DNA of 64,000 bases from Symbiodinium natans. Its lineage: Eukaryota > Sar > Dinophyceae > Suessiales > Symbiodiniaceae. Location of the stretch: positions 62,001 to 126,000 of the forward strand of contig CAJNDS010000472.1 of the NCBI GenBank assembly GCA_905221605.1, in the 5' to 3' direction. Under the pieces are notes generated by a model. The model worked only from the letters and a program-made list of their open reading frames with translations. It made no database searches and was not told where the DNA came from. Both the position numbers and the translations under genes were made by a program. Shown piece after piece: positions 1-64,000 of the stretch (position 1 is the stretch's first letter; the number at the start of each line of letters is the position of its first letter).

Positions 1-401
1 TTCTGCGCTCTCAGAAGAGCTTCGGACCGCGCGAGGTCCTCCTTCGCGCTGCTGACCACCGTTTGGCCAAGCTCGAGGAACCCTTCCTCTGTGCTCTCGG
101 CCTGGGCCCCATCAGCGGGCTCCTCGTCCTCCTTCACCTTGACCGCGGCTGGAGGCGCCCGCGTGTCGGGAAGATCCGAGCTGGAACTATCTTCCTCGAC
201 ACCTTCAGCTTCTTGGGCTGCCTCTTCCTCGAGCGAGTCTTCGGCCTCGAGGACATTGGGGCCAGGGACGTTGCGCCTAGGGTACACCTTGGGCTTCGCT
301 GGAACGATCGAAGTCTTAGGAGTCCCTGAGGGACGACGCTTGGACCGTGCCCAGTCTCGGTCCTCGCCCCAACGGCGGGTGGGGGCCCGCACTGGTGTCG
401 C
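1..401 (-). CDS. Acidic tail frame of the Ty3-like element, runs off window
   Basis: A stop-free minus-strand frame extends from the TAG at 404-402 to base 1 and beyond. It overlaps the last 86 bases of the Tpt1-like ORF in another frame. The translation begins with basic stretches (RRWGEDRDWARSKRRP), then a proline/lysine segment (TPKTSIVPAKPKVYPRR), then becomes strongly acidic (EDSLEEEAAQEAEG, VKEDEEPADG). No ATG lies near its start, so it is most likely the continuation of the upstream polyprotein after a one-base shift rather than a separate gene. No domain is recognised. It could also be read as a C-terminal extension of the Tpt1-like protein in an intact copy. Confidence 0.5.
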
Positions 402-1155
402 CTAAACTCCTTAGGTCGACATGCTGGATCAACCGATCCACTTCTAACTCAGCAATTAAGACTGAGTAAACAGGCGAGCCTTTGGGGAGTGCCCAGATGC
501 GGGAGATGCCGGTGGCTCTAATCTGGCCAGTGAGAGCCACCCCATCCGCTCCCGAATAGATAGGCACTCCGGCGTCCCGCAGGACCGCCAGCCGGACTTC
601 GACTACGCAAGTCGATCCGCGGCGGAACCCGCGTCTCCCGTCCTCCCACTGCGTGGGGCAGTGGCCTAGGACGTAGTGCACTCCGAGGCGGCCTCCCGGC
701 CCGCCGCCGGGGATCAAGCCGTTCTGAATCAGGCTTGGCACGACATGCAGGTCCGTGCCGTGCCACATGGCCGGGCCATACCGGTCTATAAGATCGTTGA
801 TGGCGGTCTCACTTAGACCCTCCATCATGAACCTCATAGGATGGCCGCAATCGGCCGAGTGGCCTTGGAAGGCACGCAGGAAGCCAGCGTGCGAGGTATC
901 TAACCTCGGCTTCCGCTGGTTGGCGTCGTGCGCGACCGCCTGGTTGTACTGGTTGATGGTGATGCCGAGTTGCTCGATCAACTCATCAACCGGGTAGAGG
1001 CCGCCCGGAGCGAACCGGCCTCTGCAACCAGCTTCGCCGTGCCGCATGCATCGGACTAGCCTGCGCTGCACGTCGTCAATCGTGGGCGGGCCCCTCCGGC
1101 CCTTAGGGCCTGGGCTCTTGCTCTTGCCCCTGCCCTTCGACCCTCCTCCACCCAT
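316..1155 (-). CDS. Tpt1/KptA-like RNA 2'-phosphotransferase (ADP-ribosyltransferase fold) domain of the retroelement
   Basis: The predicted 279-aa protein starts at the ATG at 1155 (MGGGGSKGRGKSKS, a Gly/Lys/Ser tail). Residues 30-225 match the Tpt1/KptA family in order: CMRHG (R38-H39), a winged-helix segment, RAFQGHS (R94, H99), WHGT (132-134), GL-I at 146-148, GFRRGS (R178/R179), and YSGADGVALTG (200-210). In yeast Tpt1 the essential residues are an Arg-His pair, the Arg of the RAxQGH motif and a later Arg; all have counterparts here. The family uses NAD+ to remove an internal 2'-phosphate from tRNA after splicing. What such a domain does in a retroelement is unknown; an RNA-end or ADP-ribosylation role is speculation. 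The same frame is open upstream to 1911, over the RT tail, so it may be the end of the polyprotein. Confidence 0.8.
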   Translation of the reverse strand: MGGGGSKGRGKSKSPGPKGRRGPPTIDDVQRRLVRCMRHGEAGCRGRFAPGGLYPVDELIEQLGITINQYNQAVAHDANQRKPRLDTSHAGFLRAFQGHSADCGHPMRFMMEGLSETAINDLIDRYGPAMWHGTDLHVVPSLIQNGLIPGGGPGGRLGVHYVLGHCPTQWEDGRRGFRRGSTCVVEVRLAVLRDAGVPIYSGADGVALTGQIRATGISRIWALPKGSPVYSVLIAELEVDRLIQHVDLRSLGDTSAGPHPPLGRGPRLGTVQASSLRDS

Positions 1156-1797
1156 CGCGGCACTGAGGCCCGCGGCTTTGCTGGACCTCCGATGGGCGAG
1201 GAAAACCTGACGCGCCCTTGAGCGGCCAGGACACGGCCCGCTGCAAGGGGCCGGTGTGCAGTAGTGGTAGGCAGCCGCTCCCGCGCGGCCAGGGCACGGC
1301 CCGCAGCGGGGCCTTGTGGTTGACCACGAAGGTCCGGGCGACCGATCGGTCGCTCCCGCGCGGTCTGGTCGCGACCCGCAGCGGGGCGCAGTGCACAGGC
1401 ACGAACGCGGGGAGGGACTACCTACCCTAGGTTCTACAACACACTTGAACCGCTGCGGCGGGGGTTTGGGGAGTTTCCTTAAGGTCTGGGCTCTAAGGCT
1501 TCTACGGCTTCCGCTTCGACCTTGGACCGAACCTCTAGGCCTGCTTGCTAAACAATGGCTGCGAGACAGACGAACGAAGCTGCACGCAACGAACGACGAA
1601 AAATCCTTCTGCCCGCAGACCGGCGACCTGGGAAACGGCCCGCCCCAAAAACACCCGCCCTGAACACAGAAACACCCGAACAGCCCCAACATCCTGAGCA
1701 TCAGAACGCGCGTGGGGTGATTCTGGTCTGAGCGCGCCGCGTCATGGTTCGCGCGCTTGGTGTTGCGCGCACCGCGAACGCCTAAGGCTTCAAGAGC
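1156..1797 (-). other. Open linker between RT palm and Tpt1-like domain
   Basis: The Tpt1-like frame stays open upstream to 1911. Its first part (SALEALGVRGARNTKRAN, from about 1797) reads as the continuation of the RT ORF after a one-base shift, since the RT frame ends ...AVAAPQCS just there. The rest is Cys/Pro/Arg-rich low-complexity sequence with a threefold repeat and no recognised domain. It may be real polyprotein linker or untranslated sequence that happens to be open. Confidence 0.45.
1222..1402 (-). repeat. Three imperfect GC-rich direct repeats in the linker
   Basis: GCGGCCAGGACACGGCCCGC-like units begin near 1222, 1285 and 1359 (63 and about 75 bp apart). On the minus strand they encode variants of PRCGPCPGRAGA. 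The match is strong for the first two and weaker for the third. Confidence 0.7.
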
Positions 1798-2493
1798 ACT
1801 GCGGAGCCGCGACTGCCCCCTTGGCGCACGCTTCGCGCACCGCCCCCTCGGCTTGGGCATCAGTGAAAAACTGCCCATCAATGACCCTACCCGTCCTAAC
1901 AGTAAGATCATCCACGTAGGCTATCCACTCCTTAGTATACTTAAGGCGCCTACCTCTGCCGGGGGCATAGGCCCTATCAACCACAAAGTTGAAATCATCT
2001 GGGCCGTTAATCGGGCCAAAGGTGAGGCCGACAGGGAGATATTTCCCTGATCTTGCCACAATGGCCAACACCTCGCGAGCACGCTTGGTGTTCCTAATCT
2101 GATTAAACCCACTAACCGCATCCACGAAGGTATACCAAACCGAACCCACTGCGGCGGCGAGCACATCGCTACCCCGCCGACAATAGTACGTGGAGCGCTT
2201 AATTCGGGCATTCACACGGCGGTAGTCAACCACCAAGCGTCGCTTCCTATGCCGCTTGTAGCTGGGCATTTCCTTGGTCGGAAACGGCGCAGATCCCCAA
2301 GCCGAGCTGCCGCGGATCAACTGACCCCGCTTGCATTCTTCTTCAAGCTTGTCGTCGACCCATTGCGCGGACTCGCCCCTCAGACTGTGAGGTTGGGACG
2401 AGACCGGCGGCCCGGTGGGGATGCAGTCATGGGCGAACTTCCTGACCGTGGTCCTGGTGGTGTCCTCCACCCAGAACCCAGCGGCCTTTCAAA
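1790..2493 (-). CDS. Reverse transcriptase fingers and palm (Ty3-like), displaced downstream of integrase
   Basis: The frame carries the first half of an RT. LVVDYRRVNARI matches the fingers motif. FVDAVSGFNQI holds the first catalytic Asp. LTFGPINGPDDF corresponds to the usual MPFGLTNAPATF motif. AYVDDLTVRTG holds the YVDD pair. All three catalytic aspartates are present. There is no ATG start; correcting one base near 2490 (AAAGG read as AAGG) joins it to the integrase ORF as ...SGLKAAGFWVEDTT. The thumb/connection half is absent here and is found instead about 5 kb upstream, before the RNase H remnant. The frame ends at 1790 after AVAAPQCS, and a second one-base shift continues it into the linker. 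The product would copy element RNA into DNA if assembled with its thumb. Confidence 0.85.
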
Positions 2494-5400
2494 CCCGACC
2501 ATACGAGGTCTCTATAGGCCTCGGTGCGCCTAGGATCCTCCGCGACCTTCTCGCCCGCAAGAGCATAGACCTCTAGGTCCGCCCGGACGGAATCCCAGTC
2601 CTTGGCGTCCGCTTTGGTTCGCCAAAACGCTTCCTTCTCAGCGGCATACTTATCCACCTCCTTATCCAGCTCCGCACGCTCTGCTGGCGTGAGGTCCTCG
2701 CCCGAGCGCACGTCCGGGAGGGGAACGACTGGAGAGGGCTGTGGCGCAGCCGCGGCGCTATCAGCACCCGCAGTGGCTGGAAAGCTTTCAACTGCAGCGG
2801 TGCACAGCTCTTCTGCGCCCCTCAGACCAAGGTCCTGGAGCGATGCGCAGAAAGCCGCCCCTATGAGGTTGTAGTCGGCTTGCGCGCGCTCAACGTGCTT
2901 GTGCTGCACTGCGCCTAACGCATCCGGCCTACTACACCTCAAACCTACCGATTCTAAGCTGAAATCGGCGAGCCACAGGGCCCCGCTCTCAACGAGGTTG
3001 CCGCGGCCACTGGCCCGCGCGAACTGGCATATGTCAGCCCGCACGAAGGCCCAAGGCCAGCGCGGCTCTGCGAGCGTCCCAAACAAGGCGCCCCACTCCT
3101 CTAGCCGCCAGGGTTCCCACTCGCCTTTTTGTGCCTGCAAATGCAGCGCGACGTGGGCGCCCGCGCGCGTGCGTTCCTGAGCACACCGGACGACTAGCTG
3201 GAGGAAAGCCCGGGGCACATTCTTGCCCTCAAGCCCAATCACGAGCACCTTCGGCTCTGTGCGCAAAACGGCGCCGCTAATAGCCTCTAAGTGCTCTTCT
3301 GCGGCCAGGTTCCAGGTGATCCCGTAGGCCTGCTTGCCTTGCGCAAAAGCGGGAACAACCCTGTACCCGTGCCTCCTAGCCGCGTCGGAGACGACCGCGT
3401 CACCCCAAGCAACCTCTAAGACATCGGCAACCCCTCCAAGGAAATACTGCCGGAACCAACTCTCGACAGCACCCGACTCTGGGGAAGCCCTAGGCTGCAA
3501 CACGCGGGGTTCCGCGACCAAGAGGTCCGCGAGGGCCTCTCGGATCGAGAGCACACCCGTGCTGGTGCGAGACGCTTTCTCGAGCGTCCTGTCCTGCAAC
3601 GAGTACGCTCCCTTGTCCAACTTTCTGGCCGAGGCTGCAGCAAGCACGCCGTCGCGGTTCAGGTCGATCTTGGAAATGATCTCCCTGACGGAAACCGCTT
3701 CGTGGGCCGGACGAGTCCCCTCTGAAAGCGTGAGCGCACCGTCCTCGGCGATGTATGCAAGCCGCCATTTGACGCGAACCCCGCTGGCGTCGGGGAGATA
3801 GCGGTGCACGCCGACCTGCGCACGGGCAGCATCTACCTGCGTGACCCGTCCTAACCTGCACACCTTAGGGCCACCACCTACACCCCGATAGGCAATGCGG
3901 TCGCCAAGGCGGAGGACGAAGTCCCTCCCGCGCCTGGTCAGCGTGAACTCCACTTGCTTGGCGTCGCCTTGAACCTGTTGCCCTAAGCTGGGGCGAGACG
4001 AGCCGTCCCCGCCGGTTCCATCGTCCTCAAAGACGACCGGCTCGCGGGATTCCGCGCCATCTGCATCCGCAGGAACAAGAATGCAGTCTTCTGCGTGCGC
4101 CTCCATCGGGCCGCACCGGGCGGAAGAAGTACCCCCCGACTCCATCGACACGGGCTCCAAGGTGAGCCTGTGGCCCTTGACTTCCAACACGCGCCAGGGG
4201 CCGGTCAGACCCGGTTTCCAAGGCACACGCCCCGCCCCCTCTGAACGGGCCCTCGGAGCGTTCCAGACCACTCGGTCGCCTGGCTTAAGGTCCACAGTGC
4301 GCCTATGGCGATTTGCAAGTTTCGCCCGCGCTTCTGAAGACCGCGTCCAGTGCTCTCGGACCGCAGCAGCTAGTTCCGAGAACTGCTTAAACTGGCTCCG
4401 AGCCCAATCAGAGATGGGTTCGAACTGCAAGGCGTCTCGCAGGACGTCCTTTTCAAGTGGTAGAGCGAGCGACCAGCTCCGCTCTAGGTCCCTCGGGGTA
4501 TACCCGTGGGGTCCCGGAGTGTTATCTATGACGTACTCCGCCACCACGAGCCAATCCGACCAAGCTTCGGAAAGGGAGGCGCCGACTTGCCTGACGACCG
4601 CCCCCAGCACCTTTTGAACTTCTTGGTGGACTCGCTCGTTTGCGCCCAACTCACAAGGCCTTAAGGGCGCGCTGAACCGCCACTCGGTCCCAAGCATAGC
4701 GCTGAGTTCTGCCATGAGCGCATTCTTGAACTCTGGCCCTCTATCCGACCTGATGAGGCTTGGGATCGTCCTGCTGCGAAGCACACAGCGCACGAACGCC
4801 CTTCTGACTTCAGCATGAGTCAGAGACCTCATCGGCTCGAGGAGGACAGCATGACTGAGGCAATCGAAGTACGTAAGCGAGTACCTATGCCCTTCCCTGT
4901 CCTCTCGGTTTGGACCTTCACAGTCCACGCTGACTTCCTGCCAGCATGTCTCGGCGCCACATTTGACCGCACGAGCCTCGACCTTCGTCGGTCGAGAGCG
5001 GCCCTTAATGCAAGCGAGACATTTGGCGACCCAGGTCCGCACATCTTTCTCTAAGTCGGGCCACCAGACTGCCCTCTCTAGCAGCTTGATGGTAACCTCA
5101 GCGGACCTATGGGCCCCAAGGACTCCGCAGTGGACTGAATTGTAGCAAGCGCGGCGCCAGGTCACTCCATTCGCGCCCGCAGCCCCGTTGGGAACCACTG
5201 GGACAACGACGGTTTGACCCGTCCTGAGGGTCACCTCGCGCTCAAGCAACCCGTCTCCGGATATCACCATCGGCGGCTCCGGCTTGCGAATCGAGCCCGC
5301 CAATGAGGGATCGCGCCGCTGACCCTCGTACCACGCCGTACGAAGGGATCCCGTGACTCGGAACTCCGAAATGTTCGCCGCGTCCCTTGCCTCGACCGCA

Positions 5401-7520
5401 AGCTGCTCACGACGATTTTCGTCCTCCTCCGCGATCAGGCTCAAAGACGGAACACCGCCCTCAAACTCGACCTTGACCCTGGTTGAGGAATGGTCCCAAA
5501 TGCACAGGATGGGGCTATGGCTGACGAGCTCTAGAACCACTGCAGGGCCCTTGTGCTCCTCACCCATAAACGCCAAAACTCTACCCTTCAGCTTGCACTC
5601 ATTGGCATTCTTTCCGCGACTGATAGCGCCCGCGGTCCAATGCCCTTCTACGCCCTCGTTGGACGAAGAGAATTGAGCAAGGACCCCTGACGCCTGCCGA
5701 GTAGAACTGCGGGGATCCGAAGCTTCTCCGGTTGCCCGCCAGCCAATGACCTGAGTAACCCTACCCACAAGGGCTATCAGCTTGCCGAAGGAGGGGTCTA
5801 AGGCAACCTCTTTGCCCTTAGACCTCCAGAGCACTTCACACTGCTCATTCACGACATGTCTGTGGCCGTGCCAGTTCACCACTGACGACCAATGCACGAC
5901 GATGTCGCCCTGAACCACATTCAGGGGCGAGCAGTTGTGCCCCGCCACCACAGCACCCTCTTCTCTAACCACCCATGTGGTCCAGTAAGGCTTCACGTCG
6001 CCCCACTTGGAAAGATCCTTGTGCTGGGAGCCGAGGCTGAGCTTCATGGAATGGCTCTTCTTCCATATCTTCCCACTCAGCATGCCATATGCTGTGGGAA
6101 CTGGAGCATCTTTGGGCGTAGTCCTGAACCCTACCGCCCATTGCTGGATGGTTGAGGACCTAACCCTAACTAAACCTCCTGTCCTATCCAAAGTTGCAAG
6201 GACGGAGTTGACCTCTAGGCCCACCTCGTGGGCCTCAAGGTCGCCCTCAAGCGGAGGTTCGGGTTCCTCCCGCTCGGCTATCTCTACCGAGGTATCGACT
6301 GCCTCTTTCTCGATGCAGGCGGGGCAGCGGGAAAACAGGTAGGTCCGCTTGCCGCAGATGCACAGACCCTCATGGTCCCAGAGGGGTCGTGACGGTTCGT
6401 CCAGCATCCCTCTAATGCTGGCATCATCGATGGAACGAACCGCGTCCAACCTCAAGGACCGCAGGACTTCCGCCCCCAATGCCTGCTTCCCTACGATCCC
6501 AAAACCTCGCAGGGGAGGCTCCGGAAAATCCTTCTTGAGTTCCGGACAAGCCTCGGCCACTTCCAAGTGGCCCTGCTGCGTGCGCCATAGGCGTGGCCGC
6601 ACCGCCCAGATAGCCTTGATGCCTGCCCAAGCCTCTCCTACAGCCCTAGCTTCTTTGCGCTGCAGGTTCCTTGCTTGGAGCGTGAGCTCAACAACCAAAG
6701 GCCACCTAAGGACGGCTGTGACCAGCCCGCCTTGCCCAAGTCCTACGAGGAACTGCGGACGAAACCCCGAAGCTTCCCTAAGAACCTTGGCACACGAAGT
6801 AAGCAAGTCGACCCTGATCCGCTTGATCTTCTTGGTCCCTGCGAGCCTGCCGGCCCCGCAATCAAAATGCGAGGCAAGCCCGTCGGTATCCTCAAACGGA
6901 CCCCAACAACCCCTGACAGCCACAGAAACTCCAGGGAGGCTCGCTTGAAAAACGCGCCTGATCTCAGTCAGCTCTGCGTCCTGCTCTTTCCAACGCGCGT
7001 AGTCAAAGACAACCATGACGCGCACCGGAAGGGCTGCGACGACGCACATCGGCACAGCCGCGGCCTGGACACGGCCCGCAGGCTCTGGGACGGCGTCGTT
7101 GCCGACCGCCCAGGGCACGGGTCCGTCACCCTCAGTACCCTCTCCGAGGTACTGGTCCAGGTCGAAACCTCGGAGTTGGCCCGAAAGGCCCTCGAGATCT
7201 TTCGTCCTCGCCGCAAGGAGCGCATCCCGATCCTTGGGATTGCGGCTAAAACTGTCACCCAGCGTCGCTGAGCGACCGCTAAGGCTCCTTATTTCGGACC
7301 CATCCATAAGGATTTCCGCAACCCACCGGACGAGTTTCGGATCCATTCCGATGTCCGACGTTTGCGCTCGGGTAAGGTTGGCATGATCTGTCCAACACAG
7401 AGTCCGAATAGAGCCAAACATGCGGCGTGTCGCCCGCTTTACCTCGAGCTGGGCAAACGCCTCCTGTATCAAGGGCGGCCAGTTCTGCTGCGCGGGGGTC
7501 AAGCTCTTCGAGTGCGTCAT
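2427..7520 (-). CDS. Pol ORF: RNase H remnant, DD35E integrase, methyltransferase-like domain
   Basis: 1697 aa. Residues 1-60 are the C-terminal half of a Ty3 RNase H (SKSLTPAQQNWPPL, LCWTDHANLTR); the N-terminal half with the first catalytic Asp is missing. Residues 796-838 form the integrase HHCC zinc site (VHCGVLGAH...CLAC). The catalytic triad is D866 (VSVDCEGP), D926 (IRSDRGPEF) and E962 (GANERVHQE), with exactly 35 residues between D926 and E962. Residues 1077-1125 resemble the GPY/F module (KPGDRVVW...GLTGPWRVLEV). Residues 1365-1550 resemble a C5-methyltransferase-type Rossmann module, but the expected Pro-Cys motif reads GLEGKN. The tail leads by a one-base shift into the RT palm. 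The ATG overlaps the upstream stop as TAATG and is probably internal to the ancestral protein. Confidence 0.88.
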   Translation of the reverse strand: MTHSKSLTPAQQNWPPLIQEAFAQLEVKRATRRMFGSIRTLCWTDHANLTRAQTSDIGMDPKLVRWVAEILMDGSEIRSLSGRSATLGDSFSRNPKDRDALLAARTKDLEGLSGQLRGFDLDQYLGEGTEGDGPVPWAVGNDAVPEPAGRVQAAAVPMCVVAALPVRVMVVFDYARWKEQDAELTEIRRVFQASLPGVSVAVRGCWGPFEDTDGLASHFDCGAGRLAGTKKIKRIRVDLLTSCAKVLREASGFRPQFLVGLGQGGLVTAVLRWPLVVELTLQARNLQRKEARAVGEAWAGIKAIWAVRPRLWRTQQGHLEVAEACPELKKDFPEPPLRGFGIVGKQALGAEVLRSLRLDAVRSIDDASIRGMLDEPSRPLWDHEGLCICGKRTYLFSRCPACIEKEAVDTSVEIAEREEPEPPLEGDLEAHEVGLEVNSVLATLDRTGGLVRVRSSTIQQWAVGFRTTPKDAPVPTAYGMLSGKIWKKSHSMKLSLGSQHKDLSKWGDVKPYWTTWVVREEGAVVAGHNCSPLNVVQGDIVVHWSSVVNWHGHRHVVNEQCEVLWRSKGKEVALDPSFGKLIALVGRVTQVIGWRATGEASDPRSSTRQASGVLAQFSSSNEGVEGHWTAGAISRGKNANECKLKGRVLAFMGEEHKGPAVVLELVSHSPILCIWDHSSTRVKVEFEGGVPSLSLIAEEDENRREQLAVEARDAANISEFRVTGSLRTAWYEGQRRDPSLAGSIRKPEPPMVISGDGLLEREVTLRTGQTVVVPVVPNGAAGANGVTWRRACYNSVHCGVLGAHRSAEVTIKLLERAVWWPDLEKDVRTWVAKCLACIKGRSRPTKVEARAVKCGAETCWQEVSVDCEGPNREDREGHRYSLTYFDCLSHAVLLEPMRSLTHAEVRRAFVRCVLRSRTIPSLIRSDRGPEFKNALMAELSAMLGTEWRFSAPLRPCELGANERVHQEVQKVLGAVVRQVGASLSEAWSDWLVVAEYVIDNTPGPHGYTPRDLERSWSLALPLEKDVLRDALQFEPISDWARSQFKQFSELAAAVREHWTRSSEARAKLANRHRRTVDLKPGDRVVWNAPRARSEGAGRVPWKPGLTGPWRVLEVKGHRLTLEPVSMESGGTSSARCGPMEAHAEDCILVPADADGAESREPVVFEDDGTGGDGSSRPSLGQQVQGDAKQVEFTLTRRGRDFVLRLGDRIAYRGVGGGPKVCRLGRVTQVDAARAQVGVHRYLPDASGVRVKWRLAYIAEDGALTLSEGTRPAHEAVSVREIISKIDLNRDGVLAAASARKLDKGAYSLQDRTLEKASRTSTGVLSIREALADLLVAEPRVLQPRASPESGAVESWFRQYFLGGVADVLEVAWGDAVVSDAARRHGYRVVPAFAQGKQAYGITWNLAAEEHLEAISGAVLRTEPKVLVIGLEGKNVPRAFLQLVVRCAQERTRAGAHVALHLQAQKGEWEPWRLEEWGALFGTLAEPRWPWAFVRADICQFARASGRGNLVESGALWLADFSLESVGLRCSRPDALGAVQHKHVERAQADYNLIGAAFCASLQDLGLRGAEELCTAAVESFPATAGADSAAAAPQPSPVVPLPDVRSGEDLTPAERAELDKEVDKYAAEKEAFWRTKADAKDWDSVRADLEVYALAGEKVAEDPRRTEAYRDLVWSGLKGRWVLGGGHHQDHGQEVRP

Positions 7521-10500
7521 TAGCCCAGCCCGCCTTCAGGAAAGACGGCGCCTGGCTTCTGCCACTGCCCTAAAATCTTGGCTGCGTGCCCATACTCAAC
7601 AGGCAGGTAGCCGCGCAACCAATTTGCGCAACCCAAAAATTGCTGAATGTGAAGCTTCTCCCAGAGCGGGGGAAAGTCAATCACCGCCTGACAACGCTCT
7701 TCGTCTGGCGAACTCCCGTCCCGCCCAATGTTGTGTCCTAGGAGCTTACCTTTGGAGACACAAACTTCGGCCTTGCTGATTCCAAAGGAGAACCCAAACA
7801 AGATTGACTTGTCTAGGAAACCCTCTAAGGAAACGAGGTGGTCGAGGAGGTGCGGGCACGCCTTAGGGTGCCGGGCGCGCATATCTGCCGCGAGCTGCTC
7901 ATAATAATAGTCCGTTGGAGGCTCCTCGATCATCTTATCGATGTCCCAGCTCTCCACGATATGATAGCTCGGGCAGCGCGCCGTGTCGACCGCGTCTGCT
8001 GGGCGCACAGCGTCACTTGCGCCTCTTCCAGCCGTGGCCGATCCCTCACGCCAGCCAGCCCAGCGCGGACCCTTGCGCGTCCTAAAGACCGCGAGGCGTT
8101 CGGTGACGGGAACCTCATCGCTGCACGCAACGCTTTCCGCCACACGCAAATCCCTCGTGTCCCAAAGACGCCACGCCTCACCTGCGCGCTGAAGCAAGCA
8201 CGTTTCGTAAGGCGCCTTCTCGACCGCCACGGTCCCAAGGTCCTTCTGCGCAGGGCGCCTACCCCACACAGACGCGTAACCACCTGGCGCCTCCCACCAG
8301 CTGTCGACGCTTGGAAGGTGGTCCAAGCAAGTAAGCACTCCAGGCTCCTCAACAGGGCGCCCAACCGGGCCGCTCCCGCCCCACACCGAAGCGAGAACAG
8401 TCACCGCAGCAAGGACCGATAGCACACCGATCCTGGCGCCGGTACGCAGCCGCCCAAAGGACCGCGCACACGAGGAACAACCTTGGAAGCTTCTTGCCGC
8501 GGCCCTGGACGCGGACCCGCAAGCAAAGCACGGGTCATGGTCAACCGAAGCAACGGCGACCCCACAATCCGCACATGCCTGCGGAGACGGCTCTGACTCG
8601 AACACCGTCTCAATCGCGCCACAACCACAAGCCGCAGTGCTGACGAGGCCGGAACGCACTTCCGCAACAACCTCGCCCGGCTGGAGAGAGTGATCGCACT
8701 CTTGGGCTGCAAGCAAAACAAACCCTTTACCCTCTCCTGTGGGCCAGAGACCTGGCACAGCCTCAACCCCACACTCTACCGGAAGCACAACTTCGGACAG
8801 GGATCCCTCTGCGGAGACTCCTGCCTCCCGCACGACTGGCACCAGCACCCCATCACCTGGCGAGAGCTCGAGCGGCTCTTCCCCGTCATAGCGGAGAAGC
8901 TCGCGACTTCCGCCCCCAGGCTCGGTGCATGACGCGTCGTCCAGGCTTGACAACCGCGCTTCAAAGGCATAGGCCCTGTCCTTCCGAGTCCTGCTGTGAT
9001 CCTCACACCTGGGCATCCTGATTCCCAGCGTGTCGAGGACGTGAAAGTCGGGACCCGGCCTGAATCCCAGGCCCATCCTTCCGGCGCAGTCTAGCGCTCT
9101 GCCGCCGAGGATAAGTCCGTGCCAATCGGACGTCCCCCTGGCTGCGATTTTGCATCGCACGAAAATTTCGGTGTTGGGGCGACAGTCGTCCGCCGTCCTG
9201 CCTTCCAGCAGCGTGACGCGCAAGACTGCTGCCCCTTTCAGAGGAACGGGGGCTCCCGAAGCGATTCCATGCACGTATTCGGGGTGGACCCACTTTTCGA
9301 GTCTCACGACCGGGAAGCCGGGATCCTCAGTGCCGATCCCCAGCTCTGCAGCCCGGTTCATCATGCCCACCACGAGTTCCTCGGTCACGTGGTTTGCGCC
9401 GGCGCAACCGTCGAGCATGCACTCGACCTTACGGTCGAGGACCTGGACTACCGTCCTGTACTGGTAGCCTCCTGGCTCGTTGTCCGCCAGGTTCCACCAG
9501 TCCTTCGGCAGATCGTCCAGGGTGGCGAACTTGTCCCGCCCGCCCTTGCTCAACGGAAGCGCGTGCTGCTGCACCGCGGCGCGTCCTGCGGCTCCTGAGA
9601 CGCCTGCCTGGACGCCTGAGCTGCCTATCTGGACACTGAACGCGGCGAAGGGGTTAGACATGGAAGCACCGGAGGGCGGGGCCCAGTTGGCAGGCAAGGC
9701 CGGCGTCCCTCCTGAGGTCGTCAGGTTGTGGACCATGTCGCAGCTGGCTCCTTTCTTGCACGACCCATTCTTGGAGAAAAAGGGGCAAACAGTGCCTGGT
9801 GGCTTTGCCGCGCCTTTGGCCGCAGCCTTAGGCTTTGCGTTGGCCTTTGCCTTGCCACCTCCCTTCCCCTTGCCCTTACCTTTCGCAGTGGCAAAGGTTT
9901 GGTCACCCTTCTTGGCCGCGAGAGCCTTTCTGCGAAGCTCCTTGTCGTGGCTGTACGGGCAGGCATCCCCTTTCGGGCAATTCCCGTGGTCGCGAAAGTG
10001 GAAGCAGATCTTCTTGTCCGCTCCTTTGCCAGCTCCCTTCGACGCAGCGGCAAACGTCTGGTCCGCGCCAGCTTTGGCCGCGGCAGCTGCTCCTTTCGCA
10101 GCAGCCTTCGCAGCGGCCTTGAGGCTCTTAATCTCCTTCTGAGCCTCGGCTAGCGCGACCGACGGGTCCGCGCTCGGAGAGCCGGTCGCTGAGTACACAG
10201 AGTGGGAAACAGCCCTGTGAGCTGCTTCCCTCTGCTCGTACTCCAGGACGACCTTGTGGCTCTCCTCCCAAGTCTGCGGCCCTCGCAGCCCGCCATCCTT
10301 GGGATCGCCGGGCCACAACCGCTTGTCGTTCCGTATCTCCTTTTGGAGACACGGGGGCATCTTGCGGAGGTACGAGAGATACAACTCTCGTGGGGTCTTC
10401 CCAAGACCCACCGCCTCAAGGTCCGCGATCGATGCCTCAAACAAAGGCTCGAATTGGTGGCCTGTGAGCTTACCCTTAGCGAGGGAGGCATGCTCACCAT

Positions 10501-11233
10501 CCACGCGGACTTCTCTTTCCTCCCGCGATTCCCCGAACATCAAGTGCTTGTTCTTGATGCGGTCGTACACCGCCTGTGGGTCGGAGAGAACCTCTCCCGA
10601 CTTCCACGCTGCGCGGTACGCGTTCGTGTACGTCTTCATGCGCGAGCCGCGGCAGCGCCCGCGTAGCGCTAGCAGCTTTTCGCGCGCACTCATACCGCGA
10701 CAGTTGTTGGCCAGCGCGCAGACGTCCTCGAACTCCTCGTAGAACAAGACAACATCTCGCGCGTCCGACTTATCGTCGGTCAGCGTCGGCCACGTGAGGT
10801 CAGTTTTGACCGTAGTTATGGAGCTTTGCCCGCCCCTCTGCGCTAACGCTTCTTTCAGCGCTTCAGTTTGGGCGGCGAGTGCGGCGGCGAAATCGCCCGC
10901 CGGGTTTTGGGACCCGGTCTGCGAACCTCCGCCGTCTGAACCTCGCTTCAGGGCTTCTATCTCCATCTCCAGCGCCGCAAGCTTTGCGCGCAAAGGGGAA
11001 TCGCCGTCCGTCGCGCCCAGGTCACGGGCCGCGGAAGGACCACCTGCAACCTCGGCAGTGTGCAAACCTCCACGGTCCAAACCTACCCCCAACCCACTTG
11101 CAGTCGCAGGCTGTGGGAGCCCTGGGGAACGCGGCCCCACGGCTTCAACTGGCACATCGGACGGGGAGCTCCAAACCTTCTCTTGGCTCGAGCTTTCTTT
11201 TCCCCCAACGCGAGGATAAGCTCCCCGATGCAT
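7520..11233 (-). CDS. Gag/protease/RT-thumb ORF with CCCH zinc fingers
   Basis: 1237 aa, ATG at 11233. A coiled-coil segment lies near 81-98 and a Gag-like helical region at 150-310. An Ala/Lys/Gly-rich basic stretch carries two CCCH fingers, at 410-429 (C-x8-C-x5-C-x3-H) and 483-502 (C-x7-C-x5-C-x3-H). Residues 590-720 are retropepsin-like (VECMLDGCAGANHVTEE, later LILGGRALD), with D608 followed by G-C rather than the usual T/S-G. Residues 869-923 hold four CxC/CxxC pairs, followed by a hydrophobic segment at 934-951. Residues 1122-1215 are a Ty3 RT thumb/connection (LLGHNIGRDGSSPDEERC, QQFLGCANWLRGYLP). The palm expected between protease and thumb is absent. It overlaps the Gag ORF by 151 nt in another frame. 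Confidence 0.85.
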   Translation of the reverse strand: MHRGAYPRVGGKESSSQEKVWSSPSDVPVEAVGPRSPGLPQPATASGLGVGLDRGGLHTAEVAGGPSAARDLGATDGDSPLRAKLAALEMEIEALKRGSDGGGSQTGSQNPAGDFAAALAAQTEALKEALAQRGGQSSITTVKTDLTWPTLTDDKSDARDVVLFYEEFEDVCALANNCRGMSAREKLLALRGRCRGSRMKTYTNAYRAAWKSGEVLSDPQAVYDRIKNKHLMFGESREEREVRVDGEHASLAKGKLTGHQFEPLFEASIADLEAVGLGKTPRELYLSYLRKMPPCLQKEIRNDKRLWPGDPKDGGLRGPQTWEESHKVVLEYEQREAAHRAVSHSVYSATGSPSADPSVALAEAQKEIKSLKAAAKAAAKGAAAAAKAGADQTFAAASKGAGKGADKKICFHFRDHGNCPKGDACPYSHDKELRRKALAAKKGDQTFATAKGKGKGKGGGKAKANAKPKAAAKGAAKPPGTVCPFFSKNGSCKKGASCDMVHNLTTSGGTPALPANWAPPSGASMSNPFAAFSVQIGSSGVQAGVSGAAGRAAVQQHALPLSKGGRDKFATLDDLPKDWWNLADNEPGGYQYRTVVQVLDRKVECMLDGCAGANHVTEELVVGMMNRAAELGIGTEDPGFPVVRLEKWVHPEYVHGIASGAPVPLKGAAVLRVTLLEGRTADDCRPNTEIFVRCKIAARGTSDWHGLILGGRALDCAGRMGLGFRPGPDFHVLDTLGIRMPRCEDHSRTRKDRAYAFEARLSSLDDASCTEPGGGSRELLRYDGEEPLELSPGDGVLVPVVREAGVSAEGSLSEVVLPVECGVEAVPGLWPTGEGKGFVLLAAQECDHSLQPGEVVAEVRSGLVSTAACGCGAIETVFESEPSPQACADCGVAVASVDHDPCFACGSASRAAARSFQGCSSCARSFGRLRTGARIGVLSVLAAVTVLASVWGGSGPVGRPVEEPGVLTCLDHLPSVDSWWEAPGGYASVWGRRPAQKDLGTVAVEKAPYETCLLQRAGEAWRLWDTRDLRVAESVACSDEVPVTERLAVFRTRKGPRWAGWREGSATAGRGASDAVRPADAVDTARCPSYHIVESWDIDKMIEEPPTDYYYEQLAADMRARHPKACPHLLDHLVSLEGFLDKSILFGFSFGISKAEVCVSKGKLLGHNIGRDGSSPDEERCQAVIDFPPLWEKLHIQQFLGCANWLRGYLPVEYGHAAKILGQWQKPGAVFPEGGLG

Positions 11234-11979
11234 TGGATTTCACGCTGAATCTCCTCTGCGTCTTCGGGGTCCTCGCCACCGCGCAAAGCCGCGACCGAGA
11301 ATCTGGTCCGCAGCCGACGGACCATCTTTGTCGGATGCCAGTCCCCGCCTATCTTGGAGAACTCATCCGCAAGGAGGGTGGCTTTGGTGCTTAAGGCGTC
11401 AAGGTCACGGGAGCTCACCGTGACTCCATGCGCTTTCAGCGCGAGGACAATCCGCGAAACGCGCGTCAAGTAGTCCGCGACCGGTTCTTGGTCTGGACGG
11501 AAAATCGCGCGCAGCTCCGCCTGCAAGCCCTCTGCGGTGCCTGGCACCGAACCTGCTGTCGACGGCGGACCGGACGGCCCCGCCGGGCGGGACCCTGGTG
11601 CCGTAGCAGGGACATAGGCAGCACCGGTAGGGACCATGGCCAGCTCCCTAGCCGCGGCGCTGACGTCCACCCGCGGCGGACTGTCGCCTCCAGCGCCCGA
11701 GGCCTCAGGGACTAGCTCGGAGTCCTCTTCTTCTTCCTCCTCATCCTCGTCCTCGTCTTCGGCGTCATGGAGGAACTTCATGACTTTCCGCCAGAGAGCC
11801 GCCTCTTGCTCTGGCGTAGTGCTGACCCCATCCCGCTTGGACAACGGACGGCTGCCAGTCTCCCTACGCCACTTAAGCCAAGCGACGTAGCTCATCCGCT
11901 CGGGATAGGGAACGTCTCCACCCTCGATAGCTTCGAGGAGGGTGACGCCCTCAGCCTGACCTGCAACCTCTGCGGACAT
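11083..11979 (-). CDS. Gag-like N-terminal ORF of the Ty3-like element
   Basis: 298 aa from an ATG at 11979. It has an acidic tract (EDEDEDEEEEEEDSE), a Pro/Gly/Ala-rich linker, then a helical region (LQAELRAIFRPDQEPVADYL, ILALKAHGVTVSSRDLDALS) of the kind found in Gag proteins. No zinc knuckle is present; the zinc fingers are in the next ORF, which starts 151 nt before this stop in another frame. The two frames cross near a GGGGGAAAAGAAAG run, so ribosomal or mutational slippage there could join them, but the run is not a canonical X-XXY-YYZ site in the zero frame. Assignment as Gag rests on position and composition. Confidence 0.65.
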   Translation of the reverse strand: MSAEVAGQAEGVTLLEAIEGGDVPYPERMSYVAWLKWRRETGSRPLSKRDGVSTTPEQEAALWRKVMKFLHDAEDEDEDEEEEEEDSELVPEASGAGGDSPPRVDVSAAARELAMVPTGAAYVPATAPGSRPAGPSGPPSTAGSVPGTAEGLQAELRAIFRPDQEPVADYLTRVSRIVLALKAHGVTVSSRDLDALSTKATLLADEFSKIGGDWHPTKMVRRLRTRFSVAALRGGEDPEDAEEIQREIQCIGELILALGEKKARAKRRFGAPRPMCQLKPWGRVPQGSHSLRLQVGWG

Positions 11980-12000
11980 TGCCGCAACACAAGGCGAAAA

Positions 12001-12080
12001 GCCGCGCCTTGGTTAGCAGGCCGCAGGCGTGGCACGCGAAGCGCCGCGCCTTGGTTAACAGGCCGCAAGCGTGGCACACA
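12001..12080. repeat. 42-bp tandem duplication upstream of gag
   Basis: Copies at 12001-12038 and 12043-12080 share GCCGCGCCTTGGTTA-CAGG and the following GCGTGGCACRC with about four differences. They lie just 5' of the Gag ATG, in probable leader or terminal-repeat sequence. Confidence 0.8.
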
Positions 12081-12428
12081 GTCCACGCGTCCAGGTCACG
12101 GACCGCGACAGACAAGCAAAGCAATGCTTGCCCACTCGGGCCGTAGGCACAAGAGCTGTACGTTTCCCAGAACAGCCCCCAATTGTGAAGTCGACCAGCA
12201 CTGGACTTGCACTAAGCCAATGCAATCACAGCCCGGTCACGCTGTTTTACGACTTCGCGAGTTCAAGCACTTGTGCAGCTACGCCTGAGTGCGTCCGGAA
12301 AGGCACAAGCTCGGTACTTGAGCCAAAATATTGGCATTGTAACGAATTGCAAAACTACACATGCAAAGAAAACTACAGTACTGGTTCTGGCAGCTCGGCA
12401 CATGCAACGTGCGCGCTTAGACCTGCTC
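12081..12428. other. 5' flank of the Ty3-like element, no gene
   Basis: No supported coding sequence. It holds the spliced-leader-like relic at 12317-12339. The 5' boundary of the retroelement is probably here, but no terminal repeat could be paired within the window. Confidence 0.5.
12317..12339 (-). other. Candidate relict dinoflagellate spliced leader
   Basis: The plus strand reads CTTGAGCCAAAAT (13 bases), the exact reverse complement of the 3' part of the dinoflagellate spliced leader (ATTTTGGCTCAAG). It is followed by ATTGGCATTG, a gapped match to the rest of the leader. It lies on the same strand as, and about 340 bp upstream of, the Gag ATG. Known biology: relict leaders mark cDNA-derived (retroposed) copies in dinoflagellates. 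The 5' half is degenerate, so chance is not excluded. Confidence 0.5.
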
Positions 12429-12532
12429 ACAATATACATATACACACATATACATATGCATATATATATATACATATATAAATACATATATAAGTACATG
12501 TACATGTGTATGTATGTACCTATATGTATATG

Positions 12533-12565
<33 letters not shown>

Positions 12566-12572
12566 GTATACA
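12429..12572. repeat. AT-rich (TA/CATA)n microsatellite
   Basis: Compound ATACATA/TATATA repeat, including an uninterrupted TA run near 12545-12565. Reading frames inside it (Tyr/Ile-rich) are artefacts. Confidence 0.95.
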
Positions 12573-13431
12573 TTGTGTTGGGATGTCTTTGGCCTGTTTG
12601 CTAATCTTTGGCCCCATTTCATAAACTCACCCTACTTATTAAAACCGCCGGCCGCCGCCAAGAAAACGGATCCCTGAAAACCCTTTGCTTTGCGCCCTTT
12701 TCCGGGAGTTCAGCTGGTTTAGGGTCAGTACGGTTTAGGGTTTAGGGTAAGCTCTTGACTGTACTTGGACCTGATTTCACAAAAAAAATGTAGTTTCAGC
12801 AGCTCTCAGGCTCTGGAGGTGGCATTGGGACCCTATTACTTGAACGATTTGGCTCCAGGCACAAAGCTCTTAATTTCAGGCTGTCTCAACAGCTGGCCTA
12901 AGCTTGTCAAAACTTCGAAAGGGCCCGCCCTAAACCCTGTTAAGGGTTGTGGTTGCAGGCGCCGGGCCGTTTCAGAGCTTGGTGGGTTTTGTGATGATGG
13001 GGTGGGCTTTGCTATGAATTACCCAGCGTGTCAACACGGTTCCAACGTGCAGAGTAAGAGGGATTAGCTTGTCCTCCGGTTCAGCGGTGTTTCGGGTCGC
13101 TGCTAGATGGGGCTTCCAGATGTTGTCTTCACGGTTTGGGTCGATGTCGCGCGCGTGCCGGGACGGGGTCTTCTTCAGGGTTCATGACATGTGGTTCTCA
13201 CTGGCGGACACTTGAAGTGCTCTCAACGTCATCTTGGCGTGGTCGCTGTTTGGGGTCTACGCCGGCAACATTTGTACTTTATTTGACATTAGTTACATAA
13301 TTATACCAGCAGTCATCAGAGCAGTAATGGCTGCAGTAGTGGCAGCAATAGTAGACGCACGAATAGCAGCACCAATGGCAGCATAGCAACAGAATAGCAT
13401 GAGCGAGCGCACGCAGCAGCAGAAAAAGCAG
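12573..13431. other. Non-coding stretch with short TTTAGGG remnants
   Basis: No supported gene. 12717-12750 contains three TTTAGGG-type units (GGTTTAGGGTTTAGGGTAAG). 13315-13430 is AGC/GCA-rich. The remainder shows nothing recognisable. Confidence 0.5.
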
Positions 13432-14154
13432 CTATATCAAGCTTAGGCGCCGGAGGATCTCCTCAGCTAGCATCCCGAAATCAGCAGCTTTCGACCTCCA
13501 AAACCTGCGAACTGAAGAACCTGGCTTCACCTTGGACGCTTCTTTGCCAGATGGGGTGACCATTGCTGAAGCTTCTGCACCTGTCATTGCTCCACCAACA
13601 CGGTCCGGCCGTGCATGGATGAAAGCAGCGCAGTGGCAGCGGACTCTGAGTCCTGCTGCTGCACCTTGATCCTGGAGCAACTGAAACTCAGAGCACTGTG
13701 CCCCTGCCGGGCAAAGTTTGCATGGGTGAGAGAAGTGCTCGCTGTGACGTAAGGCCCTCTCGTCTGCAGCCCCTGCTCGCAAAAGAGCAAACACTTGGCA
13801 CTCTGCGCCATAAGGGCAAATGCGTACACCGTGCTCAAATGCTTGGAGCAAAAGCACCGCAGCAGGATTGTGCTTCATGGCCACCTGCAAGGGTCTGTCA
13901 CCATCCGGATTCTTTTGAAAGAAAGGACCCACTCCTGCCACATGTGCGATCTCTTCGATAAGCTCTGCAGCTCCATTGCCAGGCTTCAACAGGAGAGCTG
14001 CTTGGTGTAAAGCCGACCATCGTTTCGATGGCTGCCGGTTAAGAAGACTTGGGTCGTCAATAAGCATCTCCAAAGCGTTTTCGAACCTGCCAGCTTTCGC
14101 ATGATCAAGGAAAGCGTGGGCTTCGGAATCTACAACTGAAGCGCACGCACCCAT
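13432..14154 (-). CDS. Small ankyrin-repeat protein with two Cys/His clusters and acylation-type N-terminus
   Basis: 240 aa in one uninterrupted frame. The start is set at the ATG at 14154 because it gives MGACASVV: Gly2 fits N-myristoylation and Cys4 palmitoylation, so membrane anchoring is likely (inference). Residues 11-100 look like ankyrin-type helices (WSALHQAALL at 46-55, NPDGDRPLQVAMKHN). Two related Cys/His modules follow: C113/C119/H137/H140/H143/C145 (CPYGAECQVF...HSEHFSHPC) and C148/C154/C173/C175/H180 (CPAGAQCSEF...CHCAAFIH). Their spacing recalls PBZ-type zinc fingers but is longer. The C-terminus is basic (VRRFWRSKAADFG). A longer frame begins at 14271 but lacks the acylation motif. 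Function unknown; a membrane-tethered adaptor is plausible. Confidence 0.75.
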   Translation of the reverse strand: MGACASVVDSEAHAFLDHAKAGRFENALEMLIDDPSLLNRQPSKRWSALHQAALLLKPGNGAAELIEEIAHVAGVGPFFQKNPDGDRPLQVAMKHNPAAVLLLQAFEHGVRICPYGAECQVFALLRAGAADERALRHSEHFSHPCKLCPAGAQCSEFQLLQDQGAAAGLRVRCHCAAFIHARPDRVGGAMTGAEASAMVTPSGKEASKVKPGSSVRRFWRSKAADFGMLAEEILRRLSLI

Positions 14155-14302
14155 GGATGCGGGGGTCTCTCTACTCCAAAGAAGCGTCGGACTCCGTTGG
14201 ACTAGGGGCTGCCAAAGGCTCAAAAATTGAGCATCTGCGAGCCGAGCTGGGCCGTCAGCAAACCGACCCATCTATGTGGTAATCCTCAATCCCGAATCCC
14301 CA

Positions 14303-14373
14303 GACCCTTAAACCCTTGACCCTTAAACCCTTAAACTAAAAACCCTAAACCCAAAACCCTTAAACCCTAATGG
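14303..14373. repeat. Degenerate CCCTAAA telomere-type array
   Basis: About ten imperfect CCCTTAAA/CCCTAAA units lie immediately 5' of the ankyrin-protein gene on its transcribed side. Confidence 0.85.
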
Positions 14374-17158
14374 TTGATGCTTTCGGGATCCCCTATATAG
14401 ACCCTTAAATCATAGGAGAGCCCTAATATGGCCTTGAGCCCGCAGGTCCGCTGATGAGCTGAGGCTGCTGCCATGAAGAGGGATGATTCGACGAATGACC
14501 TTGCAAGTGGTTCGCAAGCACATGTTGTGAGTTTGTGAGTAAAGCAAGTGCACAGCTGCACAACCGAATCGGTAGCAACACAACAACACAGATTAAGCAT
14601 CCAGCCTCTTCGGCGTCCTGCAAGGCCTGTGCTCATGACGCGTGTTCAAAAAACTTCTGAACAGTCGAGTGTCAGAGAAGCGGAAGGAGTTGATTGGTGG
14701 AACGAGTCAGTGTCGCCCTGAGCAACTTTAGCCAACAAGGCTCAAAAAGTGCTCCGAACCAGGCACCTCTGAAACCTGCTTCCTTTCTGGTTTAGGGTGG
14801 GCTTGGCCAGGGAGACTCTTGGTTGCTTGCCTGTCGGCTTGCTGGCTCGCTGGTCACTGGGCAAGATGTTCGCTTGCTTACCCACTGACTTTGGTGTACG
14901 GGAGAAGCCAGAAAACACACACGCACGTGCACACTCCCGGAAAACGCACGGCAGGCATGGGAGGTGAAAACCATGGTAACTGGTTTTGTGTTGATCAGTG
15001 CAGATGCCCCGAACGGAGCTTTCCAGGAGCATACCCTGCACTTGCAGGCTCTTGCAGGTGTGCGCAGGTCGGTGACCAGGACCCTCCCAGCCCTCCTTCC
15101 GCCATGGTGTGCTAAGATGGCGCTCACACGCAGCATCTCGCAGCCACACATAGAACTCGGAGAAACGAAAAACAACACACACACACACACACACCTTAGA
15201 AGACTCGCAAGGTCGAGCTTGACACAAAGCTCCAAGCGGACATGCAGCACATGCACTATGAGCCAATCCTTCTTGTCTTCTTCGCTCATAGCGTCAAGAC
15301 CTCGGCTAGTGCCGCATAGAGCCACATAGAGCCACTCATATTTGGGCCTTCATCCGGCTGTAAAACTCAGCCTTCAACCTGCCGCCTGGACCCGGTCTCT
15401 ATTCGCCGAATCCAGAGTGGACACCTGGCTGAGACTCAGCACAAGACTCCACAGATCCCATTCCAAAGCAGCCCCAGATATGCCCAGCCAAACAACTCAA
15501 AAGCATGTCAACAGGCCAGATGGACGGTGAACATGCGGAGCGCCTCTTCCACGTGGCCAATGTCAGCATCCTCAATGCGGCAAACCCAGCAAGAGCTTCA
15601 AATTGCGCAGGACGCACATACTCCGTTCTATTGATGTCTGACCGTCGTGCACTGGCCCTGTACCCTACCAAGACCCAAACACTAACTTGTCGACCGCTTT
15701 CAATGAGCTTGGATTCCACAAAGAGAACTACTGAGCATCATCTGCCCCTGTCTCATTGGGTCCTCATTCAACTCCATCTTTGCAAGGCCTCAGAAGGCGC
15801 AGACTTTGTTTATTGGTGGTCACTGGCTCACACCACAGAGCCTACAAAGCAATCCCCGATGTTTGCTGGCAGGAAGCTCTCTGAAATTCGCACAATTGCT
15901 TCTAGCTGCCTGTCAGCCGTGCAGGCAAAAGCACAACTGGTCCAGTAGAACGGACACATCTGACTTTCGAGCATGTGCAACAACAGCACGTGCCTGACGG
16001 TGATGGGTACCGTCGCCTATAAGTTGGTTGGATGGCTGAAACGGGCCGACTGCCATGTTCACGAAGCCTTTGCTGGCTGTTGTCTGGAATTACAAGCCCC
16101 ATTCAGCCTTTCGCCCCCTCCTCACCCATCTCCTGCGGGCCAGCCCCAACTGATGAGGGTACATCATGATGCTTTCTCGCCTTGAAAGCCTTGTGTTTTT
16201 GTGAAGCCCAAAAGCCGTGTTGATGCGAGCTGGTATCGCAAATACTTGCAAGTTGACAGCGCATCGGTACCTCAGTTGTTGCTTGTTCCCTCTTGTTCTG
16301 GCGAGTCGGTAGTTCTGACGCCCCCCCTGCTGCGGTGTGATCCAGTGTGCAGTCCTCAGCGGGTGGTGCAGGGGAGAGTTTGTAGATGCGAGAACATTCA
16401 AGAGCACCCCACCCAGCACCGGCTCACACCGCCAAGGCGAACATGCAGATCCAAGCCCCACCACTGACCGTACGTACATCAGGTCAGACGTGATGCGCAA
16501 CACATAAAATCAGAAGTGATGCGCAAGAACATCGCATCAGATAAACACGCCGCCCGGAAAGCCACAGCACGGGAGGCATCCGTGCAGAAAATGTTCCAGA
16601 GAATCCTGCAGTTCAGTCACACGTACTATGCGTGACTGGGGAGACTGCATCATAGATGCGGGGTCGATGGACGGTGCCCTCTGAAGTGCTGTAGAGAAAC
16701 GAAGCAGGCCATAGTGAGGACGTGACAAGAAGCGAGACAGTGGTTGCGACGCCAATCCCTCGATGTCCTGGCCCACCATTGCCGACTAACATAGGCAACA
16801 GAACCACCGCCGCGAGCTGCGAGAGGCGGAAGACAACGAAGTTGTGACGCGGGCTGCAAATAGTGAGGCTTCGTGGCCATGTGAAGAAAAGGCTGCCATC
16901 GCTGCCATCACACGCCCATGAACACCAACCAGGAAGCGTAGACATATAGACTTTGTGTCCGAATAACGACAAAAAAAAACAACCCAGCATCGACATCTGA
17001 GCGGAGACTTGCACCTTTACATGCTCCAAGACGCTCCTTGGATGATCTTCCAAATTTATTCTCTTCTTGGGACTAGCATGCAAAAGCATAAAGTGTCATG
17101 TATTTGCTAGGTACACAACCATGGGCAGAGAACAATACGACTGCAGCACTGCGAGAGC
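14374..17158. other. Unassigned region downstream of MCM5 exons
   Basis: No gene is firmly supported. The C-terminal exons of the MCM5 gene (usual PITVRQLEAI helix and winged-helix tail) should lie here on the minus strand. A weak candidate is IVRVTELQ at 16641-16618. A short (CA)n run lies at 15176-15193. Other frames are short and unconvincing. Confidence 0.4.
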
Positions 17159-20100
17159 CTGTTGGTCAGTCTTCATGGCCTTGCGAATGGTGAGGTAATG
17201 GTTGATCAAGACCTGCAAAACACTGAAAAAATGAAATTATGTTGCTACAGAAAATGCTTTCTCTTGAGCAGAGTCTTCTTTGAGCTCACATTGCCAGGCC
17301 TCTTTGGCCTCGGGCTTCAGCCGAGGGCTGCACTTGCTGCGGCAGTACGCGATGTACCTCTGCCAGGGGTGAGTAAGTCGCAACTTTTCGCATGACATGC
17401 GACCTTCACTCGTGCCCTATCGGCCCTAACAAGCGCACTTCCTGAGTTCTTGCACGGAAAAGGGCGACTTGCTCTCCTGATCGGGACGCAAAACGCACAG
17501 GTCATGAAACGGCCCCGTCACCGTGCTTCAGGTCCTCCTGCTTGCCTTCGTTGTGAAGACCGATAAGGTGCATTGCGAGGGCGTAATCTTTCTCTTCATC
17601 CCTGACATCCTGCAGAGGCATCTCATCGCAAAAGCAAACCGCTTTTGTCGCATGTTGACAAGATACGACCAAGCTTGGGCTTTTCGAAGACTGCTAAGGG
17701 TCCTTGACAAGGAACATCATGTCAAATCGGGTCAAGATGGTGGTTTCGAAGTCCATCTGACAGATTGCTCGCACAACACATCAAACACTCTTCAAGCCGG
17801 GCAACTCTAAATGCCTGGTCGGCAGTGCCAGCCATGTCATCATACGACCCAAAGCGAGGGTTGGCAGCCGCGAGGACACTGTCAGGAGACGGCCCGCACC
17901 GGGACTTTGCCATGGTCTACAAACTGAAACATTCGCTGCACATCAAGGCCTGCAACGTGTGTTGAGCCTCAGCCGCATGGCCCAACTCTGCGAGTCAGCA
18001 CAAGGTAGACGATCGAGCGCGCTGCGACCGGAATTTCGCTCAAGCCCCCGGCATTGTGGTTATACCCGCTTTTGAGATGGAGATGGTTTGCTGCTCCATG
18101 GCCTGGAGCGAAACAAGTTGACAGGAAGGTGCAAAGCCAGATTTTCTGGGCCTCATGGATGGCCACCCGATCTTTGGCATCCATCTTGTCAAACTCATCA
18201 ATGCACACCTGGGCTTCACAATTCGGGGAATCTGCAAAGTGCCTTTGCTAAAGTGGTGCCAGATCAGTCAGAAAGCCAAACTGCAGTGGGCGTAGGTCTG
18301 CTGTCATGAAATGCCATGAAATGTCGAGAAGGAGCTGATCCCTAGCTCTCCAAAGATATCATGACAGATGGGCACATGGCTGACGGGGATGGAATGTTGC
18401 CCGAGAAGCACGAGGAAGAAGAGGGAGGGCGGTAGCACATCCGGCGATAAGGGGAGAACGCCGAGATCAGCAACACTAGTGACTTGCAGTGCACGATATT
18501 GATTTCCATGTGAACTAACCACTCGAATCGAAATTGCATGTCTGCTTTGCGAACCAAGCGTGCCGGAAGACCGCAAAATTCTAGCCTCTGTCGGACAGAA
18601 AAACTGAGGGCGGCTTGCTTTTGAGTTTGATGGAAAGCTTCAGAACAGAGTGCGCTGTGCACGAACGAAATCTCATAAGCCTTTGGATGATTGTCCGAAA
18701 TTAAAACTGCACAAGTGGAAAGCCGAAACGTCAAGTGGCTAAGGCTAGCTAGTCGTTGCAAAGCTACCCTGCAGACTCTTCCTACGAACCCGGATCAAGC
18801 AAGTGCAAGAACAGGTTCTCTCACTTGCTCTGCTAGTTTCAGTGGCTGGCATGCGGCAAGCCCGCAGCGTGTGAAGAAGTGCAGAAGGAGAACAAGAAAC
18901 GATTGGGAGGGCTTTGCTCATGTCTAAGGGCTGGTTCTCACACACAGCTAGGTGTGTACAAAGTCTTGGGCACTGTCCGCCCTTAGGTCCCAGGCAATGC
19001 CACCGTCGGCAAGAACCATGGCTCCACCTGCAAGTTAGATTATCCATGAGCACGGCAAAGCCACGCAACTATGCTGCCTTCAAGAGTGAAGCCATTCCTT
19101 TCCTTGACGATAGCAGCCTTGTGCAGACTTGTGGGAAGATGCTCGCGACATTGCCCAAATGCTGACGAAGACCAGCACTTTGAGTTGCTGACGGTCAATC
19201 CCGCGGCACTGCTGCCTTTCCCGCTGGTGTACCTTTCTATCGAACAGCTCAGTCTCACCCCCAGCTCACTCAACATAAAGGACGCGAGCTCCAACAGAAC
19301 GACTCAGCACGGTACACTGAAATGGGAGCTGCTTGGCCAGCAAACTTCAAGATCTGCATCGTATCAAGGCGACTGTGTAACTTCACAACTTCAAGCCACC
19401 CATGCCTAAGTATCGCACCTGACTCTTTGCAGTACCAGGATCACCAAGGAGCAAGACGTTGATGTCACCTCATCATTGTTCATGCTGGCACAAGCGACAT
19501 GGCACTCACCTGATGCTCTCTCAAGCGCCTCGGATGCGGTTGCCACTTGGCAAGAACTTCCTGGAACCGCCAAAGAGCAAGCCTCAGAGTCTGCACAAGA
19601 CAGCCTAGGTTTGTTCAGTGTTCGGCTTGAAAACATGGGCAGGCGGCCAGGTCTTTACAGTCCCTATCCGGGCGAGCTATTTCGAAAGCAGAACTGTCTC
19701 AAAAGTTCTTCTAACCAGAACCCAGAAAAGAGTTTTAACAACCTACCAAGAACTATCATACAACCGCAGTAGTGGGAATAGTAAGCAAAATGAAGTACCC
19801 TGGATCAAGAACTTTTGAATAGGCTGTCAAATCGGGGCGTCTCGCTCTGCCGCTCTTCTTCTTCTTATTCTTCTTCTTCTTCTTCTTCTTCTTCTTCTTC
19901 TTCTTCTTCTTCTTCTTCTTCTTCTTCTTCTTCGTCTTCTTCTTCTTCTTCTTCTTCTTCTTCTTCTTCTTCTTCTTCTTCTTCTTCTTCTTCTTCTTCT
20001 TCTTCTTCTTCTTCTTCTTCTTCTTCTTCTTCTTCTTCTTCTTCTTCTTCTTCTTCTTCTTCTTCTTCTTCTCTCTCGCTCTCTCGCTTTCTCGCTTTCA

Positions 20101-22678
20101 CCACTGCAGCTAGACAGCTTCATGTGCTTGATAGTTCAAGTATTGTACACATTGTTGTTGAAAAAGTGCTCGGGGAGCTGTTGATTTTGTTGTTTCCCCC
20201 TCTGCCCTCCCTAAGGGCTGTGCAAGCCACTGCCCTCTTGACGTCGTTGACCACATCCTGGCAGGTAGACAGAATGCAGCCACCTCCCCTACAGGCAGCA
20301 AGTGGGGGCTCAGCGTCAAGGCGCCTTCTCGCTGGCGCAAATTGCCGGAGCAATGGACCTCAAGCTGGACGGGGGAGTGGATTCGGCTTGTCAGGATTCA
20401 GCTCAGCATGTTCCTTGCGCATTCCAACATGCCTCAACCCTTGAATCTGTCAACACTGTTTGGACAACGTCAGCTGCAAAGAGGCACTGTAAGCGCGCAC
20501 ACACACTCAAGCACAAAGTATGCACACGTGGGTCACCAAGGCATGCTCTGAAAGATCTTCTCCCGGATGCCGGGATCCTGCTCTGCATGGTTTTTGACAC
20601 AGCGCCGCACTCGCGTCATCTCGCGTCATCTCGCGGTCACCCTTCCTTGGAGATCTGGTCGAAGCGTTCCTCCTCCTCCGCGCTGATCTCCAAGGCCCCC
20701 TTGGAGAGTCTCAAATCCATGAGCCGCCAGCCTAGATCTACCTAGCATGCTCACAGTCCGCCTGGGAACGATTGCCTTGGGCCCGCTGCAAGCCCAAGAC
20801 CTGCACACAGCACAACCCTGTTCAACGATGGAGCACTCAGGTGTGACCGGCATGTTTGAGTAACTTGAGTACCTACAGACCTACAGCACCAGAAAGCAAG
20901 CAACCCGCAGCTTCACCACTGTGTCTAGACCTATTGCTTCTAGTCCAGCTTCGCTCACGCGCTGAGCAGAAGCAAGGCTGTCAGGCCTGGATGTACGAGT
21001 ATTTCACGGTGTTGGTGCCCTGGTTCCTCGGGCTCAGATTGTTCTCGGCTTGCTTGCAATGTCTCTCAATGCGAACGTCGGGTCCTGCCCCGCGTTAGCT
21101 TGTCTCCTGCAGCCTTCTCCGAGGCATTGAAGACTCCTTGGGCAAAAGCAAAGCACAGAGATGCCAGCAGCCAGAAAGAAACTCTTCTCAGGATGGTGCC
21201 GATGCACGTTAGGCGTGTGCCAGGCGTGCATAGATCCACATCATACCTGGTGGTTTGAACATGCTGGTTTCCTCTTTCGGGAAGTGGCCCGCTACCTCTT
21301 GTCTCACTTCTGCCACCGGACACAACCCGAAGGCTTCGCTTCTTGGATTGAGGCTCCTTGCTACTGGTGCGAAGACACATCGGGCGGTGGCACTTTCTCA
21401 ATGGTTTGCACGTCAGCAACGAGAATTAACATCAATAGTCCGAACCCTCAGCCCTAACAGCGGCAAGACTGCCCGTAGGGCGAAACAATGCAGCACAGGC
21501 GATTTGCAAGGGGCCATGATGTTATGATGTTACTCGACAGCACTTGCGTATAACACTCCTTCTTGCAGCCTGAGCGGCTACGACACATTCTGCAAAGAAC
21601 GACGACCCAACAGATTTGGGGGGCGGGGTGGATCTGAAAGGTACCAACAGCCGAGCCAGTGGAACTGACCCTGCTGTCTATGCTCGACAAACTCCTCGTG
21701 TTCGACTTTCCTTTTGTACCAGGCGGACTGTACCCGACGCAGGGTGCAGGAGGAGCAGCCTTCAGCATGAGCAATGTTGTCAAGGTGTTCCTGTGGAGTT
21801 CTCTGGGCGTGTCGGTACGGCACCTTGTTGAAACACAACATCTGGCAGCAGCCTTCGGCCACTGGGCGTCACATCGCGTCTTGTGCGGTGCGTTTTGCAC
21901 AACAGTGCAAGGGCTGCAGCTACCAGCACCAGGATGGCGTGATCACAAACCAGCGCAAGTGGCGTCGACGGGCGGCAGAGGGCGCCAGCCCTTTGAAGAG
22001 CACCAACGCGCATGGCCGAGCTGGCGCACATCTGCGCACAGAGGTCGATGGACCGAGGCATCTCTCCCACCGGTACCTCTACAACACCAGGAGCACACCG
22101 ACAGTCGCGCCACAAAATACTTCACAATGACATGCCGGGGGAGGCTCGCGTGTTCCGGCAGCTCTTGCAATCGAACTCTTTGGTCCGAGGCGTATTCGCT
22201 CAGCGACGCATCAGCCACCTAACAAGTGCTTGGAGGTGTTCCACCGTTTGAAGTGCTCAGAAGTGTCGTTTGTTACTTCAGAAACATGCCGGCTGCTCGA
22301 ACGAGTTGGGTGGGCATCGTTCCAGGTTCCTTAAGCAAGCAGGCTAGAAAAAATGTGCCCAAGGCAGAGAATTCTTCAAACTGCATTCCATCAAGGGCAG
22401 TGTGAATATGATCCTTCAGCAAGTGTGTTGCCTGGTTTGCCAGCGCCACGCTGCTTGTAAGCCATTGTAAGCCATTTCATTGTAAGCCCTGTGCCCTGCC
22501 CGGAGAGCATTGCCTTTACACGCTCCTGGAATGTGGGCAGCAGTGAAGCCAGCTTCCACGGTTACCTTGAGCGAACCCGCAAATTATAGTTGCACATAGT
22601 TGCGCATAGTCGCACTATTGTTGCACCTGCCTCCTCCACATTCTCACAGTTGGAGCATCTCAAGACTACTTTGCGGAC
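17159..22678 (-). CDS. MCM5: MCM5 replicative helicase subunit, 24 recognised micro-exons (both ends incomplete)
   Basis: Exons in transcript order: 22678-22631 (zinc CSNCENVEE), 22198-22150, 22076-22030 (PVGEMPRSIDL), 21246-21183 (TPGTRLTCIG), 21019-20987, about 20699-20646, 20577-20543, 20358-20337, 20257-20224, 19582-19529 (LLFGGSRKFLPSG), 19468-19419 (Walker A GDPGTAKSQ), 19353-19316, 19232-19193 (YTSGKGSSAAGLT), 19117-19078, 19027-18996 (GGAMVLADGG), 18208-18152 (Walker B CIDEFDKM), 18102-18053 (MEQQTISISKAGITT), 17967-17950, 17878-17815 (SVLAAANPRFGSYDD), 17756-17703 (Arg finger TILTRFDMMFLVKD), 17609-17538, 17476-17442, 17357-17300 (YIAYCRSKCSPRL), 17212-17159. Phases agree at almost every junction. 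Exon wording fits MCM5 better than other MCMs. The product is one subunit of the MCM2-7 ring that unwinds replication origins in the nucleus. Missing: N-terminal exons, the second zinc half (between 22630 and 22199) and the C-terminus. Exons are 18-72 nt; most donors are GC, some GT or GA. Confidence 0.92.
19854..20072. repeat. (TTC)n / (GAA)n microsatellite inside an MCM5 intron
   Basis: About 73 nearly perfect TTC units, with single interruptions near 19866 and 19934. It lies in the intron 20223-19583 of the minus-strand MCM5 gene, so the transcript carries GAA. Poly-Ser, poly-Arg and poly-Glu frames here are artefacts. Confidence 0.97.
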
Positions 22679-25592
22679 CTCAGGCTCCATGCTTGCCAGG
22701 CAGTCCAATGCTGAATCTTCCTTCGCACCTTGCTTCTCGGAGTTCGAACCGATACGACGATGCCCTGAATGACCACGAGCTTCTCCACCTGCAGGAGCTG
22801 GGTGCTGCCTTTGCTTTGGCTTTTCAACAGCCTTCAAGCACCTGCTGAATCTTACGTGCTAGTCTGCCCGAACACTAACCCAGAACCTCACGGCACTGCA
22901 CGGAGCGATGCCACACAGTTAAAGAACACTGCAGCTTCGACTGCAACTCGTTGCCTGTCTGCCTTTGTCCGGACGCTCACCACGTCTATGCCTAACTGAA
23001 TATGAAATATGACTGATTCTCCTCGGTCCCCGCGGGAAACCTCCCCCCGTTCCCCCCTTTCCCTTTTTGTTTTAGTGTGGATAAGTTTTGGGGGTTCCTC
23101 GAAGGCCCTCGGTTAGAAGGGGACCCAAGATAGAGGCCCGGAAAAACTGTGGAGGAAGACTCTGCCGCCCAAGCTTCTTGGCTGTCACATGAGCCTTACT
23201 TTGTAGTCCGGGATTCAGAGCTTCTTACGGATCCCTAGAAACCCCCTCTTGGGGGAAACTGCGGGAACTTTGCAGACGACAGGTCGCTTCACAGGCGAAG
23301 TTGTGCACCGGGGCTCAAAAGTTTCACATGCGGAAAGGCTAGCAAGTTGCAGCTCCCCCTCTCACTCAAAGCCCTCTTGCGCCAACTCCAGTGCATTCGC
23401 GCTGTGCACTAGTGCATGCCGACAAAGAACGCTGTCCACCTGAATGGAAGACGCCGCTTTGTAACCGAGCTTAACCGGCTTAACCTGCTCCGCTGCGGGG
23501 AAACGGGGTCGTCGGATTGCACAAGCTCCGCCCGCAACAGCCAGGGATTATGTCAATGACCGGCATTGTTGTGATGCCATTTTTATGAAGGAACCAGGTG
23601 TGGTCAATCTAGCGTCGGAGCGCAGCTCTTCTACCTATGCCCCATCAACTTTGAACCAAGATTTACCAGCGACTGGGAAATCATGGACGATGGATGACTT
23701 GGCACTGCATCTGTTTTCACATGATGTGCAGGACAAAGAGATAGTTGAAGGCTCCAGTCCAACTCGCGTATCCCCAAGGCTCCACATGAAGAGACCTCGT
23801 GGCCCTAAATCTAGCTGTGCGGGCGCTCCATTGCTTGCAATTGTTGCTGCTTGCGTACTGTTTTTGGAAAACCGCCTGTAACCACTTCGTAGGGTCTTTA
23901 AGTGAAGCTGTCCTGTTCTGCCCCTCGTTTGCAGGCCTGTTATCTTCAAGCCTGCTGCACTCAGCCTTTAACCTCTCCAAATCCGAGACGTCCCAAAAGC
24001 CAAAAGGCTCGCAAATTCGGATGGCCCTTCGGGTTACGAAGCTGGTCGTGATTGTGTAAATGCAGGAGTCCATTTTGACTGGTGCATCCGGCATAGCGTG
24101 GCATGATAACACAATAAACAATAAAAGATATAAAAGAGCACGCGAACAAGCCAACACTAAGACACGCCAAAGAAAGCGGAACCTGGTCATGCCTCAGCTC
24201 TCGGATCCTCGGCAAGTGGATGGTTGGACTGCAGTCTGCGGCGCTGCTGAAGGCTGAGGAGTCAGCAGCATGGGCTGCATGCTGTGGTCCGAGCCTCACT
24301 GCAGGTACTCTAGGCCAAAGATGCGCAAGGGGCGGCCACATGCAAAAGGCCCTTCCACTGCTCTACCCGGTTTTCAGGGCAGCGACGATCCAAAGTAGCA
24401 TCCGCCGTGATACCCAACTGCATGATCGGAGCCTGTCAAGTGTCATCATAGCTGGGGATGGCTGGGGACAAGAGGCACAGGACGGAGGCGGGCCACGCGG
24501 TGACACGGGGGTGGGGTGGGGGGGGGCGTGGAGGGGGGGGGGACGCGGGGGAGACGTAGAGAAAAAACGCAAAGGTCATAGGCGACGCAGGCCGATGTGA
24601 GATGCACAAGTCAGATTCGCTTTCACCCACCTTCTGCGAGGGATCGTTGTGCAGTTCCCGATACATGTCCTAAACTGAAGCTGTCTGACACAGGCCGCCC
24701 AGCTAGCTGCATGTACTGGATTGCAAGGTCCTGGAGAGCCCTCTCGCAAACCTTTACGACGATGTTGGGCCCTGGCATGGAGCGATCTCACCACATGCAC
24801 CATGCATCATCGGCTTAGAACTCGGACTGTCGGTCTTGACATCACGTGTTAAGGTTCTCCGAGTACCAGGCGGTCTTTCAGGTTCTTGTGGAGCAGCGGG
24901 CAACCACCCTGTGATCATCAAGGGAGTCATGGAAGCCTGCTTGTGATGCCGCATTCCACCTTGTTTGACTTCAAGTGGTACCAATCCACCTGCTGCCGCA
25001 CAGGACCACGACGGCACATGGCTCTGCTAGCTGGGAGCAGTGGCCAGACCGTGCCATCTTGGATGCTGAAACACCTTTTTGCTCCGCAGCATCAGTCTGT
25101 GTGTGACTTTCCTTCACCTCAGCAGAAGCTGATGCTGCAAGGAGCCCATAGAACGGGCTCCCTGCAGAAGCCTCCCGCCGATCAGCATAGATGATCGCAA
25201 ATACAGGATATGCAGGTACCTAAAGTACCAGCTCTGTCAGAAGCGCTCAGCCTCGCATTGCCTTTCTCATCAAGTGCCGCATGCCTATCCTCATCCTAAA
25301 GAAGCGAAAAGCAAAGTGAGGCCCTGGAAGCCTTGAAAGCACAGCTTTCCAGGCGCACTTCGACAGCTTCAGTGTCGGACCGGCTGCCACAGAAGACTGT
25401 AGAATGTGAAGAAGATGTTTACAATTGCTAGTGGGCAACTACAAGTGTAGAAACTAATCCTCGGCAGCCTGGCTCTCACAACGCTAATTTTCCCTAGTCC
25501 GGTAGGTAGGCACGTGTCTGTTGTTGACCCTGTGTTCCCCTCATACCGCGCTTACAAACCTTTCATATTTCGCAGTGCGGAAGACCACCCAC
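22679..25592. other. Unassigned region upstream of recognised MCM5 exons
   Basis: The N-terminal MCM5 exons are expected here on the minus strand. Possible exons: about 24664-24625 (DMYRELHNDPSQK, after TTTAG and before a GT) and about 24776-24715 (PNIVVKVCERALQDLAIQYM). Neither can be tied to MCM5 with confidence. A G-rich run lies at 24508-24545. Confidence 0.35.
24508..24545 (+). repeat. G-run tract with quadruplex potential
   Basis: Successive runs of G (GGGGTGGGGTGGGGGGGGGC and a further run of ten) on the plus strand satisfy the G3+ quadruplex pattern. Confidence 0.7.
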
Positions 25593-25824
25593 CTTTGTGT
25601 GAGCACCAAAGGATCTCATCTCCAGCAAAGTTCTCCATGTAAACCTTAGCTGCACGCCAGTACAGAACTGGCACCATGTACTCAATGCAGTCATATACAG
25701 CATCTACAGCTCCAACGCGGTCTCCGCGTGCTACGTACGACACTGCGACGCTCAAAAGCAGATCTGGGTGGCGTGCCCATCGGGGGAGCCCCATGTAGCT
25801 CAGGATCAACCGCAGTAGCCCCAA
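25593..25824 (-). CDS. Candidate exon of an unrecognised helical protein
   Basis: A minus-strand frame reads as plausible protein (GLPRWARHPDLLLSVAVSYV, VARGDRVGAVDAVYDCIEYM, ENFAGDEILWCSHK) and ends at a GT (AAAG|GTGGGT) near 25592. Composition and the regular hydrophobic pattern suggest alpha-helices. No family is recognised; neighbouring exons were not found, and the 5' edge is arbitrary. Confidence 0.4.
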
Positions 25825-26257
25825 GCCTGAACTGCTCTGGCTATGCCCAGTCCCTCGTGTCCCTCATGTGCATCCCCGGCTCTTTTATTCTGAGATTCTG
25901 AGTTGGCTGCTGAGCTCCCGGGAGTACATCGGCAAACTCCTGAGGCTTCTCTGCAGCTGCCTGGCCTAGCCCCGCACTCTCCTTGACTCAGAGCCCGTCG
26001 CCGCTGGCAGTTGGCAAAGCTGCGAAAGGCTCCAGCCACACAACTTTCTATTCTTTGCCTTCATCTAGCTAGCAGCTAGCAGTTGTTGTTCAATTGAGCA
26101 TACGTGTACTCCACTTGAGTTGTGTGGCTGGAGCCCCTCGATGCTGCGTTGGCACTCTTGTGCAGAGCACCTGAGTGATCACTTCAAGTTCAGAGTACAC
26201 ATGCCTCCATCAAGCAAGGTTGTTGTTTACTCGTATCCCCAAAACGACACCCAATGT

Positions 26258-26356
26258 ACGCGCGCGCACACACACACACAAGCACACACAAGCACACACA
26301 AGCGCACACACACACACACACACACAAGCACACACATGGCGCGCACACACACACAC
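26258..26356. repeat. (CA)n-rich lead-in to the ACGC satellite
   Basis: Interrupted (CA)n with CAAG and GCGC units, merging into the ACGC array. Confidence 0.9.
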
Positions 26357-27221
<865 letters not shown>

Positions 27222-29439
27222 TCCCAATAACAGTTGTATACACCTGCTTTACATTTTCATGCCTTGTCGTGTGCACAAAGACAGCTCTCAGCCTGAGCAG
27301 CTAAGAAGTGGCAAAAGTAGCGACAAGGCAAGCACCAGCTGCAGTCAGCAAATGACAATGAAGATTCCTGCCGCGCGTTCGCACAGATGACACAACAAAT
27401 CACACGCAGGTGGTTATGAGGATTCGTTAACATGCTTTTCTGCCTTCTGGAGAGCATGCGATTCCGTCGTGCAGAATGCTCTGAAAGGCAATACTGTTGA
27501 GCGAGCCTCATGATGGAATGTGTTCTCCTAGATCTTTTTCTTGAAGACGGGAGTCCGTGTTGATGCAAGTGCCCTTGTTGGCCTTGGTCCAACCCAACAA
27601 AACATGTGAAGATCGCAACTGAGACTGCAAGAGATGTTGAAGATTCTTGAAGGTTTTGCAAATCGACAGCGGCTGGGATCCCCACCGCAGGAGTGCGGGA
27701 TTCACGAACACGTTGTGAGCTCACACCCGAAGTCACACTCAGGCCTTGCCACAGCAACTACAAACAGCTGAGGGCAGAACTTGGCACTGCGTAGGCAATT
27801 CATCATGATGCTGCATCGATGTTGGGCACATTTAGCGCCGAACCTGTCTGAATCTTCAGTCGAAGTCTGGTGACGTCGAAGGATGGCGGCTGCGAGACCA
27901 CCTGAGTCCGAGATCATCTCAAGCACCCGACACATCTCGAAACATCTGGGTAGCGTCGTTCGCCAACAGCTGGGATTACAGCATGGACTGTGGGCATCAG
28001 CTTCACGCTGGAACGGCCTCTTTGCAAGGAAGTGACATGGAGGAAGTGACATGGCAAGAATAGGAAACACTTCGAAAGACACGAAGGGTCTGCCGACAGT
28101 CTTGGCGCTGGACATGCCGTCTTGCGCGAAGATCGGTGATGTGTGGACTGGGTTGAGGTCCGGCGTGCTCCAGCAACGAAACGAGCCTTCAGGACAATCC
28201 ACTGAACTTACGATGCCTAACATATTACCGCAAACAACGGCAGCCTGACGCCCTCGGCGTGATGGCGTCCTCAGCTCACGAGTCCTACTCCAGTCAAGGA
28301 CAGTGCCTGCTCAGGACTGTCGGCCAAGTAAGCGCAGTGCCCGTCTGCAGTCGACTCTGCCTTGGTCAAGCATGAGAACGAACGAAGATGCAGAAGGATC
28401 ACAGGTGGGCTGCCGGCGTTCATAGTAGCGGCAGTAAGTCTTGTTGTAGGAAGCGCTGGGGTGACTGGTGCAATGATCTTTGGCACTTCCTCGCAGCGAA
28501 GCATGAGCGAAGTGTTGAGGTGTTCTTTCCACTTCCGGTACTCCTGGAAAAGGATGTCTTTTTCCATCAGCATCTCTTTGGCGCAGACCTTGTCACGTGT
28601 TCGGGATTTCAGCAAAGAAAAAACCTCCCCAGTCGTCTGAGCACTGGCACTGATGGAGGCGAGGACATCTCCGATTTGGGTTCAGCGCTAGCTGAAGCCA
28701 CCAGGGACCTCGTGAATCATCTGTGCCCTCTTCTTACCTCCTTCCAAGGTTTTCATGCAAAATTCAGGTCGCGCCTCACAGGAGTCATCTGATTTGGCAC
28801 AGCCTTTTGTCAGAATATGAGGCACGAAGCCAAAGTCACGGATAGTCTCGAACCCTGGGACAATGGCTGCCAGCACAACCCGAGGCTGCGCGATACGAGC
28901 GGTGGAAGCATGTGCCTGTTTCACATCTTGCTCTTCACTTCAGAGAGACATTGAAGAGGAGAGACCAGGAGTGACCTGCTGACGCAGCGTGGCATAGACG
29001 AGTAAGAGGCTAAAGCCAGCGATGCCAAACCTGAGCTGAGCTTCTATCTCCAAAGCTATGACTGTGACTGCGAGTTCGGGCCCTCACGAACGTGATGCTG
29101 ATCCGCGGTTAGATGGCGACCTATTGCAAAATCCAGAAACTGGTGTAACTGTGGGCGACCCCACAAAGCGCGACGGCGGTACGAGGCTGGCGGGCTTTGA
29201 GATGACCAACCCTGCAGAAGCATGCCACTCAATGCTCAGCAGCCAGGAGACAGATGCAGCCTGCATTGTCGTTTTGGCAGACATGGAGCCGATGGAGACG
29301 TGGGGCTGGACGAAGCCCTGTCTATCGCACAATTGACTTGATACACAACAATAACAATTACAGAACAACTGCAGTGCTCAAGCTCCAGTCCCCAGCCTCT
29401 GCGCAGCTGGCTTGGAGAATCAGACTGGCAGCTACCTAG
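27222..29439. other. Unassigned region with possible minus-strand exons
   Basis: No recognised gene. Two minus-strand stretches read like exons: about 28915-28740 (VVLAAIVPGFETIRDFGFVP, then PHILTKGC, ending at a GT) and about 28590-28450 (MLMEKDILFQEYRKWKEHLN). They could belong to one gene, but no family is recognised. A short direct repeat (GGAAGTGACATGG twice) is at 28027-28053. Confidence 0.35.
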
Positions 29440-30090
29440 AGACTTGTTTTGGGCCGTTTCTTTTTTTGGGGGGAGGGACCTCGTTTGTGTTTTTGGGGGG
29501 GCTACTTCTTTCAATTCTTTCTCGTGACACTTCTAATTATTTGCTTATTGCTTTATTGTATATAGCTACTGTCATTCTTTCTTTAGGCCTGCAATAATTT
29601 ATTTGTGGCTTTTCTTGGTGTTTTTATTTCTCATGCTATTTCATTATTTCTTGATGTGGTTTAATTATCTATTTTGTCTTTCACTATATGGATCGTTCTG
29701 AATTGTTTGTTTCGTTGTTTGTTTATGTCTTTCTGTATTTCTTTGTTTCTTTCTTCATTAATTGATTCTTTTTTGATTTATTTCTTTCTTTGTTATAAAA
29801 AAACTTTCTTTCTCTTTATGCCGCTGTTTCTTTGTTTTTCTGTCTTTCTCGTTTGTTGTTATGTTTGTCTTCTTTTCTTTCGTTATCCTTCTGTCTTCTT
29901 CCTTTGGGTATTCCTTTCTTTCTTTATCTTTTTGGCAATTCCTTTCGTTCTGTCGTTCTTCCTTTGCTTCTTTCCTTCCTTTCTTTGCTTCTTTCTTTTT
30001 TCGTTCTTGCTCTAGCTCTCTCTCTTTCTTTGCTGTTTCTTTCCTTCTCTGCTTCTGTTCCTTTCTGTATGTATTTCTTGTTTTCGTGCT
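29440..30090 (+). repeat. T/C-rich (TTTC/TTTG) low-complexity tract
   Basis: About 650 bp of pyrimidine-rich plus strand with scattered CTTT/TTTG units. The hydrophobic Phe/Leu/Ser frames here result from this bias. Confidence 0.9.
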
Positions 30091-32296
30091 TTTGAGCCTA
30101 TGTTAACAATGAGAATTCATAGCCAAAAAACAACCACCCCTACACGCACCCCCACACACACACAAACAACACAAATACAAAACAACTAACAAAAGGGCCA
30201 CAAAAATGTTCTCCAAATGTTCTGATGCCCCTCTTGGCGCACCCGCCCTCCCTTTCTCCCTTTTTTCACTGAGATGAAGGCCACCAAGACAGCAGCTTCT
30301 ATGACCTCAGCAACCCGACACATCGTCCCTATGGAGTAGATCGGACATATTGCACTGAGGAATGGGCCCTGCATCCTCGCCTGACTGGATTTCGGCCTGG
30401 GGACTGCCAGGATCAAGGGCCCTGTGAGGAGTCTGGCATCACGGGATCACAAGGGTAGGTCGTTCAAACGGTCTTGCACTGCAACACCGTAACAGTGTCT
30501 GGACGGGAGTTGCAGAACACCAAAGCGATCGTAGCTCAGAGGAACAGCTCATGGGGTTCCAACTGCGACCCGGTTGAAGAAGAACAGCCATAGGCCTTCC
30601 AGCACTGCCCCACACGATCTACCCATGATCCCCACAATCCCCACTCCACAGTGCAAATTTGCAACTTGCGCTCAATCCAAGTCAGCCGGCCTGCAGCTTG
30701 TCCGACTTGTCCCAGCCGTCTGAAAAAACTTCAGTTGCCGGTGCTTTGCCGTTGCGTTCTTCGAGCCGCTGGATCGCGACGGCAGGTCGGCAGGTCGACT
30801 GCAACCACATGCAAGCTGATACTCTGCAGAAGCGGAGCTGGCCAAGAGCGGCTGCTTTTCGGCTGAATATACGGAACCGAACATCACCGCAAGCAAACGC
30901 CTTGGTGAAAATGCATTAACACCTGCGAGTCGCTGGACTGCAGCGGCTGTAACAAAGCCAACTGTCTGCACAAGACTCTGGAAAGGCATCGTGCGTAAGC
31001 TGCAGCACACCATATCTTGAGCCGGTCTCAGAGCTCATCTGCCTGACGGCCTGTGAAATCTTTTGCTTCAAGTTGCACAATGCACATCATGTGTTCCTGT
31101 GTTGCTGCTGACACCAGACTCTGCTGAACAGCTGTGAAAGAGACAACACCCAAATAGCAACGCAATGGTGCTGCAGTATTGCATCTTTTGACAAGGTTGG
31201 ACTTCTGATGCGCAAAGCCCCGAACTATCCGAACTCCAACATTGATCCCATAAAGTGACCGTACATTGCAGACATTGCATGGACCGGGTTCATCTATTGA
31301 TAGCTGCAGTACGACGGAAATAGACGAAAATTCCGCGACGGTGTCAGCTCCATGGGCCTCTGACATCACCCTCAACTCCCCCTCCCGCCACATGCCCCCA
31401 AAGTACCCCCACGCTCAGACTGAAGCCCGAAGGTATACAGCATATACAGCTGACAACACTCTAAGCCAGAGCAACCGTGCAAGCAGCACCATGCAACTCT
31501 TTCGCATGCGAAGACCAAAGATCTAAACCTCAGCTCTTCAAGGTCTGCAACATCCTGTGAAAATACGCTGATTTCGCGGCAATCTCAGCCACGGACACTT
31601 TGGAAGGTACTCATCGCAAACGGCTCGAAGTGGTGGGGGGGCTGCCTGGATGTAGCCCCAAACTGGACTCGTCCAAGCAGAAATTCAACGTGCCACCTCT
31701 GAGGCACTTCTTTGCTACTGAACAATGGCAGGAGCACCCCGGCCCACTTGAGCGATATGTCATCACACTGCCTGGCATTGCGGGGCATTCTGCAGCTCCT
31801 CTTGCCGGGCTGGGAACATTCGGGATGTGAGCAAAGCAGAAGAAATGCAGCCCTTCCTTTGCTCAACGCCTTTCTTCCAACATCTGGAACCTTTGCCAGC
31901 CAGCTGCCGCGATCAATAATCTGTCGTTCCCCTGATTGTGACAGCAGCTCCTCACACCGGAAGTCTTAGTGCACCGCATTTTTCCTGCAGATCCGCGTAG
32001 AATCTCATATGTGGTTTCCTGGATGCACCATCATCTGTCTCGTGTCCATACTCTGCAGATGTCTCTACACGGCAGAATATGAAAGATGTTCCCACCTGTC
32101 AGCCCCAAGATCGGGTCGGTCAGCTTCAACACCAACCAGTGCCCCAGTGTACGAAATGCTGGGGCTCTCCAACTGCGCCGGGATGGACACATCAACCATG
32201 TCTTTTTGTATTGCGACCAGGCAAACATGAGACGCAAGCATCAGGCCTGAAGTGTGTGATGCCACCAATACGCTGGATAGTACAGAAGCTCCTGGC
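30091..32296. other. Unassigned region
   Basis: No gene supported. Frames on both strands around 31600-31830 read plausibly (plus: GTHRKRLEVVGGLPGCSPKL; minus: WAGVLLPLFSSKEVPQRWHV), so strand cannot be chosen. 30125-30185 is C/A-rich. Confidence 0.3.
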
Positions 32297-32341
32297 AGAC
32301 ACACACACACACACATACAGACACACACACACACACACACA
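32297..32341. repeat. (CA)n microsatellite
   Basis: Two blocks of CA dinucleotides separated by TACAGA. Confidence 0.95.
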
Positions 32342-32917
32342 TCTTCTCAGCAAGAGCATCGGGCAAGTCTGGCAAAGTCGTGCAGGATGCACCCCTGGAG
32401 ACACGGTGACCTGTGCGGGCTTGCATTGCAGCAAGCCCCCAAAAATGTCTCAGAACTTTCACGTCCATGGCCTGCCCGCAACGGGCCTTCGCAAACCGCG
32501 GAAACTTTGCATAGTCAGGCTTGTACCTGGGAGCAATGACAGCACAATATCTTCTCACGATCCGATCCCTGCTTGTTTGATGGCTCTCCAATAATCCTAG
32601 CCGAGCAGGGCACGTGTCAAGCTCTGTGTGGAGGAGGTGTGACTCAGAGTTTGGGCACAAGGTCCACCTGCCAGACACCACCACCGTCACCACTGCAATT
32701 TCGAGCAGGTGCAGGAGTCAAGATGATTGACGGATATTGAGACGGATTGCCTCTTCTTCCCAACAAGCTGGACTTGCCAACTGGAGGCTGCCTCATACCA
32801 CTGCTGACAAGCTGGACTTCGGATGAGCAGAATAGAACATAAACAACACTCTCAGACTCTCAGCACTCTTCGGAAATCGAAGCCCGCACACATACTGCAC
32901 ACACCAAGACGAAAGTC
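32342..32917. other. Non-coding stretch
   Basis: Nothing recognisable beyond the flanking CA repeats. Confidence 0.4.
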
Positions 32918-32939
32918 ACACGCACACACGCGAACACAT

Positions 32940-32979
<40 letters not shown>
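32918..32979. repeat. (CA)n microsatellite
   Basis: Interrupted then pure CA dinucleotide run ending in TATATCG. Confidence 0.95.
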
Positions 32980-32983
<4 letters not shown>

Positions 32984-33981
32984 CGCGAAGGAAAGCGAGA
33001 AGCAACCAAGAACCATGAACACCAAGTCGAATGCATCCAAAGATTTTAACTAAGCGGGCTAGGGAAACGTTGAAAAGAACTTCCCTCGAGATCCAGCTGT
33101 GCAACCATCAGCTGAGACCATCATGGACGGAAATTCCAGTGACACGAAGGCAAGTGTCCAATATCCAGCTTGCTGGCGGAAGGGCACGTGCGTTGCTCAA
33201 GTGTGCGGCTAAGTGCGTGCATGATCTTCTCGAGGTCTGTGCTGGACACCAGACACAAACAAAGTCTCTGCACCGCAAAAAAGAGTTATCCTTGTCTTAC
33301 ACAGACAACAACAAAGCAAGTAACGCTTCTGTTGAAATGAAGCGGTTTGCTAGGCACATCTGTGCCATGTTACCATGTCTGGGTACTATTGGTAGTGCAA
33401 GGAATACTCCACTGAAACGTCTTGCGGCTTGGACTGATGGCGACCCTGTGCATCGCACTGTGTGCCGTCATCCATTCTCAAGCCTTGGATCTTTTGAGGT
33501 GAGCATCCGGCTCAGCCTTGCCATTGCTTGCCAAGTGCTTTAGCATGAGGAACTCGCCAGCCACCTAGGTATGTGGGTCAGTTGCATAGCTGAACCATCA
33601 AGCATCAGCCTGGACCACCTCACACCCTCCAACCCGACTCCCTTAAACCTGGGACTTACCTAACCGCCCACCGGACGGTGGGGTGGGGGGGCACACAAAG
33701 CCCTTCACTGACGCTGCATCTGTTCTGAGAACTCAGGGACCCATGTCGACAGCCAAGCCTCTAGAAACCATACTTTCAGCATTGAGGAACTTGCCGCGTG
33801 GCACTTGACCTGTTGAACCTAAAGCATGCAAACCTCAGATTCTGCATGAAAACCCATGCGTTAAAAAAACACATGTTGTCCCTGTACTGCCGTGACAAGA
33901 CCAATTACTGGAATGTCTCACCCAAGTTCTTGTCGCGTTGCAACGCTGACAGTGACTGGATGCCTGTGGGTGCGCGCGCAC
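32980..33981. other. Intergenic/3' region of the dioxygenase gene
   Basis: No independent gene supported. The last short exon of the dioxygenase may lie near 33963-33918 (reading RHPVTVSVATRQELG then stop). A plus-strand frame at 33031-33543 has no recognisable domain. Confidence 0.35.
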
Positions 33982-35340
33982 CTGTTAGGCCGAAGCACAA
34001 TGGGATCGTAAAGCGCAGGGCTGTCGTCAGAGATGCATGAAGGAATCGTCTCGACCATGGCATCCTGTAGCACAGGAGACGAACATCAAAAAAGCAAAAA
34101 CAACACAAAGAGGCACTAGAGATGACTGGAGGCTTCATCATCAGCCCTGCCTTGTTGAGATTGTGGAAGAAAGCCAGGGCCAATCGCCTTCCCCAGGTTG
34201 CGGCTTTGCCTACAGGGGGGTTGATGACCCTGTGCAGCGTGGAGCTCCACTTATCGTTGGTCCATCTCCTCATGAGGTCTCCGAGGTTGATGACAAAGCC
34301 ATCCTCGATGAATGGAACATCGTGCCAGACTGGATTCTCCTTGTCTTTGGAGACTTGCAGCCCAGGACCTCCTGACCTCAAAATGGTCACTGTGCCATAG
34401 TCGGTGTGCGCCGAGCAGCGTATGGAGCCCGCCGGCACAGTCATGCCGACTTGGTCCGGGTAGTTGTTCGATCTCAATGCGGAGAGGTGCTTGTCAGTCT
34501 TGCTCACAAACCAATCTTCAGGCAAGTCTAGAGCGATGGCAAAAGCTCGGAGGAGCTTCTGAGCCAACTGGTTGGTGTGGTCGTAGTAGTCCTACTGGTT
34601 CAGCAAGACAACAGGCTCAACTGCTGTAAACAAAGCGCGCGCAGAGGTGAGCTGAGTCTGAGCCAAGGAACCTCCCACGCGGCTGCAAAACCTGCAGGCG
34701 CTTCGGGAAGCTTTCGTGGAGGCATCCCAGCCGCTGGATCCTTTGGGCCCATCTGGAACATCTCCTGCACACGGAGCTGAAAGCAAGACATATTGACACC
34801 CTGGTCGCCTCAAAACCACCATACCCTGTTCCGCAACACATATTCAGTGTAACTGGATCGCCTTGAGATCTCCTGCCGCAGCCGTCTTGCCACCGCCATC
34901 GACCTCCTTTCCCCGAGAGAGCTGCTCACCACCGAGAACCGAGTAACCTGGGCGGGGGTGCCGGGGGCGCCATGTCAGTAGCTGGCTTCACGCTGCTCTA
35001 TGTCTAAAACGCATAAAGAATCACGCGCTGAGCTGCCGTATGGGTACTTCGACTCATCTTCGCTGATAAACTTCTTCTTCTCGTCCAGCGGCATGTCAAA
35101 GAAAGCCAATGTCTTGTTCCATGCGTTGTCAACAACTTCTTTGGGGATCCCATGATTTACCACAACGAAGAAGCCAATCTGCTCGCATGCATGCCCAATC
35201 TGCTGTGCCACAGACCGTCTTTGTGCTGCATCGTCACCTGAGAGAGCTGCAATATCTATGATGGGCACCGGTGACTCCTCGGCGCCTCTGCTGCGGCTCC
35301 TCTCGCGAGTCTCTGAACTTGGAGTATTCGAAACACCCAT
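33982..35340 (-). CDS. 2-oxoglutarate/Fe(II)-dependent dioxygenase (isopenicillin-N-synthase-like family)
   Basis: Five exons: 35340-35025, 34947-34862, 34764-34672, 34591-34151, 34064-33982; all phases agree, with GT and GC donors. The ATG is at 35340. Exon 1 is a DIOX_N domain (VPIIDIAALSGDD, IGFFVVVNHGIPKEVVD). Exons 2-3 give GGEQLSRGKE and MFQMGPKDPAAGMPP. Exon 4 is the catalytic jelly roll: HTD (CSAHTDYGTVTIL) and the distal His (STLHRVINP) bind iron, and the Arg of RRLALAFFHN is the usual 2-oxoglutarate anchor. Exon 5 reads DAMVETIPSCISDDSPALYD. About 340 aa, normal for the family. Such enzymes couple 2-oxoglutarate decarboxylation to substrate hydroxylation or desaturation in the cytosol; the substrate cannot be told. 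The final codons are uncertain. Confidence 0.9.
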
Positions 35341-35539
35341 TTTCTTGAGCTATTTTCTATATCCGTTGGAGCCAAAGCTTCGGACTGATGGTCTGCGAGT
35401 TCTGAAGTTCTGACTCAGCTTATCGGCTTAGTCTGGGTCCCGGACTGTGCCATCTTTGTGAAAGAACATTGTCGTGCCTGATTTGGTGACATACCCAAAA
35501 AAACACTACTGTGTGTCGATTCGTTCGCGCCTTCCTCAC

Positions 35540-36400
35540 CAATGAGCAAGAATTTCCACTGGTTGGTAACAAAGAAATTGTTGATTGCAGGCTGGTCGAC
35601 CTGCTTTCCCAACAGATCACAATCACTCCAGCCAACTGACAGGGGCCGAGACCTTGCTGTCCTTGCGCATGCACGACTCGATCCACCCATCATCATCCCA
35701 AAACACATCTGGCAGCGGCTTCCTCGTGTCAGTAGCTTGTGCACTGTGCATGGTCAGCATGCACATCTGCATCTTCATGTCAGAGACATTGCTCGCAGTT
35801 CTGTGCATCTGAGTTCTGGTCGGAACGAAATCTTTCTTCAGCCGCTTCCAACCTCTCAGTCCAAGCCTGACAAAAACGCGAGAAACCACGCAAGGCAACT
35901 GCCTACTCAAGCTGCATTTTGTTCTACGCATATGGAAATGCCATGCGGGATTTGGATACATTCATTTGTTTATATGTATGTATATGTATATATATATACA
36001 TGCATAAGCATATACACATACATATGCATATACCTATACATATACAATTTTTGTCATATTATACATATATATATATATACATATTGTGTATTTATGCACA
36101 CATATGTGATATGCGTATGCCACTGCTGCGGTGGGTTCAGATTTCTGGCCTGGTTTGGACAAACGCTCAGTCTTTGTAGTCATGGCATTCTGGTGCTGCA
36201 AAATGTGTCGTCCCTGATTGCAACAGATTGTAGGATAAAGCTTTAGGTGCTTCCCACATCCGAGGTACAAAACAAGAAAGTTTCCTGAAAAGCAAAAAGA
36301 TGATTGATAAGCTGCTGCTCTTCGGCTACAATGAGGAACCACATGATGTCGAGAGGCCACCGTGAGGGCCTCGTGTTCTACGAGAATGCCCAAGCCCTGC
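35540..36400 (-). CDS. Candidate multi-exon gene, possibly a nucleotide-sugar transferase
   Basis: Upstream of, and on the same strand as, the dioxygenase. Two exons in phase are readable: about 35734-35641 (KPLPDVFWDDDGWIESCMRK) and 35600-35540 (VDQPAINNFFVTNQWKFLLI), with GT donors and AG acceptors. A third possible exon near 36381-36310 reads RPSRWPLDIMWFLIVAEEQQ. The DVFWDDD and DQPAINNF wording recalls glycosyltransferases, where Asp-rich motifs bind metal and nucleotide sugar, but the similarity is loose and the gene is incomplete. An AT microsatellite sits in a possible intron. Confidence 0.35.
35960..36105. repeat. AT-rich (ATAC/TATA)n microsatellite
   Basis: Compound TATATGTA/ATACATAT repeat. 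Its Tyr/Ile-rich frames are artefacts. Confidence 0.92.
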
Positions 36401-39400
36401 ACCCTGGCTTTGGAGATTCTGGCATGTGGGCAGTGTCCCCCCCCCAAACGCCTTTCCTGGAACATCCTACAAAGGCCTGGAATGGCCAACCCAGAGACGG
36501 TGGTTCAAGCACAACACCTAAACATTTTTATGGTCTTGGGATCCGGCCGGATTTGCATATACCTCCGCAACGATGACTGTCGGAATGCCACCAGAAACAC
36601 CGCGTCCACAGAATACATTGAGTTTGCGGCTTTGGTTTCCCAGTTTTGAGCTCCTTCGGGTTCTGGAACTCCCGCCTGGCAGAGTGGCGACGTACGTGAA
36701 CAAAAGACCCGACACAAAAACAGCATGTTCAATTCTTGTCTTGGACAACGAGGCACCGGCACAGCTTGGACAAACTTGAACAAATAGGGCTTGCTGCTGA
36801 CCTAGACTGCAGCCATTGAATTGTTGGGGTTGAAGGGTGGGGGGATCGCGTCTTGGAGCTAAAGTTTTGAAAGTGTCAACAAGTAATGGCCCAGGCAAGC
36901 TGTTTGGATCGTCGAGTTGGAGCCCCCTTAGCTTCGGCGTCTGGCCTCGACCATAGGAGTGACGGACTTCTCAAGGGTTGTTTGTTGATCGCGAGTTGCT
37001 TCTGTTTAGCCTTTGGCGGTCGACACGGACTGTGACAAGGCTCTGGTCTTTCTGGAGACGGCGCTGCTGGCATGTCACCGTGCAGAGGCGCAAAGCTCAT
37101 TTAGGGTGCCCATGGGTGCACCTCATGCTTCACCGACGGCTTACCTTGCGTGCACAAACCTGTTCTGAGCAAATGTCGTCGGACCGATGCCGGCCCTTGG
37201 CAAGCAAGGCGTGCGACTTCTCGCGAGCCATCAATCTGTTTTGGACGAAGGAGCCGTTTCCGGTGATGCTTTCACGCTGGGCCCTTGCTGATGCACCAGG
37301 CACCAGGCGACGAGGGGAGAACCGCGATTCCTCCTGCTGCAGAAGGCTAAATTCGTTCCTATACGGGCTTCTCTTCAACTGCGGTGGGCGCATCTGTGCT
37401 CCCCACAAACAGCTCTCGTTCTCTCATATGGTCCCACTATGATACTATGTCCACTACTTCTTGTCCCAGGCGACGCGAACCTCTACAGCTACCTAGTTGG
37501 TGTTGGAAGGCGAGAGAGCCTGCCCCGTTGAACACGCGTGTTGATCGACTACACGGGATGAGCGAGTTGAGGCCAGAGACCTTCAGGCAGGGCACGGGAG
37601 CTCCTGAAGCCCGAGTGCGATGAGAACGACATACCATTTTATTGCATCGTGGTTTCAGGGTTTCTTAGGATCAGCATCACAGGCGGCGGCATCACGAACA
37701 TCCCCAACAAGCGCGGCACGAGCATCTGGGCCATCATCAGGCTTCCAGAAAAGCTGACAAGCATGCGAGTATCAGCAAGTTTCTTTCTGGCAAGTACCCG
37801 AGGTCCGAAAAGGATATCCATGTGAATGTCATGAACATCATGACCCTGGTCAGCCCTGGCGCAGCTGAACATGTAAACGCCGCTGCTACATGCAGAAACA
37901 CAGCCAAGATTTCTCAGCTCGCGACATCATTCATGTTGTTCGGATAGTAGTCCACCTCAAGCAATATGCGCCAATGCACGATGCGCTTTGATGCAATGGG
38001 CAGGTTCAGCTTGTGGCCCACTCGAACGGGATCTTCTCCGTCAAGTAATCCAACGTCCTCAGATGTGGAAACTGCAGAGACTTGCAAAGTGTCAAAGCAA
38101 TCCTCTGCACAGTACCCTCCCCCCCCCCCCTCGTTTGAGCTCCTTGCCAATTCATTGCCTTCCACTTGTGGGCGAAGCCATAAAGTACCTCATGCTTGGC
38201 GGGCGAAAGGCAGCGCACAGCTGAATACTTGCTGGGCCGACATAAGCATGAAGCCCGGTTCTCAGCGTCACATTGCGTTCCTGTCATCTTGAGTCGGACT
38301 ATGACTCAAATGCTTCGCACTTAACACATAAGCGGCCGACCAAGTCATCGACCGTGACTCCTTTAAAGGCTTGAAGGCGAGTTTTGCGCGATCCACTCAA
38401 CCCTTTCAAAAGGCAAGAAGTTTAGGTTTTTTGCGACTCGCATTTGGCACGCTCGGCACCAGACGTGGGATCTCGAGCTCGAACTTCTGCACCTGATTTC
38501 AGCAGCCCTGACATCATGTGGTCTTTCAGCACATCACACAGACAAGCTGTGTGGCTGTCCTCTTAACAATCACGGACCTTCGAATTCTGACTCTCTGCAG
38601 CAAACTCTCTGCAACATAAGCTGGACCATAATTGCGCAGGGCCTTCCAAAGTTTTAAAATAAATCGCACATCATTCAGCCTTCTGGGCAAGTGTTCGTTG
38701 CAAACCTTGGTCCACAAAGGCACCATTCGCAGCATGGTGTTGGGCATCAAATCTTGACACAAGATGCTATGCAACGCTTTCTCTGAACACTCATCGAGTC
38801 TGCGCAATCTGCCCCTTGCACTTGGAAGTCCTAAGCTGATGCCTAGGTTGACACGGTTGTCCGCATCCCACACATTAGCTTGTGGCAAGAACCGGGCGGG
38901 CATTCGCCTCCCCAGCTGCCAGTGACACAATCTGGGCTTGATTTTTCCCCAGATCAAGACGGATGGACATAGATGGACGTCTCTGCGAAGTACTTGAAAA
39001 TATCATCGCTCACTTTCCTGGGAAACGACCGCCTTCAAAAAAAACCTGGTCACTCCTATGGAGGGCCAAGCGTATCATCTTGTCATGCCCCTGTTCTGAG
39101 CAGGTGACCCACAATCCACAAAAAGCCTGAGGTGTGTTCACAAGCGGAACCTAAATACTGGATTAACTGTGTTCTGCAACTTCGACGCTTCAATGACTTG
39201 ACGAAGGCAGCATGGCCACCTTGTATAATCTTCTGCCAGGCTGCCATCAAAGCGGAGGATGCTCTCCTCCAACACCTATAAACATGTCGCACAACTCTCC
39301 CACGTGGCTTCTACACTTGGGGGCATGGATGTGCAAAGTGGGAGTGTTTGTTTTCTTGCGGGTGCTTTTTGTTGCCGGTGCAAGGCGCAAGGGTTTTTTG

Positions 39401-39482
39401 CTGCGGGTGTCCGGCTTTTCTTGCCATCAGCATTACCTGCATGCTTCGCTCAATTAAAGTTGTGTATACATACATTGTTGTA
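36401..39482. other. Unassigned region with possible minus-strand exons
   Basis: No recognised gene. Plausible minus-strand coding stretches: 37850-37639 (DIHMDILFGPRVLARKKLAD, ends in a stop followed by AATAAAA), 38120-37914 (PVRVGHKLNLPIASKRIVHW), and 38957-38526 (NDVRFILKLWKALRNYGPAY). 39350-39415 contains two copies of the G/T strand of the GCACCCGC/poly-A minisatellite found near 58 and 59.5 kb. Confidence 0.35.
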
Positions 39483-39525
39483 AACACATATGTATACATA
39501 CATACATACATACATACATACATAC
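39483..39525. repeat. (CATA)n microsatellite, left flank of the YR element
   Basis: About nine CATA units run directly into the element edge. The same microsatellite resumes at 46178. Confidence 0.95.
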
Positions 39526-39753
39526 ACAATCCTCCCAAAATCTCAAGCACCACCCAAAAGGCAACTGAAGAGTAAACCTGAGCCCAGATGCCACCAGCCT
39601 TTTGCCACCAGTAGCTGCAAGCTTCGATGGGGAGATGCAGCAACAACAGGAGTGCTGATACACCGACTCAGGATATGAGAAAAGATCTGGTAAAGTGCTC
39701 AGCACACCAGGACTTTACATCCTCGCATCGGAGACCGATATCAGAAAACCCCC
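39524..39753. repeat. Split direct repeat, B2 copy
   Basis: 230 bp, from ACACAATCCTCCC to GAAAACCCCC; identical to 39879-40108. Confidence 0.95.
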
Positions 39754-39786
39754 TCCACTGGTAAATAAAGGGTGAGGGCGGGTGGG

Positions 39787-39881
39787 AAAGATAAATGGAA
39801 AACCGATTTGAGCAACATCTGCCCATTCGATTTCGTCAGATTGTGCATCTCTCACAACAGCCAGCTCTTGTAACTGACACA
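39787..39881. repeat. Split direct repeat, A2 copy
   Basis: 95 bp, from AAAGATAAATGG to AACTGACACA; identical to 46086-46180. Its terminal ACA overlaps the start of the B1 copy. Confidence 0.95.
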
Positions 39882-40108
39882 CAATCCTCCCAAAATCTCA
39901 AGCACCACCCAAAAGGCAACTGAAGAGTAAACCTGAGCCCAGATGCCACCAGCCTTTTGCCACCAGTAGCTGCAAGCTTCGATGGGGAGATGCAGCAACA
40001 ACAGGAGTGCTGATACACCGACTCAGGATATGAGAAAAGATCTGGTAAAGTGCTCAGCACACCAGGACTTTACATCCTCGCATCGGAGACCGATATCAGA
40101 AAACCCCC
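39879..40108. repeat. Split direct repeat, B1 copy
   Basis: 230 bp, identical to 39524-39753. It lies 38 bp beyond the tyrosine-recombinase stop. Confidence 0.95.
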
Positions 40109-40146
40109 ATCGACGCCCTGGTCCCCTCCCATCGCAGCTCTGGGTG

Positions 40147-41829
40147 TCACTCTTCAGCTTCCTCCCCGTCTGCATCCGACAATGATTCAAGGCATGCGGG
40201 TAAGTCTAAGACATCAGGATCCACATAACGCAGAATTGCTGCAGATTTCCACTCACCAGCCTGCAATATCTGATGGATGCTATTCCCGGCCAAAGCAAGC
40301 GACGTAGCCTTGCCCGCCCTAAAGCTCTTCCAGGTGTACCGGTCTGGGCCTGCTACTTGCAGTACTGACAGCAAGCGATGAAGCTTGCAAAGCATCTGTT
40401 TGGCACTCAAACTGCAAACACGCCAGCCTGCTTGGACTTGAGGCAAACGACGCAGCAGGCGATGACCCAGGCACATTGGATTGACATCTGATTTGCAAAT
40501 GCAGGGCCTTTGAAGCAACGAGCCTTCCGGTCTGTTCTTACGCTTCTTCAGCCTCAAAAACACTGTGGCCGACGAAGAGACCCACAAAGCAGAGTGACGG
40601 TCAGGCGGCAGATCGTGCACTTCGGCCTGCGTACCCCACAGACATGGGACTGCTTCACTGGGTCCGCGCAATAAAAACTGCCACGTCAACAAAAAGAGAT
40701 CCCCGAACTGCTCATGCAAAGGCAATCCATCGCATAACGACAGAATTTGAGCCATGAGGTCCTCTGTCAACAGCGCTGTCTCGCGCAAATGTCCGGCCAA
40801 GTTAGCTTGATGTTGCTTTTTCAGGCCTTTCAGCGCCAACTCCACTTGACCATCCCACCACAGTGTTGACAAGTGGAAAGCAACGCAGGCCCACCTGACA
40901 TACGAAACATAATTCCGAGCAGTGCCGGGGTTCCGAAATAATGCGAGGAAATGCAAGGCATCACAAGCAGACCTTGGAGGTAGCGTTTGGTCCTCGGCGT
41001 ATCTCAGGTGCTCGACTGCGAAGGAATGCCACAAACGCAACCCTGACGACACCGAAGGCAGACTAGACTGCTGACTCGAAATTTTCAAGCCAGCAGCAGC
41101 GGTACTCAGCCACTGTTCGGCTTGTCCTTGCGGCATCGCAACCAGAGCTGCCAAGGTTTTGGAAGGGCCCATGCTTGGCTCGGGCTTCAAACGTGGCTCG
41201 TACTTTCGCAGAAACTCAGCTACATGAGCCGATGAAGATGCGTTGTCTGGACCACCCAAAGTTTGAGCACACAGGCGCTGCCGTTTTAGCTGCTGACCTT
41301 TGTCGTTGGCCTTGAGCACAGCTTGGCGCAACAAGGCCTGGACTGCGGCTGTACCACTCCACTTGGCCACTTGGTCAGGATAAAGACCTTCAAGATGAGC
41401 CGAGTACAAGAAGCCCCGCGACACCAAAACCATGGTTGCCTGGTGCTCCCAGGTCGAAGCTGGGCACCCGCTTGGTTCTGAAACAAACTGCAACAGCTCA
41501 TCGAAGGCGGCTTTGAAGTCCACTGGCTTTAGGCGCTGGAAAGGGTGCGCAACAGCGCCTTTCGCATCTCCATCTTCCTTAAGCGCCAGCTTCCTCCAGG
41601 ACGCAAGGAGCTTTGTCCTACGCTCTTGCCACGCAGACTCCAGCCGAATCCAGACGTAGTCCGCCTTGAGTATCAGCCCCGCCCCAGTAACACGCAGAGC
41701 CTGCTTGTTTATTTGCAGATGCTCAGCTTGGGCAAGGGCTTTTCTGAGCTCCTCAGGCAAGCCGCGGGTCCATGATTGCAGGGCTACTTCCACCCAAGCT
41801 TGCGCGCGAACAAAGGGCAATTCATTCAT
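40147..41829 (-). CDS. Tyrosine recombinase of the YR retrotransposon
   Basis: The ATG chosen at 41829 gives 560 aa; the frame is open to 41871 without another ATG. Numbering from 41871, residues 275-370 resemble a SAM-like core-binding domain (FRNPGTARNYVSYVRWACVA). The catalytic domain has R402 (LLRGPSEAV), then WKSFRAGKATSLALAG with K515 and R518, where the family usually has His-x-x-Arg, then W541 (GEWKSAAILRY) and the nucleophile Y549 (RYVD). It would insert the circular cDNA by strand exchange through a covalent 3'-phosphotyrosine. The His to Lys change in HxxR occurs in some active recombinases, so activity is possible. It is separated from the RT ORF by about 210 bp. Confidence 0.9.
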   Translation of the reverse strand: MNELPFVRAQAWVEVALQSWTRGLPEELRKALAQAEHLQINKQALRVTGAGLILKADYVWIRLESAWQERRTKLLASWRKLALKEDGDAKGAVAHPFQRLKPVDFKAAFDELLQFVSEPSGCPASTWEHQATMVLVSRGFLYSAHLEGLYPDQVAKWSGTAAVQALLRQAVLKANDKGQQLKRQRLCAQTLGGPDNASSSAHVAEFLRKYEPRLKPEPSMGPSKTLAALVAMPQGQAEQWLSTAAAGLKISSQQSSLPSVSSGLRLWHSFAVEHLRYAEDQTLPPRSACDALHFLALFRNPGTARNYVSYVRWACVAFHLSTLWWDGQVELALKGLKKQHQANLAGHLRETALLTEDLMAQILSLCDGLPLHEQFGDLFLLTWQFLLRGPSEAVPCLWGTQAEVHDLPPDRHSALWVSSSATVFLRLKKRKNRPEGSLLQRPCICKSDVNPMCLGHRLLRRLPQVQAGWRVCSLSAKQMLCKLHRLLSVLQVAGPDRYTWKSFRAGKATSLALAGNSIHQILQAGEWKSAAILRYVDPDVLDLPACLESLSDADGEEAEE

Positions 41830-42038
41830 TCGAATCCCCCAGAAAAGAAAGCTGTGGAGTTTGACAAACACTTCGGAAAGCTGTTGCGAGCGACATGCCA
41901 GCAGCTAACAAACCACAGCTGTCAACAGCCCGACGCTCAGCTTGCCGTGCACAACGCAACACTACGGCGCAATAGCACTAGCAAACAGTCACAGTTGCAG
42001 AATCGCGCCGTGCTTGTTTTGCTCTTTCGAAAAGTGTC

Positions 42039-43373
42039 TCACAAAGCTGGGGGGCCTTCCCAAAGCTCAAAAACCCACGTGGGAAAGACTGGCTCAACCC
42101 AGGTGGCTTTCAATAAGGCCATCAGTGACAAGTCATCGCGAGAAGGGGAATCGGAGACGTTCGCTTTGCTTTCCACCCTTCCTACATGCAAGTCAACCTG
42201 ACACGTGGCCAGTTCAAGCCACAACTTTCCAACACACAAGTGAACTTCTGGCCCTCCGCCTGAACCTTTGGTTACAGCGTGAAGGACTGACATGTTGTCT
42301 ACGAAAGCTAGCCATCGATTGTGGCTCAAGGCTTGCCGAAAAGTGCCCCAAGTGAGCAGCAAACCAAGCAGCTCTTGAAACTGAATTTGACAGTCGCTGC
42401 GATTCAGCAGCTGTGTCCACACTTGCGGCGGCGTTTTGGACCGAGTCCACCAAAAACGACCTCGGTAGTTTACCACAGAAGCAATCCATTGACTCTCTCC
42501 CGAGGCATCCGACCATGAAACAACTTTTGCACAGTCGCCCGCTGGGAGAGTTCTAACAGATGTGGGGCAAACATGAAGATACTGCACAAACCACTCCCCT
42601 GCCCTTCTCAAGAGAGGAGAAATGGAAAAACCGTGCAGCGGAGCATGAGACTGCGCATGAAAAGGCTTGATAAAAGCGCGGCCGACTTTGTTTCCAGACA
42701 CCGTAACAGAAAAACCTAATCTGCCCGCAATCTTGGCAGCCTCGCCTGGGGCTAAGACGCCAGTTTGCAGCATTTGGCTCAATTGGCGAATGTACTTGGC
42801 CGCTTTCGCTGGGGCAACATGGGTTTGAAGTTGGCGCGTGGAAAAGAAAGCCTGCACTTGCGCACCCAAACACACCATGCTAATTGCATCGTCAGCATCC
42901 TTGGCAGCATCCGTAGGGAAGCCAAGGAGCCTGCTAACGATGCTTAGCACGACACCGGCGTGGTACTTAAGCCCTTTTCTACATGAGCCGAAAAAATCAT
43001 CAACATAGCGCGCAGCTGGACACTTGAAATATCTTCGAAGAATGCGGGACAGTAGCGCACCGACCCTGTGCCACGCGTACACTGCCGACACTGTCCCAAA
43101 CGGCATCCCGATATGTTGGGAAATTAGCAGCACTCCTGCATGGATCCAAACTGTCCACGCAAACTCTAAGTGCGCCGCTTGAATAGGCACTCTTCGGAAA
43201 GCCTGCGACACATCGCGCTTCCAAAGCCGGACCTCGCAGTCACGCGCAAAAAACTCCATGACAACTTGAGACAACGTGTCCAGCGTGTCGTGCCTAATCT
43301 TGTCAACAGGTTGCGTCGCCAGATTATTGCCAGACTGGAATCCTTCTAGTAAAAGACTTATCGTCCAGGTCAA
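42039..43373 (-). CDS. Reverse transcriptase-RNase H of the YR retrotransposon
   Basis: 444 codons with no ATG at the start; the frame overlaps the methyltransferase ORF by 50 nt, +1 relative to it. Palm motifs: WKRDVSQAFRRVPI (catalytic D54), HIGMPFGTVSAVYAWHRV, and ARYVDDFFG (YVDD 123-126), typical of DIRS-order RTs. The RNase H part has WSDASGE, QELLGLLLTW, AFVDNMSVLHAV and ESKANVSDSPSR, consistent with its D-E-D-D sites. The fingers motif usually seen just before SGNNLATQ (R-x-IDD) is absent at the ORF junction, suggesting a small deletion with a frameshift. It makes element cDNA and removes the RNA strand. If the junction is a true lesion, this copy depends on help in trans. Confidence 0.9.
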   Translation of the reverse strand: MTWTISLLLEGFQSGNNLATQPVDKIRHDTLDTLSQVVMEFFARDCEVRLWKRDVSQAFRRVPIQAAHLEFAWTVWIHAGVLLISQHIGMPFGTVSAVYAWHRVGALLSRILRRYFKCPAARYVDDFFGSCRKGLKYHAGVVLSIVSRLLGFPTDAAKDADDAISMVCLGAQVQAFFSTRQLQTHVAPAKAAKYIRQLSQMLQTGVLAPGEAAKIAGRLGFSVTVSGNKVGRAFIKPFHAQSHAPLHGFSISPLLRRAGEWFVQYLHVCPTSVRTLPAGDCAKVVSWSDASGESQWIASVVNYRGRFWWTRSKTPPQVWTQLLNRSDCQIQFQELLGLLLTWGTFRQALSHNRWLAFVDNMSVLHAVTKGSGGGPEVHLCVGKLWLELATCQVDLHVGRVESKANVSDSPSRDDLSLMALLKATWVEPVFPTWVFELWEGPPAL

Positions 43374-44835
43374 AAGGAGACAGAGCTCTTGGCGCAGTCA
43401 TGAAGCCCGCCTCGGCATCCGCGAGAACCTGTGGCAAGATATCGTCTGAGAAAGGCAGCTCCTTCAAGGAATCCAGAACGGTTGCATTCAAGAAGCTTCT
43501 TGAGTTCCGCAACTCGTCAACAGTTGCAGTTTCTGGAAAGTCATGAAGGGAGCTCTCATCTTCACACGGTGGCAAAGGGCCAACTAGGGGAAATCCCTGC
43601 TGAAGATGTTGGAGAAACAGGGGGCACGAGAGCCCACACTCATCCAGCAAAGCCTTCCACAAGGGGCCGTGAATGGACGCCACGAGGGGCTGCAGTGGTC
43701 TTGGGGCCTGCTTCACCCAATCCACCTGTAACCCCTTCAACACAGCATGAAGCTGTATGATTCGAAAAAGCTTTTCTTGCCGAAAATTGTCAATTTCATC
43801 AACAGAATGTTCACACTCAAACTGGATAGCACCCAACATCTCAGCGCAAAGCGGGGCCGGGTTTTCGGAGGGATGAGCAACCTGCAGCCCGAACGCCACA
43901 TGTTCAAGAGGCGATAACCCAGGCAAGGCTCCGAGGCCATGGGGGACTGGAGAACTTTGCAAAAGCTCCTGCTGTTGTCTCTCAGCCTCAAGCAGAGCGC
44001 CTGGGAGATCTACCCCTTGTTGCACGTTAGCAGCCTGCCCGAGTGCCACCCGCTCGTCGAGTGACTGCGCCACACATTCGGCAAATTTCACACCTAAGAG
44101 TGGCGGGTAAGTTTGCGCCAAGTGGGTCTTAAACACAGTCCGACCTTCCCACACAACAGTCCCCCTCAAAGAAATTGTTTTGCCTTCCCAAGCTAGCGGG
44201 CAAGAACCCAGCTTGTGTAGGCAAGGGCTGTTATGCAGGAACAAGGTGGGCTTGGTGAAAGGAACACCAAAGTCACGGAAGAGGCACCTCACAAAGCCTA
44301 CGTGCTCATGTGAGCGCAGACCCTGTATGCAAGGTAAGACCCACAACCACGACAACTCTGGGTTTTCAATAGAGAAATAAGTGCCCACTGAAATCTGTGC
44401 TTGCGCTACACTCACAGAAAAGGACGCAAGCGAATTACCTACATCAACGAGCATTTGCTGTCGCGTGGATATTCCGGGGCTCCCTAAAGGAAAAACAGCT
44501 TCGCGCAGTTGGGGCACCCTTGCAAAAGTGAAAGTTTGACACGGCGTTGCCAGATGCACCCAACCCAGCTTTCCCGTCCTGGCCAGCCTTAGGATAGCAT
44601 CGCCAAAAGCCAGAACATCATCCTCGCTGCCGAAGCGAATGTCCCACGGCCGCAGGCAGACCCAACCAGTCAGCATGACGGCAAGGGTGAAGATGCACTC
44701 GCCGGACAAAACTTCAAGAAACAAGGAAGCTGATGGGATCGCATCGACATGTTCCAATGCTTCTTGCACTGTTGGAAGCTGCTCGACGGCGTCAGGCAAC
44801 GGAAGCTGCCCGCCGGTCAGGGCCGTGTCCCCGAG
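43324..44835 (-). CDS. C5-cytosine-methyltransferase-like domain plus RT N-terminus, behind an in-frame UGA
   Basis: The frame directly follows the Gag stop (44838-44836) in the same phase and has no ATG before the domain; the longest form counted from a TTG at 44799 has 491 aa. From there, residues 26-60 give a Rossmann-like start (LFLEVLSGECIFTLAVML, then PWDI), residues 80-94 HLATPCQTFTFAR with the Pro-Cys pair of motif IV (catalytic Cys87), and residues 143-150 SIENPELS, like the ENV motif VI. A Cys-containing segment (LHNSPCLHKLGSCPL) follows. The tail (GFPLVGPLPPCE...TRRIPVWQ) belongs to the RT N-terminus. Methylating element DNA or marking circular intermediates is speculation. The canonical DIRS1 accessory enzyme is instead a DAM-type N6-adenine methyltransferase. 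Confidence 0.78.
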   Translation of the reverse strand, partial: LGDTALTGGQLPLPDAVEQLPTVQEALEHVDAIPSASLFLEVLSGECIFTLAVMLTGWVCLRPWDIRFGSEDDVLAFGDAILRLARTGKLGWVHLATPCQTFTFARVPQLREAVFPLGSPGISTRQQMLVDVGNSLASFSVSVAQAQISVGTYFSIENPELSWLWVLPCIQGLRSHEHVGFVRCLFRDFGVPFTKPTLFLHNSPCLHKLGSCPLAWEGKTISLRGTVVWEGRTVFKTHLAQTYPPLLGVKFAECVAQSLDERVALGQAANVQQGVDLPGALLEAERQQQELLQSSPVPHGLGALPGLSPLEHVAFGLQVAHPSENPAPLCAEMLGAIQFECEHSVDEIDNFRQEKLFRIIQLHAVLKGLQVDWVKQAPRPLQPLVASIHGPLWKALLDECGLSCPLFLQHLQQGFPLVGPLPPCEDESSLHDFPETATVDELRNSRSFLNATVLDSLKELPFSDDILPQVLADAEAGFMTAPRALSPFDLDDKSFTRRIPVWQ

Positions 44836-44838
44836 TCA
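44836..44838 (-). promoter_or_regulatory. Candidate readthrough stop (UGA-CUC) between gag and pol
   Basis: The Gag frame reads CAA CAC TGA CTC GGG GAC and continues open in the same frame for over 500 codons into the methyltransferase/RT region. UGA followed by CU is a known leaky context, and no ATG restarts translation. This fits gag-pol expression by stop readthrough; a simple nonsense mutation is the alternative. Confidence 0.6.
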
Positions 44839-46068
44839 GTGTTGAGTCTTACGCAGTTTCTGCTGCCGAATCCGCTCTTGAGTCTTTTCGTACCAGCCTT
44901 GGGTCTTCTGCTGCTTCTTGGTCAGAGTCGACCACGGCTTGGCAGGGTCTTCAAGCTTCCTTTTGGTGTCCTGCGTCATAGCAGCCGACTGATCCATGAG
45001 CTTCTTTTGAGCATCTGCCAGGGCCTTCGTGGCCTGCTCTGCCCTCCGCTGAGCTGCTTCAGCTGTTGCAAGTTGCGCCATGGCGTCCGCAGACCCACGG
45101 CTAGAGGAAGGTACCTCTACTCCTGCTTGCTGCAGGACAGGCTGCAAACGCTGCATGACCAGCTCTAGCAAGCCTTTGTCGATCTTGTGCGTCTCTTCAG
45201 CGAGGTTCCAATTGGGGTCTTTCTTTTCTGCCCTGCGTGCCCACTGTCTGCGACACATCTCATCGTAGAGGAAGGCCACATATGGGGGCTTAGATCTCAC
45301 CCGTTCTTGCTCTGCCAGCTGCAAAATGACGTCATGGTGGGCGACAGCCTCGGTCATTTTCCAATGACCCGCGCAGACGGCCGCAATTGCCCATCTCCAG
45401 AACGCCGCGCTCCACTGCTGCACAGAACGAAAGAAGCGCGGGACGGCAGTGGCCCCTTTTAGGGCGCGACCCAAGTCTCCCAGGTTGGCAATAGGGCTGG
45501 CACCTGTCAATGCCATTTCATCTTCGTCACGGACAGCGAACCTTCCGCCCACGGCATCACTTGGGACCCACAGAGGAAGGCACTCTTTGCTTGTCAAGTC
45601 CACGAAGGCAAACGGCACTCGACCTTGTTTCTTGGCTTCTTCAGTGTGTGCAGTAAGGCTGTCGAACAAGCACTGATCAGCTTGGAGATGGAAACCCAAT
45701 CCCTGGAGATGATGCTTCTGCAAGAGGTCGGCAACATCTGCTTGCTTGCACGGCGCAATGGCAGATGCCAAAGCCCTTGCGTTCTGAACGGCGTGAGCAC
45801 CGACCATCACATTCGCGCCCTGTGATGCTTGCGTACGGCGTGCGGCTGCAGCCACCTCAACGTTCCGGAGCGTGCGTCTGGCCAAAGCCGCAACCATTGG
45901 AGGTTCATTGGCCAGCTTGGCATTCAGCGCATCTTCAGCAAGTCCTTCTGCTTGCAAGGGAACTTTGGCTGCCAGCTGCTCCGAAAAGATGGCGGCAACT
46001 CGCGTGACTATCTCATCCGTCGGCTCCACGGTTTCTACAGACTTAATGAAGTCTGCCCAGCTCGCCAT
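44836..46068 (-). CDS. Gag-like protein of the YR retrotransposon
   Basis: 410 aa from an ATG at 46068, only 17 bp inside the A1 repeat edge. It is largely helical, with no zinc knuckle. Central motifs include WVPSDAVGGRFAVRDEDEMA and FRSVQQWSAAFWRWAIAAVC. The C-terminus is a Glu/Ala/Lys coiled coil and basic tail (AEAAQRRAEQATKALADAQK, KKQQKTQGWYEKTQERIRQQ) suited to RNA binding. Assignment as Gag rests on its first position and composition. Its stop is the candidate readthrough UGA. Confidence 0.75.
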   Translation of the reverse strand: MASWADFIKSVETVEPTDEIVTRVAAIFSEQLAAKVPLQAEGLAEDALNAKLANEPPMVAALARRTLRNVEVAAAARRTQASQGANVMVGAHAVQNARALASAIAPCKQADVADLLQKHHLQGLGFHLQADQCLFDSLTAHTEEAKKQGRVPFAFVDLTSKECLPLWVPSDAVGGRFAVRDEDEMALTGASPIANLGDLGRALKGATAVPRFFRSVQQWSAAFWRWAIAAVCAGHWKMTEAVAHHDVILQLAEQERVRSKPPYVAFLYDEMCRRQWARRAEKKDPNWNLAEETHKIDKGLLELVMQRLQPVLQQAGVEVPSSSRGSADAMAQLATAEAAQRRAEQATKALADAQKKLMDQSAAMTQDTKRKLEDPAKPWSTLTKKQQKTQGWYEKTQERIRQQKLRKTQH

Positions 46069-46085
46069 GGTGGAGCACGACAGCT

Positions 46086-46180
46086 AAAGATAAATGGAAA
46101 ACCGATTTGAGCAACATCTGCCCATTCGATTTCGTCAGATTGTGCATCTCTCACAACAGCCAGCTCTTGTAACTGACACA
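46086..46180. repeat. Split direct repeat, A1 copy (5' end of the YR element)
   Basis: 95 bp, identical to 39787-39881. It ends in ACACA, directly against the CATA microsatellite. Confidence 0.95.
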
Positions 46181-46188
46181 TACATACA

Positions 46189-46219
<31 letters not shown>

Positions 46220-46270
46220 CATACACACACATACATACATACATACACATACATACATACATATATATAT
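46178..46270. repeat. (CATA)n microsatellite, right flank of the YR element
   Basis: About twenty CATA/CACA units, the continuation of the array at 39483-39525. Confidence 0.95.
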
Positions 46271-46282
46271 AGATGAATAGGT

Positions 46283-46342
46283 GCAGTAGTTGCACTGCAG
46301 TAACTGCAGGAACTGCAGTTGCAGTTGCAATGGTTGTGATAG

Positions 46343-46380
<38 letters not shown>

Positions 46381-46468
46381 AAAGTATTAGTCGTAGTCGT
46401 AGTCGTAGTCGTAGTCGTAGTCCTAGGCCTAATCGTAGTCGTAGTCGTAGTAGTAGCAGTAGTAGTAA

Positions 46469-46506
<38 letters not shown>

Positions 46507-46564
46507 ATAGTAGTGAGAGTAGTAATAGTAGTAGTAGTAGTAGTAGTAGTAGCAGCAGCAGCAG

Positions 46565-46602
<38 letters not shown>

Positions 46603-46681
46603 ATAGTAGTCGTAGTAGTAGTAGTAGTAATAGTTGTAGTAGTAGTAGTAGTACTAGTAGTAATAGTAGTAAGAGTAGTGA

Positions 46682-46712
<31 letters not shown>

Positions 46713-46770
46713 TGTTGTTGTTGTTGTTGTAATTGTAGTTGTAGTTGTAGTTGTAGTAGTTGTTGTTGCT
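46283..46770 (+). repeat. (GTA)n compound trinucleotide repeat
   Basis: GTA/GTC/GTT/GCA units over about 490 bp, following a TGCAGT-rich start. Poly-Val, poly-Ser, poly-Thr and poly-Leu frames here are artefacts. Confidence 0.95.
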
Positions 46771-46814
46771 GTTGTGGTCGGCATCTTCGGTACAGCATTT
46801 TTCATATGTAGTGT

Positions 46815-46965
46815 CACATGAAAACCTTCACTTCCTCTATCTTAGAAATATTTGACAAGGAAACCCTCTATTCCTGTACGTTGATAAGAAGAGCTCCATG
46901 CGCACTACACCTTCGGAAAACCTCTATATGATCTTTCTTTCCTCCACATTGCAATAGGAAAACTT
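46815..46965 (-). repeat. Degenerate AGAGGTTTTC-type repeat, first cluster
   Basis: Four or five spaced GAAAACCTCTAT-like motifs (for example near 46858 and 46915), the reverse complement of the motif at 58.9-59.5 kb. Confidence 0.6.
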
Positions 46966-47344
46966 GTGCTTCGTCACTTTTTTAGCCATACACTTCCACT
47001 TGTTTGGGGGACAGAACGGACCCAGCATATGTCATGTCTCTGTTTGTGCGGCGCTGCGTTTTGTTCAATGCCACGGGTGCGCGGGAGATGTTGTTGTTTT
47101 GCTACAAGAGCGGGGTGGCATGTCGTGGGCGCTGGCTAGCTCGCTCACTCATCTGTGCTCCCCACAAAGCGCCCGCAGCAGAAACAGATTCGCCAAAAAG
47201 AACGGGTTCTCCCAAGTGGAACGCGCGCGCTCACATGTCGCAACAGCTGAGAATCAGTGGACGAATGAAGGCAAGCCAAGACACTTTTCGATGAGCCGCT
47301 GCTTCATCCTCTTGTTGTGCCTGCAATAGCGCGAAAAAAAACAA
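46966..47344. other. Intergenic stretch
   Basis: Nothing recognisable; probably 3' flank of the following minus-strand gene. Confidence 0.4.
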
Positions 47345-48731
47345 TTACCATCCCCAAAACCCAAAGTCGCTGAAGAAGCTGCTGGCCTGAGATGTCTTGC
47401 TTTTGCTTGGGGTGCTGTCAGTCGGCTTTGCCCGGGCACTAGACGATGTAGTGGATTTGTTGCTTGATTGGAAATACCCAGAAGGTAAAGCTAGATCCAG
47501 CAGTTCTTGCACAAACGCATCATCAATCTCGTGGTCCGGGAAGAGTTCCACCAAGAGGGAGTGCAGATCATCCGGGCCGATAACCCCACTGTGGGTCATT
47601 TCTGCGAAGCAACCGCGCATGTCACAGACCTGCTCCTCCCGACGACAAGGAACTTGCCAGTCCGTCAGGGCTAAGGGAAATTTTAAGCGGGACAAAGGAC
47701 ACGTTCGGAGTCATTGCAAGACGTAGCAAGCACATAGCCAGGGAGCTACAAAACAAACAACCTTCCGTAAACTTGCCTTAACTTTAAGTCATCATGTACT
47801 TCTCACAGCAGGCTGACAGTGCACGAGACCTCCGACAGCTTCACCTGCTCGGCCACTAAAGCTTCACGTCTCCGTGCAGCCACGCGAGCACTCTCCACCA
47901 CTTTGCCACAGAGCTCTGTTGCCGCATCCAGCTGCCTCTCAGTCTCAGTTTGAGGGGCTAGACTCTAGACGTGTGAAAAACGTAGCTTCTCGCGATGTAT
48001 ATGAGGAATGGTCGGAATGACCTCCATTGAAACCCGAGTGGCAAGGACTCGGCTCCATTCTTGTGGCAGTCTTCAACCAATGCCCTCACATCCAACACGC
48101 TCCGACAACTGTCTGCCACCAACGACAAGTCCATGATGAGCTGTGGCATATCAGTTGTAGCAATGGCTTTGTCATCTTGCCACTTGTGAATGGTGTACCA
48201 TGATCTGAAGGCAGCTTCTCGTTGTGATCTCTCTTCTCGCCGCAAGCTGTCTACCTGTTCCAGGAATTCCGAAAATCTGTAGACGGCAAGCTTGTTGATT
48301 CGAGTTGCGAAGTTGCTCACTGTTGTCGTGTGTAGCCTTCCAACCGTAGGTAATGTACCAGAGTCCATGAGGGCCATCACCAGTTCCTGCGTGCCCAACA
48401 ATCCACGCTGGTGCTTTTCCTTATTTGCGAAAGCACATGACCGACAAAGCAGCCAGAGCTTTTTCGAAAGCCTTCTTACGCCATTCTGCTGCATTCTGCC
48501 ATTCTTGCCAAGGCACATAGCGATGAAAGTATCGCATCATAACCGAGATTTCCCCAAAGTGGGCGGACTGACAGCACAGCACAACACAGACTGAACATCG
48601 CAAGTCAATGAAAACATCTGCCGCCAAGCTGCCTCCAGCGCTGGTGGAAGACCCGCCGATCGCGCAGCTCGCTCTTCCATTTGACCCTGGAACGCAAAGA
48701 GCTTCACCTCGACCTCCTCAGATGTTTGCAT
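47345..48731 (-). CDS. Multi-exon gene of unknown function, EF-hand-like C-terminal part
   Basis: Successive minus-strand exon-like stretches, in order: near 48731-48619 (EEVEVKLFAFQGQMEERAAR, PPALEAAWRQ), near 48560-48440 (MMRYFHRYVPWQEWQNAAEW), near 48430-48010 (LLGTQELVMALMDSGTLPTV; FSEFLEQVDSLRREERSQRE; IHKWQDDKAIATTDMPQLIM), near 47945-47840 (LDAATELCGKVVESARVAAR), and a last exon 47690-47345 (CFAEMTHSGVIGPDDLHSLL, ELFPDHEIDDAFVQELLDLA) ending in a Ser/Thr/Lys-rich tail and DFGFWGW. The repeated helix-loop-helix pattern resembles EF-hand pairs without clear calcium ligands. Exon edges are approximate. Function unknown. Confidence 0.5.
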
Positions 48732-49692
48732 CTCTAAAAACTGTGCTTCTCAAGTCCTCTACATAAAGTCGCAGGTCGTGCGCAAGCCATTTGTGGGTCC
48801 TTGCTGCATGTGAATTGCAAGGCTGCTCCCATGCAGCGTCCTGTTTTTGCTCTGTGCGGCCGCAGTTCGGTGAAAGGCTGCCGATCCAAACATTTATTAC
48901 ATAGAGCATAGACGATTGTGTGCGTGATCAGGTGTCCGGCATTTCCAGTTTTCGGCACAAAATACTCGCAGAGAGGAGAGTTGATCCAACACCACCAGGC
49001 CCACCACCGCGCAATGAGATGGAGAAGTGCACATAAAGTGCACATGCAACTATCCATAAAGCAACTGAGCCTGGGCTGGAGGCGAATGGCATGAAACACC
49101 AATGCCAAACCTCCACGCTAGCTGCCCGGGACCGATCTCCACATCCCGCACAAGCTCCTCCCTCGTGCTTGGAATGACATCCCACGTCCAAAACTGCTGC
49201 TGGAACGGCTGACAAATCAATCGCAGCACTGTGAATCCTCCCGTCTGTTGCTGAGGCATGCCAAGCCCAAGTTGCCAAGCCTCCGCAACAAGAAGTACGT
49301 AGACACATTCACCACGTGTATGCATCGTAAAGATCGATACACGATTTCCAGACCCTAAGGGGTTCCAACGTGAAAAAAAATCAGCCGGGCCGGTAAATCT
49401 TGCATGCGACGCGCCGCCGACGCTCGCGCTCTGGACCCTGCGCTTTTCTCCAAGCCTTTCTTGGACTGACATCGCGCTCTCGCCTACGCGGTTTACGGCT
49501 CTGGCGCGCATCGGCGAGGTCTCGCCCGACACACTCGAGATCGACCAGCTCGTTCGCGAGCACGAGTTGGCGCACACATGGCGTGCTTCCATTTCGCCAA
49601 CGCACCGGCGTGGCTGCGCTCGCCGTCCTCGAGACTGCCGTCGCTTCTTGACGTCCTTCTTCGTCAAATGCAACACCGTCGTCGCTTCTGGA

Positions 49693-49720
49693 CGTGTGTG
49701 TGTGTGTGTGTGTGTGTGTT
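49693..49720. repeat. (GT)n microsatellite
   Basis: Fourteen GT units. Confidence 0.95.
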
Positions 49721-49904
49721 CGGCAAATGCGAAACTGCCGCCGCTTTTTGGACGACTGTTTCACGCTGGCACAATGTTCAAAAGGCTGCAATAAGGGCAT
49801 GCCAAGACCAGCCATGTTCAGCAAAGACTTTGCACCTCGTGACATCCTCATCGAAGTGGGTGCAACTTTTCTCAATACCCTTAAACTTCAGAAATAGAAC
49901 ATCC

Positions 49905-49960
49905 GCAATGCTGCAATGCTGCAATGCTGCAATGCTGCAATGCTGCAATGCTGCAATGCT
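49905..49960. repeat. 8-bp tandem repeat GCAATGCT x7
   Basis: Seven perfect GCAATGCT units followed by a decayed one (GCAACTCA). Confidence 0.97.
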
Positions 49961-50200
49961 GCAACTCAGCAATGCGGCGAGAAAAGACAGGATCCTTGCA
50001 CCCAAGGCCCTATATACATCAACCAACCCAGGTTAAAGCTTAGTCTGAACACAAACAGGCTGCAGATGCAAATCGCTGGAAGTGCGTGAAGTCGATGGTG
50101 TCGTCACTGTGCTTGGAAACCTTCACAGACTATGAACCAACATCCCGCGCAACTCTGAAACGAAACGATCGATGTGCCTTGTGCTGCTGTGCCAACTCCT

Positions 50201-51111
50201 TTAGAAAGACTGGCCAAAACCTGAGGTACGATCTGGCTTCAGCATGCGAAGCTTGATAATTCCGTGCAATGGAGCAATAGACACTGTCTGGCATAAAAGC
50301 GGCTGCTCCATAATGTCTCCATCGAGAACGGTGATGAAGGAGTCAGCGTGTCGCCGCAAAGCTTCAATGCAGTCGGCACAGGACAAGCTACCAGTCATGG
50401 CAACATCCATCCTTGCATCTTGTTCAGCATGCTCCCAACAACAGCAGAAGTTTCAAGTAAGGGTTCTGATGGTACGGAGAGAAGGCGATACTCGGCTCCT
50501 TCTGGTGTTCCTGGATTTCGTCTGGCACTTTTATGTACGATCTGGGAACTTGATTTCATCAAGTGCCAGGTGGCTGGTTGAAGAGTCCAAGCAATTTTGG
50601 CGACTTGGCCTCGAAGAGTTTCTGCTCCACCTGTCAAGACACTCAATGAGACTCAAACATACCGCAACTCCATCTCCTTGCTATGGGCAATTAACCAGCA
50701 TGGAGCTTGTCGCCTTGGGAACGATCTGAAAGACAAACTCCAGAAACTCAACCTCAAGTGCAAGGTGTTGCAACGACTTGAGCGGAACTTCGTGAGATGA
50801 TGAGATGAGTAGCCAATCCAGCTGCGATAGACTCTCGAACAACTTCCTGGACAGCCTGCAATGTCTGAACAAGTTTCCAGCGACTGCAAGGTTTTTGTGC
50901 CGGAATGTGTTTTTTGACAGGGCGTTGCATCAAGATGAGCGCCTCCTTCTCATGGTTTTGTCGCCCAGCCAGACCAAGATCACCCAAGGCTTGCCGCAGC
51001 TGTGACGGTCCAAGGCCTGTCTGGCCGACCTCCATGGATAAACATCGTGGGAATCCCGCTGGATCTAAGTAAAGCACGAAATACGACAATAAAAATGCAT
51101 AAGTTCACCCG
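50201..51111 (-). other. Possible exons of an unrecognised minus-strand gene
   Basis: Exon-like stretches: about 50390-50201 (CIEALRRHADSFITVLDGDI, EQPLLCQTVSIAPLHG, ends in a stop), about 50629-50570 (VEQKLFEAKSPKLLGLFNQP after CAG), and about 51030-50920 (EVGQTGLGPSQLRQALGDLG). They may form one gene with the CDS at 51112-52065, but phases were not resolved and no family is recognised. Confidence 0.35.
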
Positions 51112-52065
51112 TCAATCGGATGGTGCCAGTAGCCAAGAATCTGCTACGGCACGGTCAAAGGCGCTGCGTAGCTTGCCCTTCTTGTCTTCCGGCAATGCCT
51201 CAAACTCCATCTGCTTAGCTTGAACCAACCTTTGGAGCCTGCTGAGTGTGGGGACCTTCTTGTGCTTGTCCGCACTTTTACGGCGCTCTGACGTTGTTTT
51301 GTGGACCACAGCAAGCTCCATGTCAGCTGACATCCGGCGCCCAGCAAGAGATATACGCCTGGCCAAAGAGGCTCTCCTAGTTGCTAACTGCAGCGAGGCT
51401 TGCTTCGAAACTGATGTCTCCTGGCTGTTTCTCTCAGTTCTCTCCCTCTCCGCCGGCGGCACACTTGTGCTTCGCTGCACAAATGGCACACAATCGCAGT
51501 CGGGCAGGGCTGCGTTGCACGTAGGACAGGTTGGAGCTTTCACCTCCATCTCGTTGCCCCCGGTCTGCTGTTGCACCCCTCGCACTTTGTCTTCACATCT
51601 GCGTGGCCTTCTTGCCCACTCCACAGCTCGCGCACGGTCTTCCGCTGCTTTTGCCAATGCACACGTCCGGAAATGCCGACCCATTTCAGCGGACCGCATG
51701 GCCGCGTAGTGTACGGATTGCATCGTACCGGTACCTCGCCAAGTTGCTACCTGCCAAGACCCAGCAGCAACGGCTTCTGCGAGTGTCTTTCGAGAAACAA
51801 CGCGTCGGAGGCCGTTCTCCGAGAGCTGCGGCCCACTCGCACTTGCAGCACTTGCAGCACTTGCAGCACTTGCAGCACTTGCAGCACTTGCAGGACTTGC
51901 ACTTGCCGTTGGGCTTCCAATCTTACACAGCAAGCGGCCATTGACATTGCGAGGACGTTGACGAGCTCGGGCGGATTTGGTCGGCGCAGGGCTTTTTCTC
52001 AATCTCGGTCTCTCGTGTGCTGTGGCATTCCCTCCCTCCAACCAATCAAGGTCCAATGCAGTCAT
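51112..52065 (-). CDS. Basic low-complexity protein with Cys cluster and RRxS sites, function unknown
   Basis: 317 aa from the ATG at 52065 (MTALDLDWLEGG); the frame is open a little further upstream without ATG. A 9-bp tandem repeat encodes an Ala/Ser run (SAASAASAASAAS) near the first quarter. The middle has a possible zinc site (CPTCNAALPDCDC). Near the C-terminus, RRASLARRISLAGRRMSADM gives three RRxS sites of the basophilic (PKA-type) kinase class, followed by KKVPTLSRLQRLVQAKQMEF and the stop. It may be a single-exon gene or the last exon of a larger one. No family is recognised. Confidence 0.6.
   Translation of the reverse strand: MTALDLDWLEGGNATAHERPRLRKSPAPTKSARARQRPRNVNGRLLCKIGSPTASASPASAASAASAASAASAASASGPQLSENGLRRVVSRKTLAEAVAAGSWQVATWRGTGTMQSVHYAAMRSAEMGRHFRTCALAKAAEDRARAVEWARRPRRCEDKVRGVQQQTGGNEMEVKAPTCPTCNAALPDCDCVPFVQRSTSVPPAERERTERNSQETSVSKQASLQLATRRASLARRISLAGRRMSADMELAVVHKTTSERRKSADKHKKVPTLSRLQRLVQAKQMEFEALPEDKKGKLRSAFDRAVADSWLLAPSD
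51836..51900. repeat. 9-bp tandem repeat (GCAGCACTT)n within coding sequence
   Basis: Seven units in phase with the minus-strand frame, encoding alternating Ala-Ser-Ala; unit changes do not shift the frame. Confidence 0.95.
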
Positions 52066-53119
52066 ACATGGCTTTTCAGCACGTGCAAAACCCAAATCAA
52101 CCTAACCACTAGATCCACTTGGGCCAGCAAGCGAAAATCTGATCATTCGTTGCAACTCGATCACACTTTAGGCAATCGCTTTCCAGACTTGTGGCCCTGA
52201 GACATCGGCAACCGCGCAGCACCTCAACCTGAGGTCTGCTGATGACTGCTGTAAACGACAAAAAAAGAGAGAAGACCTTTAACATTGCCCAGGTTCCACT
52301 AGGCAGACTCATACTCAGCTTCACACGAAGACTGCAGCCAAAGCCAATGATCTCCACGAAACAAAACAACATGGCAACATCACCAATGGCACAGCAACTC
52401 AACTCAGCGTCAACCCCGCCTGAAAGCTGGGCAGGTGGCACCCATAGTCAGCAAGACGCACGCATCGCCGAGCGCGTCATGCTACTGTTAGACTAATACT
52501 CGGGCTGTAGCACCTGCACACGGCCACACTGGTCAACTCTCTAAACAAGAGAGCGCAAAACAAAACTGTAGTAAAACTGTCTGTTTTCCTATAATGAATC
52601 CGCCCATGCCATTCGTGACTCGTCCTGCGTCGCTTCTGCTTTTGTCAATCAAATGTCAATCATAATGACTGGGTGCAATGTTGTGATTTCAGAATGCTTG
52701 ATTCCGGGCAGGTCTGCGATCGTCTTCGCATCACAAAACCGAAGACGCCGCACATGAAGGAAAACCATCAAGAAGCATGATGGAAACCATTCTGCGTGTT
52801 GCTGCATGCTGCCATGATAGCGCCTCCAACCTGTGTATGCCGCGTTCGACGTTGTCCCGGAACTGGTGCGCGTATGTCCACCTGAATGATAGATGCGCAA
52901 CGTCAGAACCGCAGCTCAAGTCACACCATGGTATCAAGCAGAGCTTCGAGAGAACCGCAACTAAGCCCAGAAAGCAAGAGTACCAAAGCAAACATGGCAG
53001 CAAAGCTGGTCGATGCCCTTCGAATCATTGAAGTACCTCACGAATCAGTTTGCAAGACACGTCCTAACAAAACGAAGGACGGCGGCGGCACTGGAAATCG
53101 ACCACAAACTTTCTGAACC
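52066..53119. other. Unassigned region
   Basis: No recognised gene on either strand; short frames only. Confidence 0.35.
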
Positions 53120-53440
53120 TGCTCTTGATGACGTCTTCGAGCGCCTGCATGGCAAACAAGCGACTTTAGCAGACCCTCCCATTTTGCCAACTCACGACGG
53201 TATGACATTAGCAAGGGATCCTCATCGTCGACGTCTGGCTCAGTTTGCTGACTCTCGCGTCCCGGGATGAAGCGCAGCGCGTCGTGCTCGTGGAACATAG
53301 CGCTGGCGTGCCTGGCTACAGATGACTCAACCGCATGTTGCATCGACATGCGCTGGCTACCTCGCACCAACGTCCTGCGCAACAGCTCCCCAACACTTGT
53401 GAAAGCCTTGAGCCGAAAGCCATTTTTGAAGTGCAACATG
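53120..53440 (-). CDS. Candidate exon of an unrecognised protein
   Basis: A minus-strand stretch reads as a compact protein segment: NGFRLKAFTSVGELLRRTLV, MSMQHAVESSVARHASAMFH, EHDALRFIPGRESQQTEPDV, DDEDPLLMSYRRELAKWEGL. It is amphipathic with an acidic linker. It lies upstream of, and on the same strand as, the 51.1-52.1 kb gene and may belong to it. No family recognised; edges approximate. Confidence 0.45.
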
Positions 53441-53742
53441 ATGCAACCTGGGTTGAATATGGTATGCACTCTTAAAACTTCTTGAAAACCCTTGCAAATA
53501 CTGACACCGTTGTGACAAAAACACATTGTGTGGAGCTCAACAAAGTCGGGATGTCAAGGTTGGCGTTCAGAACACACACTTTTCCACAACAAGTTTACCC
53601 AAATAGCACAAAAGCACTGCACTTCACGAGCGGCATGCGCACGGGACTGAGGCCTGCGCACCAATTGCAACACCCGAAAGACAAATCTCCTTGGAACACA
53701 CGCACAAAGCCGACCCTTCCAAAAGCCCAAAATGCATGAAAG
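53441..53742. other. Non-coding stretch
   Basis: Nothing recognisable; leads into the 206-bp tandem repeat. Confidence 0.35.
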
Positions 53743-54120
53743 TGCCGTATTGACAAAACGGCGCAAGCCTCAAAACGCACACGCGACCCCTTCACTTGCC
53801 ATATTTGGGGTGTTGACGCTTGGGCTCGACATGCACACAGCACCAATGACCTAGGCGAGAGCATCACGTGCAAGAAGGTCGTCGGTGGCGATTTGACATG
53901 GGTGGAGCTTGTTTTTTGCTCCCTTTTGTTTTTCGTGTTTTTTTTGTTTGCCGTATTGACAGGATGGTGCAAGCCGCAAAACGCACGTGCCATATTTGGG
54001 GCACCTATTGACCCTTGGGCTCGACATGCACACAGCACCAATGACCTAGGCGAGAGCATTACGGGCAAGAAAGTCGTCGTTGGCGATTTGACATGGGTGG
54101 AGCTTGTTTTTGCTCTTTTT
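53743..54120. repeat. Tandem duplication, unit about 206 bp
   Basis: Copies begin at 53743 and 53949 with TGCCGTATTGAC and share long blocks (for example ACATGCACACAGCACCAATG and GGCGATTTGACATGGGTGGA). The second copy is a little shorter. Confidence 0.93.
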
Positions 54121-54164
54121 TTAATCCTTCTTTGTTTTGTTAGGTGGGAGGGGGTGGGTTATCT

Positions 54165-54480
54165 ATGTTTCCAGAGGAAAATGTAAATTTTCTCTTTATT
54201 TTATTGGGAATTCCTCTATTTTGTCGATGTCTTCTTAAGAAAGCAAACCAACGTTTCCGGTGCTTTATGAAGAAAATATGAATTTTCACGATATTTTGGT
54301 AGGAACCTTTGTTTTGTCTTTGTATTTTGCTGGGAAAGGCACTGGGTTTTTTTTAGTAGCGAAACCTCTGTTTCTACACATTTGTAGAATACTGTATTGC
54401 AATTGGAAAACCTCTATTTTCTATATTTTTTCATAGGCAAACAAACTTTTGAGTTCTATATATTGTAAGAACGCAGAGGA
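54165..54480 (-). repeat. Degenerate AGAGGTTTTC-type repeat, second cluster
   Basis: AT-rich, with repeated GGAAAACCTCTATTTT-like motifs (best near 54407), in the same orientation as the cluster at 46.8 kb. Confidence 0.65.
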
Positions 54481-54747
54481 TACAAATGCTGTGAAACACG
54501 AAGATGGGTCTGATAAGTACCCCCCCTGTCATAGGTGTCGACAGGGGTCTATGATCCGAGCCCTCTGAGTCCGCAATGGAACCCTATACATAGGCCCTAG
54601 CTGTTTCTTTATAGACTATAGACCCCTACGCATAGGCCTCGCGGAGCGCGGTGTCTTCGGCACTTCGGCCTCAGCATCCTCACTCTGCTTTTCCAGGTTC
54701 AGGAGACATGTTTCCAGATCTGCGTGCAGAGCACCATCTATCCACAA
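54481..54747. other. Non-coding stretch
   Basis: Contains several CATAGG(T/C) motifs (54530, 54590, 54630); otherwise nothing recognisable. Confidence 0.35.
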
Positions 54748-54915
54748 AAAGCATACGTACATACATCCATACATCCATACATCCATACATACATACATAC
54801 ATATATATATATACGTATATACATATACATAGTAAACATATAAACATATAGTACATAAAATATATACAAGTTATATATACATATATATATGTAAAAAATA
54901 TTACTTTTATTTTTC
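54748..54915. repeat. (CATA/CATC)n and AT-rich microsatellite
   Basis: CATACATC units, then CATA, then TATATA-rich sequence. Confidence 0.93.
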
Positions 54916-55014
54916 TACTCTAGACTATATATGATCCATTGCATATTGTTGTTGTCAACACAATATAAAATAAAACAACGCCATCTAGTCGAACACATCC
55001 TGTAAAAAATTACT

Positions 55015-55225
55015 CATAAGGAAACCCAAACCCTGAACTCCCAACCGTGACAACTCTCCTGAAAACCCCAAACTCTGAAACCCGACAGCATCCTGGAGTA
55101 ACCAATTTGTGGGCAACACTGCCCCAAAACCCGAAACGCCCTGAACTCTGAACCCTAAACCCAAACCCTAAACTCGAAAAGTCCAAATCCCCAGACACCT
55201 TGAACCTCAAAAATCCCAAAACCAA
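55015..55225. repeat. Highly degenerate CCCTAAA-type array
   Basis: AACCCTGAACTCC/AAACCCTAAACC-like units over about 210 bp, with better copies near 55145-55170. Confidence 0.7.
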
Positions 55226-57240
55226 AAAGCCCGGAACCTTGTGGTCAAAATTTCATTGCTTTATCCGATTTTAACAGTAACATTTGCAAGTTATTTGGAG
55301 AGTTTTGTGCCCCTCCAACCTCCCACTCTCTTGCAAAGCAGTGTGAAGGGGTAGCCGCCTAGATGCCATGCACCCTCTAGAGGTGATCGGGCCTATCATA
55401 ACCTCAGAGCTGAGCTCCTTCGACCAAAACCAGCTGCCCGGGAAAGGCACTTCCGCGGCAGCTAGCCTGGAGTTTGAGCGAACATGCAAAATAGGGATTG
55501 TCCTCAGGCGTCGTGGCAAAGTCGCACCATGCAGGGGCAAGACCTGGTGGACAGTGCTGCTCAGCGCAGATCGGTTCGCCTCTTGCGATCCCTGCGAGCT
55601 GGGATGTTTGGAAGTCTGTGTGACATTGGGGAACGTGATGGAGTGGCCAGCAGGCCGCAAAGGCCAAGCGGCGGCCAGAACCCAAGGCTGACCGACTTGG
55701 AAGGAAGACTTCTGAACGACCACCACATAGCCGCAGCTCCCCACCAAAACAGCCCGTGCTCTCCTTCCTTTTCCGAGGAGCCTCCCGTGCAATACACCAC
55801 TTACGCTACCCACACTTAAGTTACGACACACTTACGTTACGGCACCTTGGTCTGCATTAAAAGTTGGCGCAGCGAACGCCCGCCCCACGACGCACCAGCG
55901 CGCAGCCCCGCAGCAGCTGCGCCGGCGCTGATGGTGAGAGATGCACATACAACAAAGCACTCGTCTTCGAGAGGTTTGGCTTGCTTTGGTTCCTTAGAGT
56001 GCGTTTCTGTCTTGGTTCACGAGCACACCAGCAGTAGCACCAAAGTCCGTTTCACCAATTCTTCCGTTTCACGCAAGAGCCAGCTCGCAGCATTCCAGCA
56101 CCGACATTTTGTGATTAGCGGTTTTACGGGGAAGCGAAATTCGGTTTGTCATGCTCTCAATGGGAATTATTCTCGATTTCTGTCTGCCAGTTCAAATTCC
56201 TTACCAAAATCCTGGACGTGCATCTTTTCCATTTCGAGGCCGGAAAAGATGAGGAACCAGGCGCCATCGAATGTGAGAAGCAAACGGAGCATTTCCGAAC
56301 CATGCTCTGCAGAGCGCGAAAAAGCAATGAGTGGGCTATGCAGCGTGCACGCTTGTTTGTGAGCAGGAAGGGGGTGGCACCGGGACAACCAGCACACACC
56401 GCCAGGCCACTGGTTGTGATGTGTTTGGTGGTTGCAGTGCAGCTTTGCTCAGAGCCGCTTGTGAGGTTAGCAATGTCTGCTTCCGGAACTCCCTAGAACT
56501 CCTCTGGGACCGATGGGCCTGGGGTGCAGCAGGGTGGGATTCGGTGCCAACGCCTTCGCCATGCACACCGATGCCCACCCACAATCCAAAATCCTAAACA
56601 GACCGTAAGCCCAACAATTAACCCTCAAACCCTAAACCCTATAGGCCCTAGAATCTGCAACCCTAAGCAACCCCTGAACAAAAGCTAGGAATCCCACAAT
56701 ACCTTGAACGCCCTGAACCCCTAAAGCTTCAAATATTTAAAAAGAGGGAAGTGGTGAAACCCGAAACCTCAAAACCCTGGAAAAGGGAAACGCAAAATCT
56801 GACAAAGCCTTGAAACTTGAACGGGCAAAGGCCCGACAAAGAGACAAAGACTCGAGGTGAGAGTGCGCCTGGCGGAAAACTGGGAGTATGGGCTGCCCTT
56901 TAAACCTAAGCACAAGACCCTAACAGGTCCCTGTTTGTTGTGGACAGCCTGCACAAGGAGCTTTATCTTACTAAGTATGCATAAGGAGAAGCTCTATGTG
57001 ACGTGAGAGCCAAGGTATTCTGCGACATGGCAGTCGTGACACTCGAGTGCACCCCTCCCAGCTCTCCCAGCCATGGCAGCTTCACATTCCACAGGCTGCA
57101 AAGGAGTGCACCTCTGCCGTTTCGCAGCAGCCCTTCCTGATCTTCCCAGACGGTGCGTAGGAAAGAGGGAAGGCAACTGCAGGAGCAGTGATCTTCGTGC
57201 TCCAAGCACGTCGTGAAGCTCCGGAGAGAGCGGTTGGGAG
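55226..57240. other. Unassigned region
   Basis: No gene recognised. 55270-55830 is open on both strands with no known domain. A plus-strand stretch near 56218-56370 (DVHLFHFEAGKDEEPGAIEC) reads plausibly but is isolated. 56590-56780 holds scattered CCCTAAA-like units. Confidence 0.35.
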
Positions 57241-57352
57241 GTTCCCCCCCCCTTATACTAACAGCCCTTCATAGGTATTCTAAACCTTAAACCCTAAACC
57301 CTAAACCCTATTCCCATCCCTAGTAAGGAGCTGTTAGTATAAGGGGGGAAAC
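57241..57352. repeat. Inverted-repeat element with telomere-type core
   Basis: Arms of at least 19 bp pair perfectly (CCCCCCTTATACTAACAGC ending at 57265, and GCTGTTAGTATAAGGGGGG from 57330). The loop carries CCCTAAA units at about 57280-57310. No clear target-site duplication flanks it. Confidence 0.88.
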
Positions 57353-57464
57353 ATCCCACGCCAGCGGGTGAACGGATCATCTCGGAGGCTGAGGCCTGGG
57401 TATTTCTCGTGGTGAGAGCGGCCTGGGCCGAGCAGCAACAGGCCGGTGATCGCCTGGATTCACA

Positions 57465-57676
57465 ACCCTAAACCCTAAACCCTAAACCCTAAACCCTAAA
57501 CCCTCAACCCTAAACCCTAAACCCTAAACCCTACACCCTACACCCTAAACCCTAAACCCTAAACCCGAAACCCTAAACCCTAAACCCTAAACCCTAAACC
57601 CTAAACCCTAAACCCTAAACCCTAAACCCTAAACCCTAAACCCTAAACCCTAAACCCTAAACCCTAAACCCTAAAA
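57465..57676 (+). repeat. Interstitial telomere-type array (CCCTAAA)n
   Basis: About 30 units of CCCTAAA, with a few variants (CTCAACC, CTACACC, CCCGAAA) in the first half and a perfect second half. Unique sequence on both sides shows it is not a chromosome end. Confidence 0.97.
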
Positions 57677-57904
57677 CGAGTCCACGCGAATCGCTTTCAT
57701 AAAGGGGACTTCAGATTCCTGCTGCTTTCTGGCCCAGCCCTTGACCTTATAAGCCCTAGACCAACCTCATGCCCCAGATCCTAAAACGCACCTGCTGCAA
57801 AAGCACCTTCCCAACCCCCCCCCCCCTAAACCCTGAACCCCACTACCCTACAACCTGTAAGCCGGCCCCCCTAAACCGAAACACACACAACCTGGCTAAA
57901 AGCC

Positions 57905-58140
57905 AGAAGGCCTAGTCCAGGGTTTAGGGTTTAGGGTTTAGAGTTTAGGGATGGCACGTGAGGGGGGCTGACCCTAAATCTTTTGGAAGAGCCCAAAGTC
58001 TGCACGGCCCTCCCTCGCACAGGCGTCGACCAGCATATTCAGGGCTCTCAAAATCTGGAGGTGCCGTGGCTGAAGCAGCTTGAGGTTTATAGGGTTTAAG
58101 GGTTCGGGGTTTAGGGGATTCAGGGGGTTTAGGGTGGAAC
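57905..58140 (-). repeat. TTTAGGG-type units in opposite orientation
   Basis: Three to four TTTAGGG units at 57918-57950 and degenerate ones at 58086-58135, inverted relative to the main array. Confidence 0.85.
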
Positions 58141-58325
58141 CCGTGTTTTTTTTTGTTGTGGGTGTTTTTTTGCTGTGGGTGTTTTTTTCGGGGGCCGCCC
58201 CGGTGAGTGAGTGACCTGGCGCGTGTCGCCCCCGCACCCGCAGCAAAAAAAAAAAAACGCGCCCCGCACCCGCAGCAAAAAAAAAAAACGCACTTCCGCA
58301 CCCGCAGCAAAAAAAACAACGCCCC
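58140..58325. repeat. Poly-A/GCACCCGC minisatellite, two inverted blocks
   Basis: 58143-58190 holds GTTGTGGGTGTTTTTTT-type units; 58225-58315 holds three CGCACCCGCAGC-A(8-12)-CGC units in the opposite orientation. Confidence 0.93.
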
Positions 58326-58400
58326 CCCCTTCCTCCCCACCCCCCAGGTCATTTGTTTTGCAATTTCTTCCCCAACCCCGTCCCCAACGCCCCCCCTCCT

Positions 58401-58875
58401 TTAAACTGTGCAAGCGTTTTCAAAGCACTGAATCCTTCCCAAGGCCATCATGCGAGCATTGTGTTTGCAAACGGTGGAGGGAGGGCTGCACCCCGCCCGA
58501 CCCCCCCCCTCTTTTAAACCGTGCCAGCTCACTTCTCAGCATATGAATCCTGTCCAAGCCTATCATGCCAGCATTGGGTTTGCAAATGGGGGGGGGCTGC
58601 GCCCCCCCCCCCAACCCCCCCGCTTCTTAAAGCCATGCCAGCTTGTTTCAAAGCAAATGAATCCTTTCCGAACCCATCATGAGAGCAGCTGCGCTTTTTA
58701 ACCGGGCAAACTTGCTTCAATCATACGAATCCCTTCCAAACCCATGATGATGCGAGCAATTGTGTTTGCAAATGGGGGGGGCTGCGCCCCCCCCAACCCC
58801 CCCGCTTTTTAGCCGGCAAAGCCTGCTTCAAAGCTTACGAATCCCTTCCAAACCCATGATGCAAGCATTGTGTTT
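58401..58875. repeat. Tandem repeat, about 110-bp unit, five copies
   Basis: Units begin near 58401, 58514, 58625, 58697 and 58807. Each carries CAAAGCATACGAATCC-like then CATCATGCGAGCATTGTG-like blocks. Most are separated by a G-run/C-run palindrome (GGGGGGGGCTGCGCCCCCCC). The third unit is shortened. Confidence 0.9.
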
Positions 58876-58894
58876 TAAAATGCGGCGGTCTGAA

Positions 58895-59480
58895 ATTAGA
58901 TGTTTCCTATGACAACATAGAGGAAATAGAGGCTTTCATACGAAAATATAGCGAAAATACAAAGCGTTTTCATATTAAAGTGTGGAGGTCTTGATATTCA
59001 AATATAGAGAATAGAGGTTTTCATGTTCAAATGTTAAGGCAATGGAGGTTTGCCGACTCAGAGACAAAGAAAATAATGGGCTTCCTATTAAAATAGGACA
59101 AGAGGAACAGAAACACTTTTAATTGCAAGTCACCTGTTCAAGAAGTGGCTTTCGATGGCGCTGCAGCCAATTTTTGAGGCCCGAACATTAAATATAAAGG
59201 AAAACCTATGACAATATAGACAAAAATAAAGAGAAATGGAGGTTTTAGTTATAAAATTGAAAGAAATAGAGGTTTTCGAATTGAAGTACAAAGAAATTAG
59301 ACAAACTCAAGTTTTTCATGCAAAATGTAGAGAAAATAGAGGTTTTCATTTAGAGAAAAAAGAGGTTTTCCCATTCAAATAAAGAAAAAAAAAGAAGTTT
59401 TCCAAAGCAAAAGAAAAGAAAGAGGTTTTCCTATTGAAAATTAAAGAAAGTAGAGGTTTCATCGTAAAATATAAAAACAG
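58895..59480 (+). repeat. Degenerate AGAGGTTTTC-type repeat, main cluster
   Basis: At least twelve AATAGAGGTTTTCNTATT-like motifs, about 30-50 bp apart, in AT-rich sequence. Confidence 0.85.
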
Positions 59481-59494
59481 CATAAAAGCTCCGC

Positions 59495-59600
59495 ACCCAA
59501 AAAAGAACGCTTCCTCGGCACCCGCATTAAAAAAAACGCACTTCTGCACCCGCAAAAAAAACGCGTCTCCGCACCCGCAGTAAAAAGAACGCGCCTCTAG
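59495..59600. repeat. Poly-A/GCACCCGC minisatellite, second block
   Basis: Four units of GCACCCGCA-A(n)-CGC, like those at 58225-58315. Confidence 0.92.
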
Positions 59601-59604
59601 GGCC

Positions 59605-59745
59605 CAAAAATAGGACTCCAGAATGGGCCGTGAACGTGGCAAGTGTGCTTTCAATTTTGCGGAGACACGCAAAGCGTGCACCACATGTTTGGGTTGGATG
59701 CAAAGATTGTTAGCGGTCGCTTAAAACTGTTGGCAATAGCGTAAA
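59605..59745 (-). repeat. Inverted partial copy of the 454-bp repeat
   Basis: Reverse complement of part of the terminal tandem repeat (compare 63131-63290): it shares the AATGGGCCGTGAACGTGGCA and GGAGACACGCAAAGCGTGCA blocks with small differences. Confidence 0.88.
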
Positions 59746-60828
59746 ACGGAACAATTTTTGCACATGACAAGCTGCAGGGGCACTTAAACGTGTTCTACGC
59801 TTCTAATGTCTGTTATCTTTTCTGCAGAATTTTCTCGATCGATTTAATGCAGCACGGGAACCGCGAGGGTGCAGCTGTTTCCAGCTGCTGCAGCTTGGTA
59901 GTGCTGAACGGAGTGTGCCAGGTTTGGGGCAGCGGTGATGGAAATTGCATTCTGCGTAGTTGCGCAGCAGACAACAAGTGATAAGCAACAAAATTGAAAT
60001 TTTTTCTCAGACTCCCGGCGTTGGCATTGTTGTTGTGGAAGTTATCCATGCGGGTAGCATGCCACCATCATTTCTTGCACCTGAAAAAAGGAACTTAACC
60101 ATGGCAAAATTTTCAAAACTTTAAAAAATGTACATGACATGACGATGTGCAGCTTGCTGGTTAGGATTGGCAACATGGCATGGCACGGAGTCCGTGTGCT
60201 GCTTCGACCAACTTCAGGTGGGCGACGTGCACTGATGATCGCTGTATCTTTATACGTAATTGGCCCCTAATCGCAAGGACTTGGAGCCGAATGAAGCCAA
60301 ATCCGACCCCAGACCAAAACCCGACACGCTCCCCTTGTGTCGAACTCTTGTAGTCAACTTAGTTACATAAACGCGACCTGTGCCCACAGCTCGCCTTTTT
60401 TTTCGCGTCAAGCGCCCACAATCCAAGCGACCGGAACTGTGCAACTTAAGGTTGGACTGCGCTGCTCACGTTCTGCAAGACCCTGCATGTAACAGTGCAG
60501 CAACCTGCTCTCCGCGCTGGAGAAAAACCATACTACATAAATTATGGTTTTTTTCACAAAAGAATCCAAAACCTTTTAGGACCTCCCAGCATAAACAAAG
60601 GAATCGAAGTTGCCCGTGGCCAGAAGCAATCGTCGAAAAAAAATTGACTCTTGTAGCATTGAATTTAGAGATTGCAATGGACCTTTCTGAGAGTAAGAGC
60701 GTGGAGAAGAACTTTCTCCAAGATTCTGAAGATGCTAAAGCGTCGCACCGTGGAGGTAAATGAACTGGAAGAAGTTTAATGCTGCCAAACAAAGATAAGA
60801 ACTTCATCTTGAGCATGCATACTGGCTC
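59746..60828. other. Non-coding repeat-rich stretch
   Basis: No gene supported. 60440-60560 shares an inverted block (CTCCGCGCTGG plus AAAAACCA) with 62398-62470. Confidence 0.4.
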
Positions 60829-60946
60829 TGATGCGTCCATATGTTTCTTGTCGTTTGTCGGTCCTAAATGTGGACCCGCGCGATACCACGTTTTTTTTCA
60901 GCAATTTTTCCAACGGACAACCCGCAAAATGGAAAAAAGGCTCACC
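60829..60946 (+). repeat. Dispersed direct repeat, copy 1
   Basis: About 118 bp from TCTGATGCGTCC to GGAAAAAAGGCTC; a similar copy lies at 62098-62208. Confidence 0.88.
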
Positions 60947-61814
60947 TTTACTGCAGCGAATGTTACGATGACGTGACTTGTCAGCAAAAGAAGAAGAGAT
61001 GCTACGTCTTCGAACAAACAGTTCTTTGGGTCTGTTCGCGAAGATCTGCATGCAAGGTGGACTGTGTGCCAGGCCATAGACTGCCACAGTGGCTCTCTGC
61101 CTGCGGGCAAGAAGAATCCATTTGGGCAGGTCAATGATGCTCACGAGCAAGTTGCCCGCCCAGAAGCTGCCTTGCAGGATTTTGATGAGCAAAGTCAGCT
61201 GTAAACGGTGAACGCAGTCGGAGGAAGCGGAGGCTTGCGAGTGGGAAGTCTCCAACTGCATGGACGTAAGTACATTCGTCAAGAGGCGTGACTCCAAAGA
61301 ACGCTCCGACGTGAGAATCGCAAAGAAGGGCATTCCCTCAGACCTTCCAAGAGAAGTCGGAACCAGTGCGAATTAAATGATGCAAGACAGGCCACAGACT
61401 GAATAGCCAATTGGCACCAATAAAGCATGTGCCTTTCTCTCAGCTTCTTCTCGATCCTGCTGATCCATAGCTCTTCGCAAATGGAACCAGTTTGTAACCT
61501 TTCTTGCAGTCCAGTGGTTTTGCAAGTTGTGGGTGGTTGCCAACCTGCCAGGTAAGGGTTCTTTGGATATTATCAGAGCACTTCTCTTCACATATTGCAA
61601 ATTTAAGCTCCTTGTTGCCTTTCCTGCCAGAAAATCTTTCGAAATCTTTCGCTTGGTGGAACAATTCGCGAGAAAATGGCAAGCTGGTGGCATAGTTCTT
61701 CCAATCGGAAGTCTTGACGGTCTCCGTGTAAGGAGTTTGCCACAACGATCATCTGAACTAAACTCTCAAACCTCAAACAACAAGAGTGTTTTTTTGATTG
61801 CGGGTGTTTTTTTT
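60947..61814. other. Non-coding stretch
   Basis: No gene supported; 61780-61815 ends in poly-T/GCGGGTG units of the minisatellite family. Confidence 0.4.
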
Positions 61815-62093
61815 GCTGTGGGTTCGGAAAGCGAAGCCCAAAATGGGATCTTCTCCAAGAGTTCAAATCAGGTAGACCCAGTTTTTGGTACCCAATTTCT
61901 GGCCTCAAAATAAAGGCCAAAAACTGTGCGATTTCTGATGAGAAGACACTTTTGAAGCTTGGAAATTTTGCCCGACGTGAGAACCGCTCCCAACATAAGA
62001 CAATAAAAATGCACCGCTGCGTGGCAAGCGGTCGGTGGTGGGCCTTTACTTGTTCATACAGGCGCCATTTAGGTTGCCACTGGGGGACTGGGG
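61815..62093 (+). repeat. Partial direct copy of the 454-bp repeat
   Basis: Matches the second half of the terminal repeat (GAAGCCCAAAATGGGATCTT through GGTTGCCACTGGGGGACT) with several percent divergence. Confidence 0.92.
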
Positions 62094-62097
62094 GGGC

Positions 62098-62208
62098 ACT
62101 CTGATGCGTCCTATGTTTCTCGTCGTTTGTCGGTCCTGAATGTGCGCGATGCCACGTTTTTCAGCGATTTTTCCAACGGGCAGCCCGCAAAAGTTGGAAA
62201 AAAGGCTC
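62098..62208 (+). repeat. Dispersed direct repeat, copy 2
   Basis: Similar to 60829-60946, with small deletions. Confidence 0.88.
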
Positions 62209-62451
62209 TGGAAGGTCCTGATGAGGTTTTGGAGCCCTTGAAGGGGATTGTGAGGCCTTGTTTGAGTATTTGAAAGACTGGTAAACCGTATAACCCTTGA
62301 GAAAGCGCGTGAGCAGACCTGTACACAAGTACTACACTCAAAAAAGCGGGAAAACAGCGTGTAGTACCTTGATTCCAAGTAGAAACATGACATGAACCTT
62401 AAAGTTTTGAAAAAACTGTGCATTCATGTAATACACTGTGGTTTTTCCCCA

Positions 62452-62580
62452 GCGCGGAGCGTGTAGTACCAGTTTTGATGAAATTACACCCGAGGCGAAA
62501 TCCAGCTTTTCCCACAGTGCGGAGCGTGTAGTACTAGTTTTCATGAAATTAGACTGCGGAAATCCAGCTTTTCCTACAGC
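62452..62580 (+). repeat. Tandem duplication, about 68-bp unit
   Basis: Two units sharing GCGGAGCGTGTAGTAC-AGTTTT-ATGAAATTA and AAATCCAGCTTTTCC. Confidence 0.88.
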
Positions 62581-62689
62581 AGACTCTGGGGCCTTCAAGC
62601 CTTTGTGTTTACAAGGGGAAATGGACTGTGTGTGAATGCAGGAAAATGCCCAAGTAATTGAAGACTGGAAGCCATGCGGGCTGGGGGAG

Positions 62690-62815
62690 AGCTTGCTGCA
62701 TCAGGCTGCTGCAGGCCTGCAGGCTTGCTGCAGAGTCCGCATGCTTGCTGCAGGTCTGCAGGGTCTGCAGGTTGCTGCAGTGTTACATGCAGGGTCTGCA
62801 GAATGCAGTAAGCAG
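62690..62815. repeat. CTGCAG-rich cluster
   Basis: Repeated CTGCAGG/GCTGCAG words; many overlapping palindromic CTGCAG sites within 125 bp. Confidence 0.85.
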
Positions 62816-63110
62816 CGCAGCCCGACCAGAGCTACCTTGAAATCGCAAGGACTTGGAGCCTGAAGAGCCTGGAAAAGGATGCTTGTCTGTGCCCCCGAGC
62901 CCCCAATGGCAATGTTGGATGCCGAAGGTCGGTCTGACATGACCAACGTGTTGCAACATTGCCATTGGGGAAAGGGGATTTTCGACAACACTTATTGATG
63001 TGGGACAAGGTAGGCCCTTTGCTGGGGGTTTGGAGAATGTGCCTCAAGTGAAGCCAAATCCGACCCCAGAAAGACACAAGAAGCGTAGGACACGTTTGAG
63101 TGCCCCCGCA
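62816..63110. other. Non-coding stretch
   Basis: Contains an inverted pair of CCCCCAATGGCAATGTTG-like blocks (62898 and 62955). No gene. Confidence 0.45.
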
Positions 63111-64000
63111 GTTGCAATTCAGCTTGTCATGTGCAATACTTGTTCCGTTATAACGCTATTGCCAACAGTCTTAAGCGACCGCTGACAATCTTTGCGCCCG
63201 ACCCAAACATGTGGTGCATGCTTTGCGTGTCTCCGCAAAATTGAAAGCACACTTGCCACGTTTCACGGCCCATTCTGGGGTCCTATTTTTGGGCCCCAAA
63301 GCGAAGCCCGAAATGGGATCTTCTCTAAGAGTTTCGAATCAGGCAGACCCAGTTTTGGGACCCAATTTCTGGCCTCAAAATGAAGGCCAAAAACTGTGCG
63401 ATTTCTGATGAGAAGACACACTTTTGAAGCTCGCCGAAATTTTGCCCGACGTGAGGACCGCTCCCGACATAAGACAATAAAAATGCACCGCTGCGTGGCA
63501 AGCGGTCGGTGGTGGGCCTTTACTTATTCATATAGGCGCCATTCAGGTTGCCACTGGGGGGACTGTTGCAATTCAGCTTGTCATGTGCAATACTTGTTCC
63601 GTTATAACGCTATTGCCAACAGTCTTAAGCGACCGCTGACAATCTTTGCGCCCGACCCAAACATGTGGTGCATGCTTTGCGTGTCTCCGCAAAATTGAAA
63701 GCACACTTGCCACGTTTCACGGCCCATTCTGGGGTCCTATTTTTGGGCCCCAAAGCGAAGCCCGAAATGGGATCTTCTCTAAGAGTTTCGAATCAGGCAG
63801 ACCCAGTTTTGGGACCCAATTTCTGGCCTCAAAATGAAGGCCAAAAACTGTGCGATTTCTGATGAGAAGACACACTTTTGAAGCTCGCCGAAATTTTGCC
63901 CGACGTGAGGACCGCTCCCGACATAAGACAATAAAAATGCACCGCTGCGTGGCAAGCGGTCGGTGGTGGGCCTTTACTTATTCATATAGGCGCCATTCAG
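63111..64000 (+). repeat. 454-bp tandem repeat, two near-identical copies, running off the window
   Basis: Copy 1 is 63111-63564; copy 2 is 63565-64000 and is cut by the window edge. By eye the copies are identical. Each carries a short 63-codon frame that is part of the repeat and not evidence of a gene. Confidence 0.97.

Follow-up and report, generated by a model that had tools for sequence, protein, structure and literature searches.

We describe a Ty3-like, integrase-bearing retroelement family in which, with a probability of about 0.8 in our judgement, the block of reverse transcriptase (RT), RNase H and integrase is circularly permuted with the cut inside the RT, and the two RT halves would, by an assembly and activity that we infer, form a working enzyme. 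The window analysed is a stretch of 64,000 nucleotides from Symbiodinium natans (contig CAJNDS010000472.1), whose minus strand carries the element in the order Gag, putative protease, RT motif E with thumb and connection, RNase H, integrase, RT fingers and palm with motifs A-C, and Tpt1. The first-pass annotation of this DNA had proposed a Ty3-like element whose RT is split, with its parts in permuted order around RNase H and integrase; its order and coordinates hold and are borne out by profile matches, and the element exceeds the 1790..8130 given then, reaching from at least position 12012 down to beyond the left window edge. As read from the sequences, the coding order is permuted, the two parts divide the RT in a complementary way and catalytic residues are conserved in both halves. 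It is likely that the cDNA of these elements is made by a naturally split, circularly permuted RT, with the block rotated, the cut lying inside the palm and the enzyme rebuilt from two pieces; this would be the first permuted RT. To our knowledge RTs are usually assumed to follow a single fixed motif order, from fingers to palm to thumb, and among the matches listed in the open-access literature we found no case of a permuted one.

Long overlapping minus-strand frames (12012-11083, 11239-7520, 7535-2427, 2488-1790 and 1920-316) occupy the window's first 12 kb, and the features of Table 1 were located in them. In two related proteins (P0015 and P0016) the N-terminal part of Gag and the following Gag-Pol form a single frame. 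The protease region shows the retropepsin-like motifs DGCAG and LILGG, read by eye and without a Pfam protease match. Pfam searches gave no match at E<=10 for the 580-residue domain that precedes the integrase, and no family matched the region of about 450 residues that follows it (post region). The integrase core has a D-35-E spacing as counted in the sequence, and the palm carries motif A (FVDAVSGFNQI) at 2128-2096 and YVDD at 1918-1907. For each RT half the best match in the PDB was the Ty3 RT 4ol8: the palm frame (232 residues) matched with E 4.5e-5, and the last 152 residues of the 11239-7520 frame matched residues 252-306 with E 0.0037. Both the palm frame (9e-18, columns 65-239) and the thumb (2e-9, columns 247-333) were recognized by the profile for RT-RNase H of the ordinary Ty3 type. 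The domain matches in the window exceed chance, with a weaker score for the RNase H remnant. A tblastn search of the window frames against the window found no second copy, and no LTR-like pair was reported in window positions 1-16000, where the window ends inside the element.

Table 1. Features of the element in the Symbiodinium natans window (positions within the window)
Feature	Position	Strand	Evidence
ATTTTGGCTCAAG	12317..12329	-	exact match to 3' part of dinoflagellate spliced leader; upstream of Gag
Gag N-terminal ORF	11083..12012	-	309 aa between stops; homologous N-termini in P0015, P0016, P0024
Capsid-like region, two CCCH zinc fingers	9632..11206	-	family CA profile 1.3e-204; Pfam zf-CCCH matches
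Protease region and following stretch	8396..9532	-	family PR profile 4.7e-174
RT C-terminal half: helix, motifs D-E (primer grip KLLGH), thumb, connection	7523..7972	-	family profile 4e-91
RNase H remnant	7260..7550	-	Pfam RT_RNaseH 4.7e-5, slightly below Pfam cut-off; comparison with P0018, P0003
Conserved 580-aa domain between RNase H and integrase	5196..6935	-	family profile 1.6e-236
Integrase, H2C2 zinc domain and DDE core	3927..5195	-	Integrase_H2C2 3e-10, rve 5e-8; family profile 8.5e-214
Region of ~450 aa between integrase and palm (post region)	2565..3905	-	family profile 1.9e-141
RT N-terminal half: fingers/palm, motifs 1-2, A, B, C	1790..2491	-	Pfam RVT_1 5.2e-8
Tpt1/KptA-like RNA 2'-phosphotransferase domain	445..1110	-	PTS_2-RNA 1.4e-9
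Polyprotein tail, continued, clipped by window edge	1..401	-	ORF 3-401 open at edge; P0026, P0027 match and extend further

The window copy is broken near 7525, 2490 and 1790. At the junction of the frames 11239-7520 and 7535-2427 about 65 residues are gone compared with relatives, including the first RNase H Asp, and palm and Tpt1 lie in separate frames, whereas P0011 and P0026, among other relatives, encode both in a single one. It had been suggested earlier that correcting one base near 2490 would join the integrase frame to the palm; this was mistaken, as relatives have about two dozen residues there that the window copy lacks. Compared with its relatives, the missing stretches and the frame change thus mark the window copy, and not the domain order, as decayed.

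We collected 83 proteins, of which 63 are family members and 20 (P0028-P0047) are ordinary Ty3-type controls, a label assigned from their domains, with P0046 as an exception that has its integrase before a whole RT. Searches covered sequences that shared exact words with the query and had 0.55-1.75 times its length, so close relatives of ordinary order may be missed. In one search, in which the best 8000 candidates were scored, eight matches covered 97-98% of the query region at 44-99% identity. Two dinoflagellates, Effrenium voratum and Durusdinium trenchii, are named as hosts of family members, some of which carry PLD. Domain order was counted from per-domain profiles mapped onto all 83 proteins. 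The profiles of both RT halves matched in eight of the 63 family proteins, with the thumb first in all eight; the palm match of P0067 is confined to a stretch ahead of the RT proper, which leaves seven proteins with parts of both halves, and of these seven P0013 and P0065 stop ahead of motif C and P0012 begins within the thumb. In all 32 family proteins that have a thumb together with RNase H or integrase, the thumb comes first, and the palm follows the integrase or the post region in 30 of 31; in the uncounted one, P0027, the two profile matches share their start residue. Relatives with the palm directly followed by the thumb, which the first-pass annotation had named as evidence against its reading, did not appear: within a search limited by shared words and length, none of the 63 family proteins has a palm up to 150 residues upstream of a thumb. 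Among the controls, 11 of 20 matched both profiles, with the thumb following the palm within 47 residues.

The permuted order is also found in long uninterrupted frames. Single-frame polyproteins reach 3042 (P0053), 3550 (P0056), 3662 (P0059) and 3779 aa (P0065), and two further proteins fill their contigs with little or no space for introns (P0062, 2620 aa on 7878 bases; P0005, 2432 aa on 7693 bases). A scan of genome contigs yielded three family contigs (L001, L002 and L003) that are filed in bacterial or archaeal MAGs and are most likely mis-binned eukaryotic DNA. L003 has a single frame of 3471 codons (10413 bases open, uninterrupted), which starts with the protease region and goes on to the thumb half and RNase H, then to parts of the 580-residue domain, the integrase and the post region, and last to the palm half and Tpt1. 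Pfam places RT_RNaseH at 671-770, H2C2 at 1603-1654, rve at 1690-1769, RVT_1 at 2716-2825 and Tpt1 at 3134-3311 of this frame, the scores of RT_RNaseH, rve and RVT_1 falling under the curated cut-offs. In L001 one frame of 3311 codons runs from the 580-residue domain through Tpt1, and L002 has the order of L003 up to the palm, its frame being broken in the post region. Intact frames spanning integrase, palm and Tpt1 had been predicted from the window copy, and they exist in P0004, P0053, P0059, P0062, L001 and L003. Pfam RVT_1 gave no palm match in P0056 and P0059 (E 0.5) and in L001 (E 0.1), where the ordinary-RT profile detects the palm (9e-19, 1e-23 and 2e-20, respectively).

The position of the cut was determined by comparison with ordinary RTs. 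In profile-profile alignments the family palm (E 8e-19) corresponds to columns 74-265 of the ordinary RT-RNase H, whose columns 269-524 are matched by the family thumb-RNase H (E 7e-20), with three columns between the halves. With the HMM of ordinary RTs, which was built from 11 of the 20 controls, untruncated palm matches stop at columns 239-245 and untruncated thumb matches start at 242-247; in P0048, P0049 and P0012 the palm matches end further out, at 258, 256 and 299, by weak extension. The halves thus tile the ordinary Ty3-type RT profile, leaving three to five positions between them, and in terms of an ordinary RT the cut falls in the turn after the YxDD hairpin, before the next helix. 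The motif order of the family is accordingly D, E, thumb, RNase H, integrase, fingers, A, B, C. Seven controls outside the profile set gave one contiguous match across the cut, and P0040 and P0044 did not. One control, P0036, has an insertion near the turn after the YxDD hairpin, which suggests that this turn tolerates change. For an AF2 model of the thumb the ten best VIA matches were all RTs, including residues 253-328 of Ty3 RT, and in Foldseek its best E was 0.04, with no match at 0.001. The palm model had a mean pLDDT of 39.7, too poor for use.

Catalytic residues were checked in 67 translated family sequences, namely the 63 proteins plus four frames from contigs L001, L002 and L003. All 34 alignable rows retain the Asp of motif A, and all 33 retain the Asp-Asp of motif C; in RNase H the Asp, Glu and Asp are kept in 33/33, 31/31 and 31/31 rows, and motif E reads LLG(H/R) in 33 of 35. 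Between L002 and L003, where synonymous change is saturated, the changes at codon positions 1/2/3 are 52/30/149 in the palm, 35/32/91 in the thumb, 31/9/84 in RNase H and 111/70/243 in the integrase. At the sequence level the palm shows the mark of purifying selection. Identity between the window copy and P0003 is 77% in the thumb, 77% in the palm and 71% in the integrase, with 43% and 37% in two other regions (37% in the post region), so that the RT halves rank among the best-conserved parts of the polyprotein in this comparison.

We built trees of the RT N-terminal half, the RT C-terminal half and the integrase together with 17-19 control sequences. In each tree the permuted members form one separate clade with 100/100 support, on a long stem of 2.43, 2.62 and 2.49 changes per column, respectively, under midpoint rooting and with a warning of the tool that long branches meet. 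That both halves and the integrase each yield a single clade, on similar stems, fits a single origin and shared descent, and the earlier suggestion that the order may be ancestral to a family agrees with its family-wide presence and with these clades. Over 36 non-independent pairs from nine sequences (P0012 left out), distances correlate with r 0.82 between thumb and palm, 0.85 between thumb and integrase and 0.64 between palm and integrase; the thumb-integrase correlation is as high as that of thumb and palm, which points to shared descent and not to contact.

Thumb-RNase H-integrase-palm equals palm-thumb-RNase H-integrase turned by one step. This order would arise if the RT-RNase H-integrase block was duplicated in tandem and its outer pieces were then lost. 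Because the Gmr1 order (PMC2774666) and that of Ty1/copia represent further rotations of this cycle, duplication and loss would be a simple route. The polyprotein would then be cleaved by the element's own protease, and the fingers-palm piece may dock on the thumb-RNase H piece to give an active two-piece RT; alternatively, palm and thumb could fold back on each other within an uncleaved chain. The working form is most likely a two-piece RT assembled after protease cleavage, and reverse transcription and integration would proceed as in other Ty3-like elements.

A single translocation of the palm segment behind the integrase would lead to the identical final order and is compatible with a two-piece working enzyme. 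It gains from our comparison of 24 segments ahead of the thumb and 25 behind the palm, in which nothing below E 0.2 appeared as a remnant of a duplication. However, the integrase-before-RT order of Gmr1 (PMC2774666) is another rotation, which makes duplication plus truncation an economical route, and we consider translocation somewhat unlikely. A different possibility is that the order is real and the halves do not cooperate, so that the element would be non-autonomous for RT, or the palm alone would act as a minimal polymerase while the thumb has a separate function, for example in binding primer or RNA. The 1632-2085 residues that separate the halves, as counted in the three of eight listed sequences with both markers, favor this view, but catalytic or primer-grip motifs are kept in both halves, and thumb and palm are equally among the best-conserved parts, which makes a lack of cooperation rather improbable. 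Restoration of the ordinary order by RNA trans-splicing or protein splicing seems very unlikely: dinoflagellates trans-splice a leader, and a possible relic of it lies at 12317, but open frames traverse both junctions and the leader supplies a 5' end without reordering coding parts. A chimera, in which an RT palm fragment came to lie behind the integrase through misassembly or through two elements that are nested or unrelated, deserves hardly any credence, for although breaks surround the pieces in the window copy, independent contigs and divergent members (44-99% identity) show the order again in continuous single frames, each RT half forms one clade, and the single-frame L003 copy is what a reading as chimeric junction, raised in the first-pass annotation, does not allow.

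The permuted two-half RT sets the family apart from described systems. Ordinary Ty3/gypsy elements (Metaviridae) have the order protease-RT-RNase H-integrase with the RT in one piece. The RT, RNase H and integrase (H2C2, rve) of the family are homologous to those of Ty3 type, but its RT is in two pieces, rotated around RNase H and integrase, and it has CCCH fingers in Gag, extra regions of 580 and 450 aa, Tpt1 and, in some members, PLD. With Ty3-like enzymes but without the defining Pol order, we do not count it as a member of a described clade. Ty1/copia elements have the order PR-IN-RT-RNase H with a whole RT, whereas in the family RNase H precedes the integrase. Within Ty3/gypsy, the Gmr1 lineage has a Ty1/copia-like integrase position (PMC2774666); it resembles the family in having RT sequence behind the integrase and differs in that its RT-RNase H is whole, while the thumb and RNase H of the family precede the integrase. 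The control P0046 likewise has its integrase ahead of a whole RT.

In permuted viral RdRps the catalytic loop is transposed, so that motif C comes before A. These are RNA polymerases, whereas the family has an RT cut after motif C with its halves parted by RNase H and integrase. Such RdRps, known from permutotetraviruses, birnaviruses and the Yangshan assemblage, share with the family a palm polymerase with a permuted part, which is reported to occur about ten times independently within one clade (PMC7508674). SymbioDIRS-Dnmt3 and SymbioLINE-Dnmt are likewise dinoflagellate retroelements carrying additional enzymes, and two DIRS types differ in domain order (PMC5890265). They have a tyrosine recombinase or endonuclease, in contrast to the DDE integrase of the family, and the portion of that paper which deals with these elements describes no split RT. 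The rve and H2C2 integrase also separates the family from DIRS elements in general, which are defined by a tyrosine recombinase.

A divergent and evidently selected family of this kind suggests that the palm can be cut just behind the catalytic hairpin and yet stay under selection. RT folding and assembly would become testable with it, and it may offer a natural design for two-piece RTs. The Pol orders of Ty3, Ty1/copia, Gmr1 and the present family hint that all are perhaps rotations of one cycle. Annotation with contiguous RT models can overlook or truncate such elements.

Upstream of Gag lies ATTTTGGCTCAAG, which is identical to the 3' portion of the spliced leader of dinoflagellates. A longer leader of 21 bases was not found in the window with up to 3 mismatches allowed. 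Leader-like matches in the window are the exact one at 12317 and one with a single mismatch at 42318, compared with 0.2 expected at up to 1 mismatch, and two of 100 shuffles reach two matches; the sequence upstream of Gag is a possible leader relic.

Six family polyproteins (P0004, P0005, P0027, P0048, P0052 and P0054) carry a PLD-like domain C-terminal of the palm, the fingers-palm half of the permuted RT, and in most of them the RNA 2′-phosphotransferase-like domain Tpt1 also lies behind the palm; domain searches did not find Tpt1 at this position in P0005. In P0004 the region behind the palm also includes a zinc finger of the RanBP type, and a hydrophobic stretch and a SWIM-like motif were recognized by eye in P0004 and P0005. 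Judging from the sequences, the PLD-like and Tpt1 domains would represent phosphodiesterase and RNA-repair-like modules carried by the retrotransposon. In the single frame of contig L003, a weak dUTPase-like match (E 0.13; residues 313–384) between the protease and the thumb, the C-terminal RT half, may be due to chance. L001, L002 and L003 are retrotransposon DNA of the permuted-RT family filed under bacterial or archaeal MAGs, probably through binning contamination. In P0046, a Ty3-type control, the integrase precedes an undivided RT, resembling the order in Gmr1.

A 13-mer ∼305 bases ahead of the main element's Gag ORF matches the 3′ part of the dinoflagellate spliced leader exactly; it is possibly a relic of a reverse-transcribed, trans-spliced transcript.

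The window also holds a 2OG-Fe(II) oxygenase fragment and a second, DIRS-like retroelement. The repeats and ORFs of the latter are arranged as A-coding-B-A-B, the layout given for dinoflagellate SymbioDIRS in PMC5890265. Its 452-aa ORF matched RVT_1 at 3e-4, under the Pfam cut-off; by eye, the 585-aa ORF resembles a tyrosine recombinase and the 503-aa ORF, which had no match in the Pfam search, a methyltransferase.

Additional features of the window
Feature	Position	Strand	Detail
13-mer	12317-12329	minus	
2OG-Fe(II) oxygenase fragment	33905-34591	minus	Pfam 4.9e-14
DIRS-like element	39524-46180	minus	
DIRS-like element, ORFs	within 39524-46180	minus	415, 503, 452, 585 aa
DIRS-like element, repeat pair	46086-46180 = 39787-39881		100% identical
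DIRS-like element, repeat pair	39879-40108 = 39524-39753		100% identical
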